Shown here: one piece after another, positions 1-64,000 of the stretch
Numbering within the stretch: the stretch's first letter is position 1
How the letters are laid out: the number at the start of each line of letters is the position of its first letter
Assembly (NCBI RefSeq): GCF_947503125.1
Contig: NZ_CANNCR010000017.1
Coordinates: forward strand, 1-64,000
Direction of reading: 5' to 3'
DNA: 64,000 nucleotides
Origin: an uncultured Metabacillus sp.
Lineage (GTDB): Bacteria; Bacillota; Bacilli; Bacillales; Bacillaceae
Position numbers and translations under genes: made by a program
The notes under the pieces: model-generated
What the model saw: only the letters and a program-made list of their open reading frames with translations
Told to the model about the DNA's origin: nothing
Databases searched by the model: none

Positions 1-46
1 CGCTCGAGGTACAAAACTTATTTCATTACGTTTTGTGCCTTGAGCG
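1..46. repeat. Imperfect inverted repeat (17-bp stem) before the first gene
   Basis: Arms 1-17 and 30-46 pair over 17 bp with two G-U wobbles around a 12-nt loop. It lies just upstream of the first dehydrogenase. It could be the terminator of a gene outside the window, a palindromic operator or a leader hairpin. No T-run follows it, so a plain terminator is the weaker reading. Confidence 0.5.
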
Positions 47-69
47 AAGCGAAAGGAATGGGTATAAAA

Positions 70-1254
70 ATGAAAAAATTAAATGTAGGTATGATTGGCG
101 GAGGATTTATGGGGAAAGCGCACGCACTTGCTTATGCGGGGATGCCGATGTTTTTTTGGCCGGCACCAGCGATTCCTCATCGTCACACACTAGTTGATGT
201 TACAGAAGAATTAGCAAAAGATGCAGCTGCAAAGTTAGGATTTGACCATTATGCTACTGATTGGAGAGAGGTAGTTAACGATCCAAACATTGATATTATC
301 GATATTGTCACACCTAATAATACTCATGCTGAGATTGCTATTGCTGCTGCAAAAGCGGGTAAACATGTCATTTGTGAAAAACCACTTGCACTAGGTGCTG
401 AAGAAGCAAAGACAATGCTAGCTGCAGTAACAGAAGCCGGCGTCAAACATATGGTTGCCTTTAACTACAGAAGAACACCTGCTGTGGCATTAGCGAAAAA
501 ATATATTGAAGAAGGAAGAATCGGGAAAGTGTTAAGCTTCCGTGGTACGTATCTGCAAGACTGGTCTGCTGATCCAAATTCACCTTTATCATGGCGTTTC
601 CAGAAAAAAGTTGCTGGATCTGGTGCTTTAGGTGATATCGGAACACATGTAGTAGACTTTGCACGTTACCTAGTCGGTGAAATCACAGATGTAAATGCCG
701 TAACAAAAACATGGATTACGGAAAGACCGATTCAAACAGGCGGCGTAGACAAATTAGGTACTGTTAAAAGTGCTGGCGATGTGCCAAAAGGTGCAGTTGA
801 TGTAGATGATGAATTTATTACTATGGTCAAGTTTGATAATGGTGCTATCGGGACAATTGAAGCAACCCGTAATGCGTGGGGACGTAATAACTATTTAACT
901 TTTGAAATCCATGGTGAGAAAGGTTCTCTAGCATTCAACTATGAACGTCGTGATGAACTGCAAGTATGCTTCTCTGACGATCCTGGCGATGCTAAAGGAT
1001 TCCGTACAGTTTATACAGGGCCGGCTCATCCATACGGAGAAGGATTATGGCCAATTCCTGCATTAGGTATTGGTTATGGAGAAACAAAAATCATTGAAAC
1101 ATATGATTTCTTTAAATCAATAACAGAAGATACAGAGGTTTCACCAAACTTCAAGGATGGATATCAGATTGAAGTCATTGCTGATGCGATTCTAGAATCA
1201 GCTGAAAAAGGTGAATGGGTAAGTACTTCCAAAAATTTAGTTGAAGTTAAGTAA
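70..1254 (+). CDS. lgdA: Gfo/Idh/MocA dehydrogenase, levoglucosan dehydrogenase-like
   Basis: NAD-dependent sugar dehydrogenase of 394 residues, cytoplasmic. The N-terminal Rossmann fold shows GGGFMG at residues 10-15 and the family EKP motif near 103-105; the C-terminal half is the Gfo/Idh substrate domain. The stretch FFWPAPAIPHRH after the nucleotide motif and GTYLQDWSADPNSPLSWRF match what I remember of bacterial levoglucosan dehydrogenases, which oxidise C3 of 1,6-anhydroglucose. ATG at 70 is preferred over in-frame codons at 40 and 58 because GAAAGGA at 51-57 is correctly spaced only for it. It leads a cluster with a second Gfo/Idh enzyme, a TIM-barrel lyase, a permease and a glucokinase. 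The exact substrate is inference; another 3-oxidised glucoside or an inositol is possible. Confidence 0.82.
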   Translation: MKKLNVGMIGGGFMGKAHALAYAGMPMFFWPAPAIPHRHTLVDVTEELAKDAAAKLGFDHYATDWREVVNDPNIDIIDIVTPNNTHAEIAIAAAKAGKHVICEKPLALGAEEAKTMLAAVTEAGVKHMVAFNYRRTPAVALAKKYIEEGRIGKVLSFRGTYLQDWSADPNSPLSWRFQKKVAGSGALGDIGTHVVDFARYLVGEITDVNAVTKTWITERPIQTGGVDKLGTVKSAGDVPKGAVDVDDEFITMVKFDNGAIGTIEATRNAWGRNNYLTFEIHGEKGSLAFNYERRDELQVCFSDDPGDAKGFRTVYTGPAHPYGEGLWPIPALGIGYGETKIIETYDFFKSITEDTEVSPNFKDGYQIEVIADAILESAEKGEWVSTSKNLVEVK

Positions 1255-1264
1255 AAATTTAAGA

Positions 1265-1293
1265 GAGGCTGCTCCTGTTGGGAGTGGCCTTAT
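1265..1293 (+). terminator. Weak hairpin after lgdA-like gene
   Basis: GGCTGCTCC and GGGAGTGGCC pair with G-U wobbles around a 4-nt loop. No good T-run follows, so it may be an intercistronic processing or attenuation hairpin rather than a full stop. Confidence 0.35.
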
Positions 1294-1454
1294 AAGTTAA
1301 AAATAACCTGTGTTTTTTAAAAATTTGTTTCAATAATATTTAAATTCGTGGATTTGGAACAATAGCCTTTCTTTTAGTGAACAAATCATTATGTAAGCTT
1401 GGTGACGGTTCAGTAGAAAAACATGAATATTATAGTTTTGGGGAGGATCAAATC

Positions 1455-2633
1455 ATGGAAAAGGTAAAAGTGGGCATCATTGGGACTGGTTTTATCGGAC
1501 CAACACATATTGAAGCCATAAGAAGATTGGGATTTGTCGAAGTAGTTGGGTTAGCTGAGAGTAGTCAAGAGTCCGCTGAAAAAAAAGCAGCTGAACTAGG
1601 TATTCCAAAAGCCTTCGGCGATTACCGTGACATGCTGCGAGACAGCGAAATCCAGGTGGTTCATAACTGTACTCCAAATCACCTTCACTTTAAGATTAAT
1701 AAAAAGATTATTCAAGCAGGTAAACATGTATTATCAGAAAAGCCGTTAGCGATGTCTAGCGAGGAATCAGCAGAGTTATTGGCATTAGCGAAAGAGCACA
1801 AGGTTGTACATGGAGTGAACTTTAATTATCGACAATTTCCTATTGTTAGACAGTTGTCAGTAATGATCAAAAATGGAGAATTGGGAAAAGTCAACTTAGT
1901 TCACGGAAGCTATTTGCAGGATTGGTTATTGTTTGAGACCGATTTTAACTGGCGTTTAGCTCCTGAAGTAGGTGGGAAATCACGAGCAATAGCTGATATT
2001 GGATCACACTGGTGTGATACGGTTCAAAATGTAACCGGCAAACGAATAGTGGAAGTGTTTGCTGATTTAGCAACTGTTATACCAGTAAGGAAGAAACCTG
2101 CATCGAATGTTGCGACTTTTGGAGCTCACCAAGCACAGGAATCACAATATGAAGATGTTGCGATTAATACAGAAGACTATGCATCTGTCCTTGTCCGTTT
2201 TGAAGATGGATCTAGAGGGGTATTTACGGTTTCACAAGTTAGTGCCGGACGTAAAAACCGACTAAGCTTTGAAGTAAATGGAAGTCAAAAATCAGCCTAC
2301 TGGAACCAGGAAGAACCCGAGAAATTATGGATTGGGCATCGAGACAGACCAAATGAAGTTCTTCAGGCGGATCCTGCTTTGTTTTTACCGGAAGCACGCT
2401 CAGAAATTCATCATCCAGGAGGCCACAATGAAGGCTGGCCAGACGCTTTAAAAAATATGATGAGTAACTTTTATACCTTTATTCGAGATGGCAAAGACCC
2501 GATAAATGACAACGCAAATTTTGCAACCTTTGAAGATGGACATATTTCTATGTGTATCACAGATGCCATTTTAGAAAGCCATGAACAACAAAAATGGGTG
2601 AAAGTCCAAATGGGGCAGGAGGTTCATGCATGA
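1455..2633 (+). CDS. Gfo/Idh/MocA oxidoreductase, putative 3-keto-sugar reductase of the same cluster
   Basis: 392-residue NAD(P)-dependent oxidoreductase. It has the Rossmann motif GTGFIG near residues 9-14, SEKPLA around residue 95, and a GSYLQDW motif matching the upstream dehydrogenase, so the two are paralogues. ATG 1455 is chosen because GGGAGGA at 1441-1447 sits 7 nt upstream; an in-frame extension to 1377 lacks a ribosome site. Its stop overlaps the start of the next gene (ATGA at 2630-2633), which implies translational coupling. In the levoglucosan route known from Bacillus a second Gfo/Idh enzyme reduces 3-keto-glucose to glucose (LgdC), and this gene is the natural candidate. That role is inferred from context; the family membership is clear. 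Confidence 0.75.
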   Translation: MEKVKVGIIGTGFIGPTHIEAIRRLGFVEVVGLAESSQESAEKKAAELGIPKAFGDYRDMLRDSEIQVVHNCTPNHLHFKINKKIIQAGKHVLSEKPLAMSSEESAELLALAKEHKVVHGVNFNYRQFPIVRQLSVMIKNGELGKVNLVHGSYLQDWLLFETDFNWRLAPEVGGKSRAIADIGSHWCDTVQNVTGKRIVEVFADLATVIPVRKKPASNVATFGAHQAQESQYEDVAINTEDYASVLVRFEDGSRGVFTVSQVSAGRKNRLSFEVNGSQKSAYWNQEEPEKLWIGHRDRPNEVLQADPALFLPEARSEIHHPGGHNEGWPDALKNMMSNFYTFIRDGKDPINDNANFATFEDGHISMCITDAILESHEQQKWVKVQMGQEVHA

Positions 2634-3602
2634 AACTAGGTGTATTTACCGTTCTATATCAAAACTTGGCCTTTGAGACCATGTTGGACAAGATGGTTGA
2701 AATGGGTGTAGAAGCAGTAGAATTAGGAACAGGTAATTATCCGGGGAGCAGCCATTGTAATCCGGATGAACTTTTAGAAAATCCCAAGAAAATAAGATTA
2801 TTTCAACGTGCTATTGAACAAAGAGGACTAACTATCAGCGGTTTAAGCTGCCATGGTAATCCGCTTCATCCAGATAAAAAAATTGCGGCGGATTCTCATG
2901 AAGTTTGGAGAAAAACAGTCTTGTTAGCGGAACGCCTTGAGGTGCCTGTTGTGAACGGATTTTCTGGCTGTCCGGGTGATCCACCCAAATGCAAAATTTC
3001 CAAATTGGGTTACATGCTCCTGGCCACCAGAATACGCGGAGGTTCTGAATTGGCAATGGAATGAAGTGGTGATTCCTTATTGGAAAGAAGAAGCCAAATT
3101 TGCGGAATCACATGGTATCAATCGAGTTGCGTTTGAAATGCATCCAGGTTTTGTGGTATTCAACCCCGATACATTGCTGAAATTAAGAGAACAGGCTGGA
3201 CCAGTCATTGGAGCCAATTTTGATCCGAGCCATCTAGTATGGCAAGGTATCAATCCTGTAGAAGCGATTAAGAAACTTGGGAAAGAAAATGCAATTTATC
3301 ATGTTCATGCAAAAGATATATATTTGGATCAAGCAAATATTCACGTAAATGGTGTCTTAGACACGAAACATTACAGCGATATTTTAAATCGATCTTGGAC
3401 ATTCCGATCAGTAGGATATGGTCAAAGTGAAAAGGTATGGAAAGATATTTTAAGTGCTCTCAGTGCAGTTGGTTATGATTATGTCGTTTCCATCGAGCAT
3501 GAAGATATGATGGCGTCCATTGATGAAGGATTAGGCAAGGCCGTTTCTTTCTTAAAAGGAATCATGTTTAAAGAGCAACCAACGGAAATGTGGTGGGCAT
3601 AA
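2630..3602 (+). pseudogene. Sugar phosphate isomerase/epimerase-type TIM barrel, broken by a +1 frameshift
   Basis: Two overlapping frames make one AP-endonuclease-2/xylose-isomerase-like TIM barrel of about 323 residues. The first frame (from ATG 2630, ribosome site GGCAGGAGG) covers roughly the first 117 residues and ends NGFSGCPGD. The second begins with HPNAKFPNWVTCSWPPEY and runs to 3602. Deleting one C of the CC at 2981-2982 restores a continuous protein. Family members in Gfo/Idh clusters perform beta-elimination or hydration on 3-keto-sugars (LgdB type), using His/Glu/Asp metal ligands; EMHPG and the HVHAKD and SIEHED segments look intact. The break is either a sequencing error or a true inactivating mutation that would stop the pathway. 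Confidence 0.78.
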
Positions 3603-3618
3603 GGACGTATGTGTTGTA

Positions 3619-3672
3619 GAGGCAATACACGTCTTTAACATCAACAATTGGAGACTGTCTCAATTGTTGTAA
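3619..3672 (+). other. Intergenic hairpins before the permease gene
   Basis: CAACAATTG and CAATTGTTG form an inverted repeat just upstream of the MFS gene, and a second imperfect hairpin with arms near GACGTATGTGTTG and CAATACACGTC precedes it. Neither has a convincing T-run. They may limit read-through or form an operator. Confidence 0.3.
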
Positions 3673-3723
3673 CAAGGCTTAGTCACCATATGTATAAAAT
3701 AATATAATGTTGAGGTGATAAAA

Positions 3724-5004
3724 ATGAACGCGATTTCAGGAAAAGAACGAAATATCGCAGGATTGCCGATCGCCGTGATTTGGGGTTATGTCGCCATGCT
3801 CATCTTTATGGCGGGTGACGGTCTAGAGCACGCATGGTTGTCTCCGTATCTTATCGAAAAGGGATTGACTGTTCAACAATCAGCTACTCTTTTTGCAGTA
3901 TATGGAGCAGTGTTGGCGATCGCATCTTACTTTTCTGGTGTACTCACCGAAATGTGGGGACCAAGGAAAGTAATGCTTATAGGATTGGTTACTTGGCTAA
4001 TTGGTCAGGTTCTATTTATTGAATATGGTTTAAAACTAAACAGTTACGCTATCATGTTACCGACTTATGGAATTAGAGGATTGGGTTATCCATTATTTTG
4101 CTACTCCTTCTTAGTATGGATAACTTACCGAAGTCCTGATCGCATTTTGGCTACAGCTATAGGTCTGTTTTGGGCAGCCTGGAGCGGAGGGCTTTATGTT
4201 GTGGGCAGTTATTTTCCAGCATACATGTTACCGAAAATTGGATATATCGGCCTGTTGTGGAGTGCAGTGGCTTGGGTAGTAATTGGTGGTATTATTGGTC
4301 TTATCGTGGTGAAAGACGATATAAGAAAAGAGCAAAAGGGAATTGCGAAGGAGAAACTAAAAAGCTTAATGAGTGGATTTACCATTTGTATCGAACAGCC
4401 GAAAGTTGCTATAGGCGGAGTTGTCCGGATTATCAATTCGACAGGTATAGGTGCTCTTCCAATCTTTTTCCCAATGTACTTGTCTTCAAAATATGGATTC
4501 ACCACTGAACAGTTTCTGCAAATGTGGGGAACCATGTGGTTTGCAAATATCATATTTAACCTCATCATCCCTTACATTAGTGATAGATGGTTAGGCTGGC
4601 GCAAAACGATTATGTGGCTTGGCAGCTTCGGAATGGGTGTCATATTACTGGTTATGCTTTACACGCCGCAAGTTTTTGGCAGCAGTTTCTTGGCCTTGAA
4701 TATTGTGGGTATTATCATGGGAATTGTTCTTTGTGGCTTTGTCCCACTTTCAGCCCTTGTAACATCGTTGACACCTGAGAAAAAAGGATCTGCAATGTCT
4801 ATTGTAAGTTTTGGTGCAGGTTTGTCCTACTTTATCGCTCCGGCTATCGTGGGAGCATTCATCGGAAGTATAGGTGTTCATGGAGTTATGTGGATATTCG
4901 CCGGCTTGTATTTTCTTGGAGCATTTTTGATGAAATTTATGAAATTGCCAAATGAAGAAAAACAAAATGAAAGCGGTCATCTTTCTGAGAGACATGCTGG
5001 TTAA
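3724..5004 (+). CDS. MFS permease, polyol permease-like (RbtT/DalT type)
   Basis: 426-residue major facilitator with about 12 hydrophobic segments and the usual central cytoplasmic loop (KDDIRKEQKG region near residue 200). The loop 2-3 motif reads GVLTEMWGPRKVM, a variant of the MFS GxxxDxxGRR signature, and the protein resembles polyol/sugar permeases. ATG 3724 is chosen because GAGGTGA at 3712-3718 is properly spaced; the GTG at 3715 lies inside that site. Its position between the dehydrogenase genes and a glucokinase suggests it imports the anhydrosugar or polyol they degrade. The exact substrate cannot be read from sequence. Confidence 0.8.
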   Translation: MNAISGKERNIAGLPIAVIWGYVAMLIFMAGDGLEHAWLSPYLIEKGLTVQQSATLFAVYGAVLAIASYFSGVLTEMWGPRKVMLIGLVTWLIGQVLFIEYGLKLNSYAIMLPTYGIRGLGYPLFCYSFLVWITYRSPDRILATAIGLFWAAWSGGLYVVGSYFPAYMLPKIGYIGLLWSAVAWVVIGGIIGLIVVKDDIRKEQKGIAKEKLKSLMSGFTICIEQPKVAIGGVVRIINSTGIGALPIFFPMYLSSKYGFTTEQFLQMWGTMWFANIIFNLIIPYISDRWLGWRKTIMWLGSFGMGVILLVMLYTPQVFGSSFLALNIVGIIMGIVLCGFVPLSALVTSLTPEKKGSAMSIVSFGAGLSYFIAPAIVGAFIGSIGVHGVMWIFAGLYFLGAFLMKFMKLPNEEKQNESGHLSERHAG

Positions 5005-5083
5005 AGAATGAGAGTGTAAAAAACATAATGAATTTATTGTTTGATCTGACATTATTATAAATTGTTATGTCTTCTATATTGTT

Positions 5084-5118
5084 GGCCTTGTGGGATACAA
5101 ACTACAAGGCCCTTCTTA
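5084..5118 (+). terminator. Rho-independent terminator after MFS gene
   Basis: GGCCTTGT (5084-5091) pairs perfectly with ACAAGGCC (5104-5111), followed by the T-rich CTTCTTAT. It separates the permease gene from the ROK kinase gene. Confidence 0.7.
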
Positions 5119-5284
5119 TAGTTTTACGAAAATATTATATTGTTAGATTGCTAAATTTGCATTTAATGAAGATTAACCATGGTGTTTTATTGATATTTAG
5201 TACTTAATACGAATAATCCATCAACAGTAAGGATTATTACACGCTTTAGAATAAAAATATATTAATGAAAAAGGAAGAGTGAAA

Positions 5285-6355
5285 ATGTCTGTAGAATGGT
5301 TAGTAGGTGTTGACCTAGGGGGAACAACCATTAAGATCGCATTTATTACCTGTAGTGGTGATATCGTTCATAAATGGGAAATTCCTACGAAAAAAAGTGA
5401 GCAAGGAAATAAAATTCCATCAGATATTGGACGATCTATCGATAAAAAACTGATTGAAATTGGAGAAACAAAAAGCAAGTTAATAGGAATTGGCATCGGT
5501 GCACCTGGGCCAGTTAATGATGCAGATGGTTCTATCCATGTTGCCGTTAACTTGGGATTGAGGAACTTCCCATTAAGACAATTGCTTTCTTTAGAAACAG
5601 GCTTGCCTGTAGTTGTGGATAATGATGCTAATATAGCAGCTATCGGCGAAATGTGGAAAGGTGCAGGTGAAGGAGCAAACAATTTGTTATGTGTAACGCT
5701 TGGTACAGGTGTTGGTGGGGGCGTTATTGCAAATGGTGAAATTGTTCATGGTGTGAACGGGGCAGCTGGAGAGATTGGTCATATTACCTCGGTGTTAGAA
5801 GAAGGGGCTATCTGTAATTGCGGAAAGTCAGGGTGTCTAGAAACAGTTGCTTCTGCAACAGGTGTTGTTCGATTAGCCAAGAATATTTTAACATCAACAA
5901 GTACGCCAAGTATTCTAAGGGATGCAGGTAACGAAACGAATGAACTTACAGCCAAACTGATTTTTGAGGCAGCTAAAGCAAGAGATGTGGTTGCTGTTAA
6001 CGTTGTCAATGTATTAGCTTTTCATTTAGGGTTTACTCTTGCCAATATCGCGAACGTATTAAATCCAGAGAAGATTGTCATCGGTGGCGGAGTTTCTAAA
6101 GCTGGAGATATTTTACTGGATTCTGTCAGGGAACAGTTTATCCGTTTTGCATTTCCTCGTGTAGTGGAAGGAGTTGAATTGAACATTGCAACATTAGGAA
6201 ATGATGCAGGGGTTATTGGCGGTGCCTGGTTAGCTAAAACTAAGCTCGCTACTACTGAAGAAATGTTTATTTGCTTAAAAGAGAGACATAGTAATCTTCA
6301 AAAGATTCTAAGAAAAAATATAAATTCTAAAAAAACATTGAATATTAACTATTAA
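5285..6355 (+). CDS. ROK-family glucokinase-like sugar kinase
   Basis: 356-residue ROK kinase that phosphorylates a hexose, probably glucose. The N-terminal phosphate loop is VDLGGTTIK (near residues 7-15). The catalytic Asp lies in VVDNDANIAA, then GTGVGGG, EIGHI, and the zinc-binding CNCGKSGCLE motif near residue 177. The C-terminal tail of about 30 residues beyond the usual end is basic and Asn/Lys-rich. ATG 5285 is used because AAGGAAG (5271-5277) fits it, while the GTG at 5279 is too close. It has its own upstream region but the same orientation as the cluster; phosphorylating glucose would be the last step of the levoglucosan route. The ROK assignment is certain, the sugar is inferred. 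Confidence 0.85.
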   Translation: MSVEWLVGVDLGGTTIKIAFITCSGDIVHKWEIPTKKSEQGNKIPSDIGRSIDKKLIEIGETKSKLIGIGIGAPGPVNDADGSIHVAVNLGLRNFPLRQLLSLETGLPVVVDNDANIAAIGEMWKGAGEGANNLLCVTLGTGVGGGVIANGEIVHGVNGAAGEIGHITSVLEEGAICNCGKSGCLETVASATGVVRLAKNILTSTSTPSILRDAGNETNELTAKLIFEAAKARDVVAVNVVNVLAFHLGFTLANIANVLNPEKIVIGGGVSKAGDILLDSVREQFIRFAFPRVVEGVELNIATLGNDAGVIGGAWLAKTKLATTEEMFICLKERHSNLQKILRKNINSKKTLNINY

Positions 6356-6734
6356 GAGGAATCAGAATGTCTGGCATTTGCGTTATATTTCCATCCTTAT
6401 TTTAAACTTTCAAAAGTTACATCAGTACTGCCATATATATAGATTTTTAATTATACTTTTTATACGATAATGTTATCTAAAAGAGAAAAATGGACGCCTT
6501 TGACCATGTTTTAAGATGGTTTTTTAGATTTATATACTTTTATTATCCAGTTTTTCTTGAGGTTTGAAGGTTGCTGTAAAACCTTCAGCCTCTTGTTTTT
6601 TCAATTAATAGATCTTTCTAGTTTTATTAGGTAAGTATTCATCTCCTAATTAGAATAAGGTACCTTTACTTGTAATAGTTGTTTTCTATATTACAATTTT
6701 GTATTATTTTAACCTTTTTCTTCGTTCAGCAAGA
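6356..6734. other. Gene-free spacer
   Basis: AT-rich DNA without an ORF that I can support in any frame. It holds one terminator-like hairpin near 6559-6600. Together with the decayed GH42 fragment that follows, it looks like a site of past gene loss. Confidence 0.6.
6559..6601 (+). terminator. Terminator-like hairpin
   Basis: GAGG...GAAGGTT and AAAACCTTC...CCTC pair around GCTGT, followed by TTGTTTTTT. It lies about 200 nt after the ROK gene and just before the GH42 remnant, so it may end the ROK transcript. Confidence 0.65.
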
Positions 6735-6973
6735 GCTTCAGCTGCTTTTTATCTAATGATCATTGTTCCTTGTTTATATGTCGCTTCAGACCAATTGCTT
6801 GAACGTTTAAACAAGGTAAAACGGTAAAGTTTATCTTTAACTATTCAGCTGAATTACAAGAGTTAATGTATCCGTTTAAAGATGCTGTTGAATTATTATC
6901 TGATAAACCATTTAAACAGGGTGAAACTATCTTATTAAAGCCTTGGTCATTTATGATTTTTGAAGTGAAGTAG
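6735..6973 (+). pseudogene. Remnant of a GH42 beta-galactosidase
   Basis: Two short coding remains lie in different frames. In the frame of the ATG at 6756, the text MIIVPCLYVASDQLLERLN resembles the trimerisation domain of GH42 beta-galactosidases, where the family has an IVPALYL-type strand. From 6827 a second frame gives KFIFNYSAELQEL and then SFMIFEVK ending at TAG 6971-6973, like the C-terminal beta-domain. The catalytic TIM barrel and most of the middle are missing, so this is a decayed or deleted gene. Family placement rests on recognising these strands and is not certain. Confidence 0.5.
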
Positions 6974-7129
6974 AGGAGCGGGAAACATTTTAATACACAT
7001 TGAGTTTTAACGGAATTTTAGGTGGCCATTCGATTTTTTATGTGATTTCGTCTTCAATTTTGAAAGGTAACTGAAATTCAATTAAAATGAAAGAAAAGTA
7101 ATCAGTTTCTATTGTTCAGGAGAATGAAG

Positions 7130-8122
7130 ATGAATCACCAACAATTAGATCAATTCTTGCGCAAGCTGGATGATATTGAAAAAATTCAAATCATCACCCA
7201 TGAAAATGTAAATGATTATGATGGGAATGAGCTGATCATTGAAGATGACAGCTCTATTCCGCGTTTACAGGAAAAGTATTTTTTTGATAAAGGGCCTGTC
7301 TATATTAGCAAGCACCATCGTTTTGCCGATATGCCCCTGCATATGCACACCTTTATTGAAATGAATTATGTGTATTCAGGGGAATGCCGGCAGCTTTTAA
7401 ATGGGAAAGAAGTAAAATTGACTCAAGGGCAGATTTGCTTGCTAGATAAGGATGTTCCGCACAGCATCCCTGAATTGGGGGAAAATGATATATTGGTTAA
7501 TATCATTATGAAAAAAGAGACATTTTCAACTGCCTTTTTAGGACAGTTGAGCAATAAGGGCATTGTTTCGAGCTTTTTGGCGAATGCTGTTTCAGAGAAT
7601 CAGCGTCATGACAGGTATATACTATTCCATACTGAAAATCATGAAAACTTGCAATTGATTATTCGGAATATGCTTTGCGAGTATTTTGATCCGCAGGACT
7701 ACTCGATGGAATTGGTGAGCTATTATATGCCAATCCTCTTTACTGAGCTTATGCGTGTTTACACATTAGATAAAAACTTTGAACTTGCGAAATCATCAGG
7801 AAAGACAAATATCATTGAAATCCTGCAGTATATTGAGGAGCATTATAAGGATTGTACATTAACAAGTTTAGCAGAAACCTTTAATTTCAATGCAAATTAC
7901 CTAGGAAATATGCTGAAGGAACGAACAGGTAAAACATTTCTTGAACTTGTGCAAACACAAAGAATGATTAATGCTGAAAGCCTACTAACAAATACAGATA
8001 AAAGTATCGATGAAATTGCTTTTCAAGTCGGCTATGACAGCCTTAGCTTCTTTTACCGAAAGTTCAAAGAGCTATACGGAGAAACGCCGAGTCGATATCG
8101 GAAAAATAAAAGGACTGTCTAA
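7130..8122 (+). CDS. AraC-family regulator with N-terminal cupin domain
   Basis: 330-residue transcription factor. Residues about 45-170 form the cupin-like effector domain (HHRFADMPLHMHTFIEMNYV and the following LLNGKEVKLTQGQICLLD). The last 100 residues are the two-helix-turn-helix AraC domain ending YDSLSFFYRKFKELYG-ETPSRYRK, the canonical second HTH. ATG 7130 is preferred to ATG 7124 and TTG 7112 because CAGGAGA at 7118-7124 is properly spaced only for it. It converges on the minus-strand GH78-symporter pair and probably controls it or the rhamnoside genes beyond; no effector can be read from sequence. Confidence 0.85.
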   Translation: MNHQQLDQFLRKLDDIEKIQIITHENVNDYDGNELIIEDDSSIPRLQEKYFFDKGPVYISKHHRFADMPLHMHTFIEMNYVYSGECRQLLNGKEVKLTQGQICLLDKDVPHSIPELGENDILVNIIMKKETFSTAFLGQLSNKGIVSSFLANAVSENQRHDRYILFHTENHENLQLIIRNMLCEYFDPQDYSMELVSYYMPILFTELMRVYTLDKNFELAKSSGKTNIIEILQYIEEHYKDCTLTSLAETFNFNANYLGNMLKERTGKTFLELVQTQRMINAESLLTNTDKSIDEIAFQVGYDSLSFFYRKFKELYGETPSRYRKNKRTV

Positions 8123-8149
8123 ATACGGGGGCAGTCCCCGGTATTTTTT
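8123..8149 (+). terminator. Terminator of the AraC gene
   Basis: ATACGGGG and CCCCGGTAT pair around GCAGT and are followed by TTTTT. It starts right after the TAA stop. Confidence 0.75.
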
Positions 8150-8159
8150 ACTCGATTAA

Positions 8160-8202
8160 AAGGGACATTCCCAAAATCCTACTATTTGGGACTGTCCCTT
8201 AT
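8160..8202. terminator. Bidirectional terminator between convergent genes
   Basis: AAGGGACATTCCCAAA (8160-8175) pairs with TTTGGGACTGTCCCTT (8185-8200). It lies between the convergent AraC and GH78 genes and can act on both strands. Similar GGGACTGTCCC stems recur at 37.98 kb and, in part, at 45.6 kb. Confidence 0.65.
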
Positions 8203-8218
8203 ATTAAAATTCATAAAT

Positions 8219-9793
8219 CTATAAAGCATACTTACGTATTAAATACGTAGGAGTACAGCTCCAAGCATGGCAGTAACTATTGATTAAATAGCTTCCGTAC
8301 GGTGAAAAGCTCTTATTGGCGGGATCGTATAATTCCCAGAATGTATCAGCACCATCCTTGATCATTTCCCCCCAGTAAGCCTTCATTTGCTCAATTGCTT
8401 GTTCCTTTTCACCAACTAGTATGAGTGCTTCCACAAGATAATGATACATATAAGGTGTTGTCAGCCCAACTTCAGGCTTTTTGGCTAACAAGTGATTCAT
8501 AAGCTTACGGTTAGCTTCAAGTGCCAACACTTCCGCATGAACCATCCAGATTTGGCTTGCCCAGGAAACCTGGCGATCTGAGCCGCTTACGAAAAATCCA
8601 AGGTCTTCATCCCAAAGATGTTCCATTGTCGCATCAATCACTGCTTGCAGCTGTTTTTCTAAATACGCTTGCTTATCGCTCTTCAGAAGAGCTGCCATTT
8701 TTATTGTTCTTCTTAAAGTATAAATTAAGATTGCTTGTGAAGGAGCTTGCTTATTTAGTTTTTCATTCCAATCAATAAATGACCACCATTTTTCATCATC
8801 CTTGACAATTCCTCCCTCATCTAATCGTTCAAGTGCAATCTCAACCTGTCTGTATGCCAGCGGCCACAATTCTGCCAGTGTTTCGTAATCATTCGTTGCT
8901 TCAACATAATCGAATAAAGACGTTGTAAATAATAAGGAATAATCAAATAAATACGTATCATCTGCGATTAGAGAAGGGGCGATAAATAAGTTTGCTGCCA
9001 CTCTTCCCTTGTCATCAGGTACGCCGGCAAATAAATACAAGCATCTTTTCACTAAATCATTTGCTTGAAAGGTCTCATAATTCGCAAGGGCCTGCAAGCG
9101 TAAATCACCAACCCATAAACGGCGATCACGTTTTGGTCCGTCCTCGAAGACCTCTTGCATACAATCCTGCAAGGTTTTGATGCTTACTTTGTCAATTTCC
9201 TTTAGCATTGCATCTTCATGAGCTAATTCTTTTACAAGTGAAGCATCACTAGAAGTAACAGTTATACACTCGACATTATCAAAGGCTACACGATATTTTT
9301 TGGATGTATCAAGAACCTCAACTTTTAAATAACGGAAGCTGTAACGTCGCGGCAATTCAATTACTCCAGGCAACACATCAACATGCAGTGTTTCCTCCTG
9401 CAGCCAGGATGAGCTGATCCATCCGTTATATTCAGAAAAAGGCTCAGCCATTTCAACGGGCATTTCTCCAAATGTCAATTTCAGGTGAAGTGGAGCATCA
9501 GGCGGGCTTCCTACTGGACTTACCTTCATGGAAAGATACCCAACAAGATGTGTACCAAAATCCAGAATGAATTGACCTCCTTTCCCATAATCATAGTTTG
9601 ATAGGTGATCTGCTGATTCAATCACTTCTGTTCCCCAGCCATGAATTTTAGCGGGATTTTCCTCTATTTTTATGAGGCTTTGTGGACGGACTATTTCTTT
9701 TAAAAATTTAGGCATTAATCGTTCAGCTTTTGAGATAAATGTTTCATTTCGTACGATGACTTGATCGGCAACTTTTTGAATTTTTTCGGACAT
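8219..9793 (-). CDS. GH78-family (alpha-L-rhamnosidase-like) glycosidase, compact form
   Basis: 524-residue intracellular protein with no signal peptide. An N-terminal beta-rich part (roughly residues 50-180) leads into an (alpha/alpha)6 barrel. The barrel start carries DGPKRDRRLWVGDLR (about 218-232), the equivalent of the GH78 RDERxGWxGD motif, and the end has DTFWELYDP and SPYGSYLINSYCHAWSCTPTYL, both typical of this family. It is much shorter than the 908-residue GH78 enzyme 10 kb downstream, lacking the extra N-terminal domains, so it may act on small rhamnosides or an imported disaccharide. The start is the ATG at 9793 with AGGTGG upstream; a GTG 12 nt earlier is an alternative. It is 21 nt downstream of the symporter gene, in one operon. 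Confidence 0.75.
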   Translation of the reverse strand: MSEKIQKVADQVIVRNETFISKAERLMPKFLKEIVRPQSLIKIEENPAKIHGWGTEVIESADHLSNYDYGKGGQFILDFGTHLVGYLSMKVSPVGSPPDAPLHLKLTFGEMPVEMAEPFSEYNGWISSSWLQEETLHVDVLPGVIELPRRYSFRYLKVEVLDTSKKYRVAFDNVECITVTSSDASLVKELAHEDAMLKEIDKVSIKTLQDCMQEVFEDGPKRDRRLWVGDLRLQALANYETFQANDLVKRCLYLFAGVPDDKGRVAANLFIAPSLIADDTYLFDYSLLFTTSLFDYVEATNDYETLAELWPLAYRQVEIALERLDEGGIVKDDEKWWSFIDWNEKLNKQAPSQAILIYTLRRTIKMAALLKSDKQAYLEKQLQAVIDATMEHLWDEDLGFFVSGSDRQVSWASQIWMVHAEVLALEANRKLMNHLLAKKPEVGLTTPYMYHYLVEALILVGEKEQAIEQMKAYWGEMIKDGADTFWELYDPANKSFSPYGSYLINSYCHAWSCTPTYLIRKYAL

Positions 9794-9826
9794 GACAATT
9801 TCCACCTATCCTTTGCTAGTTTCATA

Positions 9827-11194
9827 TTATGCTAATTTTGAATGGTCAAATGTTCCATTATCTTCTTTATTTCGTGCATCAATTTCTGCACGGATTTTTG
9901 GATACAATTTATCCAAATTATAAAAACACATAATAATCATTGAAATCACGACCATACCTGCTGGAATGATTAAATAGTTCATTTTAATGGCAAATAAAGC
10001 AGAAGCAGTTTGCGTTTGATTTGGAACATAATTTCCCCAACTTAAAAATAATCCGGAAAGAGCTCCGGCTGCTGCTAACGCAACTTTGCCAATAAATCCG
10101 TTTAAGGCCATCATGATGCCGGCTGCACTTATTCCTGTTTTCCATTCGCCAAAATCTACGGGATCTGCTTGCATTGAAAAATAAATACTTTGTTTTACTC
10201 CAAAACCTAATGCTGTAATGACAGCACCAATCATTAATCCTGTAACGTTTACATTTGCGATGATCATCATGATGATACCTGCAAGATTAATAGTACTTGA
10301 AATCATAAACAAGGTGCGTTTATACATTTTACTTGCAAAAAAAGGTGTGAAAAATGTTCCAATGATTGGAACGAAGGCTCCAATACTAGCTACTACTGAA
10401 GCTAATTCTGGCTGCCCAACATTATAAGTGTAATAATATATTAATGCTCCCTGCATAAAGAAATGAGATCCAAACATAAACACAATATTTAATGCGAAAA
10501 TCAACCAAGGCTTATTCCCTTTTAACGTTGAAAATGCTTGTTTTACAGTTACCTTTTCCTGACGCAATTTTACCTTTTCCTCAACGTTTTTAAAGGTTAC
10601 GAAGAATAACAATGTTGCAATGATTGCGAAAATCACCATCGTCCACAAGAATCCTTGAGCTTGAGAGCCATTTCCTAAAGCATTAACTAAAGGAAGGGTA
10701 ATGGCACTAACTGCAGTAGCTCCAATAAAGGAGAAGATCATTCTAACGGTAGCAAGATTCGTACGCTCCTGTTCATTACTTGTTAAGTTCGGCAGAATTG
10801 ATGCCAACGGAACATTTACCATTGTATAAGCTGTGGATAAGCCGATATAGGTGATATATGCATAAATGAGTTTGCCAACAGGTCCTATATCTGGAACATA
10901 AAAGGCTAAAATGGCGAGCAAACCAAATGGTATCGCTCCCAATAAAAAGTAAGGTCTGGATTTTCCCCAGCGTGTATTCGTTTTATCAATGATAACCCCC
11001 ATAATGATATCAGTAATCCCATCGACGATTCTTGTCACAAGGAACAGCATGCTGACTTGAACAAGAGCAAGTCCCATAACATCTGTATAGAAATACATCA
11101 GATAAAGCGTTATCATTTGCCATATTAAATTACAGGATAAATCGGCAACGCCATAGCCCAAACGTTGGCGCCATAAACCAGTATTGTGATTCAT
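9827..11194 (-). CDS. GPH-family sugar:cation symporter (melibiose carrier type)
   Basis: 455-residue inner-membrane symporter with about 12 transmembrane helices. The N-terminal region GYGVADLSCNLIWQMITLYLMYFYTDVMGL and the loop DGITDIIMGVIIDKTNTRWGKSRPY are diagnostic of glycoside-pentoside-hexuronide transporters (the conserved Asp pair binds the coupling cation). GGAGG lies 8 nt before ATG 11194. It is the first gene of a two-gene operon with the GH78 protein, so it probably imports a rhamnose-containing glycoside, disaccharide or hexuronide. The promoter region carries the direct-repeat motif described at 11279-11323. Confidence 0.88.
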   Translation of the reverse strand: MNHNTGLWRQRLGYGVADLSCNLIWQMITLYLMYFYTDVMGLALVQVSMLFLVTRIVDGITDIIMGVIIDKTNTRWGKSRPYFLLGAIPFGLLAILAFYVPDIGPVGKLIYAYITYIGLSTAYTMVNVPLASILPNLTSNEQERTNLATVRMIFSFIGATAVSAITLPLVNALGNGSQAQGFLWTMVIFAIIATLLFFVTFKNVEEKVKLRQEKVTVKQAFSTLKGNKPWLIFALNIVFMFGSHFFMQGALIYYYTYNVGQPELASVVASIGAFVPIIGTFFTPFFASKMYKRTLFMISSTINLAGIIMMIIANVNVTGLMIGAVITALGFGVKQSIYFSMQADPVDFGEWKTGISAAGIMMALNGFIGKVALAAAGALSGLFLSWGNYVPNQTQTASALFAIKMNYLIIPAGMVVISMIIMCFYNLDKLYPKIRAEIDARNKEDNGTFDHSKLA

Positions 11195-11509
11195 ATCATT
11201 TCCTCCATTTTTTTAACACTAAATTTATTAAAAAATCTTTGTAAAATAGCTTAGTTCTATTAAAGCGATTTCTGAATGTGTAAACAATGATTGTTTTACA
11301 GGAAAAGTTGTCCGTTTTACAGGTGGGAAATATAGTTATTAGTTTTTGTTATTCTTTTCTATTTCTTTTTTTATTTTTGTTTTATATCATATAGTAAATT
11401 AATATTTTTATTCGTTCGGTTTTGAAAAAGATAGATCACTAGGGTTTTTAAATTATTTTTAATATCGCTAGAGTTGTCGAACATCCTAGCAAAGAAAGCA
11501 GGTTCTAGT
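11195..11509. promoter_or_regulatory. Divergent promoter region of the symporter and YesM-type kinase
   Basis: This 315-nt spacer has no ORF. It holds the candidate operator at 11279-11323 and, reading on the minus strand, a TTTACA followed after about 17 nt by AATAGA that could be a weak promoter for the symporter. The plus-strand side is very AT-rich and gives no clear promoter for the kinase. Confidence 0.55.
11279..11323. promoter_or_regulatory. Candidate operator: GTTTTACAGG direct repeats 21 bp apart
   Basis: GTTTTACAGG occurs at 11293-11302 and again at 11314-11323, exactly 21 bp apart, the two-turn spacing typical for AraC-type activators, which include YesN regulators. Read on the minus strand it is CCTGTAAAAC-GGACA, and the same TAAAACGGACA occurs upstream of the ABC-importer operon at 14831-14841. 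TGTAAACAAT/ATTGTTTTACA at 11279-11300 also forms an imperfect palindrome. A role as binding site of the adjacent YesN-like regulator is inferred. Confidence 0.55.
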
Positions 11510-13300
11510 ATGATCAAGCATTTTCATAAGTTTGCTGCTCGCTTTCGGTTTCGAAAAATTCGCAGTCGCTTTCTCGCTGTAATGATTGCTTTATCAGTTC
11601 CCCCGATCTTTATCGTTGGGGTTTTGTCTTATCACATTTCGAAAGAGACATTAATAGAAAATCATCTCCAGGCAAATGAAAATCATTTAAAAACGACGAG
11701 CGAAAGAGCAGATTTATTGTTGCGCAATGTCATTAATATGGAAAGAATTATCCTATCAAATAAAGATTTACGTCAGCAATTAATTGAAAGCGGATCCATT
11801 TCAGATCGGGAACAGGAGGCGCTTAAACTTGGCACATCCAGCCGTTTGCAGCAGATTATGTCAGATTATGCAACTGAGCAGAAATACATTGATTCTGTCT
11901 GCTTGTTTGATAATTATTTTCGAGCTGTCTGTTATGGGCGATCTGACAATGCGGGACGTTACGAAAGTGAAAATAAGCGAATAGGGATTAAAGAAAGTGG
12001 CTGGTATAAAAAAGCTGTCCAAGCTCAGGGGAAAGAAATCTTTTTTGCTAATAATGTACTAGAGGACTTAGACTGGAACAAAACGTTTTCTTCTGTGAAA
12101 TTATTAAGAAATCCAGCTTCAAAGGATTTTGAAACAATCGGACTATTAATTGTAAATATTAATAAATCGATGTTTTCCGAAATGATGAACGAGACGAAGA
12201 ATAATGGATATTTAATTTTAGATGCTTCTAATAATGAAACGAATACAGTATACGCTTCAAATTCACATTATTATGATGAGAATTCAAAAAACGACTTATC
12301 GGAAATTTTTAAACAGAAAGAAGAGGATGGTTATGTCGTAAGCAGTTATGAAAATGAAACAACTGGTTGGTCGTTTGTTTATTTTATTGAAGAACAGGAA
12401 TTGTTGAAACAACCTCACCAAATTCGAGCCGTTACAAACGTAATTGCAGCACTCATTGCGATTAGTGCCGTCATCCTTTCGGTCATTTTATCTGATACCA
12501 TTACCCGCCCTTTGCAAAGAATTAAAAAAATGATGGTGTCATGGGCCAAAGGATCAAGTGAATTTAAAGAGACATTTCATGATGATGAAGTTGGGGCTAT
12601 TGGTGAAACCTTTAAACGAATGACAGCAGAAAATAAAGACCTCAGCGAGAGGCTTATTCGTTCACAATTAAAAGAAAGAGAGACTGAGCTTAGAGTATTA
12701 CAGGCGCAAATCAATCCTCATTTCCTCTATAACACATTAGACTCAATTTATTGGATGGCGATGATTCACAATCATGAAGATATTGGAAAAATGGCCGTTT
12801 CTCTATCTGAAAGCTTTAAAATTAGTTTGAATAAAGGGAAAGAGCTTATTCCGCTTCATCAGGAATTGAAGCATATTGAGCATTACATGACAATTCAAAA
12901 TATTCGATTTGGCAATCGGTTTACCTATATTCAAGAAGTTGATCCTGATCTATTGGATCAGGAAATCTTAAAGCTTTTGCTGCAGCCTCTCGTCGAAAAT
13001 GCCATTTACCATGGGCTGGAGCCCAAAGTTGGAGAAGGAACGATACGATTAACAGCCAGTCGTCTTGAATCAGGCTACATTCTTTTTATTGTCGAAGATG
13101 ATGGGGTAGGAATAAAGAACATAGCATTAACTGAAAAGGGCTATGGATTAGGAAATGTACGTGAGCGTTTGAAGATTTATTACGGATCAACTAGTTCATT
13201 GACGATTAAGAGTGAGGTAAATAAAGGAACAAAAATTGAAATTCGCTTTAATCCTAACGAAGGGAGATGGATGGGAGATGTTGAAAGTCGCAATTTTTGA
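11510..13300 (+). CDS. YesM-type sensor histidine kinase
   Basis: 596-residue membrane kinase. A first transmembrane helix at about residues 20-42 (FLAVMIALSVPPIFIVGVLSY) is followed by an extracellular sensor region to about residue 305, a second helix near 310-330, HAMP, then the phospho-acceptor motif QAQINPHFLYNTLD (His near 404) and a HATPase domain with N-box LVENAIYHGL and G-box GLGNVRERL. This is the LytS/YesM class (His_kinase family). ATG 11510 has GCAGG upstream; an in-frame TTG at 11474 is less likely. It overlaps the regulator gene by 23 nt. Its neighbours suggest it senses rhamnosides or pectin-derived oligosaccharides. Confidence 0.85.
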   Translation: MIKHFHKFAARFRFRKIRSRFLAVMIALSVPPIFIVGVLSYHISKETLIENHLQANENHLKTTSERADLLLRNVINMERIILSNKDLRQQLIESGSISDREQEALKLGTSSRLQQIMSDYATEQKYIDSVCLFDNYFRAVCYGRSDNAGRYESENKRIGIKESGWYKKAVQAQGKEIFFANNVLEDLDWNKTFSSVKLLRNPASKDFETIGLLIVNINKSMFSEMMNETKNNGYLILDASNNETNTVYASNSHYYDENSKNDLSEIFKQKEEDGYVVSSYENETTGWSFVYFIEEQELLKQPHQIRAVTNVIAALIAISAVILSVILSDTITRPLQRIKKMMVSWAKGSSEFKETFHDDEVGAIGETFKRMTAENKDLSERLIRSQLKERETELRVLQAQINPHFLYNTLDSIYWMAMIHNHEDIGKMAVSLSESFKISLNKGKELIPLHQELKHIEHYMTIQNIRFGNRFTYIQEVDPDLLDQEILKLLLQPLVENAIYHGLEPKVGEGTIRLTASRLESGYILFIVEDDGVGIKNIALTEKGYGLGNVRERLKIYYGSTSSLTIKSEVNKGTKIEIRFNPNEGRWMGDVESRNF

Positions 13301-14756
13301 TGATGAATTTATTGTCATTGAAGGCTTAAAAAAAATGATTGATTGGTCTAAATACGGAATGGAGCTTGTTGGTACTGCGAAAGATGGAAATACAGCGTTA
13401 TCCATTTTTCATTCACAACGACCAGATATAATCTTTACTGATATTCGTATGCCAGGTCTAGATGGTCTTCAGTTAATTGGCAAAATCTTATCAGAAGCTC
13501 CGGAAACGAAATGTATCGTTTTTAGCGGATTTAATGAATTTGAATATGTAAAACAAGCGATAAAATTGGGGGTTATCGATTATTTACAAAAGCCGATTAC
13601 GATCCCAATGGTTGAGGAGGCTTTGGAGAAAATCACCCATCGAATTACTAAAGAAAATGAAGTGTTGGAGCTACGTTCTAGATGGCACGAAAGCCAGGAG
13701 GAATTGTTACAGAAGGCTACGTTGGATTTATTACTAGAAGGAAAGGAGGCTGAATCCAAGTGGCAGGAATGCTTTGGAACAGCAGAGGCAAAAAAAATAA
13801 TGGGTGTTACGGTTCTTGCCTATTCAGGTGATCGCTCACTGTTACAATCGAATGCTATGTTCAGTGTTGTTCCGGTTTGGAATGGCAGCACACAACTACT
13901 GGTGTTATTTCATTATGAAAATAATCTTGAAGCGGTTGCGGAGCAATTACTGGCTTGGACTGAACAGGAAGAAGTTACAATTGGTTCTGGTAACACTTAT
14001 CCTGCCATCAAAGATGCAAAGAAAAGTTATCGGGAAGCGCTACATGCATTAAGATATGGCCGTTTTTTGGAAAGTAAGGGTTGGACAAGATTTGAAGACG
14101 TAGGGAAAAACAATAAAATTCCTGAGGATTTATCAACACAAGAGGAAGCCGTTTTGTATTATATGCGCACGGGAAATAAAAAAAGTCTGCTTGGCCAGCT
14201 GGATATTTATATTCAATGGCTTGATTCACAAAAACTCAATCCGGACATGACTGAAAGTGAATCTTTAAAGCTTGTTTATCTCGGCTTAGAAGTTGTAAAA
14301 GAAACAGGTGAGGATATTAAATTAATAGATTACTACCCTCAAAGGGAAATCCGAGAATTAAACACAAGGGAAGAGATGACGAATTGGTTATTTTGCCAAA
14401 TGGAAAAGATGATGGATTTAATCATCACATCTAAAATCTCAAATAAACACAAGGCTGTTGAAAAAGCTAGAGAATATATTGAGAAGAATTATGATCAAGA
14501 TATAACTTTGCAAGAAGTCGCTGAACTTGTAGGAATGAATCCTAACTATTTTAGCGTCTTGTTTAAAGAAGAAATGGGTCTTACGTATATTAAATATTTA
14601 ACGAAGTACAGAATGGAACAAGCAAAGATCATGCTGAAAGCAGGACAAAAAATTTCTGAGGTGAGTGAGAAAGTAGGGTATCTTACGTATCGGCATTTTT
14701 CAGAAGTGTTCAAAAAATATACTGGCATGACGCCAGGGCAGTTTAAAGAGTCATAG
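13278..14756 (+). CDS. YesN-type response regulator (REC + AraC HTH)
   Basis: About 492 residues. The receiver domain carries acidic residues in IFDDE and the phospho-acceptor Asp in IIFTDIRMPG (near residue 54), with the conserved Lys in YLQKP. A long middle linker follows, and the C-terminal AraC-type double HTH (NKHKAVEKAREYIEKNYDQDITL to VGYLTYRHFSEVFKKYTG-MTPGQF). The start is uncertain: ATG 13278 or TTG 13281 both lie close to GGGAG. It is translated in overlap with the kinase gene. It probably activates the ABC importer-rhamnosidase operon and the symporter operon through the repeated TAAAACGGACA sites. Confidence 0.85.
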   Translation: MLKVAIFDDEFIVIEGLKKMIDWSKYGMELVGTAKDGNTALSIFHSQRPDIIFTDIRMPGLDGLQLIGKILSEAPETKCIVFSGFNEFEYVKQAIKLGVIDYLQKPITIPMVEEALEKITHRITKENEVLELRSRWHESQEELLQKATLDLLLEGKEAESKWQECFGTAEAKKIMGVTVLAYSGDRSLLQSNAMFSVVPVWNGSTQLLVLFHYENNLEAVAEQLLAWTEQEEVTIGSGNTYPAIKDAKKSYREALHALRYGRFLESKGWTRFEDVGKNNKIPEDLSTQEEAVLYYMRTGNKKSLLGQLDIYIQWLDSQKLNPDMTESESLKLVYLGLEVVKETGEDIKLIDYYPQREIRELNTREEMTNWLFCQMEKMMDLIITSKISNKHKAVEKAREYIEKNYDQDITLQEVAELVGMNPNYFSVLFKEEMGLTYIKYLTKYRMEQAKIMLKAGQKISEVSEKVGYLTYRHFSEVFKKYTGMTPGQFKES

Positions 14757-14788
14757 AAATTATTCTTATTAAATGTTCGTTCATAGCG

Positions 14789-14819
14789 GCAAACAGGAAA
14801 ACTGTTTGCTCTTTTTTTT
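14789..14819 (+). terminator. Terminator of the yesMN-like operon
   Basis: GCAAACAG pairs with CTGTTTGC around GAAAA, followed by TCTTTTTTTT. It isolates the two-component genes from the ABC importer operon. Confidence 0.85.
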
Positions 14820-14825
14820 GATAAT

Positions 14826-14890
14826 CTGAATAAAACGGACATCACCTGAAAAATGAAGCGCTTACAATGGGTTTTTATTTTATATAGAAT
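14826..14890 (+). promoter_or_regulatory. Promoter and operator of the ABC importer operon
   Basis: TTACAA (14862-14867) and TAGAAT (14885-14890) are 17 nt apart and form a plausible sigma-A promoter. ATGAAGCGCTTACA at 14853-14866 overlaps the -35 and resembles a CcpA cre box (AAGCGCTT core). Directly upstream, CTGAATAAAACGGACA and CTGAAAAATG form a direct repeat about 20 bp apart and share TAAAACGGACA with the operator at 11.3 kb. The layout fits activation by the YesN-like regulator plus catabolite control. Confidence 0.55.
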
Positions 14891-14941
14891 TTAGTTAAGG
14901 ATATACATCCTAAATAAACACATAAAAAGGGGCGTTGTTTG

Positions 14942-16231
14942 ATGAAAAAGGTATTTTTATTATTATTATCGATTGTCATGATTTTCGCTGTTGTCGGTTG
15001 CAGTGGAAATAATGATTCAAGTTCTTCGGGTGAGGGAGAAGAAGGCAATAACACAATGAAATTCATTTCTGAAGATACTGCTGATGAATCAGATGCAAGC
15101 GTTCTTTTGGGGCTTACTGAAGAAAATACAGATACAACTATCGAGCTAGAAACAGTAATGCAAGCGAATTTAATGCAAAAAATTCAATTGCTAACAGCAA
15201 GTAATGATCTTCCTGAATTATTTAAATATGAGTCTAACCAGCTGGGAGATATGATAGATAACGATCAATTGCTTGATTTGGAAAAGACATTTAAAGATCT
15301 GGGCATTTATGAAAAGTTAAATCCAGGCGCAGTTGATTTGTTGAAAAACCTTAGCGGTGACCGGGGTCTTTATGCGTTGCCTGTTGAATTAAATATTGAA
15401 GGTTTTTGGTATAACAAGAAATTGTTTGAAGAAAACAATTTGGAAGTCCCAACGACTTGGGATGAAATGATGGCTGTAAGTAAAGTCTTTATGGAAAAAG
15501 GAATTCAACCTTTTGCTGTAGCGGGTAAAGAAAAATTCCCGATCACACGTTTAATCAATGGCTATGTCATCCGTTTATATGGAGCGGATGCAATGAAGCA
15601 AGTAAAAGAGGGAAAATTGAGTGTTACGGATGAAGGATTTGTTGAAGCAGCTAAAATGGTACAAGATATGAATGCAAAAGGGTATTTTGGCGAAGGTGTA
15701 AATACGATTGATTATGATACAGCAAGCAATACATTCCTTCAAGGAAATGCAGCTATGTATTATATGGGAAGCTGGGCTTTAAATGAGTTTAATGATGAAA
15801 ATTTAAATAAAATTGGCATCGACAATATTGGCTTTTTCAATATTCCGCTTGTTGAAGGAGGAAAAGGGACGATCAATGATTACTCAATGAATGCGGGCTT
15901 AACGCTTTCATTCTCTAAAGCAAAATATAATGAAGAAGTTGGAAACTGGATGAAGGAAGTATTCTCAATCTATGGCGAAAAAGCAATCTCAGAACGCGGT
16001 TTAATTTCCGGCTTTAAGGTTGAAAACATGCCTGAAGATGTAAGCCCTTTAACAAAAATGACATTAGAGAAAATCGAAGAGGTCGAAAATAGTGCCCTTT
16101 GGTTCGAAGGTTATTTTGATCCAAAAACAAAAACGGTTGCAGAAGATGGTGCACAAAATTTACTTAATGATGGAGTTACTCCTGAAGAGTATATGAGCAG
16201 CATAGAGAATTCTTTAGAAAGCGGTAAATAA
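14942..16231 (+). CDS. ABC transporter sugar-binding lipoprotein (family 1)
   Basis: 429-residue extracellular solute-binding protein anchored as a lipoprotein. MKKVFLLLLSIVMIFAVVGC gives a signal with lipobox and Cys near residue 20, followed by a Ser/Gly/Glu-rich linker. The mature part has the two-lobe family-1 pattern (LYALPVELNIEGFWYNKKLFE, then AAMYYMGSWAL), which binds oligosaccharides. Start ATG 14942 has AAAAGGGG upstream. It is the first gene of an operon with two permeases and a GH78 rhamnosidase. The ATPase is not encoded here, so a shared MsmX-type ATPase elsewhere is likely. Confidence 0.9.
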   Translation: MKKVFLLLLSIVMIFAVVGCSGNNDSSSSGEGEEGNNTMKFISEDTADESDASVLLGLTEENTDTTIELETVMQANLMQKIQLLTASNDLPELFKYESNQLGDMIDNDQLLDLEKTFKDLGIYEKLNPGAVDLLKNLSGDRGLYALPVELNIEGFWYNKKLFEENNLEVPTTWDEMMAVSKVFMEKGIQPFAVAGKEKFPITRLINGYVIRLYGADAMKQVKEGKLSVTDEGFVEAAKMVQDMNAKGYFGEGVNTIDYDTASNTFLQGNAAMYYMGSWALNEFNDENLNKIGIDNIGFFNIPLVEGGKGTINDYSMNAGLTLSFSKAKYNEEVGNWMKEVFSIYGEKAISERGLISGFKVENMPEDVSPLTKMTLEKIEEVENSALWFEGYFDPKTKTVAEDGAQNLLNDGVTPEEYMSSIENSLESGK

Positions 16232-16238
16232 GCTTTGG

Positions 16239-16262
16239 AAGGTCCGAATACCGGGCCTTTCT
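16239..16262 (+). terminator. Intercistronic attenuating hairpin
   Basis: AAGGTCC pairs with GGGCCTT around GAATACC and is followed by TCTGTT. Such weak terminators behind binding-protein genes commonly reduce permease expression relative to the binding protein. Confidence 0.55.
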
Positions 16263-16293
16263 GTTACCTTAATGCTGTAAGGAGTGAAAATTC

Positions 16294-17175
16294 ATGGAGA
16301 AAATCTTAAAAGACCCTAAAGCCATTCTGATTTTTGTTGGACCGGCTTTATTAATTTATACGGCGATTCTCTTAATTCCAACAATCTGGTCCACTGTTTA
16401 TACATTTTATTCAGGTTCACTTATTAGCGGGTTTGAATTTGTCGGGTTAGAAAATTACCTTACTTTATTTAAAGACAAGGATTTCTTGTCAAGCTTGTGG
16501 ATCACACTTAAATATACGATTTTCGTTTCAGCGGGACAGATTATTTTAGGTTTAGGTCTTGCCTTACTGTTTGCATTCTATATTAAGCGTTATTCTACAC
16601 TGATTCGAACGCTTATCTTTTTCCCGGTTGTTCTCCCTGCTGTAGCGGTATCGCAATTGTTCGCAAAACTCTTTGAAATTGCCCCTCAAATGGGACTGGT
16701 AAATAGTTTACTTAATTTCTTAAACTTAGATATGTTTGTTCAGCCTTGGCTTGGTCAAGGAGATACAGCGTTTTGGGTACTTGTGATCATGGATATTTGG
16801 AAAGCAATTGGTTTTTATGCAGTTATTCTTTTTGCCGGTTTAGTAGATATACCTGAGGATGTTCTAGAAGCGGCCAAATTGGATGGGGCAAAAGGCTGGA
16901 AACTGATGCAATTTGTTGTGCTTCCGTTATTAAAACCTGTTTTAATTTCATCGATTATTTTTAGCTTAAACGGAACATTAAAAGTGTTTGAGTCAGCCGT
17001 TGCTTTAACAAATGGCGGACCAGGTAACAGCACAACGACTTTATCCATTTATATGTATAACAATGCCTTTACGTATAACCAATATGGATATGGAAGTACT
17101 GTAGCGGTATTTTTATTAATCTTTTCTCTTCTGATCACATTAATTGTTTACAAAATTGCTAGAAATGATGCATAA
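16294..17175 (+). CDS. ABC sugar permease, MalF/UgpA type
   Basis: 293-residue inner-membrane permease with six predicted helices. The EAA loop is EDVLEAAKLDGAKGWKLMQFVVLPLLKP (about residues 189-216), which contacts the ATPase. AAGGAGTG precedes ATG 16294. It lies between the binding protein and the second permease, forming a carbohydrate-uptake type-1 importer that probably serves rhamnose-containing oligosaccharides, judging by the GH78 gene downstream. Confidence 0.9.
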   Translation: MEKILKDPKAILIFVGPALLIYTAILLIPTIWSTVYTFYSGSLISGFEFVGLENYLTLFKDKDFLSSLWITLKYTIFVSAGQIILGLGLALLFAFYIKRYSTLIRTLIFFPVVLPAVAVSQLFAKLFEIAPQMGLVNSLLNFLNLDMFVQPWLGQGDTAFWVLVIMDIWKAIGFYAVILFAGLVDIPEDVLEAAKLDGAKGWKLMQFVVLPLLKPVLISSIIFSLNGTLKVFESAVALTNGGPGNSTTTLSIYMYNNAFTYNQYGYGSTVAVFLLIFSLLITLIVYKIARNDA

Positions 17176-17193
17176 CAACAAGGAGGGAATAAC

Positions 17194-18042
17194 GTGAATC
17201 ATTTAACCGGAAAATCTAATAGTGTTGGTATGCTAATTGGGAAATTAGTCATCCTTCTTTTATTAATAGTAGAAGTTTATCCTATTTTGTGGTTATTACT
17301 CTCTTCATTTAAAGCACCAGATGAATTTTCTGAAAATCCAATGTACGCCTTACCGGAGGGTCTGCATTGGCAGAACTTCACAGATGCATGGAATATAGGG
17401 AATATGGGCACTTACTTTCAAAATAGTATTCTAGCGACTTTTCCATCACTGTTTTTAATTATCTTTTTAGGAGCGGGGGCTGCCTTTGCGATTGAGAAAA
17501 TGAGATGGAAATGGAGTAGAGGTGTCATGCTGTTGTTTACAGCAGGCATTATGGTACCAGTACAAATTGTCCTTCTGCCTTTATTTACAATTTTCTTTAA
17601 GACGGGTCTATTAAATAGTTTATGGTCGCTCATTTTAGTATATACAACGTTTGGTTTACCACTAACAATCTTAATGTTTTCCAGCTATTTCAAAGCATTG
17701 CCGAATGAAGTGATTGAATCGGCTGTTATGGATGGGGCAAATATTTATCAAATCTTCTTTAAAATTGCCATACCAATCGTATCAAATGCAATTGTCACTG
17801 TTGCTTTAGTTCAGTTCTTCTTTGTTTGGAATGACTTAATTTTCGCAATGACCTTTATTAGTGATACAGAACTTAGAACATTACAGACAGGTTTAATTTC
17901 ATTTACCGGCGAATATGGCCAAAAACAATGGGGGCCGATTTTTGCTTCGATCTCTCTAGCTGTTGTTCCAACACTGCTTTTATACTTGTTCCTAAATAAA
18001 TTGGTTATGAAAGGGATGACAAGCGGAGCTGTTAAAGGATAA
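17194..18042 (+). CDS. ABC sugar permease, MalG/UgpE type
   Basis: 282-residue permease with six helices. The EAA loop is NEVIESAVMDGANIYQIFFKIAIPIVSN (about 169-196). It starts at GTG 17194, with AAGGAGGGAATAAC just upstream; no ATG is near. The start motif VYPILWLLLSSFKAPDEF is typical of the MalG side of CUT1 importers. It is 18 nt after the first permease and pairs with it. Confidence 0.9.
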   Translation: MNHLTGKSNSVGMLIGKLVILLLLIVEVYPILWLLLSSFKAPDEFSENPMYALPEGLHWQNFTDAWNIGNMGTYFQNSILATFPSLFLIIFLGAGAAFAIEKMRWKWSRGVMLLFTAGIMVPVQIVLLPLFTIFFKTGLLNSLWSLILVYTTFGLPLTILMFSSYFKALPNEVIESAVMDGANIYQIFFKIAIPIVSNAIVTVALVQFFFVWNDLIFAMTFISDTELRTLQTGLISFTGEYGQKQWGPIFASISLAVVPTLLLYLFLNKLVMKGMTSGAVKG

Positions 18043-18081
18043 CGAAACGAATAACTACGATAAAAATCATGGGGGGAGTAC

Positions 18082-20808
18082 ATGATGAATCATTTAAAAG
18101 TAAAAGAAACGAAGTGTGAATACAGAAAAAATCCGCTTGGATTGGATGTTCCAAACCCAAGAATCAGTTGGACAATTGACGCTGATCGCCGCGGAACGCT
18201 TCAACAAGCTTATCGATTACAAGTTTTCCTTTCAAAAGATGACTTAGAAAACACGTTTTGGGATACAGGCAAAATAGATTCCGAGCAATCGATTCATATT
18301 GAATACAATGGACCGAAATTAACTTCCAGAACTAGATATTATTATCGGGTGAAGATATGGGATCATTTTGGTCAAGAGTCTGATTGGAGTGAATTAGCTT
18401 GGTGGGAAACGGCACTTTTTCATTGGAGTGAATGGAAAGCGGATTGGATAACACCTAATCCGAATGAGATAGATCCTTTGGCGGAGCAGGCTTTTCTCCT
18501 TAGAAAACAGTTTGAGCTAAACAAGAGGATAAAGTCAGCGCGAATTTACGCAACAAGCGCTGGTCTATACGAATTGTCATTAAATGGGGAAAGAGTGGGT
18601 GACGAGCTGCTGACACCTGGCTGGACAAGCTATGATCACCGACTTCAATACCAAACCTATGACGTCACTGACCAGCTTTTACAAGGGGCAAATGCATTGG
18701 GCATTGCTTTGGCAGATGGCTGGTACAAAGGAGATTTAACGTGGCTCGAAAAACGACATCTTTATGGAGACCGTCGTGCCGCACTGCTTCAGCTCCATAT
18801 TCGCTATGAAGATGGTACAGAGGAAATGATTGGGACAGACTCAACCTGGAAGTCGTCAACTGGCCCCATTTTAATGTCGGAAATCTACCATGGTGAAGTA
18901 TATGATGCCCGTTTAGAAAAAAATGGTTGGGACAGTTCACACTATGATGATACAGATTGGAAAGGAGTCGTCACTTACACCTTACCAATGGATCATTTAA
19001 TTGCACAGGAGAATTGGCCTGCACGAGTAACAGAAAAAATTAAACCAGTATCGAGGATAGTAACTCCTGCTGGAGATACTGTGTTAGATATGGGGCAGAA
19101 TATGGTGGGACGGATAAGATTAAAAGTAACTGCTCCGAAAGGCACTCGAATTTCCTTACATCATGCTGAGGTACTTGATAAAGAAGGGAATATTTATTTT
19201 GGCAATCTTCGAAAAGCAAAGCAAACCGTAGAATATATTACAAAAGGAGAAGGTGAGGAGGAGTATGCCCCTTATTTTACATTCCAAGGCTTCCGATATG
19301 TAAAAGTTGAGGGATATCCGAACCAAGAAAAGGATCTGCCGCTTGAAAATTTTTTTGGTGAAGTGATCCATTCAGATATGGAACCTACAGGAGAATTTGA
19401 ATGCTCGAACCAAATGGTAAACCAACTTCAACAAAATATCGTTTGGGGGCAAAGAGGAAATTTCGTTGATGTACCGACAGATTGTCCACAGCGTGATGAG
19501 AGGCTTGGTTGGACAGGGGATGCTCAAGTTTTCATTAGAACGGCTTTGTTCAACTACCAAGGAGGTCCATTTTTTACAAAATGGTTAAGAGATTTAAAGG
19601 CTGATCAAAGGTCTAATGGCTCCGTTCCTTTTGTGGTTCCAAACGCGCTGAAGGATTATGTATCATCAATGTGGGGTGATGAGACGTATACATCATCTGC
19701 CTGGGGAGACGCGGCAACTGTGTGTCCATGGACCCTATACTTGTGTTATGGTGATAAACGTCTTCTTTCTGAACAATATGAAAGTATGAAAGCATGGGTC
19801 GAATTTATCCGCTCTCAAGGAGAGAATGAATTTTTATGGGACGCTGGCTTTCACTTCGGGGATTGGCTTGCTCTCGATGCAGAGGAGGATAGCTATTTTG
19901 GAGCAACTCCGGTTCATTTGGTTGCAACAGCTTATTATGCTCTTTCTGCACGAATTCTTCGTGATGCAGCAGCCGTACTTGAAAAGGAAGAGGACTTTGC
20001 GGTTTATAGTAAGCTAGTAGATGGCATTATCGCCAATTTTAATAAGACATTTATTTCAGCTGACAATCACATGATTGCCAAAACTCAAACGGCGAACACC
20101 TTGCCGCTTATGTTTGATTTAGTGGAGGGAGATGTTAGAAAGCAAATCGCACATGATCTCAACGAGCTTATTGTCAAAAATGACTATCATCTGACAACTG
20201 GTTTCGTTGGTACCCCATACCTCTGCATCGCTTTATCAGAAAATGGTTATCATGACACTGCTGTAAAGCTGCTGCTTCAGGAAACCTATCCTTCTTGGTT
20301 GTACTCGATTAAAAAGGGAGCAACGACTATATGGGAGCATTGGGATGGCATTAAAGAAGATGGATCGTTCTGGAGTGATGATATGAACTCATTTAATCAT
20401 TACGCCTATGGTGCGATCGGAGATTGGATGTATCGCTTTATTGCAGGGTTAGATATGGATGAAGCAAAGCCAGCTTATAAACATATTCGTATTCACCCAA
20501 GAATCAATGGTGGAGAAATGACTTTTGTCCGTGCTAAGCACAATTCCATGTATGGCCAAATTGTATCAGCATGGAGCCTTTCAGACGAAAACATAACGAT
20601 TGAAGTAAACGTTCCAGCTAACACAAAAGCAACAATCATCTTACCATTTGCTCAACTAAAGAGTGTGAAAGAAAGCGGTGTATTACTACCGGATGTAGAG
20701 GGTGTTTCAAATGTAAACCAAATAGAAGAAGGTGTCTCGCTGGAAGCTGGTTCTGGCACGTATCGATTTGTCTATCAAAACGAGCTTATCTTGAATAGTA
20801 AAAAATGA
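18082..20808 (+). CDS. Alpha-L-rhamnosidase, GH78
   Basis: 908-residue enzyme, no signal peptide, so it acts on imported substrates. The N-terminal fibronectin-like domain (ISWTIDADRRGTLQQAYRLQV) is followed by beta domains (ARIYATSAGLYELSLNGERVGDELLTPGWTSYDHR is characteristic of GH78), the (alpha/alpha)6 barrel with DCPQRDERLGWTGDAQ (about 467-482; the Glu/Asp of this stretch act in catalysis) and SIKKGATTIWEHWDGI near 750, then a C-terminal beta domain. It removes terminal alpha-L-rhamnose from glycosides. ATG 18082 has a GGGGGGAG site. Last gene of the ABC operon. Confidence 0.93.
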   Translation: MMNHLKVKETKCEYRKNPLGLDVPNPRISWTIDADRRGTLQQAYRLQVFLSKDDLENTFWDTGKIDSEQSIHIEYNGPKLTSRTRYYYRVKIWDHFGQESDWSELAWWETALFHWSEWKADWITPNPNEIDPLAEQAFLLRKQFELNKRIKSARIYATSAGLYELSLNGERVGDELLTPGWTSYDHRLQYQTYDVTDQLLQGANALGIALADGWYKGDLTWLEKRHLYGDRRAALLQLHIRYEDGTEEMIGTDSTWKSSTGPILMSEIYHGEVYDARLEKNGWDSSHYDDTDWKGVVTYTLPMDHLIAQENWPARVTEKIKPVSRIVTPAGDTVLDMGQNMVGRIRLKVTAPKGTRISLHHAEVLDKEGNIYFGNLRKAKQTVEYITKGEGEEEYAPYFTFQGFRYVKVEGYPNQEKDLPLENFFGEVIHSDMEPTGEFECSNQMVNQLQQNIVWGQRGNFVDVPTDCPQRDERLGWTGDAQVFIRTALFNYQGGPFFTKWLRDLKADQRSNGSVPFVVPNALKDYVSSMWGDETYTSSAWGDAATVCPWTLYLCYGDKRLLSEQYESMKAWVEFIRSQGENEFLWDAGFHFGDWLALDAEEDSYFGATPVHLVATAYYALSARILRDAAAVLEKEEDFAVYSKLVDGIIANFNKTFISADNHMIAKTQTANTLPLMFDLVEGDVRKQIAHDLNELIVKNDYHLTTGFVGTPYLCIALSENGYHDTAVKLLLQETYPSWLYSIKKGATTIWEHWDGIKEDGSFWSDDMNSFNHYAYGAIGDWMYRFIAGLDMDEAKPAYKHIRIHPRINGGEMTFVRAKHNSMYGQIVSAWSLSDENITIEVNVPANTKATIILPFAQLKSVKESGVLLPDVEGVSNVNQIEEGVSLEAGSGTYRFVYQNELILNSKK

Positions 20809-20832
20809 ACAGAAAAAGCATTATGAAGCAAT

Positions 20833-20860
20833 AAAAAAGTCAGCAGAAGCTGGCTTTTTT
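20833..20860 (+). terminator. Terminator of the ABC importer-rhamnosidase operon
   Basis: AAAAAAGTCAGC pairs with GCTGGCTTTTTT around AGAA, with a clear T-run. Confidence 0.85.
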
Positions 20861-20948
20861 ATTTCATAACCTAGTATTTTATTTAGAGGAAACATACCTC
20901 ACCATTCCCTTCTCATATAAATGGAGTATATAAAGGAGGAAAAAATAG

Positions 20949-22298
20949 ATGGGAAGGGTGTTTAACATGAAAAAAGATTTGGACGTCATCGGGGAGCTAA
21001 CCGAATTAGATAAAAAGCATTTCCTTCATCCGACATCACCGATTCAACAACAGCAAGAACAGGGGCCAACGTTTATTTTTACAGAAGGAAAAGGGGTATA
21101 CCTCTATGACCTTGCTGGAAATAAAGTGATTGATGGCATGTCCTCACTCTGGAATGTCAATATTGGTCATGGGAGAACAGAATTGGGGCAGGCAGCTGCG
21201 GAACAAATGTCAAAATTGGCCTTTACCTCCTGTTTTGCAACGTTCAGCAATGAGCCTGCTATTCGATTGGCAGCGAAACTAGCAGAGGTAGCTCCAGGGG
21301 ATTTATCTGCAACATTCTTTACTTCTGGGGGATCTGAGGCAAATGATACAGCCTATAAACTGGCTCGCCATTATTGGATGTTAAAGGGAGAACCAAGCAG
21401 AAAAAAAATCATTTCGCGTACAAAGTCCTATCATGGTGTCTCGATGGGAGCAACAAGCGCGACCGGCCTTAAGCCGTTTAGGGATTTTACAAACTCCTTA
21501 GCCCCTGATTTCTATTACACTAATAATCTCTCTTCACAATCTCTTCGGGACGTTATTGAAGCGGAAGGTCCTGAAACCATTGCAGCATTTATTGCAGAAC
21601 CCATCCAAGGTGCAGGTGGTGTTCATATCGCTCCAGAAACCTATTTTATAGAAGTTAGAAAGATATGCGATGAATACGGTATTTTATTTATTACTGATGA
21701 AGTGATTACAGGTTTTGGCCGGACAGGAACGTATTTTGGAGTGGAACATTATGGAGTCACACCAGATATGATGTGTTTTGCAAAGGGTGTGACCAGCGGC
21801 TATGCTCAGTTAGGCGGCGTTATGCTTTCAAAAGACATTCACCAACAATTCATAGAGCTTTCTACAGGTACGCTTTTACATGGGTATACGTATAGCGGGC
21901 ACCCGATGGGATGTGCCGTAGCATTAAAAAACCTTGAAATTCTTGAAAACGAACAACTAATGAATAATGCGAAGATAATGGGGGAAGAAATGCTGAAGGG
22001 CTTCCGCTCTATTCAAAGGATGTGTCAAATAGTTGGTGAAGTAAGAGGACTAGGATTGATGGGGGCTGTTGAAATTGTTAAAAATAAGTCTTCACGAGAA
22101 AGATTTTCAACACCTTTAGCACCAGTTATTGTTTCAGAAGCAGCAAAGCGCGGACTCATTTGCCGCTCAGTTGTTTTTGATGGTCAAGATACAATCGTTT
22201 TTGCCCCGCCTCTCATCATTAGTAACAAAGAAATGAAAAGCTTGATTGAAATTCTCTATGATTCAATTCATGCGATCGAGCAAAAACAGTTGCATTAA
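20949..22298 (+). CDS. Class III (omega) aminotransferase
   Basis: 449-residue PLP enzyme that transfers an amino group from an omega-amino acid or diamine to pyruvate or a keto acid. It shows SGGSEANDTAYKLARHYW, the SYHG motif, DEVITGFGRTG with the PLP-contacting Asp, and FAKGVTSGY with the PLP lysine near residue 279, then GYTYSGHPMGCA. ATG 20949 has GGAGGA 8 nt upstream. It stands alone between two terminators. It differs clearly from the bioA gene in this window (different N-terminus). The amino donor cannot be deduced. Confidence 0.87.
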   Translation: MGRVFNMKKDLDVIGELTELDKKHFLHPTSPIQQQQEQGPTFIFTEGKGVYLYDLAGNKVIDGMSSLWNVNIGHGRTELGQAAAEQMSKLAFTSCFATFSNEPAIRLAAKLAEVAPGDLSATFFTSGGSEANDTAYKLARHYWMLKGEPSRKKIISRTKSYHGVSMGATSATGLKPFRDFTNSLAPDFYYTNNLSSQSLRDVIEAEGPETIAAFIAEPIQGAGGVHIAPETYFIEVRKICDEYGILFITDEVITGFGRTGTYFGVEHYGVTPDMMCFAKGVTSGYAQLGGVMLSKDIHQQFIELSTGTLLHGYTYSGHPMGCAVALKNLEILENEQLMNNAKIMGEEMLKGFRSIQRMCQIVGEVRGLGLMGAVEIVKNKSSRERFSTPLAPVIVSEAAKRGLICRSVVFDGQDTIVFAPPLIISNKEMKSLIEILYDSIHAIEQKQLH

Positions 22299-22316
22299 CC
22301 GATTCACTTTTAAATA

Positions 22317-22360
22317 CCCCCACCTTTATTGGATTGAATGTTTTCTTCTAAAAGGTGGGG
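22317..22360 (+). terminator. Stem-loop after the aminotransferase
   Basis: CCCCACCTTT pairs with AAAGGTGGGG across a 24-nt loop; only ATATT follows, so termination may be partial. Confidence 0.55.
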
Positions 22361-22562
22361 ATATTAAATAATTACATATGATTTTATATTGGTTATGTTT
22401 TGGTTCATTCAAGCTAAATTTGACCAAAATGTTAAAGGTGAAAATAAAAACTAAATAATATTTCAAAAAAGTGGTGAACTTTTGGGTATCTTTTGTTAAT
22501 ATGTAGGTAAGGTTCAGAAAACTTAGAGCCTTTGGTGGAATTTAAGTCAAGAAGGGGTAGTC

Positions 22563-23327
22563 ATGTTAAAAACAGAACGGATTGAACAGATACAAGAATA
22601 TGTACTAGTCCATGAAACGGTTTCACTGGATGAGCTTTGTAATGTTTTTAATGTATCAAAAAACACCATTCGCCGTGATATTCAGCAATTGGTTGATCGC
22701 GGAACGATTAAAAAGGTCTATGGCGGAGTTGCTGTTAATCATGCAACACTAACATCCTTTCATGAGAGGCAAACAAGAAACGCACGTCTAAAAAAGGCAA
22801 TTGGCAAAGCGGCAGCGGACTTTGTTGAGGATGGGGATATTATCTATATTGACTCAGGTACAACTACATTAGAAATGGTGGATTATTTACAACAGAAAAA
22901 TGTAACAATCCTTACAAATAATCTTGATTTTATTTTTAAGTCCTTTCCATACAACAACTTAAATGTCATTTCTACTGGTGGAGTGTTAGAACGCAAAACG
23001 AAGTCATTTGTTAGTATGAAAAATATGGACCTGCTGAAATCATACAATATCAACAAAGCGTTCATGGCTTCTGCAGGTATTTCCATCACAAATGGTGTCA
23101 CTCATTCATCCCCTGTTGAAAATGAAATGAAGCAGACCGTTGTAGGCAAAAGTTCAAAGGTTTATGTCCTTGTCGATCATGAAAAGTTTGATCAATATGC
23201 GCTAATGACTTATTGTGATTTATCAGATCTTGATGCGATCATTACAGATCAACCACCAAGTGATGCCTACCAGGAATTTGCAAAGAAGCATGATATTCAG
23301 CTTGTCATTTCTAATAAATTAGATTAA
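22563..23327 (+). CDS. iolR: DeoR-family repressor, IolR-like
   Basis: 254 residues. The N-terminal DeoR HTH reads [37 protein letters not shown], very close to what I know of B. subtilis IolR, and the C-terminal sugar-phosphate sensor domain carries the DeoR pattern [13 protein letters not shown]. IolR represses inositol genes until 2-deoxy-5-keto-gluconate 6-phosphate releases it. Here it is colinear with and about 1.6 kb before iolB, while in B. subtilis it is divergent. Two LacI-type regulators in the same cluster may share its task. Confidence 0.85.
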
Positions 23328-23403
23328 GAAAACGTTTAAGTCTATTACAAACAAAGGGCTTAAAAGTTTTACTATATATAAATGTTTAAGGAGGAAATTA
23401 GTT

Positions 23404-23793
23404 ATGCCATTATTACGATTTGATTTAATTGAAGGACGAGATGAACAGTCTCTAAAAAAATTATTGGATACCGCCCACAATGCAATGGTGGAAGCATTTA
23501 ACGTACCTGAACGGGACCGTTATCAAATTGTTCATCAGCATCCAGCTAATGAGCTCATTATCCAGGATACAGGATTAGGGTTTAATCGAACAAATAATGT
23601 GGTTATTATCAGTATTGTAAGCAAAGCAAGAACAAAAGAACAGAAAGAAAAGTTATATTCGTTGCTTGCAGAAAGACTTGAAGCGGAGTGCGGTATATCA
23701 CCTGAAGACTTGATGATCTCCATTACTGAAAATGGAGAGGCCGATTGGAGCTTTGGTCTTGGTGAAGCACAATTTTTAACAGGGAAATTGTAA
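23404..23793 (+). CDS. Tautomerase-family protein (YrdN-like)
   Basis: 129-residue tautomerase-superfamily protein. Pro follows the initiator Met ([12 protein letters not shown]), which on Met removal gives the catalytic N-terminal proline of this family. The 129-residue length is that of the fused, trimeric tautomerase-2 group (malonate-semialdehyde-decarboxylase-like). AAGGAGGAAATTAGTT precedes the ATG. It sits between iolR and iolB with no strong terminator. No known step of the inositol pathway uses such an enzyme, though keto-enol tautomerisation of an intermediate is conceivable. Confidence 0.75.
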
Positions 23794-23943
23794 ATAAAAT
23801 GACTAAGAAATTATCGATCTATTAATTTAAGCATACCTATTGAAAGCGTTTTATATAAATGATAAGATAGAACCTAAGAATAGGAATACTTAGTTTTTAA
23901 CTACTATCAAACTAGTCTTATCGTGAAAAATTTTTAATATCAA

Positions 23944-23957
23944 TGAAATCGATTGCA
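23944..23957. promoter_or_regulatory. ATCGAT-centred operator, upstream iolB copy
   Basis: TGAAATCGATTGCA, a near-perfect palindrome of LacI-family type. The same core recurs at 24135, 32459, 33584 and 33823. It differs from the CcpA cre consensus at the centre, so the local LacI paralogues are the likelier binders. Confidence 0.6.
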
Positions 23958-24134
23958 GTTAAAACATGTTGTTTACGAATTAATTGAACTTGAAAAGTGA
24001 AAATTTCTGAAAAAAACACCTTATAAATGCTAAAAAGCATTGACTGAAAACGGTTTAACGATTAATCTGTATAAGAAATGAGAAAAAATGTATGCATGAT
24101 TAGACAATTCTATTTTTATTTTTAAAGATATTAA

Positions 24135-24148
24135 TGAAATCGATTGCA
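24135..24148. promoter_or_regulatory. ATCGAT-centred operator, downstream iolB copy
   Basis: TGAAATCGATTGCA, identical to the copy 191 bp upstream. It lies between the predicted promoter and the iolB start, where a bound repressor would block elongation or loop with the other site. Confidence 0.6.
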
Positions 24149-24189
24149 GTTAACTTTCTTACCTTACAAAAAAATAGGAGGAGATTGCA

Positions 24190-25005
24190 TTGAGTAAATT
24201 GCTGCGTAAGCCTGTTCAAAAAGAGCTGGAACAAGGTGTAACACTTATTCATGAAGTAACATCAGAAAATTCATCGTTGGAATATGTCGGATTTAAAATG
24301 ATTGACTTGGCTCCTGGTGCTGCATATTCAGAAAAACTTGGAAACCAAGAATGCTGTATTGTCGCTTTAACTGGGAAGATAAATGTTTCAGATGGAGAGG
24401 TCAATTTTGAAGAAATTGGTACACGTGAATCTGTCTTTGAAAAGAAACCAACAGACAGTGTTTATGTATCAAATGATCGTACATTTAAAGTAGAGGCAGT
24501 AAGCGGAGCACGTGTTGCTTTATGCTATTCGCCATCAGAAAAGCAATTGCCAACAAAATTAATCAGTGCAGAAGTTAACGGGGTTGAGCATAGAGGAACA
24601 GGCAACAACAAACGCATGGTGCACAATATATTACCAGATTCCGATCCTTCGGCAAATAGTTTACTAGTTGTTGAGGTTTATACCGAAAGCGGAAATTGGT
24701 CCAGCTATCCTCCGCATAAGCATGATCAAGATAACTTACCAGAGGAGTCATTTTTAGAAGAAACGTACTACCATGAAATGAATCCTCAGCAGGGCTTTGT
24801 CTTCCAGCGTGTATACACAGATGATCGCTTACTGGATGAGACAATGGCTGTTGAGAGCGGTGACATGGTAATCGTACCTGCGGGTTATCATCCAGTAGGT
24901 GTTCCTGAAGGATACACATCCTATTATTTAAATGTAATGGCTGGACCGAAACGGATTTGGAAGTTCTACAACGATCCTGATCATGAATGGATTTTAAAAC
25001 GATAA
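24190..25005 (+). CDS. iolB: 5-deoxy-glucuronate isomerase IolB
   Basis: 271-residue cupin enzyme that converts 5-deoxy-glucuronate to 2-deoxy-5-keto-gluconate in myo-inositol degradation. The two cupin halves are visible; the metal site is in YPPHKHDQDNLPEESFLEETYYHE (about residues 176-199). It starts with TTG at 24190, preceded by AGGAGGAG. First gene of the iolBCDEGJ operon; 5-deoxy-glucuronate comes from IolD and the product feeds IolC. Confidence 0.93.
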   Translation: MSKLLRKPVQKELEQGVTLIHEVTSENSSLEYVGFKMIDLAPGAAYSEKLGNQECCIVALTGKINVSDGEVNFEEIGTRESVFEKKPTDSVYVSNDRTFKVEAVSGARVALCYSPSEKQLPTKLISAEVNGVEHRGTGNNKRMVHNILPDSDPSANSLLVVEVYTESGNWSSYPPHKHDQDNLPEESFLEETYYHEMNPQQGFVFQRVYTDDRLLDETMAVESGDMVIVPAGYHPVGVPEGYTSYYLNVMAGPKRIWKFYNDPDHEWILKR

Positions 25006-25054
25006 GCTGAATTAAAGCTCATTGATGATTTTGACGCTTGTAATTGATGAAGTG

Positions 25055-25143
25055 AAATGCGCGAGACTCCTGCGGGAACAATGGGATATTGAAGTTCCCG
25101 CAGGCGCAAAGCGCGCTAAGGGGACCACCAGAGAAAATCAGCA
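25055..25143. repeat. Bacillaceae dispersed GC-rich intergenic repeat
   Basis: The block around GCGCGAGACTCCTGCGGG, with GC content well above its surroundings, is a sequence seen scattered in many Bacillus genomes. CCTGCGGGAAC (25069-25079) pairs perfectly with GTTCCCGCAGG (25094-25104), giving a strong 11-bp stem. It lies between iolB and iolC, so it may affect mRNA stability or internal termination within the operon. Confidence 0.65.
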
Positions 25144-25186
25144 GTTTAATAGAGCAAAATAATAAAAAAAGGAGCTGTTAGTAAAG

Positions 25187-26182
25187 ATGAATATTCATTT
25201 TCATGATGATAAAGAATTCGATATTATTGCAATTGGTCGCGCTTGCATTGATTTAAATGCAGTGGAATATAACCGCCCGATGGAAGAAACCATGACGTTT
25301 TCAAAGTATGTTGGAGGCTCACCGGCAAATATTGCAATCGGAAGCTCCAAGCTGGGCTTAAAAGCTGGGTTCATCGGTAAAATTTCCGATGATCAGCACG
25401 GACGTTTTATTGAAAAGTATATGAGGGATGCCGGAATTGATACATCTAATATGGTTGTCGATACAGAGGGCCATAAAACAGGTTTAGCTTTTACAGAGAT
25501 TAAAAGTCCGGAAGAATGCAGCATTCTCATGTATCGTCAGGATGTGGCAGATCTTTATTTAACTCCTTCTGAAGTAAATGAGGATTATATTAAAAGATCA
25601 AAGGTTCTGCTCGTATCAGGTACGGCATTATCAAAAAGTCCGTCTCGTGAAGCAGTGCTAAAAGCCGTTAATCTTGCGAAGAAAAATGATGTAAAAGTTA
25701 TTTTTGAACTAGATTATCGCCCATATTCCTGGGAAACTCCTGAAGAAACAGCTGTTTATTATTCATTAGTAGCAGAGCTGTCAAATGTCGTCATTGGAAC
25801 ACGTGAAGAATTTGATGCCTTGGAAAACAGACAGACAGAAGGGAAAAACGAGGATACAGTCAACTATCTGTTTAAGCATTCTCCAGAGCTTATCGTCATT
25901 AAGCATGGTGTTGAAGGCTCATATGCTTATGCAAAATCAGGTGAAATTTTTAGAGGTTTGGCATACAAGACAAAGGTTCTCAAAACATTTGGTGCCGGTG
26001 ATTCCTATGCTTCTGCTTTCTTATTTGCTTTAATCACAGGCAAAGACATTGAATCAGCATTGAAATATGGCAGCGCATCGGCATCCATTGTTGTAAGCAA
26101 GCATAGCTCATCTGAAGCGATGCCTACAGTGGAAGAGATTGAAGAATTAATAGCGAAAAACGAAACAATTTCAATTTCATAG
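25187..26182 (+). CDS. iolC: 5-dehydro-2-deoxygluconokinase IolC
   Basis: 331-residue PfkB-family kinase that phosphorylates 2-deoxy-5-keto-gluconate at C6. GGSPANIAIGSSKLG near residues 43-57 and KTFGAGDSYASAFLFAL near 267-283 (catalytic Asp in GAGD) are the PfkB signatures. AAAGGAG precedes ATG 25187. Its phosphorylated product is the inducer of IolR-type repressors and the substrate of the aldolase IolJ. Confidence 0.94.
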   Translation: MNIHFHDDKEFDIIAIGRACIDLNAVEYNRPMEETMTFSKYVGGSPANIAIGSSKLGLKAGFIGKISDDQHGRFIEKYMRDAGIDTSNMVVDTEGHKTGLAFTEIKSPEECSILMYRQDVADLYLTPSEVNEDYIKRSKVLLVSGTALSKSPSREAVLKAVNLAKKNDVKVIFELDYRPYSWETPEETAVYYSLVAELSNVVIGTREEFDALENRQTEGKNEDTVNYLFKHSPELIVIKHGVEGSYAYAKSGEIFRGLAYKTKVLKTFGAGDSYASAFLFALITGKDIESALKYGSASASIVVSKHSSSEAMPTVEEIEELIAKNETISIS

Positions 26183-26194
26183 AGGTGAAGAGGG

Positions 26195-28108
26195 ATGGAA
26201 ACAATTCGATTAACTACAGCACAAGCTTTGTTCAAGTTTTTAAATCAACAGTATGTTCATATAGATGGTGAGGAATTTCCGTTTGTTGAGGGTATTTTTA
26301 CCATCTTTGGCCATGGAAATGTATTAGCGATTGGGCAGGCGCTTGAACAAGACCCAGGACATTTGAAAATCATTTCAGGGAAAAATGAACAAGGTATGGC
26401 ACACGCAGCGATTGCGTATAGCAAACAAATGCTCCGCAAAAAAATATATGCGGTTTCAACTTCAAGCGGACCAGGTTCAGCCAACCTGGTAACGGCTGCC
26501 GGTACAGCTCTTGCGAATAATATTCCGGTTTTGTTTCTGCCGGCAGATACTTATGCGACACGTCAGCCTGATCCGGTCTTGCAGCAGATTGAACAAGAAT
26601 ACAGCACGGCTGTCACAACCAATGATGCATTAAAGCCTGTTTCAAGATATTGGGATCGCATTACTCGTCCGGAGCAATTAATGTCAAGTTTAATTCGGGC
26701 GTTTGAAGTGATGACAGACCCGGCGAAAGCAGGTCCGGCAACCATTTGTATTTCACAGGATGTTGAAGGGGAAGCCTTTGATTATGATGTGAAGTTCTTT
26801 GAAAAACGCGTTCATTATATTGACCGCAAGCTGCCATCGCAACGTGAGCTCGCAGGAGCTGCCGAGTTAATTAAGGCTAGTAAGAAGCCTGTCATTGTTG
26901 TTGGCGGCGGAGTAAAATATTCAGAAGCGCGTGAAGCGGTAATGGAATTTTCCGGGAAGTATAATATTCCTTTAGTTGAAACCCAAGCAGGCAAATCAGC
27001 AATAGAATCATCATTCGAAAATAACCTAGGCGGGCTTGGAATTACAGGAACATTAGCGGCAAATAAAGCGGCACAGCAAGCGGATTTGATTATTGGTGTT
27101 GGTACGAGATTTACCGATTTTGCTACATCATCTAAAACACTATTTAACTTTGAAACAACGAAGTTTTTAAATATCAATGTCAGCCGTATGCAAGCCTATA
27201 AATTGGATGCATTCCCGGTTGTCGCAGATGCCAGAACAGCATTTGAGGCACTTACGCCAATGCTGGAGGGATATAAGAGCGAGTTTGGCAATACGATTAC
27301 TGAATTAAAAGAAGAATGGTTGATTGAACGTGACCGCCTAAGCAAAGTTACATTTAATCGAGAGAATTTTGATCCTGAAATTAAGAATCATTTTTCACAA
27401 GAAGTGTTGAATGAGTATGCAGATGCTTTACAAACAGAACTTCCGCAAACGACTGCACTCCTGGCGATTAATGACACGATTGATCCTGACAGCATCATTA
27501 TTTGTGCAGCTGGCTCACTTCCAGGAGACTTGCAGCGTTTATGGCACTCAGAGGTTCCGAACACCTATCATCTAGAGTATGGATACTCATGTATGGGTTA
27601 TGAAGTTTCCGGTACATTAGGCTTGAAGCTGGCAGATCCTTCAAAAGAGGTGTACTCAATCGTCGGTGATGGAAGCTTCCTCATGCTCCATTCTGAATTT
27701 ATTACAGCTATTCAGAACAATAAAAAAATAAATGTGCTCTTATTCGATAATTCAGGTTTTGGCTGTATTAATAATCTCCAAATGGATTCCGGAAATGGAA
27801 GTTTCCATTGTGAATTCAGAACAGCAGATAACCAAATTATGAATATTGATTACGCAAAAGTGGCTGAAGGCTATGGTGCTAAAGCGTATCGGGCAAATAC
27901 AGTTGAAGAATTAAAAGCAGCCTTAGAGGATGCGAAGAAACAGGATCGATCTACTCTAATTGAGATGAAAGTGCTTCCGAAAACAATGACTGATGGTTAT
28001 GATGGCAGCTGGTGGAACTTAGGATTCCCTGAAGTATCTGATCAAGAACTTGCTCAAAAAACTTTTGAGCTTAAGCAAGAAAAATTACGAAATGCAAAGC
28101 AATATTAA
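26195..28108 (+). CDS. iolD: 3D-(3,5/4)-trihydroxycyclohexane-1,2-dione hydrolase IolD
   Basis: 637-residue thiamine-diphosphate enzyme, the length of B. subtilis IolD. It opens the ring of the trione to 5-deoxy-glucuronate. The N-terminal Pyr domain has the catalytic Glu in SGKNEQGMAHAA; the C-terminal ThDP/Mg motif runs GDGSFLMLHSEFITAIQNNKKINVLLFDNSG, residues about 489-519. It begins 12 nt after iolC with GAGGTGAAGAGGG upstream of the ATG. Confidence 0.95.
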   Translation: METIRLTTAQALFKFLNQQYVHIDGEEFPFVEGIFTIFGHGNVLAIGQALEQDPGHLKIISGKNEQGMAHAAIAYSKQMLRKKIYAVSTSSGPGSANLVTAAGTALANNIPVLFLPADTYATRQPDPVLQQIEQEYSTAVTTNDALKPVSRYWDRITRPEQLMSSLIRAFEVMTDPAKAGPATICISQDVEGEAFDYDVKFFEKRVHYIDRKLPSQRELAGAAELIKASKKPVIVVGGGVKYSEAREAVMEFSGKYNIPLVETQAGKSAIESSFENNLGGLGITGTLAANKAAQQADLIIGVGTRFTDFATSSKTLFNFETTKFLNINVSRMQAYKLDAFPVVADARTAFEALTPMLEGYKSEFGNTITELKEEWLIERDRLSKVTFNRENFDPEIKNHFSQEVLNEYADALQTELPQTTALLAINDTIDPDSIIICAAGSLPGDLQRLWHSEVPNTYHLEYGYSCMGYEVSGTLGLKLADPSKEVYSIVGDGSFLMLHSEFITAIQNNKKINVLLFDNSGFGCINNLQMDSGNGSFHCEFRTADNQIMNIDYAKVAEGYGAKAYRANTVEELKAALEDAKKQDRSTLIEMKVLPKTMTDGYDGSWWNLGFPEVSDQELAQKTFELKQEKLRNAKQY

Positions 28109-28124
28109 TAAAGGGTGATTGAGA

Positions 28125-29036
28125 ATGAGTAATCAAGAGATTCGTTGGGGCATTGCCCCAATCGGCTGGCGAAATGATGATCTGCCTGAGATCGGCAAGG
28201 ATAATACGTTGTCACATCTATTGAGTGATATTGTTGTCGCTGGCTTCCAGGGGACAGAGGTTGGCGGTTTCTTCCCTGAGGCAGAGGTGTTAAATAAAGA
28301 GCTTAGGCTGCGCAACTTAAAAATTGCAGGCCAGTGGTTCAGCAGTTTCCTGAACCGCGATGGACTTGAAGAAACTTCAAAGGCTTTTCATCAGCATTGT
28401 GCATATTTGCAGGAAGTGAATGCAGACGTTGCCGTTGTATCAGAACAAACATACAGCATACAAGGAACAGATAAAAATGTCTTTACTGAAAAACCTTTTT
28501 TTACTGACAAGGAATGGAACCAATTATGCCAAGGCTTAAACGAACTTGGAAAAATTGCTGAACAATATAACTTATCATTAGTTTTTCATCATCATATGGG
28601 CACAGGTGTTCAAACATTAGAAGAAATTGACCGCCTCATGGAGAATACCGATCCAAACCATGTTCACCTTCTATATGATACAGGTCATATTTATGTTTCT
28701 GATGGCGACTATATGAAGCTATTAACAAAGCATATCAATCGCATCAAACACGTCCATTTTAAAGATGTTAGAGATCAACAGCTGGCTCAATGCAGGGAAA
28801 AGGGCGAATCATTTTTACAATCCTTTTTAAATGGCATGTTTACCGTACCTGGTGACGGATGCATTGATTTTACTGATGTCTACCAAATACTCCTTGATCA
28901 TGATTATAAAGGCTGGATTGTCATTGAAGCAGAGCAGGATCCAGCAATTGCTCATCCATTGGAATATGCTTTAATAGCAAGAAAATACATTGATGAAACA
29001 TTACTTACTCTAAAAAAGACAGAAATCGTAGGATAA
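28125..29036 (+). CDS. iolE: 2-keto-myo-inositol dehydratase IolE
   Basis: 303-residue TIM-barrel protein that dehydrates 2-keto-myo-inositol to the trione. The N-terminus [19 protein letters not shown] and the metal-ligand segments [26 protein letters not shown], and HVHFKDVR and VIEAEQDP are typical of inosose dehydratase. ATG 28125 is chosen over TTG 28119 because AAAGGGTGA lies 6 nt before it. It follows iolD by 16 nt. Confidence 0.93.
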
Positions 29037-29071
29037 TCATCCAAAAGAAAAGTTATAACGATTAAATCTAG

Positions 29072-30127
<1,056 letters not shown>

Positions 30128-30197
30128 AGGTATACGAGGTTGAACTAGCTTCTAATTAAATCATTCTATAAATCGATAAAAAGAGGTGATCTGGAAA

Positions 30198-31076
30198 GTG
30201 TCATTAGTATCTATGAAGGAAATGCTTCTGAAGGCGAAAGAAGGCAGCTATGCTGTAGGGCAATTTAACCTAAATAGCCTGCAGTGGGCACAGGCCATCT
30301 TACAAGCAGCAGAAGAAGAACAAGCACCTCTAATAGTAGCTGCATCTGACAGGCTTGTTGATTACCTTGGCGGTTTTAAAACGATCGCTGCCATGGTGAA
30401 CGCACTTATGGAAGAAATGTCCATTACCGTTCCGGTGGCATTGCATCTCGACCATGGCATGAGTGTTGAAAGATGCATGCAGGCAATCGATGCCGGGTTT
30501 ACTTCAGTTATGATTGATGGATCCCATCATCCAATCGAAGAAAATATCGCCATGACGAAACAGGTTGCTGACTATGCACGTTTAAATAAAGTATCAGTAG
30601 AAGCAGAGGTAGGAACAGTTGGGGGTATGGAAGATGGACTGATTGGCGGAGTGAAGTACGCTGATCCTAATGAATGCTTGCGAATCGTGAAGGAAGCAGG
30701 AATTGATGCCTTAGCTGCTGCCCTCGGTTCCGTCCATGGACCATACCAGGGTGAACCAAAACTAGGCTTCGAAGAAATGAAACAGATTTCAGAACTAACA
30801 GGCATCCCGCTTGTCCTGCATGGTGGCTCGGGAATTCCTGAATATCAAATCAAGAAAGCCATTGAATTAGGCCATGCTAAGATTAATGTTAATACGGAAT
30901 GCTTACAAGCGTGGACCAAGGCTGTTCGTGAAAAGCTAAATAGTGATCCTGATCTTTATGACCATCGGGCCATCACAACACCTGGGAAAGAAGCGATTGT
31001 TGCAACAGTAAAAGGAAAAATGAGAGAGTTTGGCTCTAGTAATAAGGCCAAACAATTTAGCGCAAGTATGAATTAA
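30198..31076 (+). CDS. iolJ: Class II aldolase IolJ (6-phospho-5-dehydro-2-deoxy-gluconate aldolase)
   Basis: 292-residue class II, zinc-dependent aldolase. [31 protein letters not shown] and [20 protein letters not shown] are close to B. subtilis Iol[13 protein letters not shown] and [10 protein letters not shown] carry zinc His residues. It splits the phosphorylated deoxy-keto-gluconate to malonate semialdehyde and DHAP. GTG 30198 with AAGAGGTG upstream is the likely start; a longer GTG start at 30186 lies on top of that ribosome site. Confidence 0.92.
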
Positions 31077-31084
31077 GATGAAGA

Positions 31085-31159
31085 GGGCTGTCTCAAAAGG
31101 ATCTGCTACACATATGTGTTTGGCGGAGCAATCTTTATATATGAGACAGCCCTTCTTAT
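31085..31159 (+). terminator. Terminator of the iolBCDEGJ operon
   Basis: GGGCTGTCTCA (31085-31095) pairs with TGAGACAGCCC (31142-31152), followed by TTCTTATTG. The 46-nt loop holds its own palindrome CACATATGTG. Confidence 0.75.
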
Positions 31160-31298
31160 TGTTTAAAAATGAAAAATCCAAATCCTCACCTTTTCATGAT
31201 AAAATAAGTTAATATGCTACAAGTGTATCTAGTAAATAAAAAAGGTTATGATAGAAAGAAAGCGATATAGATTATTTGTATGTGAAATTTTTTAATCC

Positions 31299-31317
31299 CA
31301 CTAAATCGTTTTCAGTG
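31299..31317. promoter_or_regulatory. Palindromic operator-like site before the first LacI gene
   Basis: CACTAAATCGTTTTCAGTG is a 19-bp near-palindrome just before the first LacI-type gene. It has outer arms unlike the other ATCGAT boxes and may be a cre-related or autoregulatory site. Confidence 0.4.
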
Positions 31318-31337
31318 AGGGTGAGTGATATGAAGTT

Positions 31338-32342
31338 ATGAAAATGAGTGATGTGGCGAAATTAGCAAATGTATCTCCTGCCACCGTATCCCGGGTGCTT
31401 AGTAATCCGGACCTTGTTAGCAAAGAAACACGCGAGAAGGTAATGAAGGTCATCAATGAGGTGAATTACAAGCCTCATATTGTGGCAAGACAATTCCGTA
31501 CAAAGGAAACCAAAATCATTCTCGTTGTTGTCCCAGATATTACGAGCGCTTTCTTTTCAAAGGTTTTACGCGGGATTGAACATGTAGCTATTAACCATGG
31601 ATATCAAGTTATTTTGGGCGATACTGAAAATGATGTTGAAAGGGAAAAAGAATACATCAATTTATTGCTGCAAAAGCAAGCAGATGGAATGGTGCTTTTA
31701 ACAGCGCGCTTAAATAAAGCTAACCTAGAAGAGATTGCCGGTCATTTTCCAATGGTGCTTGCTTGTGAATACATGGATGATTTAAATGTTCCGACTGTAT
31801 CGATTGATAATATCAGCAGTGCAAGAAAGGCAACTGAACATTTAATCAAGCTCGGTCATACGAAAATTGCTCATATTACGGGTCCGATTAATGTCATTCT
31901 GAGCCGTGACCGGATGAGAGGATATCAGCAGGCATTACTAAGCTATGATATAGAGGTAGACCAAGCCTACATTCAAGAAGGTGATTTTACCTATGAATCC
32001 GGCTACCATCAGACGATGAAATTACTGGCGTTTGAAACCCCGCCAACAGCGATTTTTGCCTTTAATGATGAGATGGCGATGGGTGCAATTAAAGCTGCAA
32101 AGGATAGCGGTTTAAATCTGCCTGAGGATTTATCCATTGTAGGATTTGATAATATCAAAATGTCCTCTGTCATTGAACCTAATTTAACGACGATCGACCA
32201 GCCAAAATATGAAATTGGTAAAAAAGCGATGGAGCTATTGTTACATTTAATTAATGGGGAAGCGATCAAACAGAAAAAGTTTGTGATGAAGGATGAACTA
32301 ATTATTAGAGACTCAGCAACACCATTAAAAGAACAAACATAG
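31338..32342 (+). CDS. LacI-family transcriptional regulator, first of a tandem pair
   Basis: 334 residues. The HTH is MKMSDVAKLANVSPATVSRVLSN with hinge helix YKPHIVARQFRTKET, followed by a periplasmic-binding-like effector domain. About 83% identical (my count over roughly 326 positions) to the gene directly downstream. The region before the ATG contains a three-codon frame ATG AAG TTA TGA at 31330 that overlaps the real start, so initiation may be coupled to it; otherwise the ribosome site is GGGTGAG. It is placed between iolJ and iolA and likely binds the ATCGAT operators. Confidence 0.85.
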   Translation: MKMSDVAKLANVSPATVSRVLSNPDLVSKETREKVMKVINEVNYKPHIVARQFRTKETKIILVVVPDITSAFFSKVLRGIEHVAINHGYQVILGDTENDVEREKEYINLLLQKQADGMVLLTARLNKANLEEIAGHFPMVLACEYMDDLNVPTVSIDNISSARKATEHLIKLGHTKIAHITGPINVILSRDRMRGYQQALLSYDIEVDQAYIQEGDFTYESGYHQTMKLLAFETPPTAIFAFNDEMAMGAIKAAKDSGLNLPEDLSIVGFDNIKMSSVIEPNLTTIDQPKYEIGKKAMELLLHLINGEAIKQKKFVMKDELIIRDSATPLKEQT

Positions 32343-32458
32343 GGCCATGAGGTGTTGAAGCAGGAAATGCTTCTTCTGCCTTTGGCTTTTATTTTAGGCA
32401 TTTAATCCAAGTATTCGTTTACAAAAATTAGTCGGTCATATAAAATAAAAGCAAGATT

Positions 32459-32472
32459 TGAAATCGATTACA
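32459..32472. promoter_or_regulatory. ATCGAT-centred operator before the second LacI gene
   Basis: TGAAATCGATTACA, 55 nt upstream of the second LacI gene and identical to the iolA copy at 33823. It suggests autoregulation. Confidence 0.6.
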
Positions 32473-32526
32473 ATGACAATATGTCTACTTAAAGAACTAA
32501 ACTAAAGGTGAAAGAGGTGATTAGGG

Positions 32527-33549
32527 ATGAAAATGAGCGATGTGGCAAAACTAGCAAAGGTATCGCCTGCCACCGTATCGCGGGTGCTTAGCAATCCTGA
32601 GCTTGTCAGCAAAGAAACACGCGAAAAGGTGATGGATGTCATTAATCAAGTAAATTACAAGCCTCATATTGTGGCAAGGCAATTCCGCACTAAGGAAACG
32701 AAAATCATTCTTGTGGTCGTTCCAGATATCACAAGCCCGTTCTTTTCAAAGGTTCTGCGTGGGATTGAACATGTTGCTGTCAGTCATGGTTATCAGGTTA
32801 TTTTAGGGGATACCGAAAATGATATTGAAAGGGAGAAGGAATATATTAATCTATTGCAGCAGAAGCAGGCAGATGGGATGGTTCTATTAACTGCCCGGCT
32901 TAATAAAACAGAAATGGAAGAGATTGCTGACCATTTTCCTATCGTGCTTGCCTGTGAATACATGGATGGCTTAAATATTCCAACCGTATCGATTGATAAT
33001 ATTAGCAGTGCAAGAAAGGCGACCGAACATCTAATCAAGCTGGGACATACGAAAATTGCCCATATTTCCGGACCTCTTCATAATATATTAAGCAAGGACC
33101 GGATAAAAGGATACAAGCAGGCGTTGTTAAGCCATGATCTAGAGGTAGAATCAGCCTATATACAAGAAGGTAATTCGACCTTTGAATCCGGCTATCATCA
33201 AATGATGAAATTACTGGCGTTTGAAGTCCCGCCAACAGCTGTTTTTGCCTTTAATGATGAAACGGCGATGGGGGCGATAAGGGCTGCAAAGGACAGCGGA
33301 TTATCTGTTCCAGAGGATCTTGCAGTGGTAGGATTTGATAATATAAAAATGTCGATAATCCATGAACCAAATTTAACAACGATTAATCAGCCTAAATATA
33401 AGATTGGTATGAAAGCAATGGAGCTGTTGTTAGGTTTGATCAATGGAGAAAAGTTGACTAAGAAAAAAATTGTATTAAAGGATGAATTGATTATCAGAGA
33501 GTCCTGCAATCCTAAGCTGAAGGCTGGAAAGACTTTGGAATTGATTTAA
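32527..33549 (+). CDS. LacI-family transcriptional regulator, second of a tandem pair
   Basis: 340 residues, paralogue of the gene 185 nt upstream; the DNA-binding HTH differs at one position (Lys for Asn at residue 11), while the effector domain carries most changes. GAGGTGA precedes ATG 32527. The near-identical DNA-binding parts predict shared operators, whereas the drift around residues 185-215 and the C-terminus could mean different ligands (for example inositol isomers or keto-inositols). Confidence 0.85.
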   Translation: MKMSDVAKLAKVSPATVSRVLSNPELVSKETREKVMDVINQVNYKPHIVARQFRTKETKIILVVVPDITSPFFSKVLRGIEHVAVSHGYQVILGDTENDIEREKEYINLLQQKQADGMVLLTARLNKTEMEEIADHFPIVLACEYMDGLNIPTVSIDNISSARKATEHLIKLGHTKIAHISGPLHNILSKDRIKGYKQALLSHDLEVESAYIQEGNSTFESGYHQMMKLLAFEVPPTAVFAFNDETAMGAIRAAKDSGLSVPEDLAVVGFDNIKMSIIHEPNLTTINQPKYKIGMKAMELLLGLINGEKLTKKKIVLKDELIIRESCNPKLKAGKTLELI

Positions 33550-33583
33550 CGGTATTAATGGGGCTGTTTTTAAAGGATGTAAT

Positions 33584-33597
33584 TGAAATCGATTTCT
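33584..33597. promoter_or_regulatory. ATCGAT-centred operator, distal iolA copy
   Basis: TGAAATCGATTTCT within the near-perfect palindrome ATTGAAATCGATTTCTAAT. It is 239 bp before a second copy at 33823; the two flank the predicted iolA promoter. Confidence 0.55.
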
Positions 33598-33822
33598 AAT
33601 TAATTTGATTAATATATGTGAAAAAAGAAAAATGATGTAAGTGGAAAATGAAGCGGCAATTTATTTGTCTTTCAGCTTACCTCTTGAGAAATAGGGGATT
33701 TTACAATGTTTTTTATAAAAATGAATGATAAAAAAAAGAAAGAAATCATAGAAAAAGCGTTTACAAAAAGAATAGAATCATATAAAATGAGTCTTGTAAG
33801 GTAAGAAATTATTCCTTTTCAC

Positions 33823-33836
33823 TGAAATCGATTACA
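33823..33836. promoter_or_regulatory. ATCGAT-centred operator, proximal iolA copy
   Basis: TGAAATCGATTACA about 35 nt downstream of the predicted -10, in the leader, where a repressor would act as a roadblock. It is identical to the copy at 32459. Confidence 0.6.
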
Positions 33837-33959
33837 TTGAAAGCTAATGATTTTTGCAAAAAAGAAAGACCTTCAGTCTTTTACATGAGGGTGTGAATGA
33901 TAACGCTGCCTTAATTTTAAATAGAATGGCAGATAAAAAAGTTAGGAGGAGTCTTTATT

Positions 33960-35420
33960 ATGACAAATACTGTGACTGTACAAAACCTTAAAAATTTTAT
34001 CGGTGGTAGCTGGGTTGAATCAAACTCAGGAAAAACAGAGATCGTTCCAAATCCGGCAACAGGTGAAACAATCGCACATGTGCCCCTTTCAAGTCGAGAA
34101 GATGTAGATCAAGCGGTTAAAGTAGCAGCTGAAGCATTTAAATCTTGGAGCAAAACAGCTGTACCGCGCAGAGCCCGCCTCCTTTTTAAATATCAGCAAT
34201 TACTAGTTGAGAACTGGGAGGAGTTAGCACGCCTGGTTACAATCGAAAATGGAAAAAGCTATAACGAAGCATATGGTGAGGTTCAACGAGGAATTGAATG
34301 TGTTGAATTTGCCGCAGGTGCTCCAACATTAATGATGGGAAAACAGCTTCCAGATATCGCAACAAATATTGAATCTGGCATGTACCGCTATCCAATCGGT
34401 GTCGTTGGCGGAATCACGCCATTTAACTTCCCGATGATGGTGCCATGCTGGATGTTCCCATTAGCGATTGCTTGCGGAAATACATTTGTGTTAAAGCCAT
34501 CTGAGCGCACGCCATTACTGGCAAATCGTCTGGCAGAATTATTTAAAGAAGCTGGATTGCCTGACGGCGTATTGAATATCGTACACGGAGCTCATGATGT
34601 TGTAAATGGATTGCTTGAGCATCCAGGAGTAAAAGCAATTTCATTTGTTGGTTCACAGCCGGTTGCTGAATATGTTTATAAAACAGCTTCCAATCATGGT
34701 AAGCGTGTTCAAGCTTTAGCAGGAGCAAAAAACCATTCAATTGTTATGCCAGATGCAGACTTAGATGGTGCAGTTAATCAAATTATTAACGCAGCTTATG
34801 GTTCTGCCGGAGAAAGATGTATGGCGGCGGCAGTCGTTGTAGCAGTTGGTGAAGTAGCCGATGAATTAATGGAAAAACTAGTTGACGCTGCGAACAATAT
34901 CACCATTGGAAATGGAATGGATGAAGGCGTATTCCTAGGGCCGGTTATTCGTGATTCTCATAAAGCGAAAACGGAAAAATACATTGAAATTGGACAAGAA
35001 GAAGGGGCTGTATTAGTTCGTGATGGACGTAAAGATGCAGCAGCATCTGGAAATGGATATTTTGTCGGTCCGACTATTTTTGATCATGTAAAAACGGAGA
35101 TGACGATTTGGAAGGAAGAAATCTTTGCGCCGGTCTTATCAGTTGTTCGAGTAAACACGTTAGATGAAGCGATTGCTCTTACGAATGAATCAGATTTTGC
35201 AAATGGAGCATGTATTTATACGAAAGATGGCAGCAATGTTCGCAAGTTCCGTGAAGACATTGATGCGGGTATGCTTGGAGTGAATTTAGGAGTTCCTGCA
35301 CCAATGGCCTTCTTCCCATTCTCTGGCTGGAAGAAATCCTTCTATGGTGACCTTCATGCAAACGGACCAGATGGTGTAGAGTTTTATACTCGCAAAAAAA
35401 TGGTAACAGCACGCTGGTAA
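33960..35420 (+). CDS. iolA: Methylmalonate/malonate-semialdehyde dehydrogenase (CoA-acylating) IolA
   Basis: 486-residue aldehyde dehydrogenase. The MmsA pattern is clear: [63 protein letters not shown] with catalytic Cys near residue 287, and the end [12 protein letters not shown]. It converts malonate semialdehyde from IolJ to acetyl-CoA and CO2, finishing inositol breakdown. AGGAGG precedes ATG 33960. Unlike B. subtilis, it is not the first gene of the main operon but has its own promoter beyond the LacI pair. Confidence 0.94.
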
Positions 35421-35425
35421 TGTTT

Positions 35426-35454
35426 AAAGGAGGCTGTTTCAGCCAGCCTCCTTT
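35426..35454 (+). terminator. Terminator of iolA
   Basis: AAAGGAGGCTG pairs perfectly with CAGCCTCCTTT around TTTCAGC. Confidence 0.85.
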
Positions 35455-35476
35455 CTATCAAAAAAGCAAGAAAGCA

Positions 35477-35800
35477 TTTGTACCTAGTTGCAGTGTCTAG
35501 CTCCTAGATTGAGCAAGTCGCTTGCGCTTTTGTTAACAGCTTAGGAAATTATAAAATTCTTGAACTGTGGGTAAGCACTGCGACATCCAGTTCCGAAGCA
35601 CAGGATGTGCAAGTGCAGTCAGTGCGACAGGACGTCGCGTTTTTGACTGCCAGCGCCTATCGCCTATCAAACTTTAGATCATCTCCCTACGATAAGTCAA
35701 CATCGGTTCGCTTCGCTTACCGTGTTTCCTTTATCTCAGTCGATGCTCCCCCAGTTTGTACGGCGATGACCAAGGCGCTTGCGCTTTTGTTCATAGACGG
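35477..35800. repeat. Composite of dispersed Bacillaceae intergenic repeats
   Basis: This non-coding stretch opens with GTGTCTAGCTCCTAGAT, the start of a dispersed repeat that also occurs at 45.68 kb. GCGCTTGCGCTTTTGTT-like segments occur near its start (35516-35534) and its end (35775-35792), as if two repeat units flank a middle block. It directly abuts the ribosome site of the MFS gene. Confidence 0.6.
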
Positions 35801-35812
35801 AGTGATAATAGA

Positions 35813-37003
35813 GTGATTAATTCCGTTAGAAATAAGGGTATATTTTTATTTGTTTCGTTTGCATTATGGTTCTCGCATTTTATTTATCTGCCAATCCTAA
35901 CGCCTCATATCGAGTTAATGGGTGGTAAATACACATTTATCGGCATTGTGCTAGGCAGTTATGGACTCATGCAATTTCTTTTTAGGCTTCCTATTGGGAT
36001 TTGCTCAGATCTTTTCAGACTAAGAAGACCATTTATTGTGATGGGGATGTTGATCAGTACCGCCAGTTGCTTTGCATATGTATTAACAGATAGCCTGGGT
36101 TGGGTGCTAATCGCACGTTCACTTGCCGGTATTGCAGCAGCAACTTGGGTTGTTTTTACTGTCTTATATTCTAGTTATTTTGTTGATCACGAAGTTCATC
36201 GCGCGATGAGCAGCATTTCCTTTGCTGTGGTCTTAGCTCAACTTTTAGGTATGGGTGTAAGCGGGATCATCGTTAATGAATGGGGCTGGCAAGCTCCGTT
36301 CTGGATAGGTGGATTGACTAGTCTTCTAGCTGCCATCCTTTCTTTTTTCATCTATGAGAGAAAAGAAGAGAAAGCGCGAGTGCCGGTTAAAGTGATCGAC
36401 CTTACGTCAGTGATAAAAGAACCGTTGCTGTTAAAAGTGTCGTTTTTATCTATTTTAGCACACGGTATTATTTTTACTACGACATTTGGCTTTATTCCTA
36501 CTTATGCCTTGAAAATGGGTCTTACCGCAAGTGAGATTAGTTTGCTCGTTTTTATATTTATGATCCCGCATGCGCTTGCAACACTTTTTATAGGGAAGCT
36601 AATTGTTCCACTTTTAGGTAAATGGAAGACATTAAATATTGCTTTTTTTGCATCAGCATTGTTTACGCTTCTAACACCTCTTATTGAAGCAAAAGGGTTG
36701 TTAATGATGATTCAAGCTTTGAATGGATTTTCGCTCGGAATCGTATTCCCTCTGCTGTTAGGTTTAGCAATTGAAACGATTTCACAGGAAAAACGAGCAA
36801 CAGCGATGGGAGTCTATCAAGCTTTATATGCAATTGGCATGTTTTCCGGACCTTTTGTAGCAGGTATTTTAAATACGAAATTTGGTATTGCGGCAGGGTT
36901 TTACTTTATCGGTGTAGTCGGGTTGATTGCCAGCATTTTAATTACGACTTGGAGCAGAAAAGAAACAAATACAGTTAAAAAGCATTCTGAAATATGTACT
37001 TGA
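35813..37003 (+). CDS. MFS transporter
   Basis: 396 residues with about 12 helices. LPIGICSDLFRLRRPFIVMG (near residues 58-77) is the MFS loop 2-3 motif. The sequence is of the drug:H+ antiporter-like type (YfkF/YwoG style) rather than the sugar-porter type. GTG 35813 is the start, with GGAGTGAT 6 nt upstream; the frame extends back into the repeat region but has no ribosome site there. It sits between iolA and the iolH-like gene, so inositol-related uptake or efflux is possible; no true iolT/iolF-like permease is otherwise near the iol genes. Confidence 0.75.
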   Translation: MINSVRNKGIFLFVSFALWFSHFIYLPILTPHIELMGGKYTFIGIVLGSYGLMQFLFRLPIGICSDLFRLRRPFIVMGMLISTASCFAYVLTDSLGWVLIARSLAGIAAATWVVFTVLYSSYFVDHEVHRAMSSISFAVVLAQLLGMGVSGIIVNEWGWQAPFWIGGLTSLLAAILSFFIYERKEEKARVPVKVIDLTSVIKEPLLLKVSFLSILAHGIIFTTTFGFIPTYALKMGLTASEISLLVFIFMIPHALATLFIGKLIVPLLGKWKTLNIAFFASALFTLLTPLIEAKGLLMMIQALNGFSLGIVFPLLLGLAIETISQEKRATAMGVYQALYAIGMFSGPFVAGILNTKFGIAAGFYFIGVVGLIASILITTWSRKETNTVKKHSEICT

Positions 37004-37072
37004 AATAAATAGTTGTTCTAGTTGCAACACATATTGGCTAACGCCAAACAGCTAATAAAGGAGATGATTACA

Positions 37073-37954
37073 TTGCGTTTAGCATATGATCCGTCACATT
37101 ATCGTGATAATACAAATTTAAAAGATACGATTGATGCAGTCGCCAGATTAGGGTATGAATATGTAGAGTTATCACCTCGTAAAGATTTTATTTGGTTTTA
37201 TGAATATCCAAAGGTTGATAAGCAGCTGATAAAAGATTTAAAAAGATATTGTTTAGATGCCGGCGTTAAAATCTCTTCTGTCCTTCCTGTTCAACAATGG
37301 TCTTCACCTATAGAAGAAGAACGTCAAGCTGCAGTAAGAAATTGGAAGCGTTGTATTGAAATCACTTCTGAATTAGGTGTTGATTTAATGAACAGCGAAT
37401 TTGCCGGAGATAAAAGCCGTCCGGTTGATAGTGAAGCTGCTTTTGTTAAATCAATGGAAGAGCTCATGCCGCTATTTGAAAAAGAGGGGATTAAACTTAA
37501 TTTACAATCCCATCCTAACGATTTTATTGAGTTAAATACAGAAGCCATTCGAATGATTCGTGCTCTTGATAAGGATTGGATTAAGTTAGTCTATTCTGTT
37601 GCACATGCTTTCTTTTATGATGATGGTGTTGGCGATGTAGAGAAACACTTGGAAGAAGCCGGAGATTTACTTGCTCATGTTTTAATTGCAGACACTCTTA
37701 ATCATAAAGCAGCATTTGGATTGCGATATATTGTGAATCCTCCTAATGCTAATGTAACGATTCACCAGCATTTGAACCCTGGAGAAGGGGAAGTTAACTT
37801 TGAGGCACTATATCGGAAATTAAGAGAAATGAAATTTGATGGAATTGTAACAAATTCAGTATTCGCTTATCCTGATAAACCAGAATGGTCAAACGAAATA
37901 ACGCTGAAATCCATTAAAGAGGGTTTAAATATTAAAGAGGGATTAAATATATAA
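37073..37954 (+). CDS. iolH: Sugar phosphate isomerase/epimerase, IolH-like
   Basis: 293-residue TIM-barrel protein. [20 protein letters not shown] followed by [13 protein letters not shown] and [21 protein letters not shown] matches what I recall of IolH, an inositol-cluster protein of uncertain reaction. TTG 37073 is chosen because AAAGGAG at 37058 fits it, and it matches the family N-terminus; ATG 37064 overlaps the site. The C-terminus ends [12 protein letters not shown], a tandem duplication of six codons. It follows the MFS gene closely, probably cotranscribed. Confidence 0.75.
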
Positions 37955-37982
37955 TAGGTAGGTCGTGCGCTGAAACTTAAAA

Positions 37983-38015
37983 TAGGACTGTCCCTTGGGG
38001 GACAGTCCTATTTTG
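37983..38015. terminator. Bidirectional terminator between iolH and desR
   Basis: TAGGACTGTCCC pairs with GGGACAGTCCTA around a short TTGG loop, followed by TTTTG. It serves the two convergent units. Confidence 0.8.
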
Positions 38016-38018
38016 CGC

Positions 38019-38618
38019 TTATTTAAACCATCCTTTTTCCTTAGACTGTGTAATCGCCTCAATTCGGTTTTTCACATCAAGCTTTTCTAAGATGGTAGAG
38101 ATATAATTCCGGACCGTACCGGTTTTGATGCTAAGCTGATCAGCAATTTCCTTTGTGTTCATGCCGTCGGCCACGAGCTCTAAAACCTCTCTTTCGCGTT
38201 CGGTTAAAGGGTTTTGTTCACTGTAAATGTCATCCATTAGCTCAGGTGCATAAATGCGTCTGCCTGAGATGATGCTGCGAATGGAGCTGGCAAGCTCCTC
38301 ACTCGGGCTATCCTTTAATAAATAGCCGCTTACACCGGCTTTTAACGCTCTCTGAAAATAACCTGATCGGGAGAATGTCGTTAGGATGATTACTTTGCAG
38401 TCCTCGCCTTTAAGCTTCTCAGCGGCTTCGAGTCCGGTCATTCCAGGCATTTCAATATCCATAATACAGACATCAGGCTTGTGCTTTTTCACAAGTGCAA
38501 GGGCTTCTTCACCATTGCTTGCTTTTCCGACCACTTCCATGTCTTCTTCTAAATTTAAAAGAGAGCCAAGGGCACCTAAAAGCATTTGCTGGTCCTCAGC
38601 AATGACAATTCGAATCAT
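38019..38618 (-). CDS. desR: Response regulator DesR (NarL/LuxR type)
   Basis: 199 residues. Receiver domain with IAEDQ, phospho-acceptor Asp54 in CIMDIEMPG and Lys in YLLKDS; LuxR-type HTH LTEREREVLELVADGMNTKEIADQL near 135-160. DesR with DesK activates the fatty-acid desaturase gene on cooling. It overlaps the desK stop by 4 nt and both lie downstream of des on the minus strand, the known des-desK-desR order. Confidence 0.9.
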   Translation of the reverse strand: MIRIVIAEDQQMLLGALGSLLNLEEDMEVVGKASNGEEALALVKKHKPDVCIMDIEMPGMTGLEAAEKLKGEDCKVIILTTFSRSGYFQRALKAGVSGYLLKDSPSEELASSIRSIISGRRIYAPELMDDIYSEQNPLTEREREVLELVADGMNTKEIADQLSIKTGTVRNYISTILEKLDVKNRIEAITQSKEKGWFK

Positions 38619-39748
38619 ATGAGCTCCTCCTCTGCCTGTTTTACGACATTAGGTACTTTTATCAGCAAAGCTGTTCCTTCCTGGGAAATAATATTTAAGC
38701 TGCCATTAACAAATTCAAGGCGTTCTTTCATTCCGGCAAGTCCATTTCCCTTTGTAAACTTATCATTAGCTATAAAGCCGATTCCGTCATCCTTCACGGT
38801 GATTTCAATCTCGTTTGCGGTTTGTTTGACGGAGATAAAGCATGTAGAAGCACCGCTATGTCTTACCACATTGGTAACGGCCTCTTTCAAGCACATACTA
38901 AGAATGTTCTCAGTTAATAAAGGAACATCTTTTAACACGAGGTTATCGTTACTCACTAAATCGATTTCAGCTGCTTTAAGGATTTGTTTAACATGGAGCA
39001 TTTCCTCTTTTAAACGAATCCCGCGCATTTCCGAAACAAGCTTTCTCACTTCATTCAATGCTGTTCGTGCCGTCTGCTGTACGTCCTTCATTTCATTGCG
39101 GGCTTGTTCGGGATCTTTATAAATTAATTTTCTCGCTAAATCACTTTTTAATCCGATCATGGATAGCTTTTGTCCTAATATATCATGAAGATCACGAGCA
39201 ATCCTTTGCCGTTCCTCAAGCTTCACAAGCTCAGAAATTTTCTTGTTGGCATCTTCTAATTTTTCTTGCAGCTGTCCCCGCTCTTTCCGATTATATATAC
39301 TAAATGGCAAAAAGATGACACTAAGACAGCTAATGATCACAAATGGTAAATGCTTTAACAGCAAATCCTCATGCAAGACGATACTGAAGTTTATGGAAGC
39401 AGCTGTGCTGACCAAATGAATGATATATAAAGTCAAAAATGAAAGCCGATTCTTTATATTCCCAATAAAATAGGCAATATAAAATGAAAAATAAAAATAG
39501 TTGAAAAGATAGGTTGACGTAAATGATATGCCGATAAGGACGCATGTCAACACAGTAACATGCCATCCTTTTGCTAAAAAAGCATATCTGAAGGTGATAA
39601 AAAATAAAATCGTAAGGATAATCCCAACAATGATCTCAATCGTAGATGATGATTGAAAGATAAAGTAAAACGGTAATATACTTAAAAACGCCCAAATATA
39701 TGGGGAAATTCCATTGCTTTTTTGAAAGATCGCAAACCTTTTTTTCAT
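38615..39748 (-). CDS. desK: Membrane thermosensor histidine kinase DesK
   Basis: 377 residues. The N-terminal 150 residues form four to five membrane helices that sense membrane thickness and order. The DHp helix has QRIARDLHDILGQKLSM with His188, the position known for DesK, and the HATPase domain holds KEAVTNVVRHSGAS and GNGLAGMKERLEF. It is the HisKA_3 class, which pairs with NarL-type regulators. It lies between des and desR. Confidence 0.92.
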   Translation of the reverse strand: MKKRFAIFQKSNGISPYIWAFLSILPFYFIFQSSSTIEIIVGIILTILFFITFRYAFLAKGWHVTVLTCVLIGISFTSTYLFNYFYFSFYIAYFIGNIKNRLSFLTLYIIHLVSTAASINFSIVLHEDLLLKHLPFVIISCLSVIFLPFSIYNRKERGQLQEKLEDANKKISELVKLEERQRIARDLHDILGQKLSMIGLKSDLARKLIYKDPEQARNEMKDVQQTARTALNEVRKLVSEMRGIRLKEEMLHVKQILKAAEIDLVSNDNLVLKDVPLLTENILSMCLKEAVTNVVRHSGASTCFISVKQTANEIEITVKDDGIGFIANDKFTKGNGLAGMKERLEFVNGSLNIISQEGTALLIKVPNVVKQAEEELI

Positions 39749-39833
39749 CTTGAACCCACTTTAATCATTGATAATTGTATTATTATTTTATCACACTGAT
39801 TCTAAGAAATCCTCTTACCTGAAAATGACATGA

Positions 39834-40832
39834 TCATTTGGAGATTTGCGATAAATAATTAAACCCTACGAACCTTTTGTTTTTCGCATCCCATAATCTG
39901 AATTTAAGTGATTTTAAGCTTGTCGCTAATGTAATTGTCGGGACGTTTTGTAATGGCTCTGCCGTTTTGTGTGCCTCTTCAAGCATATAATTAGGCACTC
40001 TTGGGCTTAAATGATGAACATGGTGGTAGCCGATATTACCTGTCAGCCATTGCAGCAGCTTCGGAAGCTTGTAGTATGAGCTTCCTTCAACGGCTGCTAA
40101 CACGTATTCCCATTCTTCATTTTCTTCAAAATACGAATCTTCAAATGTATGCTGCACATAAAAAAGCCAGATGCCTAGAGACCCTGAAATAAGAAAGATT
40201 GGCCCTTGGATTAAAAGAAATGCCTCAACACCCAATGTCCAACAAAGAATTCCCGCTAAGGCTGCGATAGAAAGGTTGGTAATATAAGTGTTCAGCCGTT
40301 CCTTCTTTCTTGCCCCTTTTTTATTAAAGCGATTCATGATCAAAAAAACATAGATTGGACCTAACCCAAACATAACGATAGGATTTCGATATAGGCGGTA
40401 GACAATTTTACGCCATAACGGTGCAGCCAAATATTCATCAACAGTCAGCACCCAAATATCGCCTGTCCCGCGTTTATCTAAATTTCCGCTTGTTGCATGA
40501 TGGATCGAGTGATCATGCTGCCATTGACTATAAGGAAACAGTGTTAATACACCTGTAATTGTCCCAACAATTTTATTGGCTGTCCGATTTTTAAAAAAAG
40601 AGTAATGACAGCAGTCATGGAAGATGATAAAAACCCTTACAAGAAACCCTGCCGCAATAACTGTTAAGCCTAATGTAAGAAAATAAGAAATGCTTAGGCT
40701 TTGATAAGCAAGAATCCACAAAATAAGAAACGGTCCCAATGTATTAATAAGCTGTATCACACTAGCTTTTGTATTTGATTTTTCAAAAGGAGCAACTTGC
40801 TTCCGCAAATTTTTTTGTAATTGTTTGGTCAT
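39834..40832 (-). CDS. des: Membrane fatty acid desaturase Des (delta-5 type)
   Basis: 332-residue integral-membrane di-iron desaturase acting on phospholipid acyl chains. The three histidine boxes are visible: HDCCH (72-76), HDHSIHH (about 106-112) and HHVHH near the C-terminal third (GYHHVHHLSPRVPNY). Several hydrophobic helices lie before and between boxes. ATG 40832 is chosen over TTG 40853 because GAAGGGA is spaced for it. Expression should be cold-induced through DesK/DesR, and the operator lies directly upstream. Confidence 0.92.
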   Translation of the reverse strand: MTKQLQKNLRKQVAPFEKSNTKASVIQLINTLGPFLILWILAYQSLSISYFLTLGLTVIAAGFLVRVFIIFHDCCHYSFFKNRTANKIVGTITGVLTLFPYSQWQHDHSIHHATSGNLDKRGTGDIWVLTVDEYLAAPLWRKIVYRLYRNPIVMFGLGPIYVFLIMNRFNKKGARKKERLNTYITNLSIAALAGILCWTLGVEAFLLIQGPIFLISGSLGIWLFYVQHTFEDSYFEENEEWEYVLAAVEGSSYYKLPKLLQWLTGNIGYHHVHHLSPRVPNYMLEEAHKTAEPLQNVPTITLATSLKSLKFRLWDAKNKRFVGFNYLSQISK

Positions 40833-40864
40833 TTTTTTAGTTCCCTTCAGCAATTGTTACCTTA

Positions 40865-40930
40865 ATTATAGAGGGCATGGCATGGTTTTTGCAGACATAG
40901 TTGTCATGTGCAAAGTATGACAAATGTCAT
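40865..40930 (-). promoter_or_regulatory. des promoter with DesR-type operator
   Basis: On the minus strand TATAAT lies at 40870-40865. No good -35 stands before it, as expected for an activator-dependent promoter. Upstream are an inverted repeat TGTCAT (40902) / ATGACA (40917) and a third half-site TGTCAT (40925), in the position where DesR-P dimers bind in B. subtilis. The assignment rests on position and symmetry. Confidence 0.6.
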
Positions 40931-41100
40931 ATTGGAAAAGGAGGTTATTGGAAACTTTGTTGGTATATAGAAAATGAAATGAATTGGAGCTTTAAACATT
41001 GCCTATAGTAAAGAAAAAACACTAATTAAAGACACTTACGATTTTATTGATATAATAAAAATGAATGAATGTTTACTTTTATGTATTAGGAGAGAAGCAA

Positions 41101-42141
41101 ATGTTTTTTCGAGTATTATTTTGTATAATTCTATTGTTATTTGTAAGCGGGTGCAATTTTATACCGCAAACAACACAGTACGAAGTTATATACAACGGTG
41201 AAAAAGAACAGCAGCAAGAGCCAGCACATCAACGCCATAAAACATACACGATTGCCGTTATTCCAAAGGTTAGCGGGATTCCTTATTTTAATGCAGTAGA
41301 AGAAGGGGTTTATGAAGCTGGAAAGGATTTAGGTGTTAACGTGCTTTATTCTGGTTCTTTAATTGCAGATTGGAAACAGCAAGAAGCCATTATCGAAGGA
41401 TATATCGAGCAAAAGGTAGACCTAATCGCTGTTTCTGCAAATGATCCCGAAAAGCTTGGTCCTGTTTTAAAGAGAGCTAGGAACCAGGGGATCAGAGTAA
41501 TTACATGGGATTCAGATGCGAATAACCAGTATCGCGAGCTGTTTATTAACATGGTTGATCCGGAAATATTAGGGCGCCATATTATGGATGCGTTATCATC
41601 AAGAGTCAATGAGCGGGGCAGCTATGCTATTATCACCGGGTCTAAGGAGGCCGCGAATTTAAATGAGTGGATCTATTGGATGAATGTTCAACAGCAAGAA
41701 AACTACCCGAACATGAAGCTCGTAGATATTGTTGAATCAAATGATGACCCGAAGCAAGCCTATAAGGCGGCAACTGAATTATTAAAACAACATCCGGAAT
41801 TAACAGGTATTATTGGAAGCTCATCTGTTGGCCCTCCTGCAGCAGCTCAAGCTGTTAAAGACATTAACAAATCTGGTGAGATTACAGTGGTGGGCTTATC
41901 CACACCAAATTTGATGAGAGAATATATAAAGGACGGTTCCGCGCAGGTTGTCACCCTGTGGAGTCCAAAGAAGCTCGGCTATTTAACAGTTAGTATTGCC
42001 AAGGAGTTATTAGAAGGGAACAAAATTAGTGATAATCAATATATTTCGAATATAGGCAATGTCAGAGTAAAAGAGGATACCGTAATCATGGGGCAGCCGA
42101 TTGATTTTACGAAGGAGAATATTGATCAATATGATTTCTAA
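41101..42141 (+). CDS. Sugar-binding lipoprotein of a sensor trio
   Basis: 346 residues. MFFRVLFCIILLLFVSGC gives a lipoprotein signal with lipobox FVSGC. The mature protein is a LacI/RbsB-like periplasmic binding fold (YTIAVIPKVSGIPYFNAVEEGVYEAG..., ITWDSDANNQYR, GIIGSSSVGP). No ABC permease is adjacent; instead a YesM kinase and YesN regulator follow, with the stop overlapping the kinase start. This is the architecture of three-component sugar sensors (for example XylFII-LytS-YesN in clostridia), where the binding protein presents sugar to the kinase. L-rhamnose is the likely ligand from the rhaM gene downstream. Confidence 0.82.
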   Translation: MFFRVLFCIILLLFVSGCNFIPQTTQYEVIYNGEKEQQQEPAHQRHKTYTIAVIPKVSGIPYFNAVEEGVYEAGKDLGVNVLYSGSLIADWKQQEAIIEGYIEQKVDLIAVSANDPEKLGPVLKRARNQGIRVITWDSDANNQYRELFINMVDPEILGRHIMDALSSRVNERGSYAIITGSKEAANLNEWIYWMNVQQQENYPNMKLVDIVESNDDPKQAYKAATELLKQHPELTGIIGSSSVGPPAAAQAVKDINKSGEITVVGLSTPNLMREYIKDGSAQVVTLWSPKKLGYLTVSIAKELLEGNKISDNQYISNIGNVRVKEDTVIMGQPIDFTKENIDQYDF

Positions 42142-43936
42142 CATGATTGAGGCAGTTCGTTTAAAAAACTTCAAGCTGAAAACGAAATTAATCATTACCT
42201 ATATTCTTCTTACGGTGATTCCGATGGCTGTCTTAGGCTATATCATTTACTATCAAAATACAAAAGCAATCGAAGAAGAGGTAGGAGAATATGTTCCAAG
42301 GCTTTTAAATCAAGCAAATAGAAACATTGAAAATGAAATAAATGAGCTGGGAAATTTACCGAATCTGATTTATAACTCAAGTGATGTCATGGCAGTTTTA
42401 CGTGCCAGCCCATATGAGGACCGATCCTCTTTGCTCCAGGACCAATTTACGGTTGAAAGCTTTCTGTCCCGGGCCTATCTTGGGAGCAATAACGCAAATA
42501 TTTTAGGTGCTTATTTATTATCAAATAATGGTTCCTTTATTAGCACTCGGGTAGCATATGAAGGCTTTGATTTTACGAAAAATCCTCTGCCGTATGGAGA
42601 GGCCCATGATTTAGGAGGGGATACAAAGGTACTGCTGCCAAACCAGGTCAACTTGACGTTTGAGGGGAACCCGCCATATATGCTGTTAGTAAAAGAAATT
42701 ATCGACCTTGATAACAGGGAAACGCTCGGAACCATGTTTTTGGCTGTTAAGCTGACGTTTATTGAAGAAATCCTTCAAGATTTAGATGAAGAAGACAAAG
42801 CCCTGATGTGGGTAATGGATGATCAAGGGCAGATTATCTACCATCCGGATCAAACGAAAATTGGCACATATTTTGAAGAACTAAATCAATACCCTCTTTT
42901 AAACGGGAGTTTCCGTACAAACACAGCAAATGAGAGAACCTTGATTAGTATTAATCAATCATCAAAACAACAATGGATATTGGTTCATCGTATCCCGATT
43001 AACTATTTAACAGAACGAACAGATGTCGTAAGAAATGCAGCGATTATTATTTTCCTCATCCTTGTTGTGATTACGACCTTGATTTCAATTATTGTTGCAT
43101 GGAGTGTGACAAAACCAATAAACGTACTTGGGAAGAAGATGAAGGATGTTGAAAAAGGAAATCTCCATATTAAGATCCCGATCCACTCAAGGGATGAGGT
43201 TGGAGTGCTGGCTTCAAGCTTTCAATCAATGATAACAAAGCTAAGAGACCAAATCAAAAAAAATGACAATATTGAAATCAGGCAAAAAGAGGCTGAATTA
43301 TATGCGCTTCAATCGCAAATCAACCCTCATTTCATGTACAACACATTGGAAACGATTGGAGCATCAATAGAGGATGGCGAATCCGATTTAGTCGTTGATA
43401 TGGTGGCTATTTTAGGAAGGATGCTGCGTTTTTCCCTTAGTAATAAGGATAAGATTGTGCCGATTTCTCAAGAGGTTCTTCATATTGAAGATTATTTGAC
43501 CCTGCAAAAATTTCGTTTTGAAGAAAGGATTTCATTCAGCATTCACAAGGATCAGGAACAGGATTTATACTTAACTCCTAAGTTTATCCTGCAGCCAATT
43601 GTCGAGAACTCGATTAAATATGGCATGCAAAAAAGAAAGGCACTTAACTTAGAAATAGAAGTTAACAAAGATGAAACCGATCATGCAATGGTGTTCGTGA
43701 TTCGTGACAATGGTCCGGGAATTAAGGAAGAAGATCTATCGAAATTAAAGGATCTTTTGAATAAAGACCCAATGATTAACCGTGATTCAGGATTTGGATT
43801 AACAAATGTTCATGCGAGAATTGTGATGATGTATGGCAGTAACTATGGATTAACAATCACTAGCAAGGAAGAGCAAGGAACAGAAGTCATAATCAAAATA
43901 CCGTTGTTAGTTAAAAAGGAAAATGGTGATGGATAA
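42131..43936 (+). CDS. YesM-type sensor histidine kinase of the sensor trio
   Basis: 601 residues. A helix at about 18-38 (IITYILLTVIPMAVLGYIIYY), an extracellular sensor region to near 295, a second helix, HAMP (TKPINVLGKKMKDVEKGNLHI), then LQSQINPHFMYNTLETIG with His near 400 and a HATPase domain (PIVENSIKYGMQ, GFGLTNVHARI). ATG 42131 overlaps the lipoprotein stop by 11 nt, with AAGGAG upstream. It probably contacts the lipoprotein outside the membrane and phosphorylates the downstream regulator. Confidence 0.85.
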   Translation: MISNMIEAVRLKNFKLKTKLIITYILLTVIPMAVLGYIIYYQNTKAIEEEVGEYVPRLLNQANRNIENEINELGNLPNLIYNSSDVMAVLRASPYEDRSSLLQDQFTVESFLSRAYLGSNNANILGAYLLSNNGSFISTRVAYEGFDFTKNPLPYGEAHDLGGDTKVLLPNQVNLTFEGNPPYMLLVKEIIDLDNRETLGTMFLAVKLTFIEEILQDLDEEDKALMWVMDDQGQIIYHPDQTKIGTYFEELNQYPLLNGSFRTNTANERTLISINQSSKQQWILVHRIPINYLTERTDVVRNAAIIIFLILVVITTLISIIVAWSVTKPINVLGKKMKDVEKGNLHIKIPIHSRDEVGVLASSFQSMITKLRDQIKKNDNIEIRQKEAELYALQSQINPHFMYNTLETIGASIEDGESDLVVDMVAILGRMLRFSLSNKDKIVPISQEVLHIEDYLTLQKFRFEERISFSIHKDQEQDLYLTPKFILQPIVENSIKYGMQKRKALNLEIEVNKDETDHAMVFVIRDNGPGIKEEDLSKLKDLLNKDPMINRDSGFGLTNVHARIVMMYGSNYGLTITSKEEQGTEVIIKIPLLVKKENGDG

Positions 43937-45555
43937 TGCCTTTAATTCGAACAGTTATTGTGGATGATGAAAGCCGCATTCGCCGAAGATTGGAACGCCT
44001 TGTTCAATCCTGTGGCGAGGAATGGGAAATCATTGCGACATTCTCAGATGGCAAGGAAGCCTTAGACGAAATGACAAATGAATCAATCGATTTTGATCTT
44101 CTGATAACTGATGTGCAGATGCCTGAAATGGATGGGTTGACTCTTGTAAACCAGTTAAAAAGAACATATTCGTTTACTGCAGTTATTGTTAGTGGTTATG
44201 ATGATTTTTCGTATTTGCAAACGGCTATGCGCGAAGGAGCTGTTAATTATATTTTAAAACCAATCGATAAAATTCAGTTTGCTGAACAAATGGAGGAAGT
44301 CAAACAAAAGATTTATCGTAAGCGAGAAGAGGAACGACAGTGGAGTGAAGTGCAGGAAAAAGCATCACAGTTGACCTATACAAAGCAAATTCAGTTTTTA
44401 AGTGAAGTAACCTGGAATGATGAGCTTGACCTATCTCTTATCGATTGGACCGAGCAATTTCCTAAAGGGACCTATAAATTAGCTCATATTAGTGTTGATC
44501 AGTATCCTTCTATCTTTAAGGCAAAGGATGAAGCGGAAAATTGGGATCGTGAATTAGAAGCGATTTTTACACAGTCCATTGAATGTTATACCCACTGGTG
44601 GTGGAGGAGCGGCAAGTTTCAGTATTGGCTTTTGCTGCTTGATAAGGAGGTAACCGATTCAGCCTTTGATAAGAAAACGAGCAATGCATTCACTGAAGCT
44701 AAAGGCAAGGTAGTGCGGACAACTCCCTTTACGGTTTCGATTGCAATAAGTGATAAATTTAATGATATGACCTTATTAACAACGATAAAGGATCAGCTCC
44801 TATCGTTTTTACAATATCGGATCATTGAAGGCGGAAATAAAGTCTTTCATACTGAGTTGGTAAAACAATTGTCTGTTCAACAATCAAAAACCATAACAGC
44901 GTCTGTATATAAACATGTCCAACAAATCATTTCTGCCCTAGAAGGAAAAAGCGAAGCAGAAACCAAGAAGGCCTTACAAGGATTTTTTCAGGAAATTGGA
45001 ACAATAAAATCACCAGCATTAATCGAGGATGCTGTCCATTATTTATGCTTGCAGATTGTAAACCGTTGGCTTGAGTTTGCCGGATTTGGCGAGACACCTG
45101 ATCTTTTGCCAGGAGCTCTTCAGCTGACAAAGCGTGCAGCAAATTTTTATCAGCTAGGTGACAGCATCAAGCTTTGGGTGCTGCAGATGAAAAAGAAAAT
45201 TGACGAAAGAAAGAACGAAGACTCAGATCCAATACAGCGCGCTAAAGACTGGATCCAGCAAAACCTTGGTGAAAACATTACGATAAAAAAGATCGCTGAG
45301 CATGTATATATGAGCCCAACTTATTTCAGCAACTTTTTTAAGGCACAAACAGGTGAAACCATTTTAGATTATGTAACAAAATGCCGCCTCGAAAAGGCAA
45401 AAGATCTTTTAGCAACGACAGAGCTGAAAGTTTATGATATTTCAGCACAGCTAGGCTATCAGGATACGAAATATTTTAGCCGCCTGTTTAAACAATGGTA
45501 CGGACAGTCACCTTCCCAATATCGTGAACTGCATTTTAAAATGAGAGAGCAATAG
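43936..45555 (+). CDS. YesN-type response regulator of the sensor trio
   Basis: 539 residues. Receiver domain with VDDESRIRRRLER, phospho-acceptor in LLITDVQMPEMDG (Asp near 58), a long central linker, and a C-terminal AraC double HTH (RAKDWIQQNLGENITI to GYQDTKYFSRLFKQWYGQ-SPSQYRE). Start overlaps the kinase stop as TAATG. It likely activates the rhaM-permease unit, whose promoter region lies 350 nt downstream. Confidence 0.88.
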   Translation: MPLIRTVIVDDESRIRRRLERLVQSCGEEWEIIATFSDGKEALDEMTNESIDFDLLITDVQMPEMDGLTLVNQLKRTYSFTAVIVSGYDDFSYLQTAMREGAVNYILKPIDKIQFAEQMEEVKQKIYRKREEERQWSEVQEKASQLTYTKQIQFLSEVTWNDELDLSLIDWTEQFPKGTYKLAHISVDQYPSIFKAKDEAENWDRELEAIFTQSIECYTHWWWRSGKFQYWLLLLDKEVTDSAFDKKTSNAFTEAKGKVVRTTPFTVSIAISDKFNDMTLLTTIKDQLLSFLQYRIIEGGNKVFHTELVKQLSVQQSKTITASVYKHVQQIISALEGKSEAETKKALQGFFQEIGTIKSPALIEDAVHYLCLQIVNRWLEFAGFGETPDLLPGALQLTKRAANFYQLGDSIKLWVLQMKKKIDERKNEDSDPIQRAKDWIQQNLGENITIKKIAEHVYMSPTYFSNFFKAQTGETILDYVTKCRLEKAKDLLATTELKVYDISAQLGYQDTKYFSRLFKQWYGQSPSQYRELHFKMREQ

Positions 45556-45572
45556 GGAATGACTGTCATTTT

Positions 45573-45660
45573 AAAGGGCCTGTCCCCCTAACAAACATCA
45601 ATATAGGGAGTTTCTAACTATTAGAGATCCTATATTGTGTTTTTGGGGGACTGGCCCTTT
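45573..45660 (+). terminator. Long nested hairpin/terminator after the sensor trio
   Basis: Outer arms AAAGGGCCTGTCCCCC and GGGGGACTGGCCCTTT enclose an inner stem CAATATAGG / CCTATATTG. TTT follows the outer stem. Strong, nearly symmetrical, possibly active in both directions. Confidence 0.7.
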
Positions 45661-45680
45661 GTTTCACTTTAAGAAAGAAA

Positions 45681-45815
45681 ATTTGTACTTAGTTATTGCG
45701 TCTAGCTCCAGGCGCCATCGGATCTAAGGTTTAGTCAAATCGGAATGGAAGGTAAAGAACACCTTCTATTCCGATTCGCCTTATGCTTGTCGACGAATGC
45801 TTAGCGCCTTTCACT
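45681..45815. repeat. Dispersed Bacillaceae repeat with internal hairpin
   Basis: TTTGTACTTAGTTATTGCG followed by TCTAGCTCCAGGCGCC matches the start of the repeat at 35.48 kb. It contains the hairpin CGGAATGGAAGGT / ACCTTCTATTCCG around AAAGAAC (approximately 45741-45775). Non-coding. Confidence 0.6.
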
Positions 45816-45891
45816 TTTCTTATGAACAATTGAAATCCCTTCCAAACATCTTAATATTCTCCCCCCAACCTTAGTTTTGTCTCCTACCAAC

Positions 45892-46030
45892 TATAATGAA
45901 AGTTTTATATAGTAAGAGTAATCAAAAGAAAGCGTAATCAGCAATCGCTTTCCATTTAATGAAAGGGCTTTTCTTTTTGGTAAATGGAAATGGCTGATTG
46001 GTGAGGAATAGTGGAATTGGAGGTATTAAT
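45892..46030 (+). promoter_or_regulatory. Promoter and structured leader of rhaM
   Basis: TATAAT at 45892-45897 has no good -35, so an activator is expected. The leader has GAAAGCG/CGCTTTC (45928/45946) and a longer alternative pairing: AATCAGC (45936) with GCTGATT (45993), plus TTCCATTTA (45950) with TAAATGGAA (45981). GAAAGGGCTTTTCTTTTT lies in the apical part. The mutually exclusive stems resemble an attenuator, without proof. Confidence 0.4.
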
Positions 46031-46345
46031 GTGATTAGAAAAGCAAGCATCATGTATGTATATAAGGATCAATATGAAGAATACAAACGGCGCCATGATG
46101 AAATTTGGCCTGAAATGGAAAAGGAATTAAAAGCACATGGCGCGCATAATTATTCAATCTTTTTAGATCAAGAAACAGGACAGCTATTTGCCTATTTAGA
46201 GGTGGAAGATGAAGAGAAATGGGGCAAGATGGCTGATACGGAAATTTGCAAAAAATGGTGGGCCTACATGGAGCCGTTAATGGAAACAAATCCAGATAAC
46301 AGTCCCGTGTCAAAAGAGTTAAAGAATGTGTTTTATTTAGCTTAA
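46031..46345 (+). CDS. rhaM: L-rhamnose mutarotase RhaM
   Basis: 104 residues, the size of E. coli RhaM, and strongly alike: [20 protein letters not shown] then RHDEIWPEM with the catalytic His, SHGAHNY-like [18 protein letters not shown], and ANPDNSPVS-like [12 protein letters not shown] ending VFYLA. It interconverts rhamnose anomers. GTG 46031 is chosen because TGGAGG at 46017-46022 is spaced for it and it reproduces the family N-terminus. It is followed by a sugar MFS permease. Confidence 0.95.
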
Positions 46346-46379
46346 AAAATTGATTTTTATAGTGAAAGGAGAAACTTCT

Positions 46380-47645
46380 ATGGCTGGTAAAAAAGGAATG
46401 AAGTCTACGATAACGGTAGCGATGTCGAACTACTTAGAAGCAGGTTCTATTGTGGCAGGTGCCGGCGGACTAACGCTTTGGATGGAATATTTAAATTTGG
46501 ATGATTTTAAACTTGGGTTGCTAGGTGCATTAAGTGCAAACGGATTTGGCGCCGCAATCGGGGCATTAATTGGCGGTATTTTAGTTGATAAATTCGGACG
46601 GAAATTAATTTATAAATATGATCTTCTTGTCTATATGCTTGGTGTCTTGTTGATTACGTTCTCATTCAATTTTCCGATGCTATTAATCGGTTATATTATT
46701 ACAGGAATTGCTGTTGGCGCTGCCATTCCAGCTGCGTGGACGTATATTGCCGAAGAAGCACCTGACAATGAACGGGCTGCACGGGTTGGATTTGGACAAT
46801 TAGCATGGTCAATCGGTCCGGCTGTTTCCTTGTTATTATCTGTAGCATTAGCGCCGTTAGGTCTTCTTGGAAGCCGGATTATCTTTGCTCAATTGTTTGT
46901 AATCGCTTTAATAACATGGATTTTACAACAGCAGATCAATGAATCAACAATTTGGGAAGAAGAGAAACAAAAAGAAGCCAAAATGAAAGCTTCTGGACAA
47001 AAAGCAGAAAATCCAATTAAAGAATTGTTTACAATTAAAGCAAATCGTCAAGCAATCACATTATTGCTCGGAATCTATGTGTTTTGGAATTTAGTTGCCG
47101 GTGTGATGGGCTATTTCATGCCATATATTTATGAGACAGTCGGCGGACTTTCAGCAGCACAAGCAAACCTGCTGCAAGCATTTTTATGGGTATTAACTGT
47201 TGCTTCCACTTATTTTGTGTTTATTAAATTAGGTGATAAGGTAAGTCGCAAGGCATTATATACGGTTGGTGCTGCCATGGGAATTATCGCTTGGGCGGTT
47301 CTTTCATTAGGCAGCATGGGATATGCGGAGCTCTTCATCTTCGTCATTTTGTGGGGAGTTGCAGCAGGCTTCGGTGCACAAGCTTTCTACGGGTTATGGG
47401 CAAGTGAATTATTCCATACGAAATACCGTGCCAAAGCACAAGGCTTTTTATTCTGTATCGCGCGTATTGCGGTAGGACTAATTTCATTAGCCGTTCCAAC
47501 CATGATTTCACTGCTCGGCTTTAAGATTTCCGGATTAATTATGATTGGATTCCTCGTTATCGCTGCAGTAATAGGATTTGTCATGGCGCCGGAAACGAGA
47601 GGAAAGTCATTAAAACAAATTGAACAGGAACGTTATAGTGCATAG
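46380..47645 (+). CDS. MFS sugar permease, probable L-rhamnose transporter
   Basis: 421 residues with 12 helices of the sugar-porter type: GGILVDKFGRKLIYKYD (near residues 63-79) is the loop 2-3 motif, TWTYIAEEAPDNERA-like AWTYIAEEAPDNERAARVG follows helix 4, and the end is APETRGKSLKQIEQE, the PETKG motif of this family. AAAGGAG precedes ATG 46380. It is cotranscribed with rhaM, 34 nt downstream, so L-rhamnose is the probable substrate; no rhamnose kinase, isomerase or aldolase is in the window. Confidence 0.8.
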   Translation: MAGKKGMKSTITVAMSNYLEAGSIVAGAGGLTLWMEYLNLDDFKLGLLGALSANGFGAAIGALIGGILVDKFGRKLIYKYDLLVYMLGVLLITFSFNFPMLLIGYIITGIAVGAAIPAAWTYIAEEAPDNERAARVGFGQLAWSIGPAVSLLLSVALAPLGLLGSRIIFAQLFVIALITWILQQQINESTIWEEEKQKEAKMKASGQKAENPIKELFTIKANRQAITLLLGIYVFWNLVAGVMGYFMPYIYETVGGLSAAQANLLQAFLWVLTVASTYFVFIKLGDKVSRKALYTVGAAMGIIAWAVLSLGSMGYAELFIFVILWGVAAGFGAQAFYGLWASELFHTKYRAKAQGFLFCIARIAVGLISLAVPTMISLLGFKISGLIMIGFLVIAAVIGFVMAPETRGKSLKQIEQERYSA

Positions 47646-47654
47646 CATGATAAT

Positions 47655-47694
47655 AAAAAAGATGATCGTTCTTTAATGGGCGATCATCTTTTTT
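47655..47694 (+). terminator. Terminator of the rhaM-permease unit
   Basis: AAAAAAGATGATCG (47655-47668) pairs perfectly with CGATCATCTTTTTT (47681-47694). It may also work on the minus strand. Confidence 0.9.
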
Positions 47695-47759
47695 GTACGT
47701 TAAGAGGGAGTATAAATTTGCAGCGCAGGAGAAAATTCGACGTAGTGGCAAATTTTAAG

Positions 47760-47825
47760 AATGAAGTATAAGTGCAACTAGGCAGCCGCACTGCGCCTAA
47801 AGGCTTGGCGCAAGCCAAGTTTTCT
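47760..47825. repeat. Dispersed Bacillaceae intergenic repeat, inverted copy
   Basis: The stretch with GCAGCCGCACTGCGCCTAAA and GGCTTGGCGCAAGCCAAG is GC-rich and hairpin-forming (GGCTTGGCGC/AAGCCAAG). Its complement contains CCTAGTTGCA like the start of the repeat at 35.48 kb. Confidence 0.5.
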
Positions 47826-47893
47826 TTAATGTTTTTTATACAAAAATAATCTTGAAGATTGATAAGTCCTTTTACCCAATGTCACGCATAATA

Positions 47894-47922
47894 TTGACAG
47901 AATGAAATAACAATCTTACTAT
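47894..47922 (+). promoter_or_regulatory. Promoter of the biotin operon
   Basis: TTGACA (47894-47899) and TACTAT (47917-47922) are 17 nt apart, a near-consensus sigma-A promoter directly upstream of the BirA-type operator. Confidence 0.7.
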
Positions 47923-47926
47923 TTAA

Positions 47927-47957
47927 TTGTTAACCTTTTATTCATTTAGGTTGACAT
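47927..47957. promoter_or_regulatory. BirA operator of the biotin operon
   Basis: TTGTTAAC (47927-47934) and GTTGACAT (47950-47957) are inverted arms with a 15-nt spacer, fitting the BirA biotin-box pattern TTGTTAAC-N15-GTTAACAA with one changed base in the second arm. It covers the expected transcription start. Confidence 0.82.
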
Positions 47958-48020
47958 ATATAAAAGTTTCTCTTTGAGCCTAGGTGATAGAATCAAATGA
48001 TAAGAAAGAGGATAAAAGTT

Positions 48021-48806
48021 ATGCTAGATGACAAGTTTTATAGCGTAAGAATGAGAGCTTCAAAGGACGGAGCTCATGAACATGGCGGAAAGCATATATC
48101 TGGAGGTGAACTGCTTTCACCTTATAGCGGTCTTCAACAAGCAGTGAATGCATTGTTGGAAAAGGGATTAACCCATTCAAGAGGAAAACCGGAGTTTATG
48201 CAAATTCAGTTTGAATTATTAAATGAGCAGATAAAACGATTACAGCCGTTAACCGTTCAGACAAATGAAGTTGAATCAGCAGAAATTGGTCGAGTACTAG
48301 CCTGCCGCCTCCTAGAGAAGTCTGGTGTCCCAAAGAAGATCATAGATAAAGCATTAGAGCAGATGGCCGATTGTTCCGGGATTAGAGGAGCTATTTTGAT
48401 CGATAGTCATTCAGGGAAACGAATTGACAAGAGAAGTGCTAAAGGTGTGCGTGTGTCAAGGATGGACTGGGTTGATAATGATTTTAATAACTGGGCTAAT
48501 CACTATCAATTGCCGCAGCATTCAAGATTAAAAGAGGCGCTTGCACTTGCAACAAAGGTAAGTGAGCATCCGGCTACTATTGCGGAATTATGCTGGTCAG
48601 ATGATCCAGATTATATAACCGGCTATGTTGCAAGTAGAAAGATAGGCTATCAGCGGATCACAAAGCTAAAAGAATACGGTGATGAACATGGCTGTCGAAT
48701 ATTCTTTGTTGATACCTTCCATGATGTAAACTCCTACATAAACTATTTGGAAAAACAGCCAATTTTCATTGAATGGGAGGAAGAGAATGACACAAGAATT
48801 GATTGA
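48021..48806 (+). CDS. bioW: 6-carboxyhexanoate-CoA ligase (pimeloyl-CoA synthetase) BioW
   Basis: 261 residues. It activates pimelate to pimeloyl-CoA with [42 protein letters not shown] and GVRVSRMDW are highly conserved in BioW. ATG 48021 matches the family N-terminus and has AGAGGA upstream; an in-frame ATG at 47997 adds eight residues with a TAGGTGAT site and cannot be excluded. Pimelate for it is made by BioI. It overlaps bioA by 20 nt. Confidence 0.93.
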
Positions 48807-50119
48807 AAAAAGCAAGAAGCATCTTTGGCTGCCCTTCACTCAAATGAAAGATTATGATGAAAATCCACTGATCATTGAGAGTGGGAATGGAATAAAAGTA
48901 AAAGACATTTATGGCAAGGAATATTTTGATGGATTTTCTTCAGTTTGGCTTAATGTACATGGTCATCGTAAGAAGGAATTAGATGATGCGATTAAAAAGC
49001 AGCTTGAAAAAATTGCTCATTCCACTTTATTAGGCATGACAAATGTTCCAGCAACAGAGCTGGCTGAAAAGCTAATTGAACTAACTCCCGAGAAGCTGAC
49101 ACGTGTTTTTTATTCAAATAGCGGTGCAGAAGCAATGGAAATTGCGCTGAAAATGGCTTTTCAATATTGGAAAAACATAGGCAAACCGGAGAAGCAAAAA
49201 TTTATCTCAATGCAAAATGGTTATCATGGCGATACGATTGGTGCTGTGAGTGTTGGGTCAATCGAGCTTTTCCATCATGTATACGGGGCTTTAATGTTTG
49301 AGAGCTTTAAGGCGCCTATTCCTTACGTATATCGTTCCGAAAGCGGCAATCCTTCACAGTGTCGCGATGAATGTTTACATACACTTGAACAACTGCTGAT
49401 TGAAAAGCACCAAGAAATAGCCGCGCTTTCCATTGAATCGATGGTCCAGGGAGCAGCAGGGATGATCATTATGCCAGAAGGCTTTTTAGCCGGTGTGCGT
49501 GAGCTTTGTACAAAATATGATGTCCTGATGATTGTTGATGAAGTTGCCACAGGCTTTGGCCGCACTGGGAAAATGTTTGCCTGTGAACATGAGCATGTAC
49601 AGCCGGATATAATGGCAGCTGGAAAGGGTATCACAGGAGGCTATTTGCCAATTGCGGCAACATTTACAACAGAGGAAATTTACAAGGCGTTCTATGATGA
49701 CTATAAAAAGTTAAAAACCTTTTTCCATGGTCATTCTTATACGGGAAATCAGCTTGGCTGTGCAGCAGCACTGGAAAATTTACGTTTGTTTGAAGCGGAA
49801 AAAATCGTTGATCAGGTATTTAGAAAATCGCAGGAACTTCATTTGCTTCTTCAAGAGCTGTATTTACACCCGCATGTTGGAGAGATCAGACAGCTTGGTT
49901 TTATGTGTGGAATTGAACTTGTTCAATCTAAGGAAACGAAAGAACCTTTTCCTGTCGAAAATCGCTTAGGGTATCATGTTTCATTAAAAATGAGAGAGAT
50001 TGGCATGCTCACGAGACCATTGGGTGATGTGATCGTATTTATGCCTCCGCTTGCCAGTTCAATCAGTGAGCTGGAAGCAATGGTAACGATCATGAAACAA
50101 GCAATTAATGAGGTAACAA

Positions 50120-50133
<14 letters not shown>
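48787..50133 (+). CDS. bioA: Adenosylmethionine/lysine-8-amino-7-oxononanoate aminotransferase BioA
   Basis: 448-residue class III PLP enzyme. [10 protein letters not shown] at the N-terminus is the bioA/bioK hallmark; [39 protein letters not shown] and [12 protein letters not shown] with the PLP lysine near residue 280. GGGAGG is 6 nt before ATG 48787. Converts KAPA to DAPA. B. subtilis BioK uses lysine as amino donor; which donor applies here cannot be seen. Confidence 0.93.
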
Positions 50134-51972
<1,839 letters not shown>

Positions 51973-52003
51973 AACAAGATTGGAAAGGGTGCAGATAGAG
52001 AAA

Positions 52004-53206
52004 ATGTTAAATCAAAGGCATGAAGAATTTTCCCTTACTTCTTCAGAATTTTTTTGCAATCCTTATCCATTTTACGATAAGCTGCGTTCCGAGCATCCGA
52101 TATGCAGGGGGAGTTTATTAAAATATCCGGGCTGGTATGTAACCGGCTATGATGAGGTGCAGGCAATTCTTAAGGATCCCAGATTTAAAAATCGAATCCC
52201 CCTTCCTCAGACTACAAGGAAATATGAGCAGTTGAAAAATATACAGAATAATATGGTGCTTTTTAAGAATCAACCTGACCACATGCGATTACGGATGTTG
52301 ATTAGCAAAGGGTTTACCTCTAAAGCTGTGGAGTATTATCGACCATATATAAGAGAAGCGGTTCATGATTTATTAAATTGTATTCGAAAAAAGAAAAGAA
52401 TCGACATTGTTTCAGAGTATGCTTTTCCATTAGCAAGCCTCATAATCGCAAATATACTAGGAGTACCTTCAGATGAGCGACATCGATTTAGAGATATGGC
52501 CGCATGCTTAATTCAAACAATTGATTTTACCCGATCAAAAAAAGTGTTACAAAATGGAAATGATTCAATGATTGAAGCAGCGGCCTATTTTAATGAGCTT
52601 ATCGAAATGCGAGCGCTTAACCCAAAGGATGACCTCATCAGCCTATTAAGTAAGGAAGCAACAGATGGGGAGAAGTTAACAAGCGAGGAATTACTTTCAA
52701 CATGTATTTTACTTGTGATTGCCGGCCATGAGACAACTGTAAACCTTATTAGCAATTCCATCCTCATCTTATTACAACATCCTGAGCAGCTAATAAAGCT
52801 AAAGGAAAAACCAGAGCTTATTAAAGTGGCTGTTGAGGAATTTTTGCGTTATGAGAGCCCAACCCAACTGACGGCACGAATCGCATCTGAAGATATTGAG
52901 CTTGAACAAACGACCATTAAGAAAGGGGAGCATGTCTATCTATTTTTAGGTGCTGCCAATCGTGATCCAAAGACATTCATTGATGCGCATATGCTTGATA
53001 TTACTCGGAAACCCAACCCCCATCTTGCGTTTGGGTATGGCCCGCACTTTTGTTTAGGTGCTTCATTGGCACGTATTGAAGCACAGATTGCCATTCAGGA
53101 ACTTGTTCAGCAATTGCCTAACCTCCGACTAGCTGCTGATGATTTGCAATGGAGAAAATTAATTGCGTTTAGGTCACTGACAGAACTTCCAGTTGCATTT
53201 GATTAG
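52004..53206 (+). CDS. bioI: Cytochrome P450 BioI (pimelate-forming, CYP107H type)
   Basis: 400-residue soluble P450 that cleaves acyl-ACP chains to a pimeloyl group. TSSEFFCNPYPFYDKLRSEHP and LKYPGWYVTGYDEVQAILKD are BioI-like; I-helix AGHETTVNL, ExxR in FLRYESP/EEFLRYES, and heme loop FGYGPHFCLGA with Cys near 349. Start is not sharp: ATG 52004 fits the family N-terminus; GTG 51989 and TTG 51980 are alternatives nearer GGAAAGGG. In B. subtilis bioB stands between bioD and bioI; here only a 31-nt gap exists. Confidence 0.92.
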   Translation: MLNQRHEEFSLTSSEFFCNPYPFYDKLRSEHPICRGSLLKYPGWYVTGYDEVQAILKDPRFKNRIPLPQTTRKYEQLKNIQNNMVLFKNQPDHMRLRMLISKGFTSKAVEYYRPYIREAVHDLLNCIRKKKRIDIVSEYAFPLASLIIANILGVPSDERHRFRDMAACLIQTIDFTRSKKVLQNGNDSMIEAAAYFNELIEMRALNPKDDLISLLSKEATDGEKLTSEELLSTCILLVIAGHETTVNLISNSILILLQHPEQLIKLKEKPELIKVAVEEFLRYESPTQLTARIASEDIELEQTTIKKGEHVYLFLGAANRDPKTFIDAHMLDITRKPNPHLAFGYGPHFCLGASLARIEAQIAIQELVQQLPNLRLAADDLQWRKLIAFRSLTELPVAFD

Positions 53207-53336
53207 TTTAAAGCTGCCCGATCGTTTTAAGGCTGTACGCTTATTGAGCAAGGTTTAAAACCTTTGCAGCAATCCATGTTTAGGATAACCAGAAGCAGGC
53301 TATACATGGTACTAATCACATAAATGGAGGAAATCA

Positions 53337-54101
53337 ATGAAGAAAAAAGTGACGATCATTGGCGGGGCTGGAACGGTTGGAAGCATAGTTCAAAATCGAT
53401 TAAGTGATAAATATGAGTTTACGGTATTAGATAAAAATATTTCAAACGAAGCGGAAAACACCATTCAGGTTGATGCAACAAATTTCGATGCGCTGCTCGA
53501 AAGCATCCCAAAGGATACGGATGCATTGATCAATCTGCTTACGATTAAAGTGGAAAATGATTTAAAGGATATTGAACAGTTTCATAAAATGACGGAAATT
53601 CATTTTACTGCTTCATTTTATATTTTACATGCCGCAATTTTGTTAGGAATCCCTAAGGTTGTGTTCGCAAGCAGCAACCACACGACAGATTATTATGAGG
53701 AAGATGGAATTTCCACATTAGGCAGGGAAATTACCATAGATGATTATCCGTTTTCACGCGGGCTTTATGGCGTACTTAAGCTTGCATCGGAAAATATCGG
53801 TCATATTTTAGCACAGGAAAAGGAACATAATCTTTCTGTCATTAATTTGCGGATCGGAAGTGTTCAAAAGGATGAACAAAAAGCTGTAAAGGAAAAGAAA
53901 CGGCTTCACCATACGTTATTGTCTCATGAAGACACCGTTCAGCTTTTTGATCTCGCGCTTCAATCAACCGTAAAATATGGCACCTATTATGGTGTTTCAA
54001 ACAATCCAGGTAAACCATGGTCAACTGAAAATGCGTGGAAGGAGTTAGGCTTTGTTTCCAAAGAAAATGCAATGGATGTATTAAAAAAGGGATTTTCATA
54101 A
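53337..54101 (+). CDS. NAD-dependent epimerase/dehydratase, uronate dehydrogenase-like
   Basis: 254-residue extended SDR. Rossmann GGAGTVGS (residues 9-16), VFASSNHTTDYY with the catalytic Ser, and YGVLK as YxxxK. ASSNHT next to the active site is typical of uronate dehydrogenases and related SDRs. GGAGGAAATC precedes ATG 53337. It has no operon partner. Oxidation of galacturonate would fit the pectin genes 5 kb downstream, but the sequence between the motifs is divergent and the substrate is open. Confidence 0.7.
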   Translation: MKKKVTIIGGAGTVGSIVQNRLSDKYEFTVLDKNISNEAENTIQVDATNFDALLESIPKDTDALINLLTIKVENDLKDIEQFHKMTEIHFTASFYILHAAILLGIPKVVFASSNHTTDYYEEDGISTLGREITIDDYPFSRGLYGVLKLASENIGHILAQEKEHNLSVINLRIGSVQKDEQKAVKEKKRLHHTLLSHEDTVQLFDLALQSTVKYGTYYGVSNNPGKPWSTENAWKELGFVSKENAMDVLKKGFS

Positions 54102-54206
54102 AATACATTTACCATTAAAAACGATTTGTCACCTCATTTTCAAAAGCAAAATAATCCATATAACATGATATGGAAATCCATTGTATATCAAGAGCAGGTG
54201 CTGTAA

Positions 54207-54241
54207 TCTAACACTATTCATCTGTTAGAGGAGGGGTTTTT
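54207..54241 (+). promoter_or_regulatory. Hairpin directly before the exporter start
   Basis: TCTAACA (54207-54213) pairs with TGTTAGA (54223-54229), ending inside the GAGGAGGGG ribosome site and followed by TTTTTT. It could be an attenuator or mask translation of the exporter gene, similar in idea to leader control of bmrCD in B. subtilis. No leader peptide frame is convincing. Confidence 0.4.
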
Positions 54242-56037
54242 TGAAAACACGACCCATTTTCCATCAGCACCTTGTTCAGTATAAATGGGGATATTTGCTT
54301 GGTTCGGGATTATTATCGATCTCTCTTATCCTGCAATTAATCGTTCCGATGTTATTAGAGGATTTCACAGATGGAATCCAGCATTTATCGATTGATGTTG
54401 CAGATCTTTTTCAATTAGCAGGTTGGTTTGTTCTAGTAGGTGTGGGAATGTTCTTATTTCGATCCTCTGGACGGATTTATATTTTTCGTTTATCCCGGAT
54501 GTTAGAAAGAGATTTGCGTACGAAATTATTCAGCCATTGGGAGACGCTGCCTGCTCAATACTACCAACAGGAGCGAATTGGGAACCTTATGGCACATGCC
54601 ATAAATGATGTAAACATTCTTCGTCAAATTGGTATGCAAGGAATGTTTCAAACCATTGAAGCAGTGGTGTTAATCTCGATTGCGATTTCAATGATGGCGG
54701 GAACGATTGATATTGCTTTAACCTTGCTTGTTATCCTGCCATTGCCTGGTTTAACCTACCTCGCGTATCGCTTCCGTAAAAAGATCCGTATGCATTCAAA
54801 TAAGGTTCAAGAAGCCATAGGCACGCTTACGAGCAGAGTCCAAGAGTTTTGCACAGGAATACGGATTATTAAAACATATGTACAAGAACAGGAGGAATTA
54901 AGGAAGTTTACAAAAGAAAACGATGAAAATGTTGAAGCAAATAAACGCTTAATTCGCTCAAACTCCCTGTTTACCTCACTTAGTCATGGAATTGTCGGCT
55001 TAAGTTATTTGCTTTCGATCGTGTTTGGCTCCATTTTAGTCATGAAAGGCACGATCTCACTTGGTGAATTTGTTGCGTTTAATACATATCTATCCTTTTT
55101 AATCGCACCGATCGAAAATTTAGGAAAAGTGATTAATCTTTTTCAACAAGGAAAGGCAGCTGACAACAGACTATGCCGAGTACTTGCAACTAAACCTGAT
55201 ATAAAAGATGAAGAAGGCGTTATCCCTATAAAAATTGAAGGGAATATAAAAATTAACAATTTAACCTTTCAATATAAAAATAGTAAGGGGCCAGCCTTGG
55301 AAAATATAAATCTAGTCATTAAAAAAGGCACAAGTTTAGCGATTGTTGGAAAAATAGGCAGCGGCAAATCAACGCTCGTAAATTTGCTATTACGTGTCTA
55401 CAATCCGCCGAGAAACACCATGTTCATAGATGATGTTGATATTCGAGATCTTCCATTAAAAACACTGCGAACTTCAATAGGATATGTACCACAAACAAAT
55501 TTTTTATTTTCCTCAACCATACATGATAATATTGCTTTTGATCCAAAGTCGTATGAAGAAGTACAGGTTTATCAAGCGGCAAAGCAAGCCCATGTATACA
55601 AAGACATCACAGACTTTCCTAAAGGCTTTGAAACAACATTAGGTGAAAGGGGACTCTCCTTATCAGGAGGGCAGCGGCAGCGGGTAAGTATTGCCCGCGC
55701 AATGATCAAAAACTCCCCGATCATGATTTTTGATGACAGCTTAAGTGCTGTTGATGCGAAAACCGAAGAGATGATTCTTAAAACATTGAATACCGAAATG
55801 CAAGGAAAAACGTCGATTATTGTTAGTCATCGCATCTCAACTATACGTAAGGCAGATCAAATCATTGTATTGGATGAAGGGAGAATTGCTGAGCGAGGAA
55901 CACATGAATCGCTTCTAAGGGAAAACGGCATCTATTATAACATGCATATACAGCAAATGAATGAGCTTCCAATAGAGTCTTCAGAGATCCCGTCTTATTA
56001 TGAACGAACGATCCGAATTAAAAGGAGGAGGAGTTAG
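54241..56037 (+). CDS. ABC exporter half-transporter, BmrC/YheI-like (degenerate catalytic site)
   Basis: 598 residues: six-helix exporter domain (about 1-320) and ABC ATPase. Walker A VGKIGSGKSTL (near 367), signature LSLSGGQRQRVSIARAM (about 472-488), Walker B IMIFDDSLSAVD, where Asp replaces the catalytic Glu after the Walker B. That substitution marks the degenerate half of heterodimeric exporters such as BmrC. Starts with TTG 54241. The second half-transporter overlaps its end. Multidrug or lipid export is expected. Confidence 0.87.
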   Translation: MKTRPIFHQHLVQYKWGYLLGSGLLSISLILQLIVPMLLEDFTDGIQHLSIDVADLFQLAGWFVLVGVGMFLFRSSGRIYIFRLSRMLERDLRTKLFSHWETLPAQYYQQERIGNLMAHAINDVNILRQIGMQGMFQTIEAVVLISIAISMMAGTIDIALTLLVILPLPGLTYLAYRFRKKIRMHSNKVQEAIGTLTSRVQEFCTGIRIIKTYVQEQEELRKFTKENDENVEANKRLIRSNSLFTSLSHGIVGLSYLLSIVFGSILVMKGTISLGEFVAFNTYLSFLIAPIENLGKVINLFQQGKAADNRLCRVLATKPDIKDEEGVIPIKIEGNIKINNLTFQYKNSKGPALENINLVIKKGTSLAIVGKIGSGKSTLVNLLLRVYNPPRNTMFIDDVDIRDLPLKTLRTSIGYVPQTNFLFSSTIHDNIAFDPKSYEEVQVYQAAKQAHVYKDITDFPKGFETTLGERGLSLSGGQRQRVSIARAMIKNSPIMIFDDSLSAVDAKTEEMILKTLNTEMQGKTSIIVSHRISTIRKADQIIVLDEGRIAERGTHESLLRENGIYYNMHIQQMNELPIESSEIPSYYERTIRIKRRRS

Positions 56038-58165
56038 CATCGAAACCAAGGCAAATCGTAAACCCGTCGATTATAGTGATACACAGCTGCTAAAGAGGAT
56101 GCTTTCCTTTGCGAAGCCTTATTGGAAACGAATTTTTCTTGCGATTTTGTTAACCGTATTTATTGTTATCACCAGTTTAGCGCAGCCATATATCGTTAAA
56201 GTGGCAATAGATTCATATATTAATGGCATTTATTCACCAATGATAGCAATGGAAGCATCAAGTGCGGACCGTATGAAGGAACAACTGCAGGAGCAAAAGA
56301 TATCTTTTAAGGAAACCGCCTTGTTTGAAGGGAAGATTTATTTAAGAATCAAAGAACCACTACCTGCAAACGAGTTACTCAAAGATGCACAAAAAACGGC
56401 CATTGTTTCCGTCGCCGGCAGCCACTACCTTGTTCATGGATGGAATAATGGACTTTCTGAGTTAGAAAACCATCAGCTAAATAAACAGGCAAATGAAATA
56501 ATGATCGACGGAAAGCTGTATTCAGTTAGCCAATTAAGCTCAAATGATATCGATCTTTTCCGAGGAAATGATTATCAAGGACTCATTCTGATGGGGATTC
56601 TTTATTTATCATTGATTATTGGAGCGGCTGTGCTTATGTATTATCAACATAATACGCTTCAATATACAGGGCAATCAATTATTTATGATATAAGACAAAC
56701 ACTTTTTAAACATCTTACGAAAATGCCGATTTCTTTCTATGGAAAGCATCCAATTGGAAGGTTAGTAACAAGGATTACCCATGACGTAGAGGCACTAAAT
56801 CAGTTATATTCTCAAGTGATCGTGAATTTACTCAAAGAAATCTTTATTCTTATTGGGATCGTTATGATTATGCTTCATATGAGTGTCAAGCTGACGCTTA
56901 TTAGTTTAATGTTAATTCCTGCTGTTACGCTTACAACTTTTTATTTTAAAACGGTGATGAGAAAGGCACAAAGATACATCCGCCTCATCCTTTCCAGACT
57001 TAACTCGTTTCTTGCCGAGAACCTTTCCGGCATGACAGTTATCCAGCTTTTTGCCAGGGAAGAGAAGCAATTGGAACAATTTAACAAATTAAATGATGAG
57101 CATTATCGGGCAGGTATGCGGCAAACGGTCCTTAATTCGATTTTCAATCCTTCCATCGGGCTTTTCGGGAATCTGTCGCTAGCACTTCTTGTTTGGTATG
57201 GAGGCAGAAATGTACTGGAAGGAGCAATAACCTTTGGAATTGTGTATGCGTTTACCCAATACGTAAGACAATTTTTTGAACCTTTACGTGGGTTAGCTGA
57301 CCACTTTAATCAAATCCAAGCAGCACTTGCTTCTGCTGAAAGAATCTTTGAAACGCTTGACACAGAACCAACGATTTTAAATCCGATACAGCCAAAATCA
57401 TTCGGACAAAGGGTATCCGGTAAGATTGAGTTCCAGCATGTTTCATTTGCCTATAAAGAAGATGAATGGGTACTGAATGATATTGATTTCGTCATTCATC
57501 CGGGGGAAACGGTCGGAATTATTGGAGCAACCGGTGCCGGTAAAAGCTCGATTATTCAGTTGATCAATCGGTTTTATGATATTCAAAAGGGTAAAATCAC
57601 ACTTGATGGTGTCGATATTAAAGATGTACAGCTTTCAGAGCTAAGAAAGCATATTGGCATCATTCAACAGGATAGCTTTGTATTCTCTGGCACCGTTTTA
57701 GATAATATCAGGCTCAATAACCGGAAGATCAGTGATGAGGAAATAATCGAAGCAGCAAAAGCAGTTAACATTGATTCCTTTTTCAGGTCGCTGCCACAGG
57801 AGTATAAGACCATGCTTGGTGAACAGGGCACAGTCTTATCAACGGGCCAAAATCAGCTTCTCTCCTTTTTACGAGCGATTATCGCGGATCCGGATGTGTT
57901 AATCCTTGATGAAGCAACCGCTAATATTGATTCGGAAACCGAAGCTGTCATCCAGCAAACGTTAAAAAAGATTTCAAAAAACCGTACGACGATTATCATT
58001 GCCCATCGCCTTTCAACGATTCAGCATGCAGATAAGATTATTGTGTTAAAGAAAGGCAAGATAATCGAAATGGGCAATCATCAGGAATTATTAAGAAACA
58101 AAAAGGATTATTACCAACTATGCAGGAGCCAAGGAAAATCGTCTCTAGCAAAAGTGAACGCATAA
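56000..58165 (+). CDS. ABC exporter half-transporter, BmrD/YheH-like
   Basis: 721 residues. Membrane domain, then ATPase with Walker A IGATGAGKSS (near 509), signature LSTGQNQLLSFLRAI (Thr for Gly, near 612) and Walker B VLILDEATANID with the catalytic Glu. About 120 extra residues between helix 1 and helix 2 (roughly 75-195) form an extracellular domain as in BmrD. The start is open: ATG 56000 has no ribosome site, whereas AAAGGAGGAGG lies 7 nt before an ATC at 56039 in the same frame. The pair matches BmrCD, with one degenerate and one canonical ATP site. Confidence 0.85.
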   Translation: MNERSELKGGGVSIETKANRKPVDYSDTQLLKRMLSFAKPYWKRIFLAILLTVFIVITSLAQPYIVKVAIDSYINGIYSPMIAMEASSADRMKEQLQEQKISFKETALFEGKIYLRIKEPLPANELLKDAQKTAIVSVAGSHYLVHGWNNGLSELENHQLNKQANEIMIDGKLYSVSQLSSNDIDLFRGNDYQGLILMGILYLSLIIGAAVLMYYQHNTLQYTGQSIIYDIRQTLFKHLTKMPISFYGKHPIGRLVTRITHDVEALNQLYSQVIVNLLKEIFILIGIVMIMLHMSVKLTLISLMLIPAVTLTTFYFKTVMRKAQRYIRLILSRLNSFLAENLSGMTVIQLFAREEKQLEQFNKLNDEHYRAGMRQTVLNSIFNPSIGLFGNLSLALLVWYGGRNVLEGAITFGIVYAFTQYVRQFFEPLRGLADHFNQIQAALASAERIFETLDTEPTILNPIQPKSFGQRVSGKIEFQHVSFAYKEDEWVLNDIDFVIHPGETVGIIGATGAGKSSIIQLINRFYDIQKGKITLDGVDIKDVQLSELRKHIGIIQQDSFVFSGTVLDNIRLNNRKISDEEIIEAAKAVNIDSFFRSLPQEYKTMLGEQGTVLSTGQNQLLSFLRAIIADPDVLILDEATANIDSETEAVIQQTLKKISKNRTTIIIAHRLSTIQHADKIIVLKKGKIIEMGNHQELLRNKKDYYQLCRSQGKSSLAKVNA

Positions 58166-58222
58166 AGAAAAATGAAATGGAACTTTCTCTGCTAAAGAGG
58201 AGGTTCTGTTTCATTTTCTTTT
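58166..58222. terminator. Terminator between the exporter and the AraC gene
   Basis: AGAAAAATGAAATGGAAC pairs with GTTCTGTTTCATTTTCT around a loop that itself holds CTCT/AGAG. T-rich on the plus strand; can act both ways. Confidence 0.8.
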
Positions 58223-58279
58223 ATTTTCAAAGTAGATAGAGCAGTAACTTCTGTTGAAAGTCTCAACACTTTATGTATG

Positions 58280-59146
58280 CTATTTCGGTACGGTATCAGG
58301 TATGAGCTTATGATCATCACAAAACTGGGATGGCGATACCCCAACGATCCTTTTAAAAGTTCTGCTAAAATAAAGCTCATCTGCGTACCCGACGGTCTGG
58401 CTCACTTCTTTAATGCGGATATCAGAAAGGACAAGCAGCTCTTTTGCCCGATCAATACGCAAGTGTGTTAAGTAATCGATCGGACTTAAGCCGATGTATT
58501 TTTTGAATAATCGTGAGTAATGGCTTGTACTTAATCCAGCAATATTTGCTAAGTCGGATAAGGTGATTGGGTTTTTGTAGTGATCAACCATATATTCAAT
58601 CGTTCCTTCAATCGCTTTTTTGCTGTCACCAGAGATCGTTTGTGAGCGAAAATCCTGGGCAATCGTTAATAGCAGCTCCTGAAGCAGCAGCTTTTTCTGA
58701 AAGGTGACAGCTGCCCCCCGTCTTTTTGATAACGAATTGAGTTGATCTAATAATAAGATGATAGCTGAACTATTTGTCATGGTATAGACCCCGCTAAGCG
58801 GAAATGTAACATCTTTTGCCTGTTTAAAATGCCACATGCCCTTTTCCTCAAAGGCCAACGCATAAGAAAACCGGACAAAATAAAATTCAAGGGCATGATT
58901 TCTGAAAGCTTTTTTATCGCATATCATCTCAGGTGTAAAGAAAATCAGTTTTCCTGGACCAAGCTTCGTTCGCTTACCATTTAAAACCACTTCCCCTTTT
59001 CCTTTCGTGATAAACCAAAGGGAATGATGCTGTGGCTTCGTTCCTTGTCTGCTCCAGCCAGGAGGACATGTTTTATAACCGGTTAACAGCAGTGAAAACG
59101 TGAGCTTGTTTAAAGTGGAAGTTAAACCGCACAGCTTCTTACACAA
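58280..59146 (-). CDS. AraC-family regulator of the pectin genes
   Basis: 288 residues: N-terminal cupin (HHSLWFITKGKGEVVLNG, KLGPGKLIFFTP) and C-terminal AraC double HTH with ITLSDLANIAGLSTSHYSRLFKKYIG and VGYADELYFSRTFKRIVG-VSPSQF. Start TTG 59146 with GGGTGAG upstream. Divergent from the secreted pectinase gene, which suggests it regulates that gene in response to a pectin breakdown product. The ligand is not visible. Confidence 0.85.
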   Translation of the reverse strand: MCKKLCGLTSTLNKLTFSLLLTGYKTCPPGWSRQGTKPQHHSLWFITKGKGEVVLNGKRTKLGPGKLIFFTPEMICDKKAFRNHALEFYFVRFSYALAFEEKGMWHFKQAKDVTFPLSGVYTMTNSSAIILLLDQLNSLSKRRGAAVTFQKKLLLQELLLTIAQDFRSQTISGDSKKAIEGTIEYMVDHYKNPITLSDLANIAGLSTSHYSRLFKKYIGLSPIDYLTHLRIDRAKELLVLSDIRIKEVSQTVGYADELYFSRTFKRIVGVSPSQFCDDHKLIPDTVPK

Positions 59147-59405
59147 AAGGAACTCACCCTTTTCTAATAGATTCTTAACTAACTATAATCATACGCTTAG
59201 TGAAAAGAAAATAGTACAATCATGCTCACGATTTCTAGCTAAATTAACCAACATGGTCTGGGCTAAAGGTCATAATCAATCTTTTGGTTTATGCTCATGA
59301 GCTTTCATTATTTAAAAATAGCAGGCCAATCTCCCTATCTCTTAAAAATTGATTATATTTTTCATGTAAACCCTTCCATTATAATCAACATGCAAGAAAA
59401 AATCG

Positions 59406-62400
59406 ATGAAGGGAAGGATGCGTTTGAGAAAGTGGAAAGGGTTTCGAAAGGGGTTACTAATTACAATAATACTTTTACTAACAGTTACACCAGGTTTTGG
59501 AGTTTTTCAAAATGAAAGGGCTTACGCAGAAGGAGAGACTCAAGAATTCGATGCTATTTATGAAGCAGAAGATGCAGTGATTAAGGATGCGATCATTGAT
59601 TCCCAACACCCTGGATATACAGGAGCGGGGTTTGTTGATTACAAGCCGAATGCTCCGGGCGGGACGATTACATGGACTGTAGCAGATGTCCCTGTTGCAG
59701 GTGAGTACACGTTAGAATTTCGCTATGCCAATGGTGCGGCTGAAAATCGGCCGGCAGAAATTATGGTAAATAATCAAGTCGCAGAACAAGAACTTGCCTT
59801 TCCTTCAACAGGAGAATGGACCGCTTGGAAAACAGCGGCAACTAAAGCAAATCTTCAAGCTGGAGAAAATATTATTATTGCAACAGGTGCAGGGGGAAGC
59901 GGAGGAGCCAACATTGACCACCTGCGGATACATAATAAGGTGTTGGACCAAGAGCCTGAAGGACCCCAGCCGGTAGAGGTAAAAGAAGTTGCGATGGAAG
60001 AGCTAGTGGATGGAGTAACCTTAAAAAAATTAAAAACAGAAGGAATTCTATCATCAGATCAGCATAATAAGAAGCAAGAAATGACGCGCTTGGAATTTTT
60101 CGCTCATATAAATAACGTCATGGGTTTCTACCCGGAACATGTCTATATAAATATCGAGGCAAAAGGCACTGTATGGGAAGTGTCTAAAGAGAAATGGTGG
60201 AGCTATGTAGTTGAGACTGCTAAACAAGAAGGCTATGTAACGGCAGATAAAGCTGGCGCCATTCATCCTGATGCCCATATCACTCGCAGAGCAGCAGCAG
60301 AAATCATTGCAGAGGTGTTAGATTTGCAGCCGGGTAATAGCACAAATGACTCAGCTGAGAAAAGTAAAGCAGCTGTTGGAGCTGTTGTCTCAAATGGCTA
60401 TATGTCAAGTAAACCCGGATTTGGTAAGAACGATTATGTAACTCTAGGAGAAGCTGAAGCCATTTTTAATAAAATAGCCGCTGAAATCAATCATCAAGCA
60501 AAACAGGTTCATGTTGTAAGTGCACAAGCGGTTACCGATAAGCATGTGGCTGTGTTGCTAAACGGCTCCTTTGATGAATTTGATGTGAAAGCATTGGCAT
60601 TAAAGGCGGCAACCGGAAGCTTTAAAACCTTGAACCCTGAATTTCAAGATATGTACCCAACACGGGCGGCGGTTGGAGAAAATGCATTTGGCGATACGGT
60701 TGTGATCTATGAATTGCAAGAGGCATTAGAAGCGGGGAAAGTGGTTCGAACAGAGGAAGATACATTCTCTGGAGACTTAAATGAAATGAAAAAGCAGGCT
60801 GATCATCTTGTATCCTGGCAAATGGATCATGGCGGTTGGACAAAGAGCATGGATAATGAGTACAGCCGTCCTTGGGATGGAAAAGAAAAACGCTCTAAAC
60901 AATTAGGACCTAATGGCGAAGAAATTGGGACAATTGATAATCAAGCAACAATTAAGGAAATCCGCTTTCTATCACAAGTATATCGGGAAACAAAGGATGA
61001 AAAGCTGAAAGAAAGTATATTAAAAGGCATTGACTTTTTATTAACGATGCAAGTTGAAACAGGTGGATGGCCGCAGGTGTACCCGAAGCGTACCGAATCC
61101 CTTGAAGACTCTGTCTATTATTCTAACTATGTCACCTTTAATGATAATGCGATGATCAATGTTTTAGAGCTGTTCGATGATTTAGTAAAGGATGCATACC
61201 CGTTTGATCAAGGCTTCTTAACTACAGAGAAGAAGCAAAAACTTCAAAAGGCAATGGATAAAGGGATTGAGTATATTTTAAAATCGCAAATTGAAGTGGA
61301 TGGAAAGCTGACAGCATGGTGTGCCCAGCATGACCCTGTTACGTATGAACCACAGCATGCAAGGTCCTATGAGCATCCTTCGATTTCAGGCAGTGAATCA
61401 GTAGGAATTGTAAGATTCCTTATGTCACGCCCGAACCAAACACCAGAAATTCAAAAAGCGATTCTTGGGGCGCTGCAATGGTTTGATGAAGTAAAGCTGG
61501 AGGGAATTCGCTATGTAAGCGGTGATCCTAATGGGATTTATTTTGTAGAGGATCCAAACTCGGTTACCTGGTATAGATTTTATGAAATTGGGACAAATAA
61601 ACCAATATTCTCTGGCAGAGATGGGGTCATCAAACATACAATTCAGGAAATTGAACAAGAGCGTCGTGATGGCTACTCATGGGGAGGCAGCTATGCAAAA
61701 AAACTGCTTGAAATAGCGAAATCTACCGGTTATTTTGAACAGCATGTTTATGTAGAGGTCTTGCCAAATGAATTGGCAGACAAATATGGCAGAGAGCTAG
61801 CAGAAGGAGAGTTAATCAGAGTGGGGGATGCTACAGAAGAATTAAAGGAACTGTCAGTGAAATTGATTGTATCACAGGATGGGAATGGTGATTACAAAAC
61901 CGTTCAAGCAGCGGTTGATACTGTGCCAGCTAATAACCCGCAGCCTGTAGAAATTTTTGTGAAAAACGGAGTGTATAAAGAAGTAATCAAAGTGCCTGCT
62001 GATAAGCCGTTTATCAGTTTAGTTGGCGAAAGTGCAAAGAAAACAATTTTGACGTACGATAACTATGCGAAAAAACAAAGACCAGAAGGCGGCACATATG
62101 GAACAAGCGGTAGTGCAAGTGTGTTCATTTATGCGAATGATTTTACCGCAAAAAATCTCACAATGGAAAACTCCTTTGATGAGAGTTTAGTTGAGGGAGG
62201 CTCTCAGGCGGTTGCTGTCTATGCACGCGGCGAAAGACTTGCCTTTCACAATGTCCGCTTTATCGGAAATCAGGATACGCTATTAGCCCATTCAGGCACA
62301 CAATATTATCACCAATGCTATATTGAAGGAGATGTCGACTTTATTTTCGGCGGAGCTCGGGCGGTATTTGAAGATTGTGAGATCGTTTCAGTGGATCGTG

Positions 62401-62774
62401 GTTCATCAACGAATAATGGCTATATTACAGCTGCAAGCACAAACATCAGTGAACCATATGGCTTTCTCTTTCTAAATAGCCGGTTAAAAAGCGAGGCGGC
62501 AGATGGAACTGTCTACTTAGGACGTCCATGGCATCCTGGCGGTGACCCAAATGCGATTGCAAGTGTCGTCTTTAAAAACTGTGAACTTGGCGCACATATT
62601 CATGAAGAAGGATGGACAGATATGTCCGGATTCAGTGCAAAAGATGCCAGATTTTATGAATACCAAAATACAGGGCCAGGCGTCAATCTAGATCGACCGC
62701 AGTTAACCGATGAAGAGGCTAAGGAATATACGGTTGAGAATGTGTTGAAGGGCTGGAATCCGAAGAAATTTTAA
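59406..62774 (+). CDS. Secreted multidomain pectinase: CBM, SLH-like repeats, PL10 pectate lyase, CE8 pectinesterase
   Basis: 1122 residues. A basic start and hydrophobic stretch (LLITIILLLTVTPGFGVF) end in AYA, a Sec signal. Then a CBM35/6-like domain (about 43-180), three SLH-like segments (MTRLEFFAHINNVMGF, WWSYVVETAKQEGYVT...ITRRAAAEIIAEVLDL, AVVSNGYMSS...) from about 200 to 355, an Ig-like stretch to 435, PL10 pectate lyase (about 458-780; HLVSWQMDHGGWTKSMDNEY, TGGWPQVYP) and CE8 pectinesterase (about 819-1118; Gln933 in SQAVAVYA, Asp in GNQDTLLA and DFIFGGA, Arg in LGRPWHPGG). It would de-esterify and cleave pectin on the cell surface. The start could also be ATG 59418 or TTG 59424, whose ribosome site GGGAAGGA fits best. 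Confidence 0.88.
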   Translation: MKGRMRLRKWKGFRKGLLITIILLLTVTPGFGVFQNERAYAEGETQEFDAIYEAEDAVIKDAIIDSQHPGYTGAGFVDYKPNAPGGTITWTVADVPVAGEYTLEFRYANGAAENRPAEIMVNNQVAEQELAFPSTGEWTAWKTAATKANLQAGENIIIATGAGGSGGANIDHLRIHNKVLDQEPEGPQPVEVKEVAMEELVDGVTLKKLKTEGILSSDQHNKKQEMTRLEFFAHINNVMGFYPEHVYINIEAKGTVWEVSKEKWWSYVVETAKQEGYVTADKAGAIHPDAHITRRAAAEIIAEVLDLQPGNSTNDSAEKSKAAVGAVVSNGYMSSKPGFGKNDYVTLGEAEAIFNKIAAEINHQAKQVHVVSAQAVTDKHVAVLLNGSFDEFDVKALALKAATGSFKTLNPEFQDMYPTRAAVGENAFGDTVVIYELQEALEAGKVVRTEEDTFSGDLNEMKKQADHLVSWQMDHGGWTKSMDNEYSRPWDGKEKRSKQLGPNGEEIGTIDNQATIKEIRFLSQVYRETKDEKLKESILKGIDFLLTMQVETGGWPQVYPKRTESLEDSVYYSNYVTFNDNAMINVLELFDDLVKDAYPFDQGFLTTEKKQKLQKAMDKGIEYILKSQIEVDGKLTAWCAQHDPVTYEPQHARSYEHPSISGSESVGIVRFLMSRPNQTPEIQKAILGALQWFDEVKLEGIRYVSGDPNGIYFVEDPNSVTWYRFYEIGTNKPIFSGRDGVIKHTIQEIEQERRDGYSWGGSYAKKLLEIAKSTGYFEQHVYVEVLPNELADKYGRELAEGELIRVGDATEELKELSVKLIVSQDGNGDYKTVQAAVDTVPANNPQPVEIFVKNGVYKEVIKVPADKPFISLVGESAKKTILTYDNYAKKQRPEGGTYGTSGSASVFIYANDFTAKNLTMENSFDESLVEGGSQAVAVYARGERLAFHNVRFIGNQDTLLAHSGTQYYHQCYIEGDVDFIFGGARAVFEDCEIVSVDRGSSTNNGYITAASTNISEPYGFLFLNSRLKSEAADGTVYLGRPWHPGGDPNAIASVVFKNCELGAHIHEEGWTDMSGFSAKDARFYEYQNTGPGVNLDRPQLTDEEAKEYTVENVLKGWNPKKF

Positions 62775-62819
62775 GATTAAAACATAGAGTAAAGATACGA
62801 AATTGGTCATTCGTGAAAT

Positions 62820-62862
62820 AACCCTTAGCTCAAACTCCAAACTAGCTAAGGGTTATTTTTAT
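62820..62862 (+). terminator. Terminator of the pectinase gene
   Basis: AACCCTTAGCT pairs with AGCTAAGGGTT, followed by ATTTTTAT. It also lies between convergent genes. Confidence 0.85.
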
Positions 62863-62876
62863 ATAATACAATTCCT

Positions 62877-63668
62877 TTATATCGCAAACCCCTGCATTCT
62901 CAACCAGCTCCCACATAACTCAGTCCACTTTCCAACAACAGCATCATCGTCAGCCAAACCTAAACCATGACGTCCATTAGGAAAGACATGCAATTCAAAT
63001 GGAATCTTGTTTTTGCTTAACGATAGTGCGTATAGAAGACTATTTTCAACAGGTACTGCAGCATCATCAGCTGTATGCCACAGGAATGTAGGGGGGGTGG
63101 CTGCAGAAACGTTATTTTCACTAGATAACGAGACTCGAAGCTCATGTGTTGGATTTTCCCCTAGAAGGTTGTGGACAGAGCCTTCATGGAAGTAATTTGT
63201 GAATGATATAACAGGATAACAAAGAATTGCTAAGTCTGGGCGACAGTTTTCATAGTCAATAGAATCACTGGCTTCCAAGCCTTCTATATCAAAAATGGTT
63301 GATGCGGTCGAAGCTAAATGCCCGCCTGCTGAAAATCCTAAAATGCCAATCTTTTGTTGATCAAGATTCCATTCCTCGGCATGATGTCGAACATATCGAA
63401 TGGCACGCTGAGCATCTGCCAGCGGGGCCGGGTGTCTAAAAGGCGATACTCGATAGTGTAGAACAAAAGCCGTTATTCCAAGGCTGTTTAGCCATTTTGC
63501 AACAGGCTCACCTTCATGAAGTGCCCGATTTTGATAGCCGCCTCCTGGAAAAACGATGATTGCACCATGCTTTTCATTCCTTTCTGCAAAATAGGGTGTA
63601 AGAGTCGGTGAATAATCCTGGTTAGCTTCCTGAAAAGGTGCTCCATTAGGCCATAATAACTGAGTCAT
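62877..63668 (-). CDS. Alpha/beta-hydrolase esterase (acetylesterase-like)
   Basis: 263 residues, no signal peptide. Oxyanion loop FPGGGYQNRALHEGEP, nucleophile GFSAGGH (Ser near 115), catalytic Asp in HTADDAAVPVENS and His in NGRHGLGL complete the triad. This is the carbohydrate acetyl-esterase-like group (BD-FAE/acetylxylan esterase style). With pectinase and KdgF genes next to it, removing acetyl groups from pectin oligosaccharides is likely. AAGGGGGAT precedes ATG 63668. Confidence 0.78.
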   Translation of the reverse strand: MTQLLWPNGAPFQEANQDYSPTLTPYFAERNEKHGAIIVFPGGGYQNRALHEGEPVAKWLNSLGITAFVLHYRVSPFRHPAPLADAQRAIRYVRHHAEEWNLDQQKIGILGFSAGGHLASTASTIFDIEGLEASDSIDYENCRPDLAILCYPVISFTNYFHEGSVHNLLGENPTHELRVSLSSENNVSAATPPTFLWHTADDAAVPVENSLLYALSLSKNKIPFELHVFPNGRHGLGLADDDAVVGKWTELCGSWLRMQGFAI

Positions 63669-63806
63669 GTAATATCCCCCTTAAAGGTTCGTTTTTCATT
63701 CGGATCGATAACCTTCTATTCTATCATTTTAGTAAAACTCACTATCTTTTCGGAAAAAACGGAATTGACTTTTTCTTAAAGACATAAATGATAAATATAA
63801 TTATGC

Positions 63807-63838
63807 TATAGTAATAGAGAAGTATGCAAGCGTTAACA
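63807..63838 (+). promoter_or_regulatory. cre site and -10 element of the kdgF-like gene
   Basis: TGCAAGCGTTAACA at 63825-63838 fits the CcpA cre consensus TGNAARCGNWWWCA at every position. A TATAGT -10-like element is at 63807-63812, so CcpA bound here would block elongation. No good -35 was found. Confidence 0.65.
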
Positions 63839-63862
63839 TGATCTTACATAGGAGGAAACGTA

Positions 63863-64000
63863 ATGAGTAATATAGGAAAATGGGAGTCAGCAGAACCTGG
63901 TGTGAAGCGAAAGATTTTTCAGCCTGGAGAAGGCTTAATGATGATGGAGGTACAATTTGAAAAAGGGGCTGAAGGCTATGAGCATAGCCATATTCATGAA
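63863..64000 (+). CDS. Cupin protein, KdgF-like (incomplete at window end)
   Basis: The first 46 residues of a small cupin: MSNIGKWESAEPGVKRKIF then QPGEGLMMMEVQFEKGAEG and HSHIHE, which holds two of the metal His residues. This resembles KdgF, the enzyme that converts 4,5-unsaturated galacturonate from pectin lyases to a linear keto sugar. AGGAGG is 8 nt before ATG 63863. It continues beyond the window; the KdgF call rests on this part and on its pectin neighbours. Confidence 0.7.
   Translation, partial: MSNIGKWESAEPGVKRKIFQPGEGLMMMEVQFEKGAEGYEHSHIHE

Follow-up and report, generated by a model that had tools for sequence, protein, structure and literature searches.

The window analyzed here, a stretch of 64,000 bases (bases 1-64000 of contig C17 in a 5.44 Mb draft assembly of 244 contigs), opens, as we conclude with good confidence, on a partly decayed levoglucosan operon, with an apparently guide-aimed element of the IS110 family sitting between the Shine-Dalgarno (SD) sequence of lgdA and its ATG. 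Levoglucosan is a sugar formed when wood burns. The chemistry of its degradation is already known and the locus adds an operon of the major facilitator (MFS) type; the insertion matters more than the sugar pathway.

The levoglucosan genes and the decay of lgdB2

Five cluster genes, every one on the + strand, follow from base 70 onward, and as the window opens at the contig end, the native DNA upstream of the cluster is absent from it. An earlier note on this DNA had described two Gfo/Idh dehydrogenases, a polyol-type MFS permease and a glucokinase, genes for all of which are present, but its claim of a complete module from import to glucose 6-phosphate is not supported, with lgdB2 split between frames, its duplicate wrecked and the kinase not being a conserved member. 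Behind lgdA lies the gene of an lgdC-type Gfo/Idh/MocA dehydrogenase (1455-2633; PF01408), which adjoins lgdA in relatives. Its product, putatively the 3-ketoglucose reductase by position and homology, is 51% identical to that of the gene adjoining lgdB2 in locus L041, which has a B. smithii-like arrangement; in the curated family model search it matched no curated LgdC model. The permease gene (3715-5004; RbtT/DalT/CsbX family, TIGR00897, 489.8 bits at a cut-off of 375) adjoins lgdC/lgdB2 in five loci of relatives and likely encodes the importer of the MFS-type levoglucosan operon. The ROK glucokinase-family gene (5279-6355; TIGR00744, 369.2 bits at a cut-off of 260) is preceded by a terminator-like hairpin at 5084-5111, but the scan gave 10 such sites versus 5.3 in shuffles, so that support for this hairpin is weak. 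The five other loci with lgdC beside an MFS gene contain no homologue of the kinase, and therefore the conserved unit is the MFS-type levoglucosan operon, with the kinase as a mere neighbor. Farther downstream, at 7112-13300, the window carries an AraC-type regulator, two ORFs on the opposite strand, one long and one transporter-like, and then a sensor-kinase-like ORF, which together look like a separate carbohydrate locus.

When 299 genomes from the order were searched, an unbroken lgdC-lgdB2-MFS arrangement was found, among the matches listed, in G186, G124 and G276. The order is LacI-lgdB1-lgdA-lgdC-lgdB2-MFS in G186 and lgdB1-lgdA-lgdC-lgdB2-MFS in G124, the contig of G276 stops before the expected place of lgdA, G231 has lgdB1-lgdA-lgdC-MFS without lgdB2, and G301 has lgdC-MFS close to a contig start. 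Judged from gene order and homology, the window genes would represent the downstream half of an MFS-type operon that was ancestrally lgdB1-lgdA-lgdC-lgdB2-MFS. Levoglucosan would enter via the MFS permease, LgdA, assigned by its family, would oxidize its C3 with NAD, LgdB1 would eliminate the 1,6-bridge, LgdB2 would hydrate the product, and LgdC would reduce it to glucose; the roles of LgdB1, LgdB2 and LgdC are those given in the available text of the B. smithii pathway work (PMC7676230).

The earlier note had suspected a second LgdB-type gene upstream of the window, and lgdB1 indeed exists on contig C57, whose end, judged by homology, most likely is the other flank of the insertion. This gene encodes 271 aa (PF01261, 117.6 bits), which fits the size of about 275 residues expected for LgdB1, and has 87% identity to the gene immediately before lgdA in G186. 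Toward the end of C57, lgdB1 is followed by about 240 bp with the tail of a binding-protein-like gene, then by AGGAGGATTATAA and by the element, so that the flank consists of the binding-protein tail and an AGGAGG. As a homologous binding-protein-like gene immediately precedes lgdA in four relatives (G002, G003, G009, G016), with GGAGG ahead of the lgdA ATG, C57 and C17 most likely flank one and the same insertion, which would place lgdB1 upstream of lgdA. It counts against this reading that the C57-element-C17 join rests on homology and is spanned by no joining read. C57 also carries, at 244-16976 (L042), a second levoglucosan-like gene set of the ABC-transporter type, with a binding-protein-like gene, ABC genes, an intact lgdC, a wrecked lgdB2, an alcohol-dehydrogenase-like gene, several TIM barrels, a LacI-type regulator and lgdB1.

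The TIM-barrel gene that the earlier note had listed in the window is present, as PF01261 matches in both of its parts, but it is not a single reading frame. The N-terminal part lies at 2630-3064 in gene frame 1 (77% identity over 122 aa to the intact copy of G016) and the C-terminal part at 2985-3602 in a different frame (79% over 207 aa to the same copy), and the frame of this xylose-isomerase-like barrel thus changes near 2985. It was putatively assigned to LgdB2, for which about 325 residues are expected, by the length of about 323 aa (about 270 for LgdB1) and by the 69-72% identity of its relatives to the L041 gene beside lgdC. A programmed frameshift was set aside, as the lgdB2 beside lgdC is intact and in one frame in nine of the nine relatives' loci examined (L038-L041, L217-L220, L223; 322-345 aa), and as the second lgdB2 of the source genome, on C57, has multiple lesions, with its frame changing several times and with an in-frame stop as well as a deletion. 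An error of sequencing or assembly in a gene that is in fact whole could account for one sole frame change, the remainder of the sequence being 77-79% identical to an intact relative's. We regard such an error as unlikely, since the multiple lesions of the C57 copy indicate that lgdB2 decay is real in the source strain.

With both strong lgdB2 copies broken, the source genome does not hold all four enzymes of the levoglucosan pathway intact; more distant TIM barrels persist, e.g. on C2 and C50. The operon would be decaying, with one lgdB2 split, the other wrecked, and only a tail left on C57 of the binding-protein gene that precedes lgdA. LgdB2 being the hydratase, the pathway may no longer run. 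In the available text of a survey of lgdA neighborhoods (PMC10066097), 126 of 265 LgdA holders have LgdB1 alone, and loss of LgdB2 therefore need not stop growth on levoglucosan. Units of lgdC and MFS genes without lgdB2 occur in two other genomes (L221, L222), which suggests that lgdB2 was lost repeatedly from the MFS-type operon. The locus is a natural case of lgdB2 loss and as such tests whether LgdB2 is dispensable.

The first gene, lgdA (70-1254), scores 753.8 bits with the curated levoglucosan dehydrogenase model NF052479 (cut-off 650), which agrees with the earlier proposal of a levoglucosan dehydrogenase-like enzyme. The best solved relative of its product is 6a3f (E 7e-193, 643.9 bits, 271 of 385 aligned residues, i.e. 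70%, identical), which we take to be the levoglucosan dehydrogenase of Pseudarthrobacter, the database entry itself reading ‘putative dehydrogenase’. The best inositol/L-glucose dehydrogenases reach 235.8 and 238.7 bits (the latter a scyllo-inositol/L-glucose enzyme), and the myo-inositol family model 158.7 bits at a cut-off of 355. The earlier note had held that higher similarity to scyllo- or myo-inositol dehydrogenases would speak against its assignment; with these scores, this similarity half of the proposed test came out in favor of LgdA. In the source genome, lgdA is the one gene above the NF052479 cut-off, none of 14 control genomes has any, and genus-wide 5 of 21 genomes do, the source genome counted. 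Curated family and rank therefore support the identification of the first protein as LgdA. A polyol-degrading cluster headed by an inositol or L-glucose dehydrogenase, which would match the ribitol and arabitol transporters that gave the permease family its name, and for which the weak similarity of LgdB1/LgdB2 relatives to the inosose dehydratase IolE (under the IolE cut-off) might be cited, is highly improbable, as LgdA lies above the levoglucosan and far below the inositol cut-offs, and such an identity was rejected on the scores given above. Two LgdA paralogues of the source genome remain under the levoglucosan cut-off (G000:C38:16982-18130, 445 bits; C18:14365-15480, 339 bits).

The element end and its insertion sites

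Bases 1-69 (+ strand) are not native upstream DNA but the end of a dispersed mobile element of the IS110 family, namely the end nearest the transposase start, which is cut here by the contig edge. Its bases 1-46 fold as a hairpin (-28.1 kcal/mol, z -6.15), and the core dinucleotide of the element probably is the AA at 66-67. The end occurs at 12 places in the source genome, all of them contig ends, and in none of 20 other members of the genus at up to one mismatch. Eleven of the 12 near flanks meet an ATG and one does not. The frames opened there comprise at least 273 aa in eight cases and 38, 10 and 6 codons in three, and include, as read from the sequences, trpS-like, glycosyltransferase-like and dehydrogenase genes; that 4 of the 12 open nothing above 38 codons is a point against our reading.

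The element's far end, which was recognized on C57, occurs at 11 places, each of them a contig end or close to one. All 11 far flanks end in AA, and 7 of them have GAGG, GGAG or AGGA within the preceding 12 bases, compared with 1021 of 14175 AA-ending sites of the window; the 4 flanks without such an SD-like word again speak against the reading. Five type 1 elements (see below) in other genomes show the same succession of an SD-like word, a few bases, AA and the element. From these flanks, the target is SD-spacer-AA-NN-ATG, and insertion parts the SD from the ATG, the near side meeting ATG in 11/12 and the far side an SD-like word in 7/11 cases. At the levoglucosan operon, the element would have inserted between the lgdA SD, which was left on C57, and the lgdA ATG at the opening of the window. 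The element end would in turn supply an AAAGGA (52-57, + strand) as candidate substitute SD 12 nt before the ATG, so that lgdA could still be translated. An outward promoter was not found on the + strand in 1-69, in a scan of 1-8200 that gave 33 promoter-like sites versus 24.3 in shuffles. The insertion reading gives a hint as to how mobile elements may lie before genes like trpS and do little apparent damage.

A 21-base word of the element end was found in 4 stretches of viral contigs and in at least 116 of genome contigs, 80 of which were used. An ATG follows exactly 9 bases past this word in 70 of 85 matches (84 loci); in another 12, it lies no more than 3 bases away from that position. Of these exact-offset ATGs, 58/70 open at least 60 codons, as do 380/1667 ATGs sampled from the same loci. 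Where at least 600 bp upstream are available, 27 of 57 word matches are accompanied by a divergent transposase-like match, in some cases a fragment, and 30 have none; both IS110 domains, PF01548 (the DEDD transposase domain) and PF02371, were detected in three of three transposase-like proteins tested from relatives of the element. Judging by the 30 matches without transposase, the end may persist as a gene leader once the element itself is gone. Element ends without transposase match include L068, L069, L084, L093 and L094, among others. In a genome of another family of the order (G025; L047, 1-1446), an 86% identical end runs into the ATG of an apparent glycyl-tRNA synthetase gene.

Could proximity to start codons simply mean that the element prefers DNA that is A-rich or exposed, or that harmless insertions survive, without any guide? 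The core is AA, the surroundings are A-rich, and selection would act against insertions within genes. Still, this seems rather improbable in view of the single exact offset of the ATG in 70/85 matches, and because three bases agree element by element with an internal loop, as described below. It is very improbable that the repeat is a conserved, riboswitch-like regulatory leader and no transposon end: it does precede genes such as trpS and folds strongly, but near-identical copies stand before unrelated genes at contig ends, IS110-type transposases lie beside it in the 27/57 matches mentioned, a matching far end exists and is preceded by SD-like words, and Rfam gave zero matches on window positions 1-8200, a result that led us to reject any known regulatory RNA for the start of the window. 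Rfam runs on six other loci gave two sub-threshold microRNA matches.

Proposed guide reading of the bridge RNA

Guides were sought in the 60 matches with at least 180 bp upstream. They could be read in 25, of which 23 were used; L092 was omitted because it shares its genome with L086, and so was the second of the copies in L137. The remaining 35 gave no guide, being solo ends, decayed ends or elements of greater distance, or having escaped the pattern. Four elements (L071, L080, L126, L135) were parsed by hand, and for L126, L129 and L130, where the ATG is one base off its usual place, the triplet directly ahead of the ATG itself was taken. The elements split into type 1 (n=8) and type 2 (n=15). 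Between end and transposase, the non-coding region of all 23, which belong to other genomes than the source, has a TATAA-like word, three variable bases, a trinucleotide (ATG in 16, ATA in 6 and ATT in 1, tallied by hand), a hairpin and a CCTCC-like word. Read as RNA in the direction of the transposase, this is a GGAGG-like word, the hairpin and CAU-NNN-UUAUA, to which type 2 would add an enclosing stem.

The guide NNN equals the three bases before the ATG of the insertion site in 19 of the 23 elements; in 20000 shuffles, which do not preserve relatedness, the average was 2.6 and the highest value 11/23. Close type 1 relatives differ in NNN and yet still match their sites. Among the four misses, L062, L074 and L076 are by inspection compatible with G-U wobble and L116 is not; likewise, such wobble would let the guides with ATA pair, but not L135 with its ATT. 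In the source genome, the three bases before the ATG are AAA in 9 copies (including the one without ATG) and AAG in 3, which is compatible with a single guide that pairs with wobble.

Evidence on the fold is mixed. A consensus over all 23 elements was poor; type 2 alone gave a loop and type 1 a different consensus, and single-sequence folds (six per type) disagree with the drawn loop. For 14 of the 15 type 2 elements (L112 was left out due to a duplicated hairpin), 87.0% of the cells are paired versus 79.6 and the covariation score is 0.308 versus 0.174 (0/500) and at most 0.112 when slid, both for a structure drawn on these same sequences, and pair types number 17 versus 15.7 (153/500).

It is reasonably probable that a widespread Bacillota group of IS110 elements uses a bridge-RNA loop to read NNN-AUG and an SD and lands between them, with NNN setting the sites and the end bringing an SD-like site. 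With one guide complementary to NNN-AUG and the other copying the SD, such an element could settle between these two signals in many genes, and the SD-like site of its end would allow the gene to remain translatable. The window copy would have aimed in the same way, with one side of the loop complementary to NNN-ATG and the other SD-like. Several points argue against this: 4/23 guides differ from their site, 7/23 read ATA (6) or ATT (1), single folds lack the drawn loop, the type 1 consensus differs, and both the transposase and the bridge RNA of the element itself are absent from the source assembly, where two protein searches yielded no more than a 39-42% fragment, located on the C37 edge. 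The orientation of the element relative to the loop order presumably is the reverse of that in IS621.

Comparison with known systems

That some IS110 elements target translation-start signals has long been observed; a guide RNA encoding these signals is proposed here as the mechanism. Reportedly, the title of a 1997 paper already stated that IS900 targets translation initiation signals. A literature search that was thin on subscription journals found no paper joining start-signal targeting to bridge RNA. For IS900, an IS110-family element of Mycobacterium avium subsp. paratuberculosis, the motif CATGNNNNNNTCTCCTT is given in the available text of PMC8141618, and it reads start codon and SD on the other strand. 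Our element differs from IS900 in that it belongs to another lineage, has its boundary 2 bases from the ATG, brings an AAAGGA with its end, and has a proposed guide loop. The bridge RNA or seekRNA of IS621/IS110 elements, as described in the accessible parts of PMC11208160 and PMC11187229, forms a loop carrying two guides, which are directed at opposite strands about a dinucleotide core; there, too, it stems from a non-coding region upstream of the transposase, and guide and target covary. The pairing logic used here is the one published for IS621 (PMC11208160), but the targets are translation starts of many genes and the core is AA, in contrast to the CT of the IS621 analyses.

On the metabolic side, Bacillus smithii S-2701M likewise has LgdA, LgdC, LgdB1 and LgdB2 homologues together, according to the available text of PMC7676230, whereas here an MFS permease replaces the ABC transporter, lgdB2 is broken, and an IS110 insertion precedes lgdA. 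MFS neighbors are also mentioned in the accessible part of the lgdA survey (PMC10066097), from which our case differs by the decay of both lgdB2 copies in one genome. The levoglucosan operon is of a known kind and the kind of insertion is known from IS900; the evidence on start-site recognition is new.
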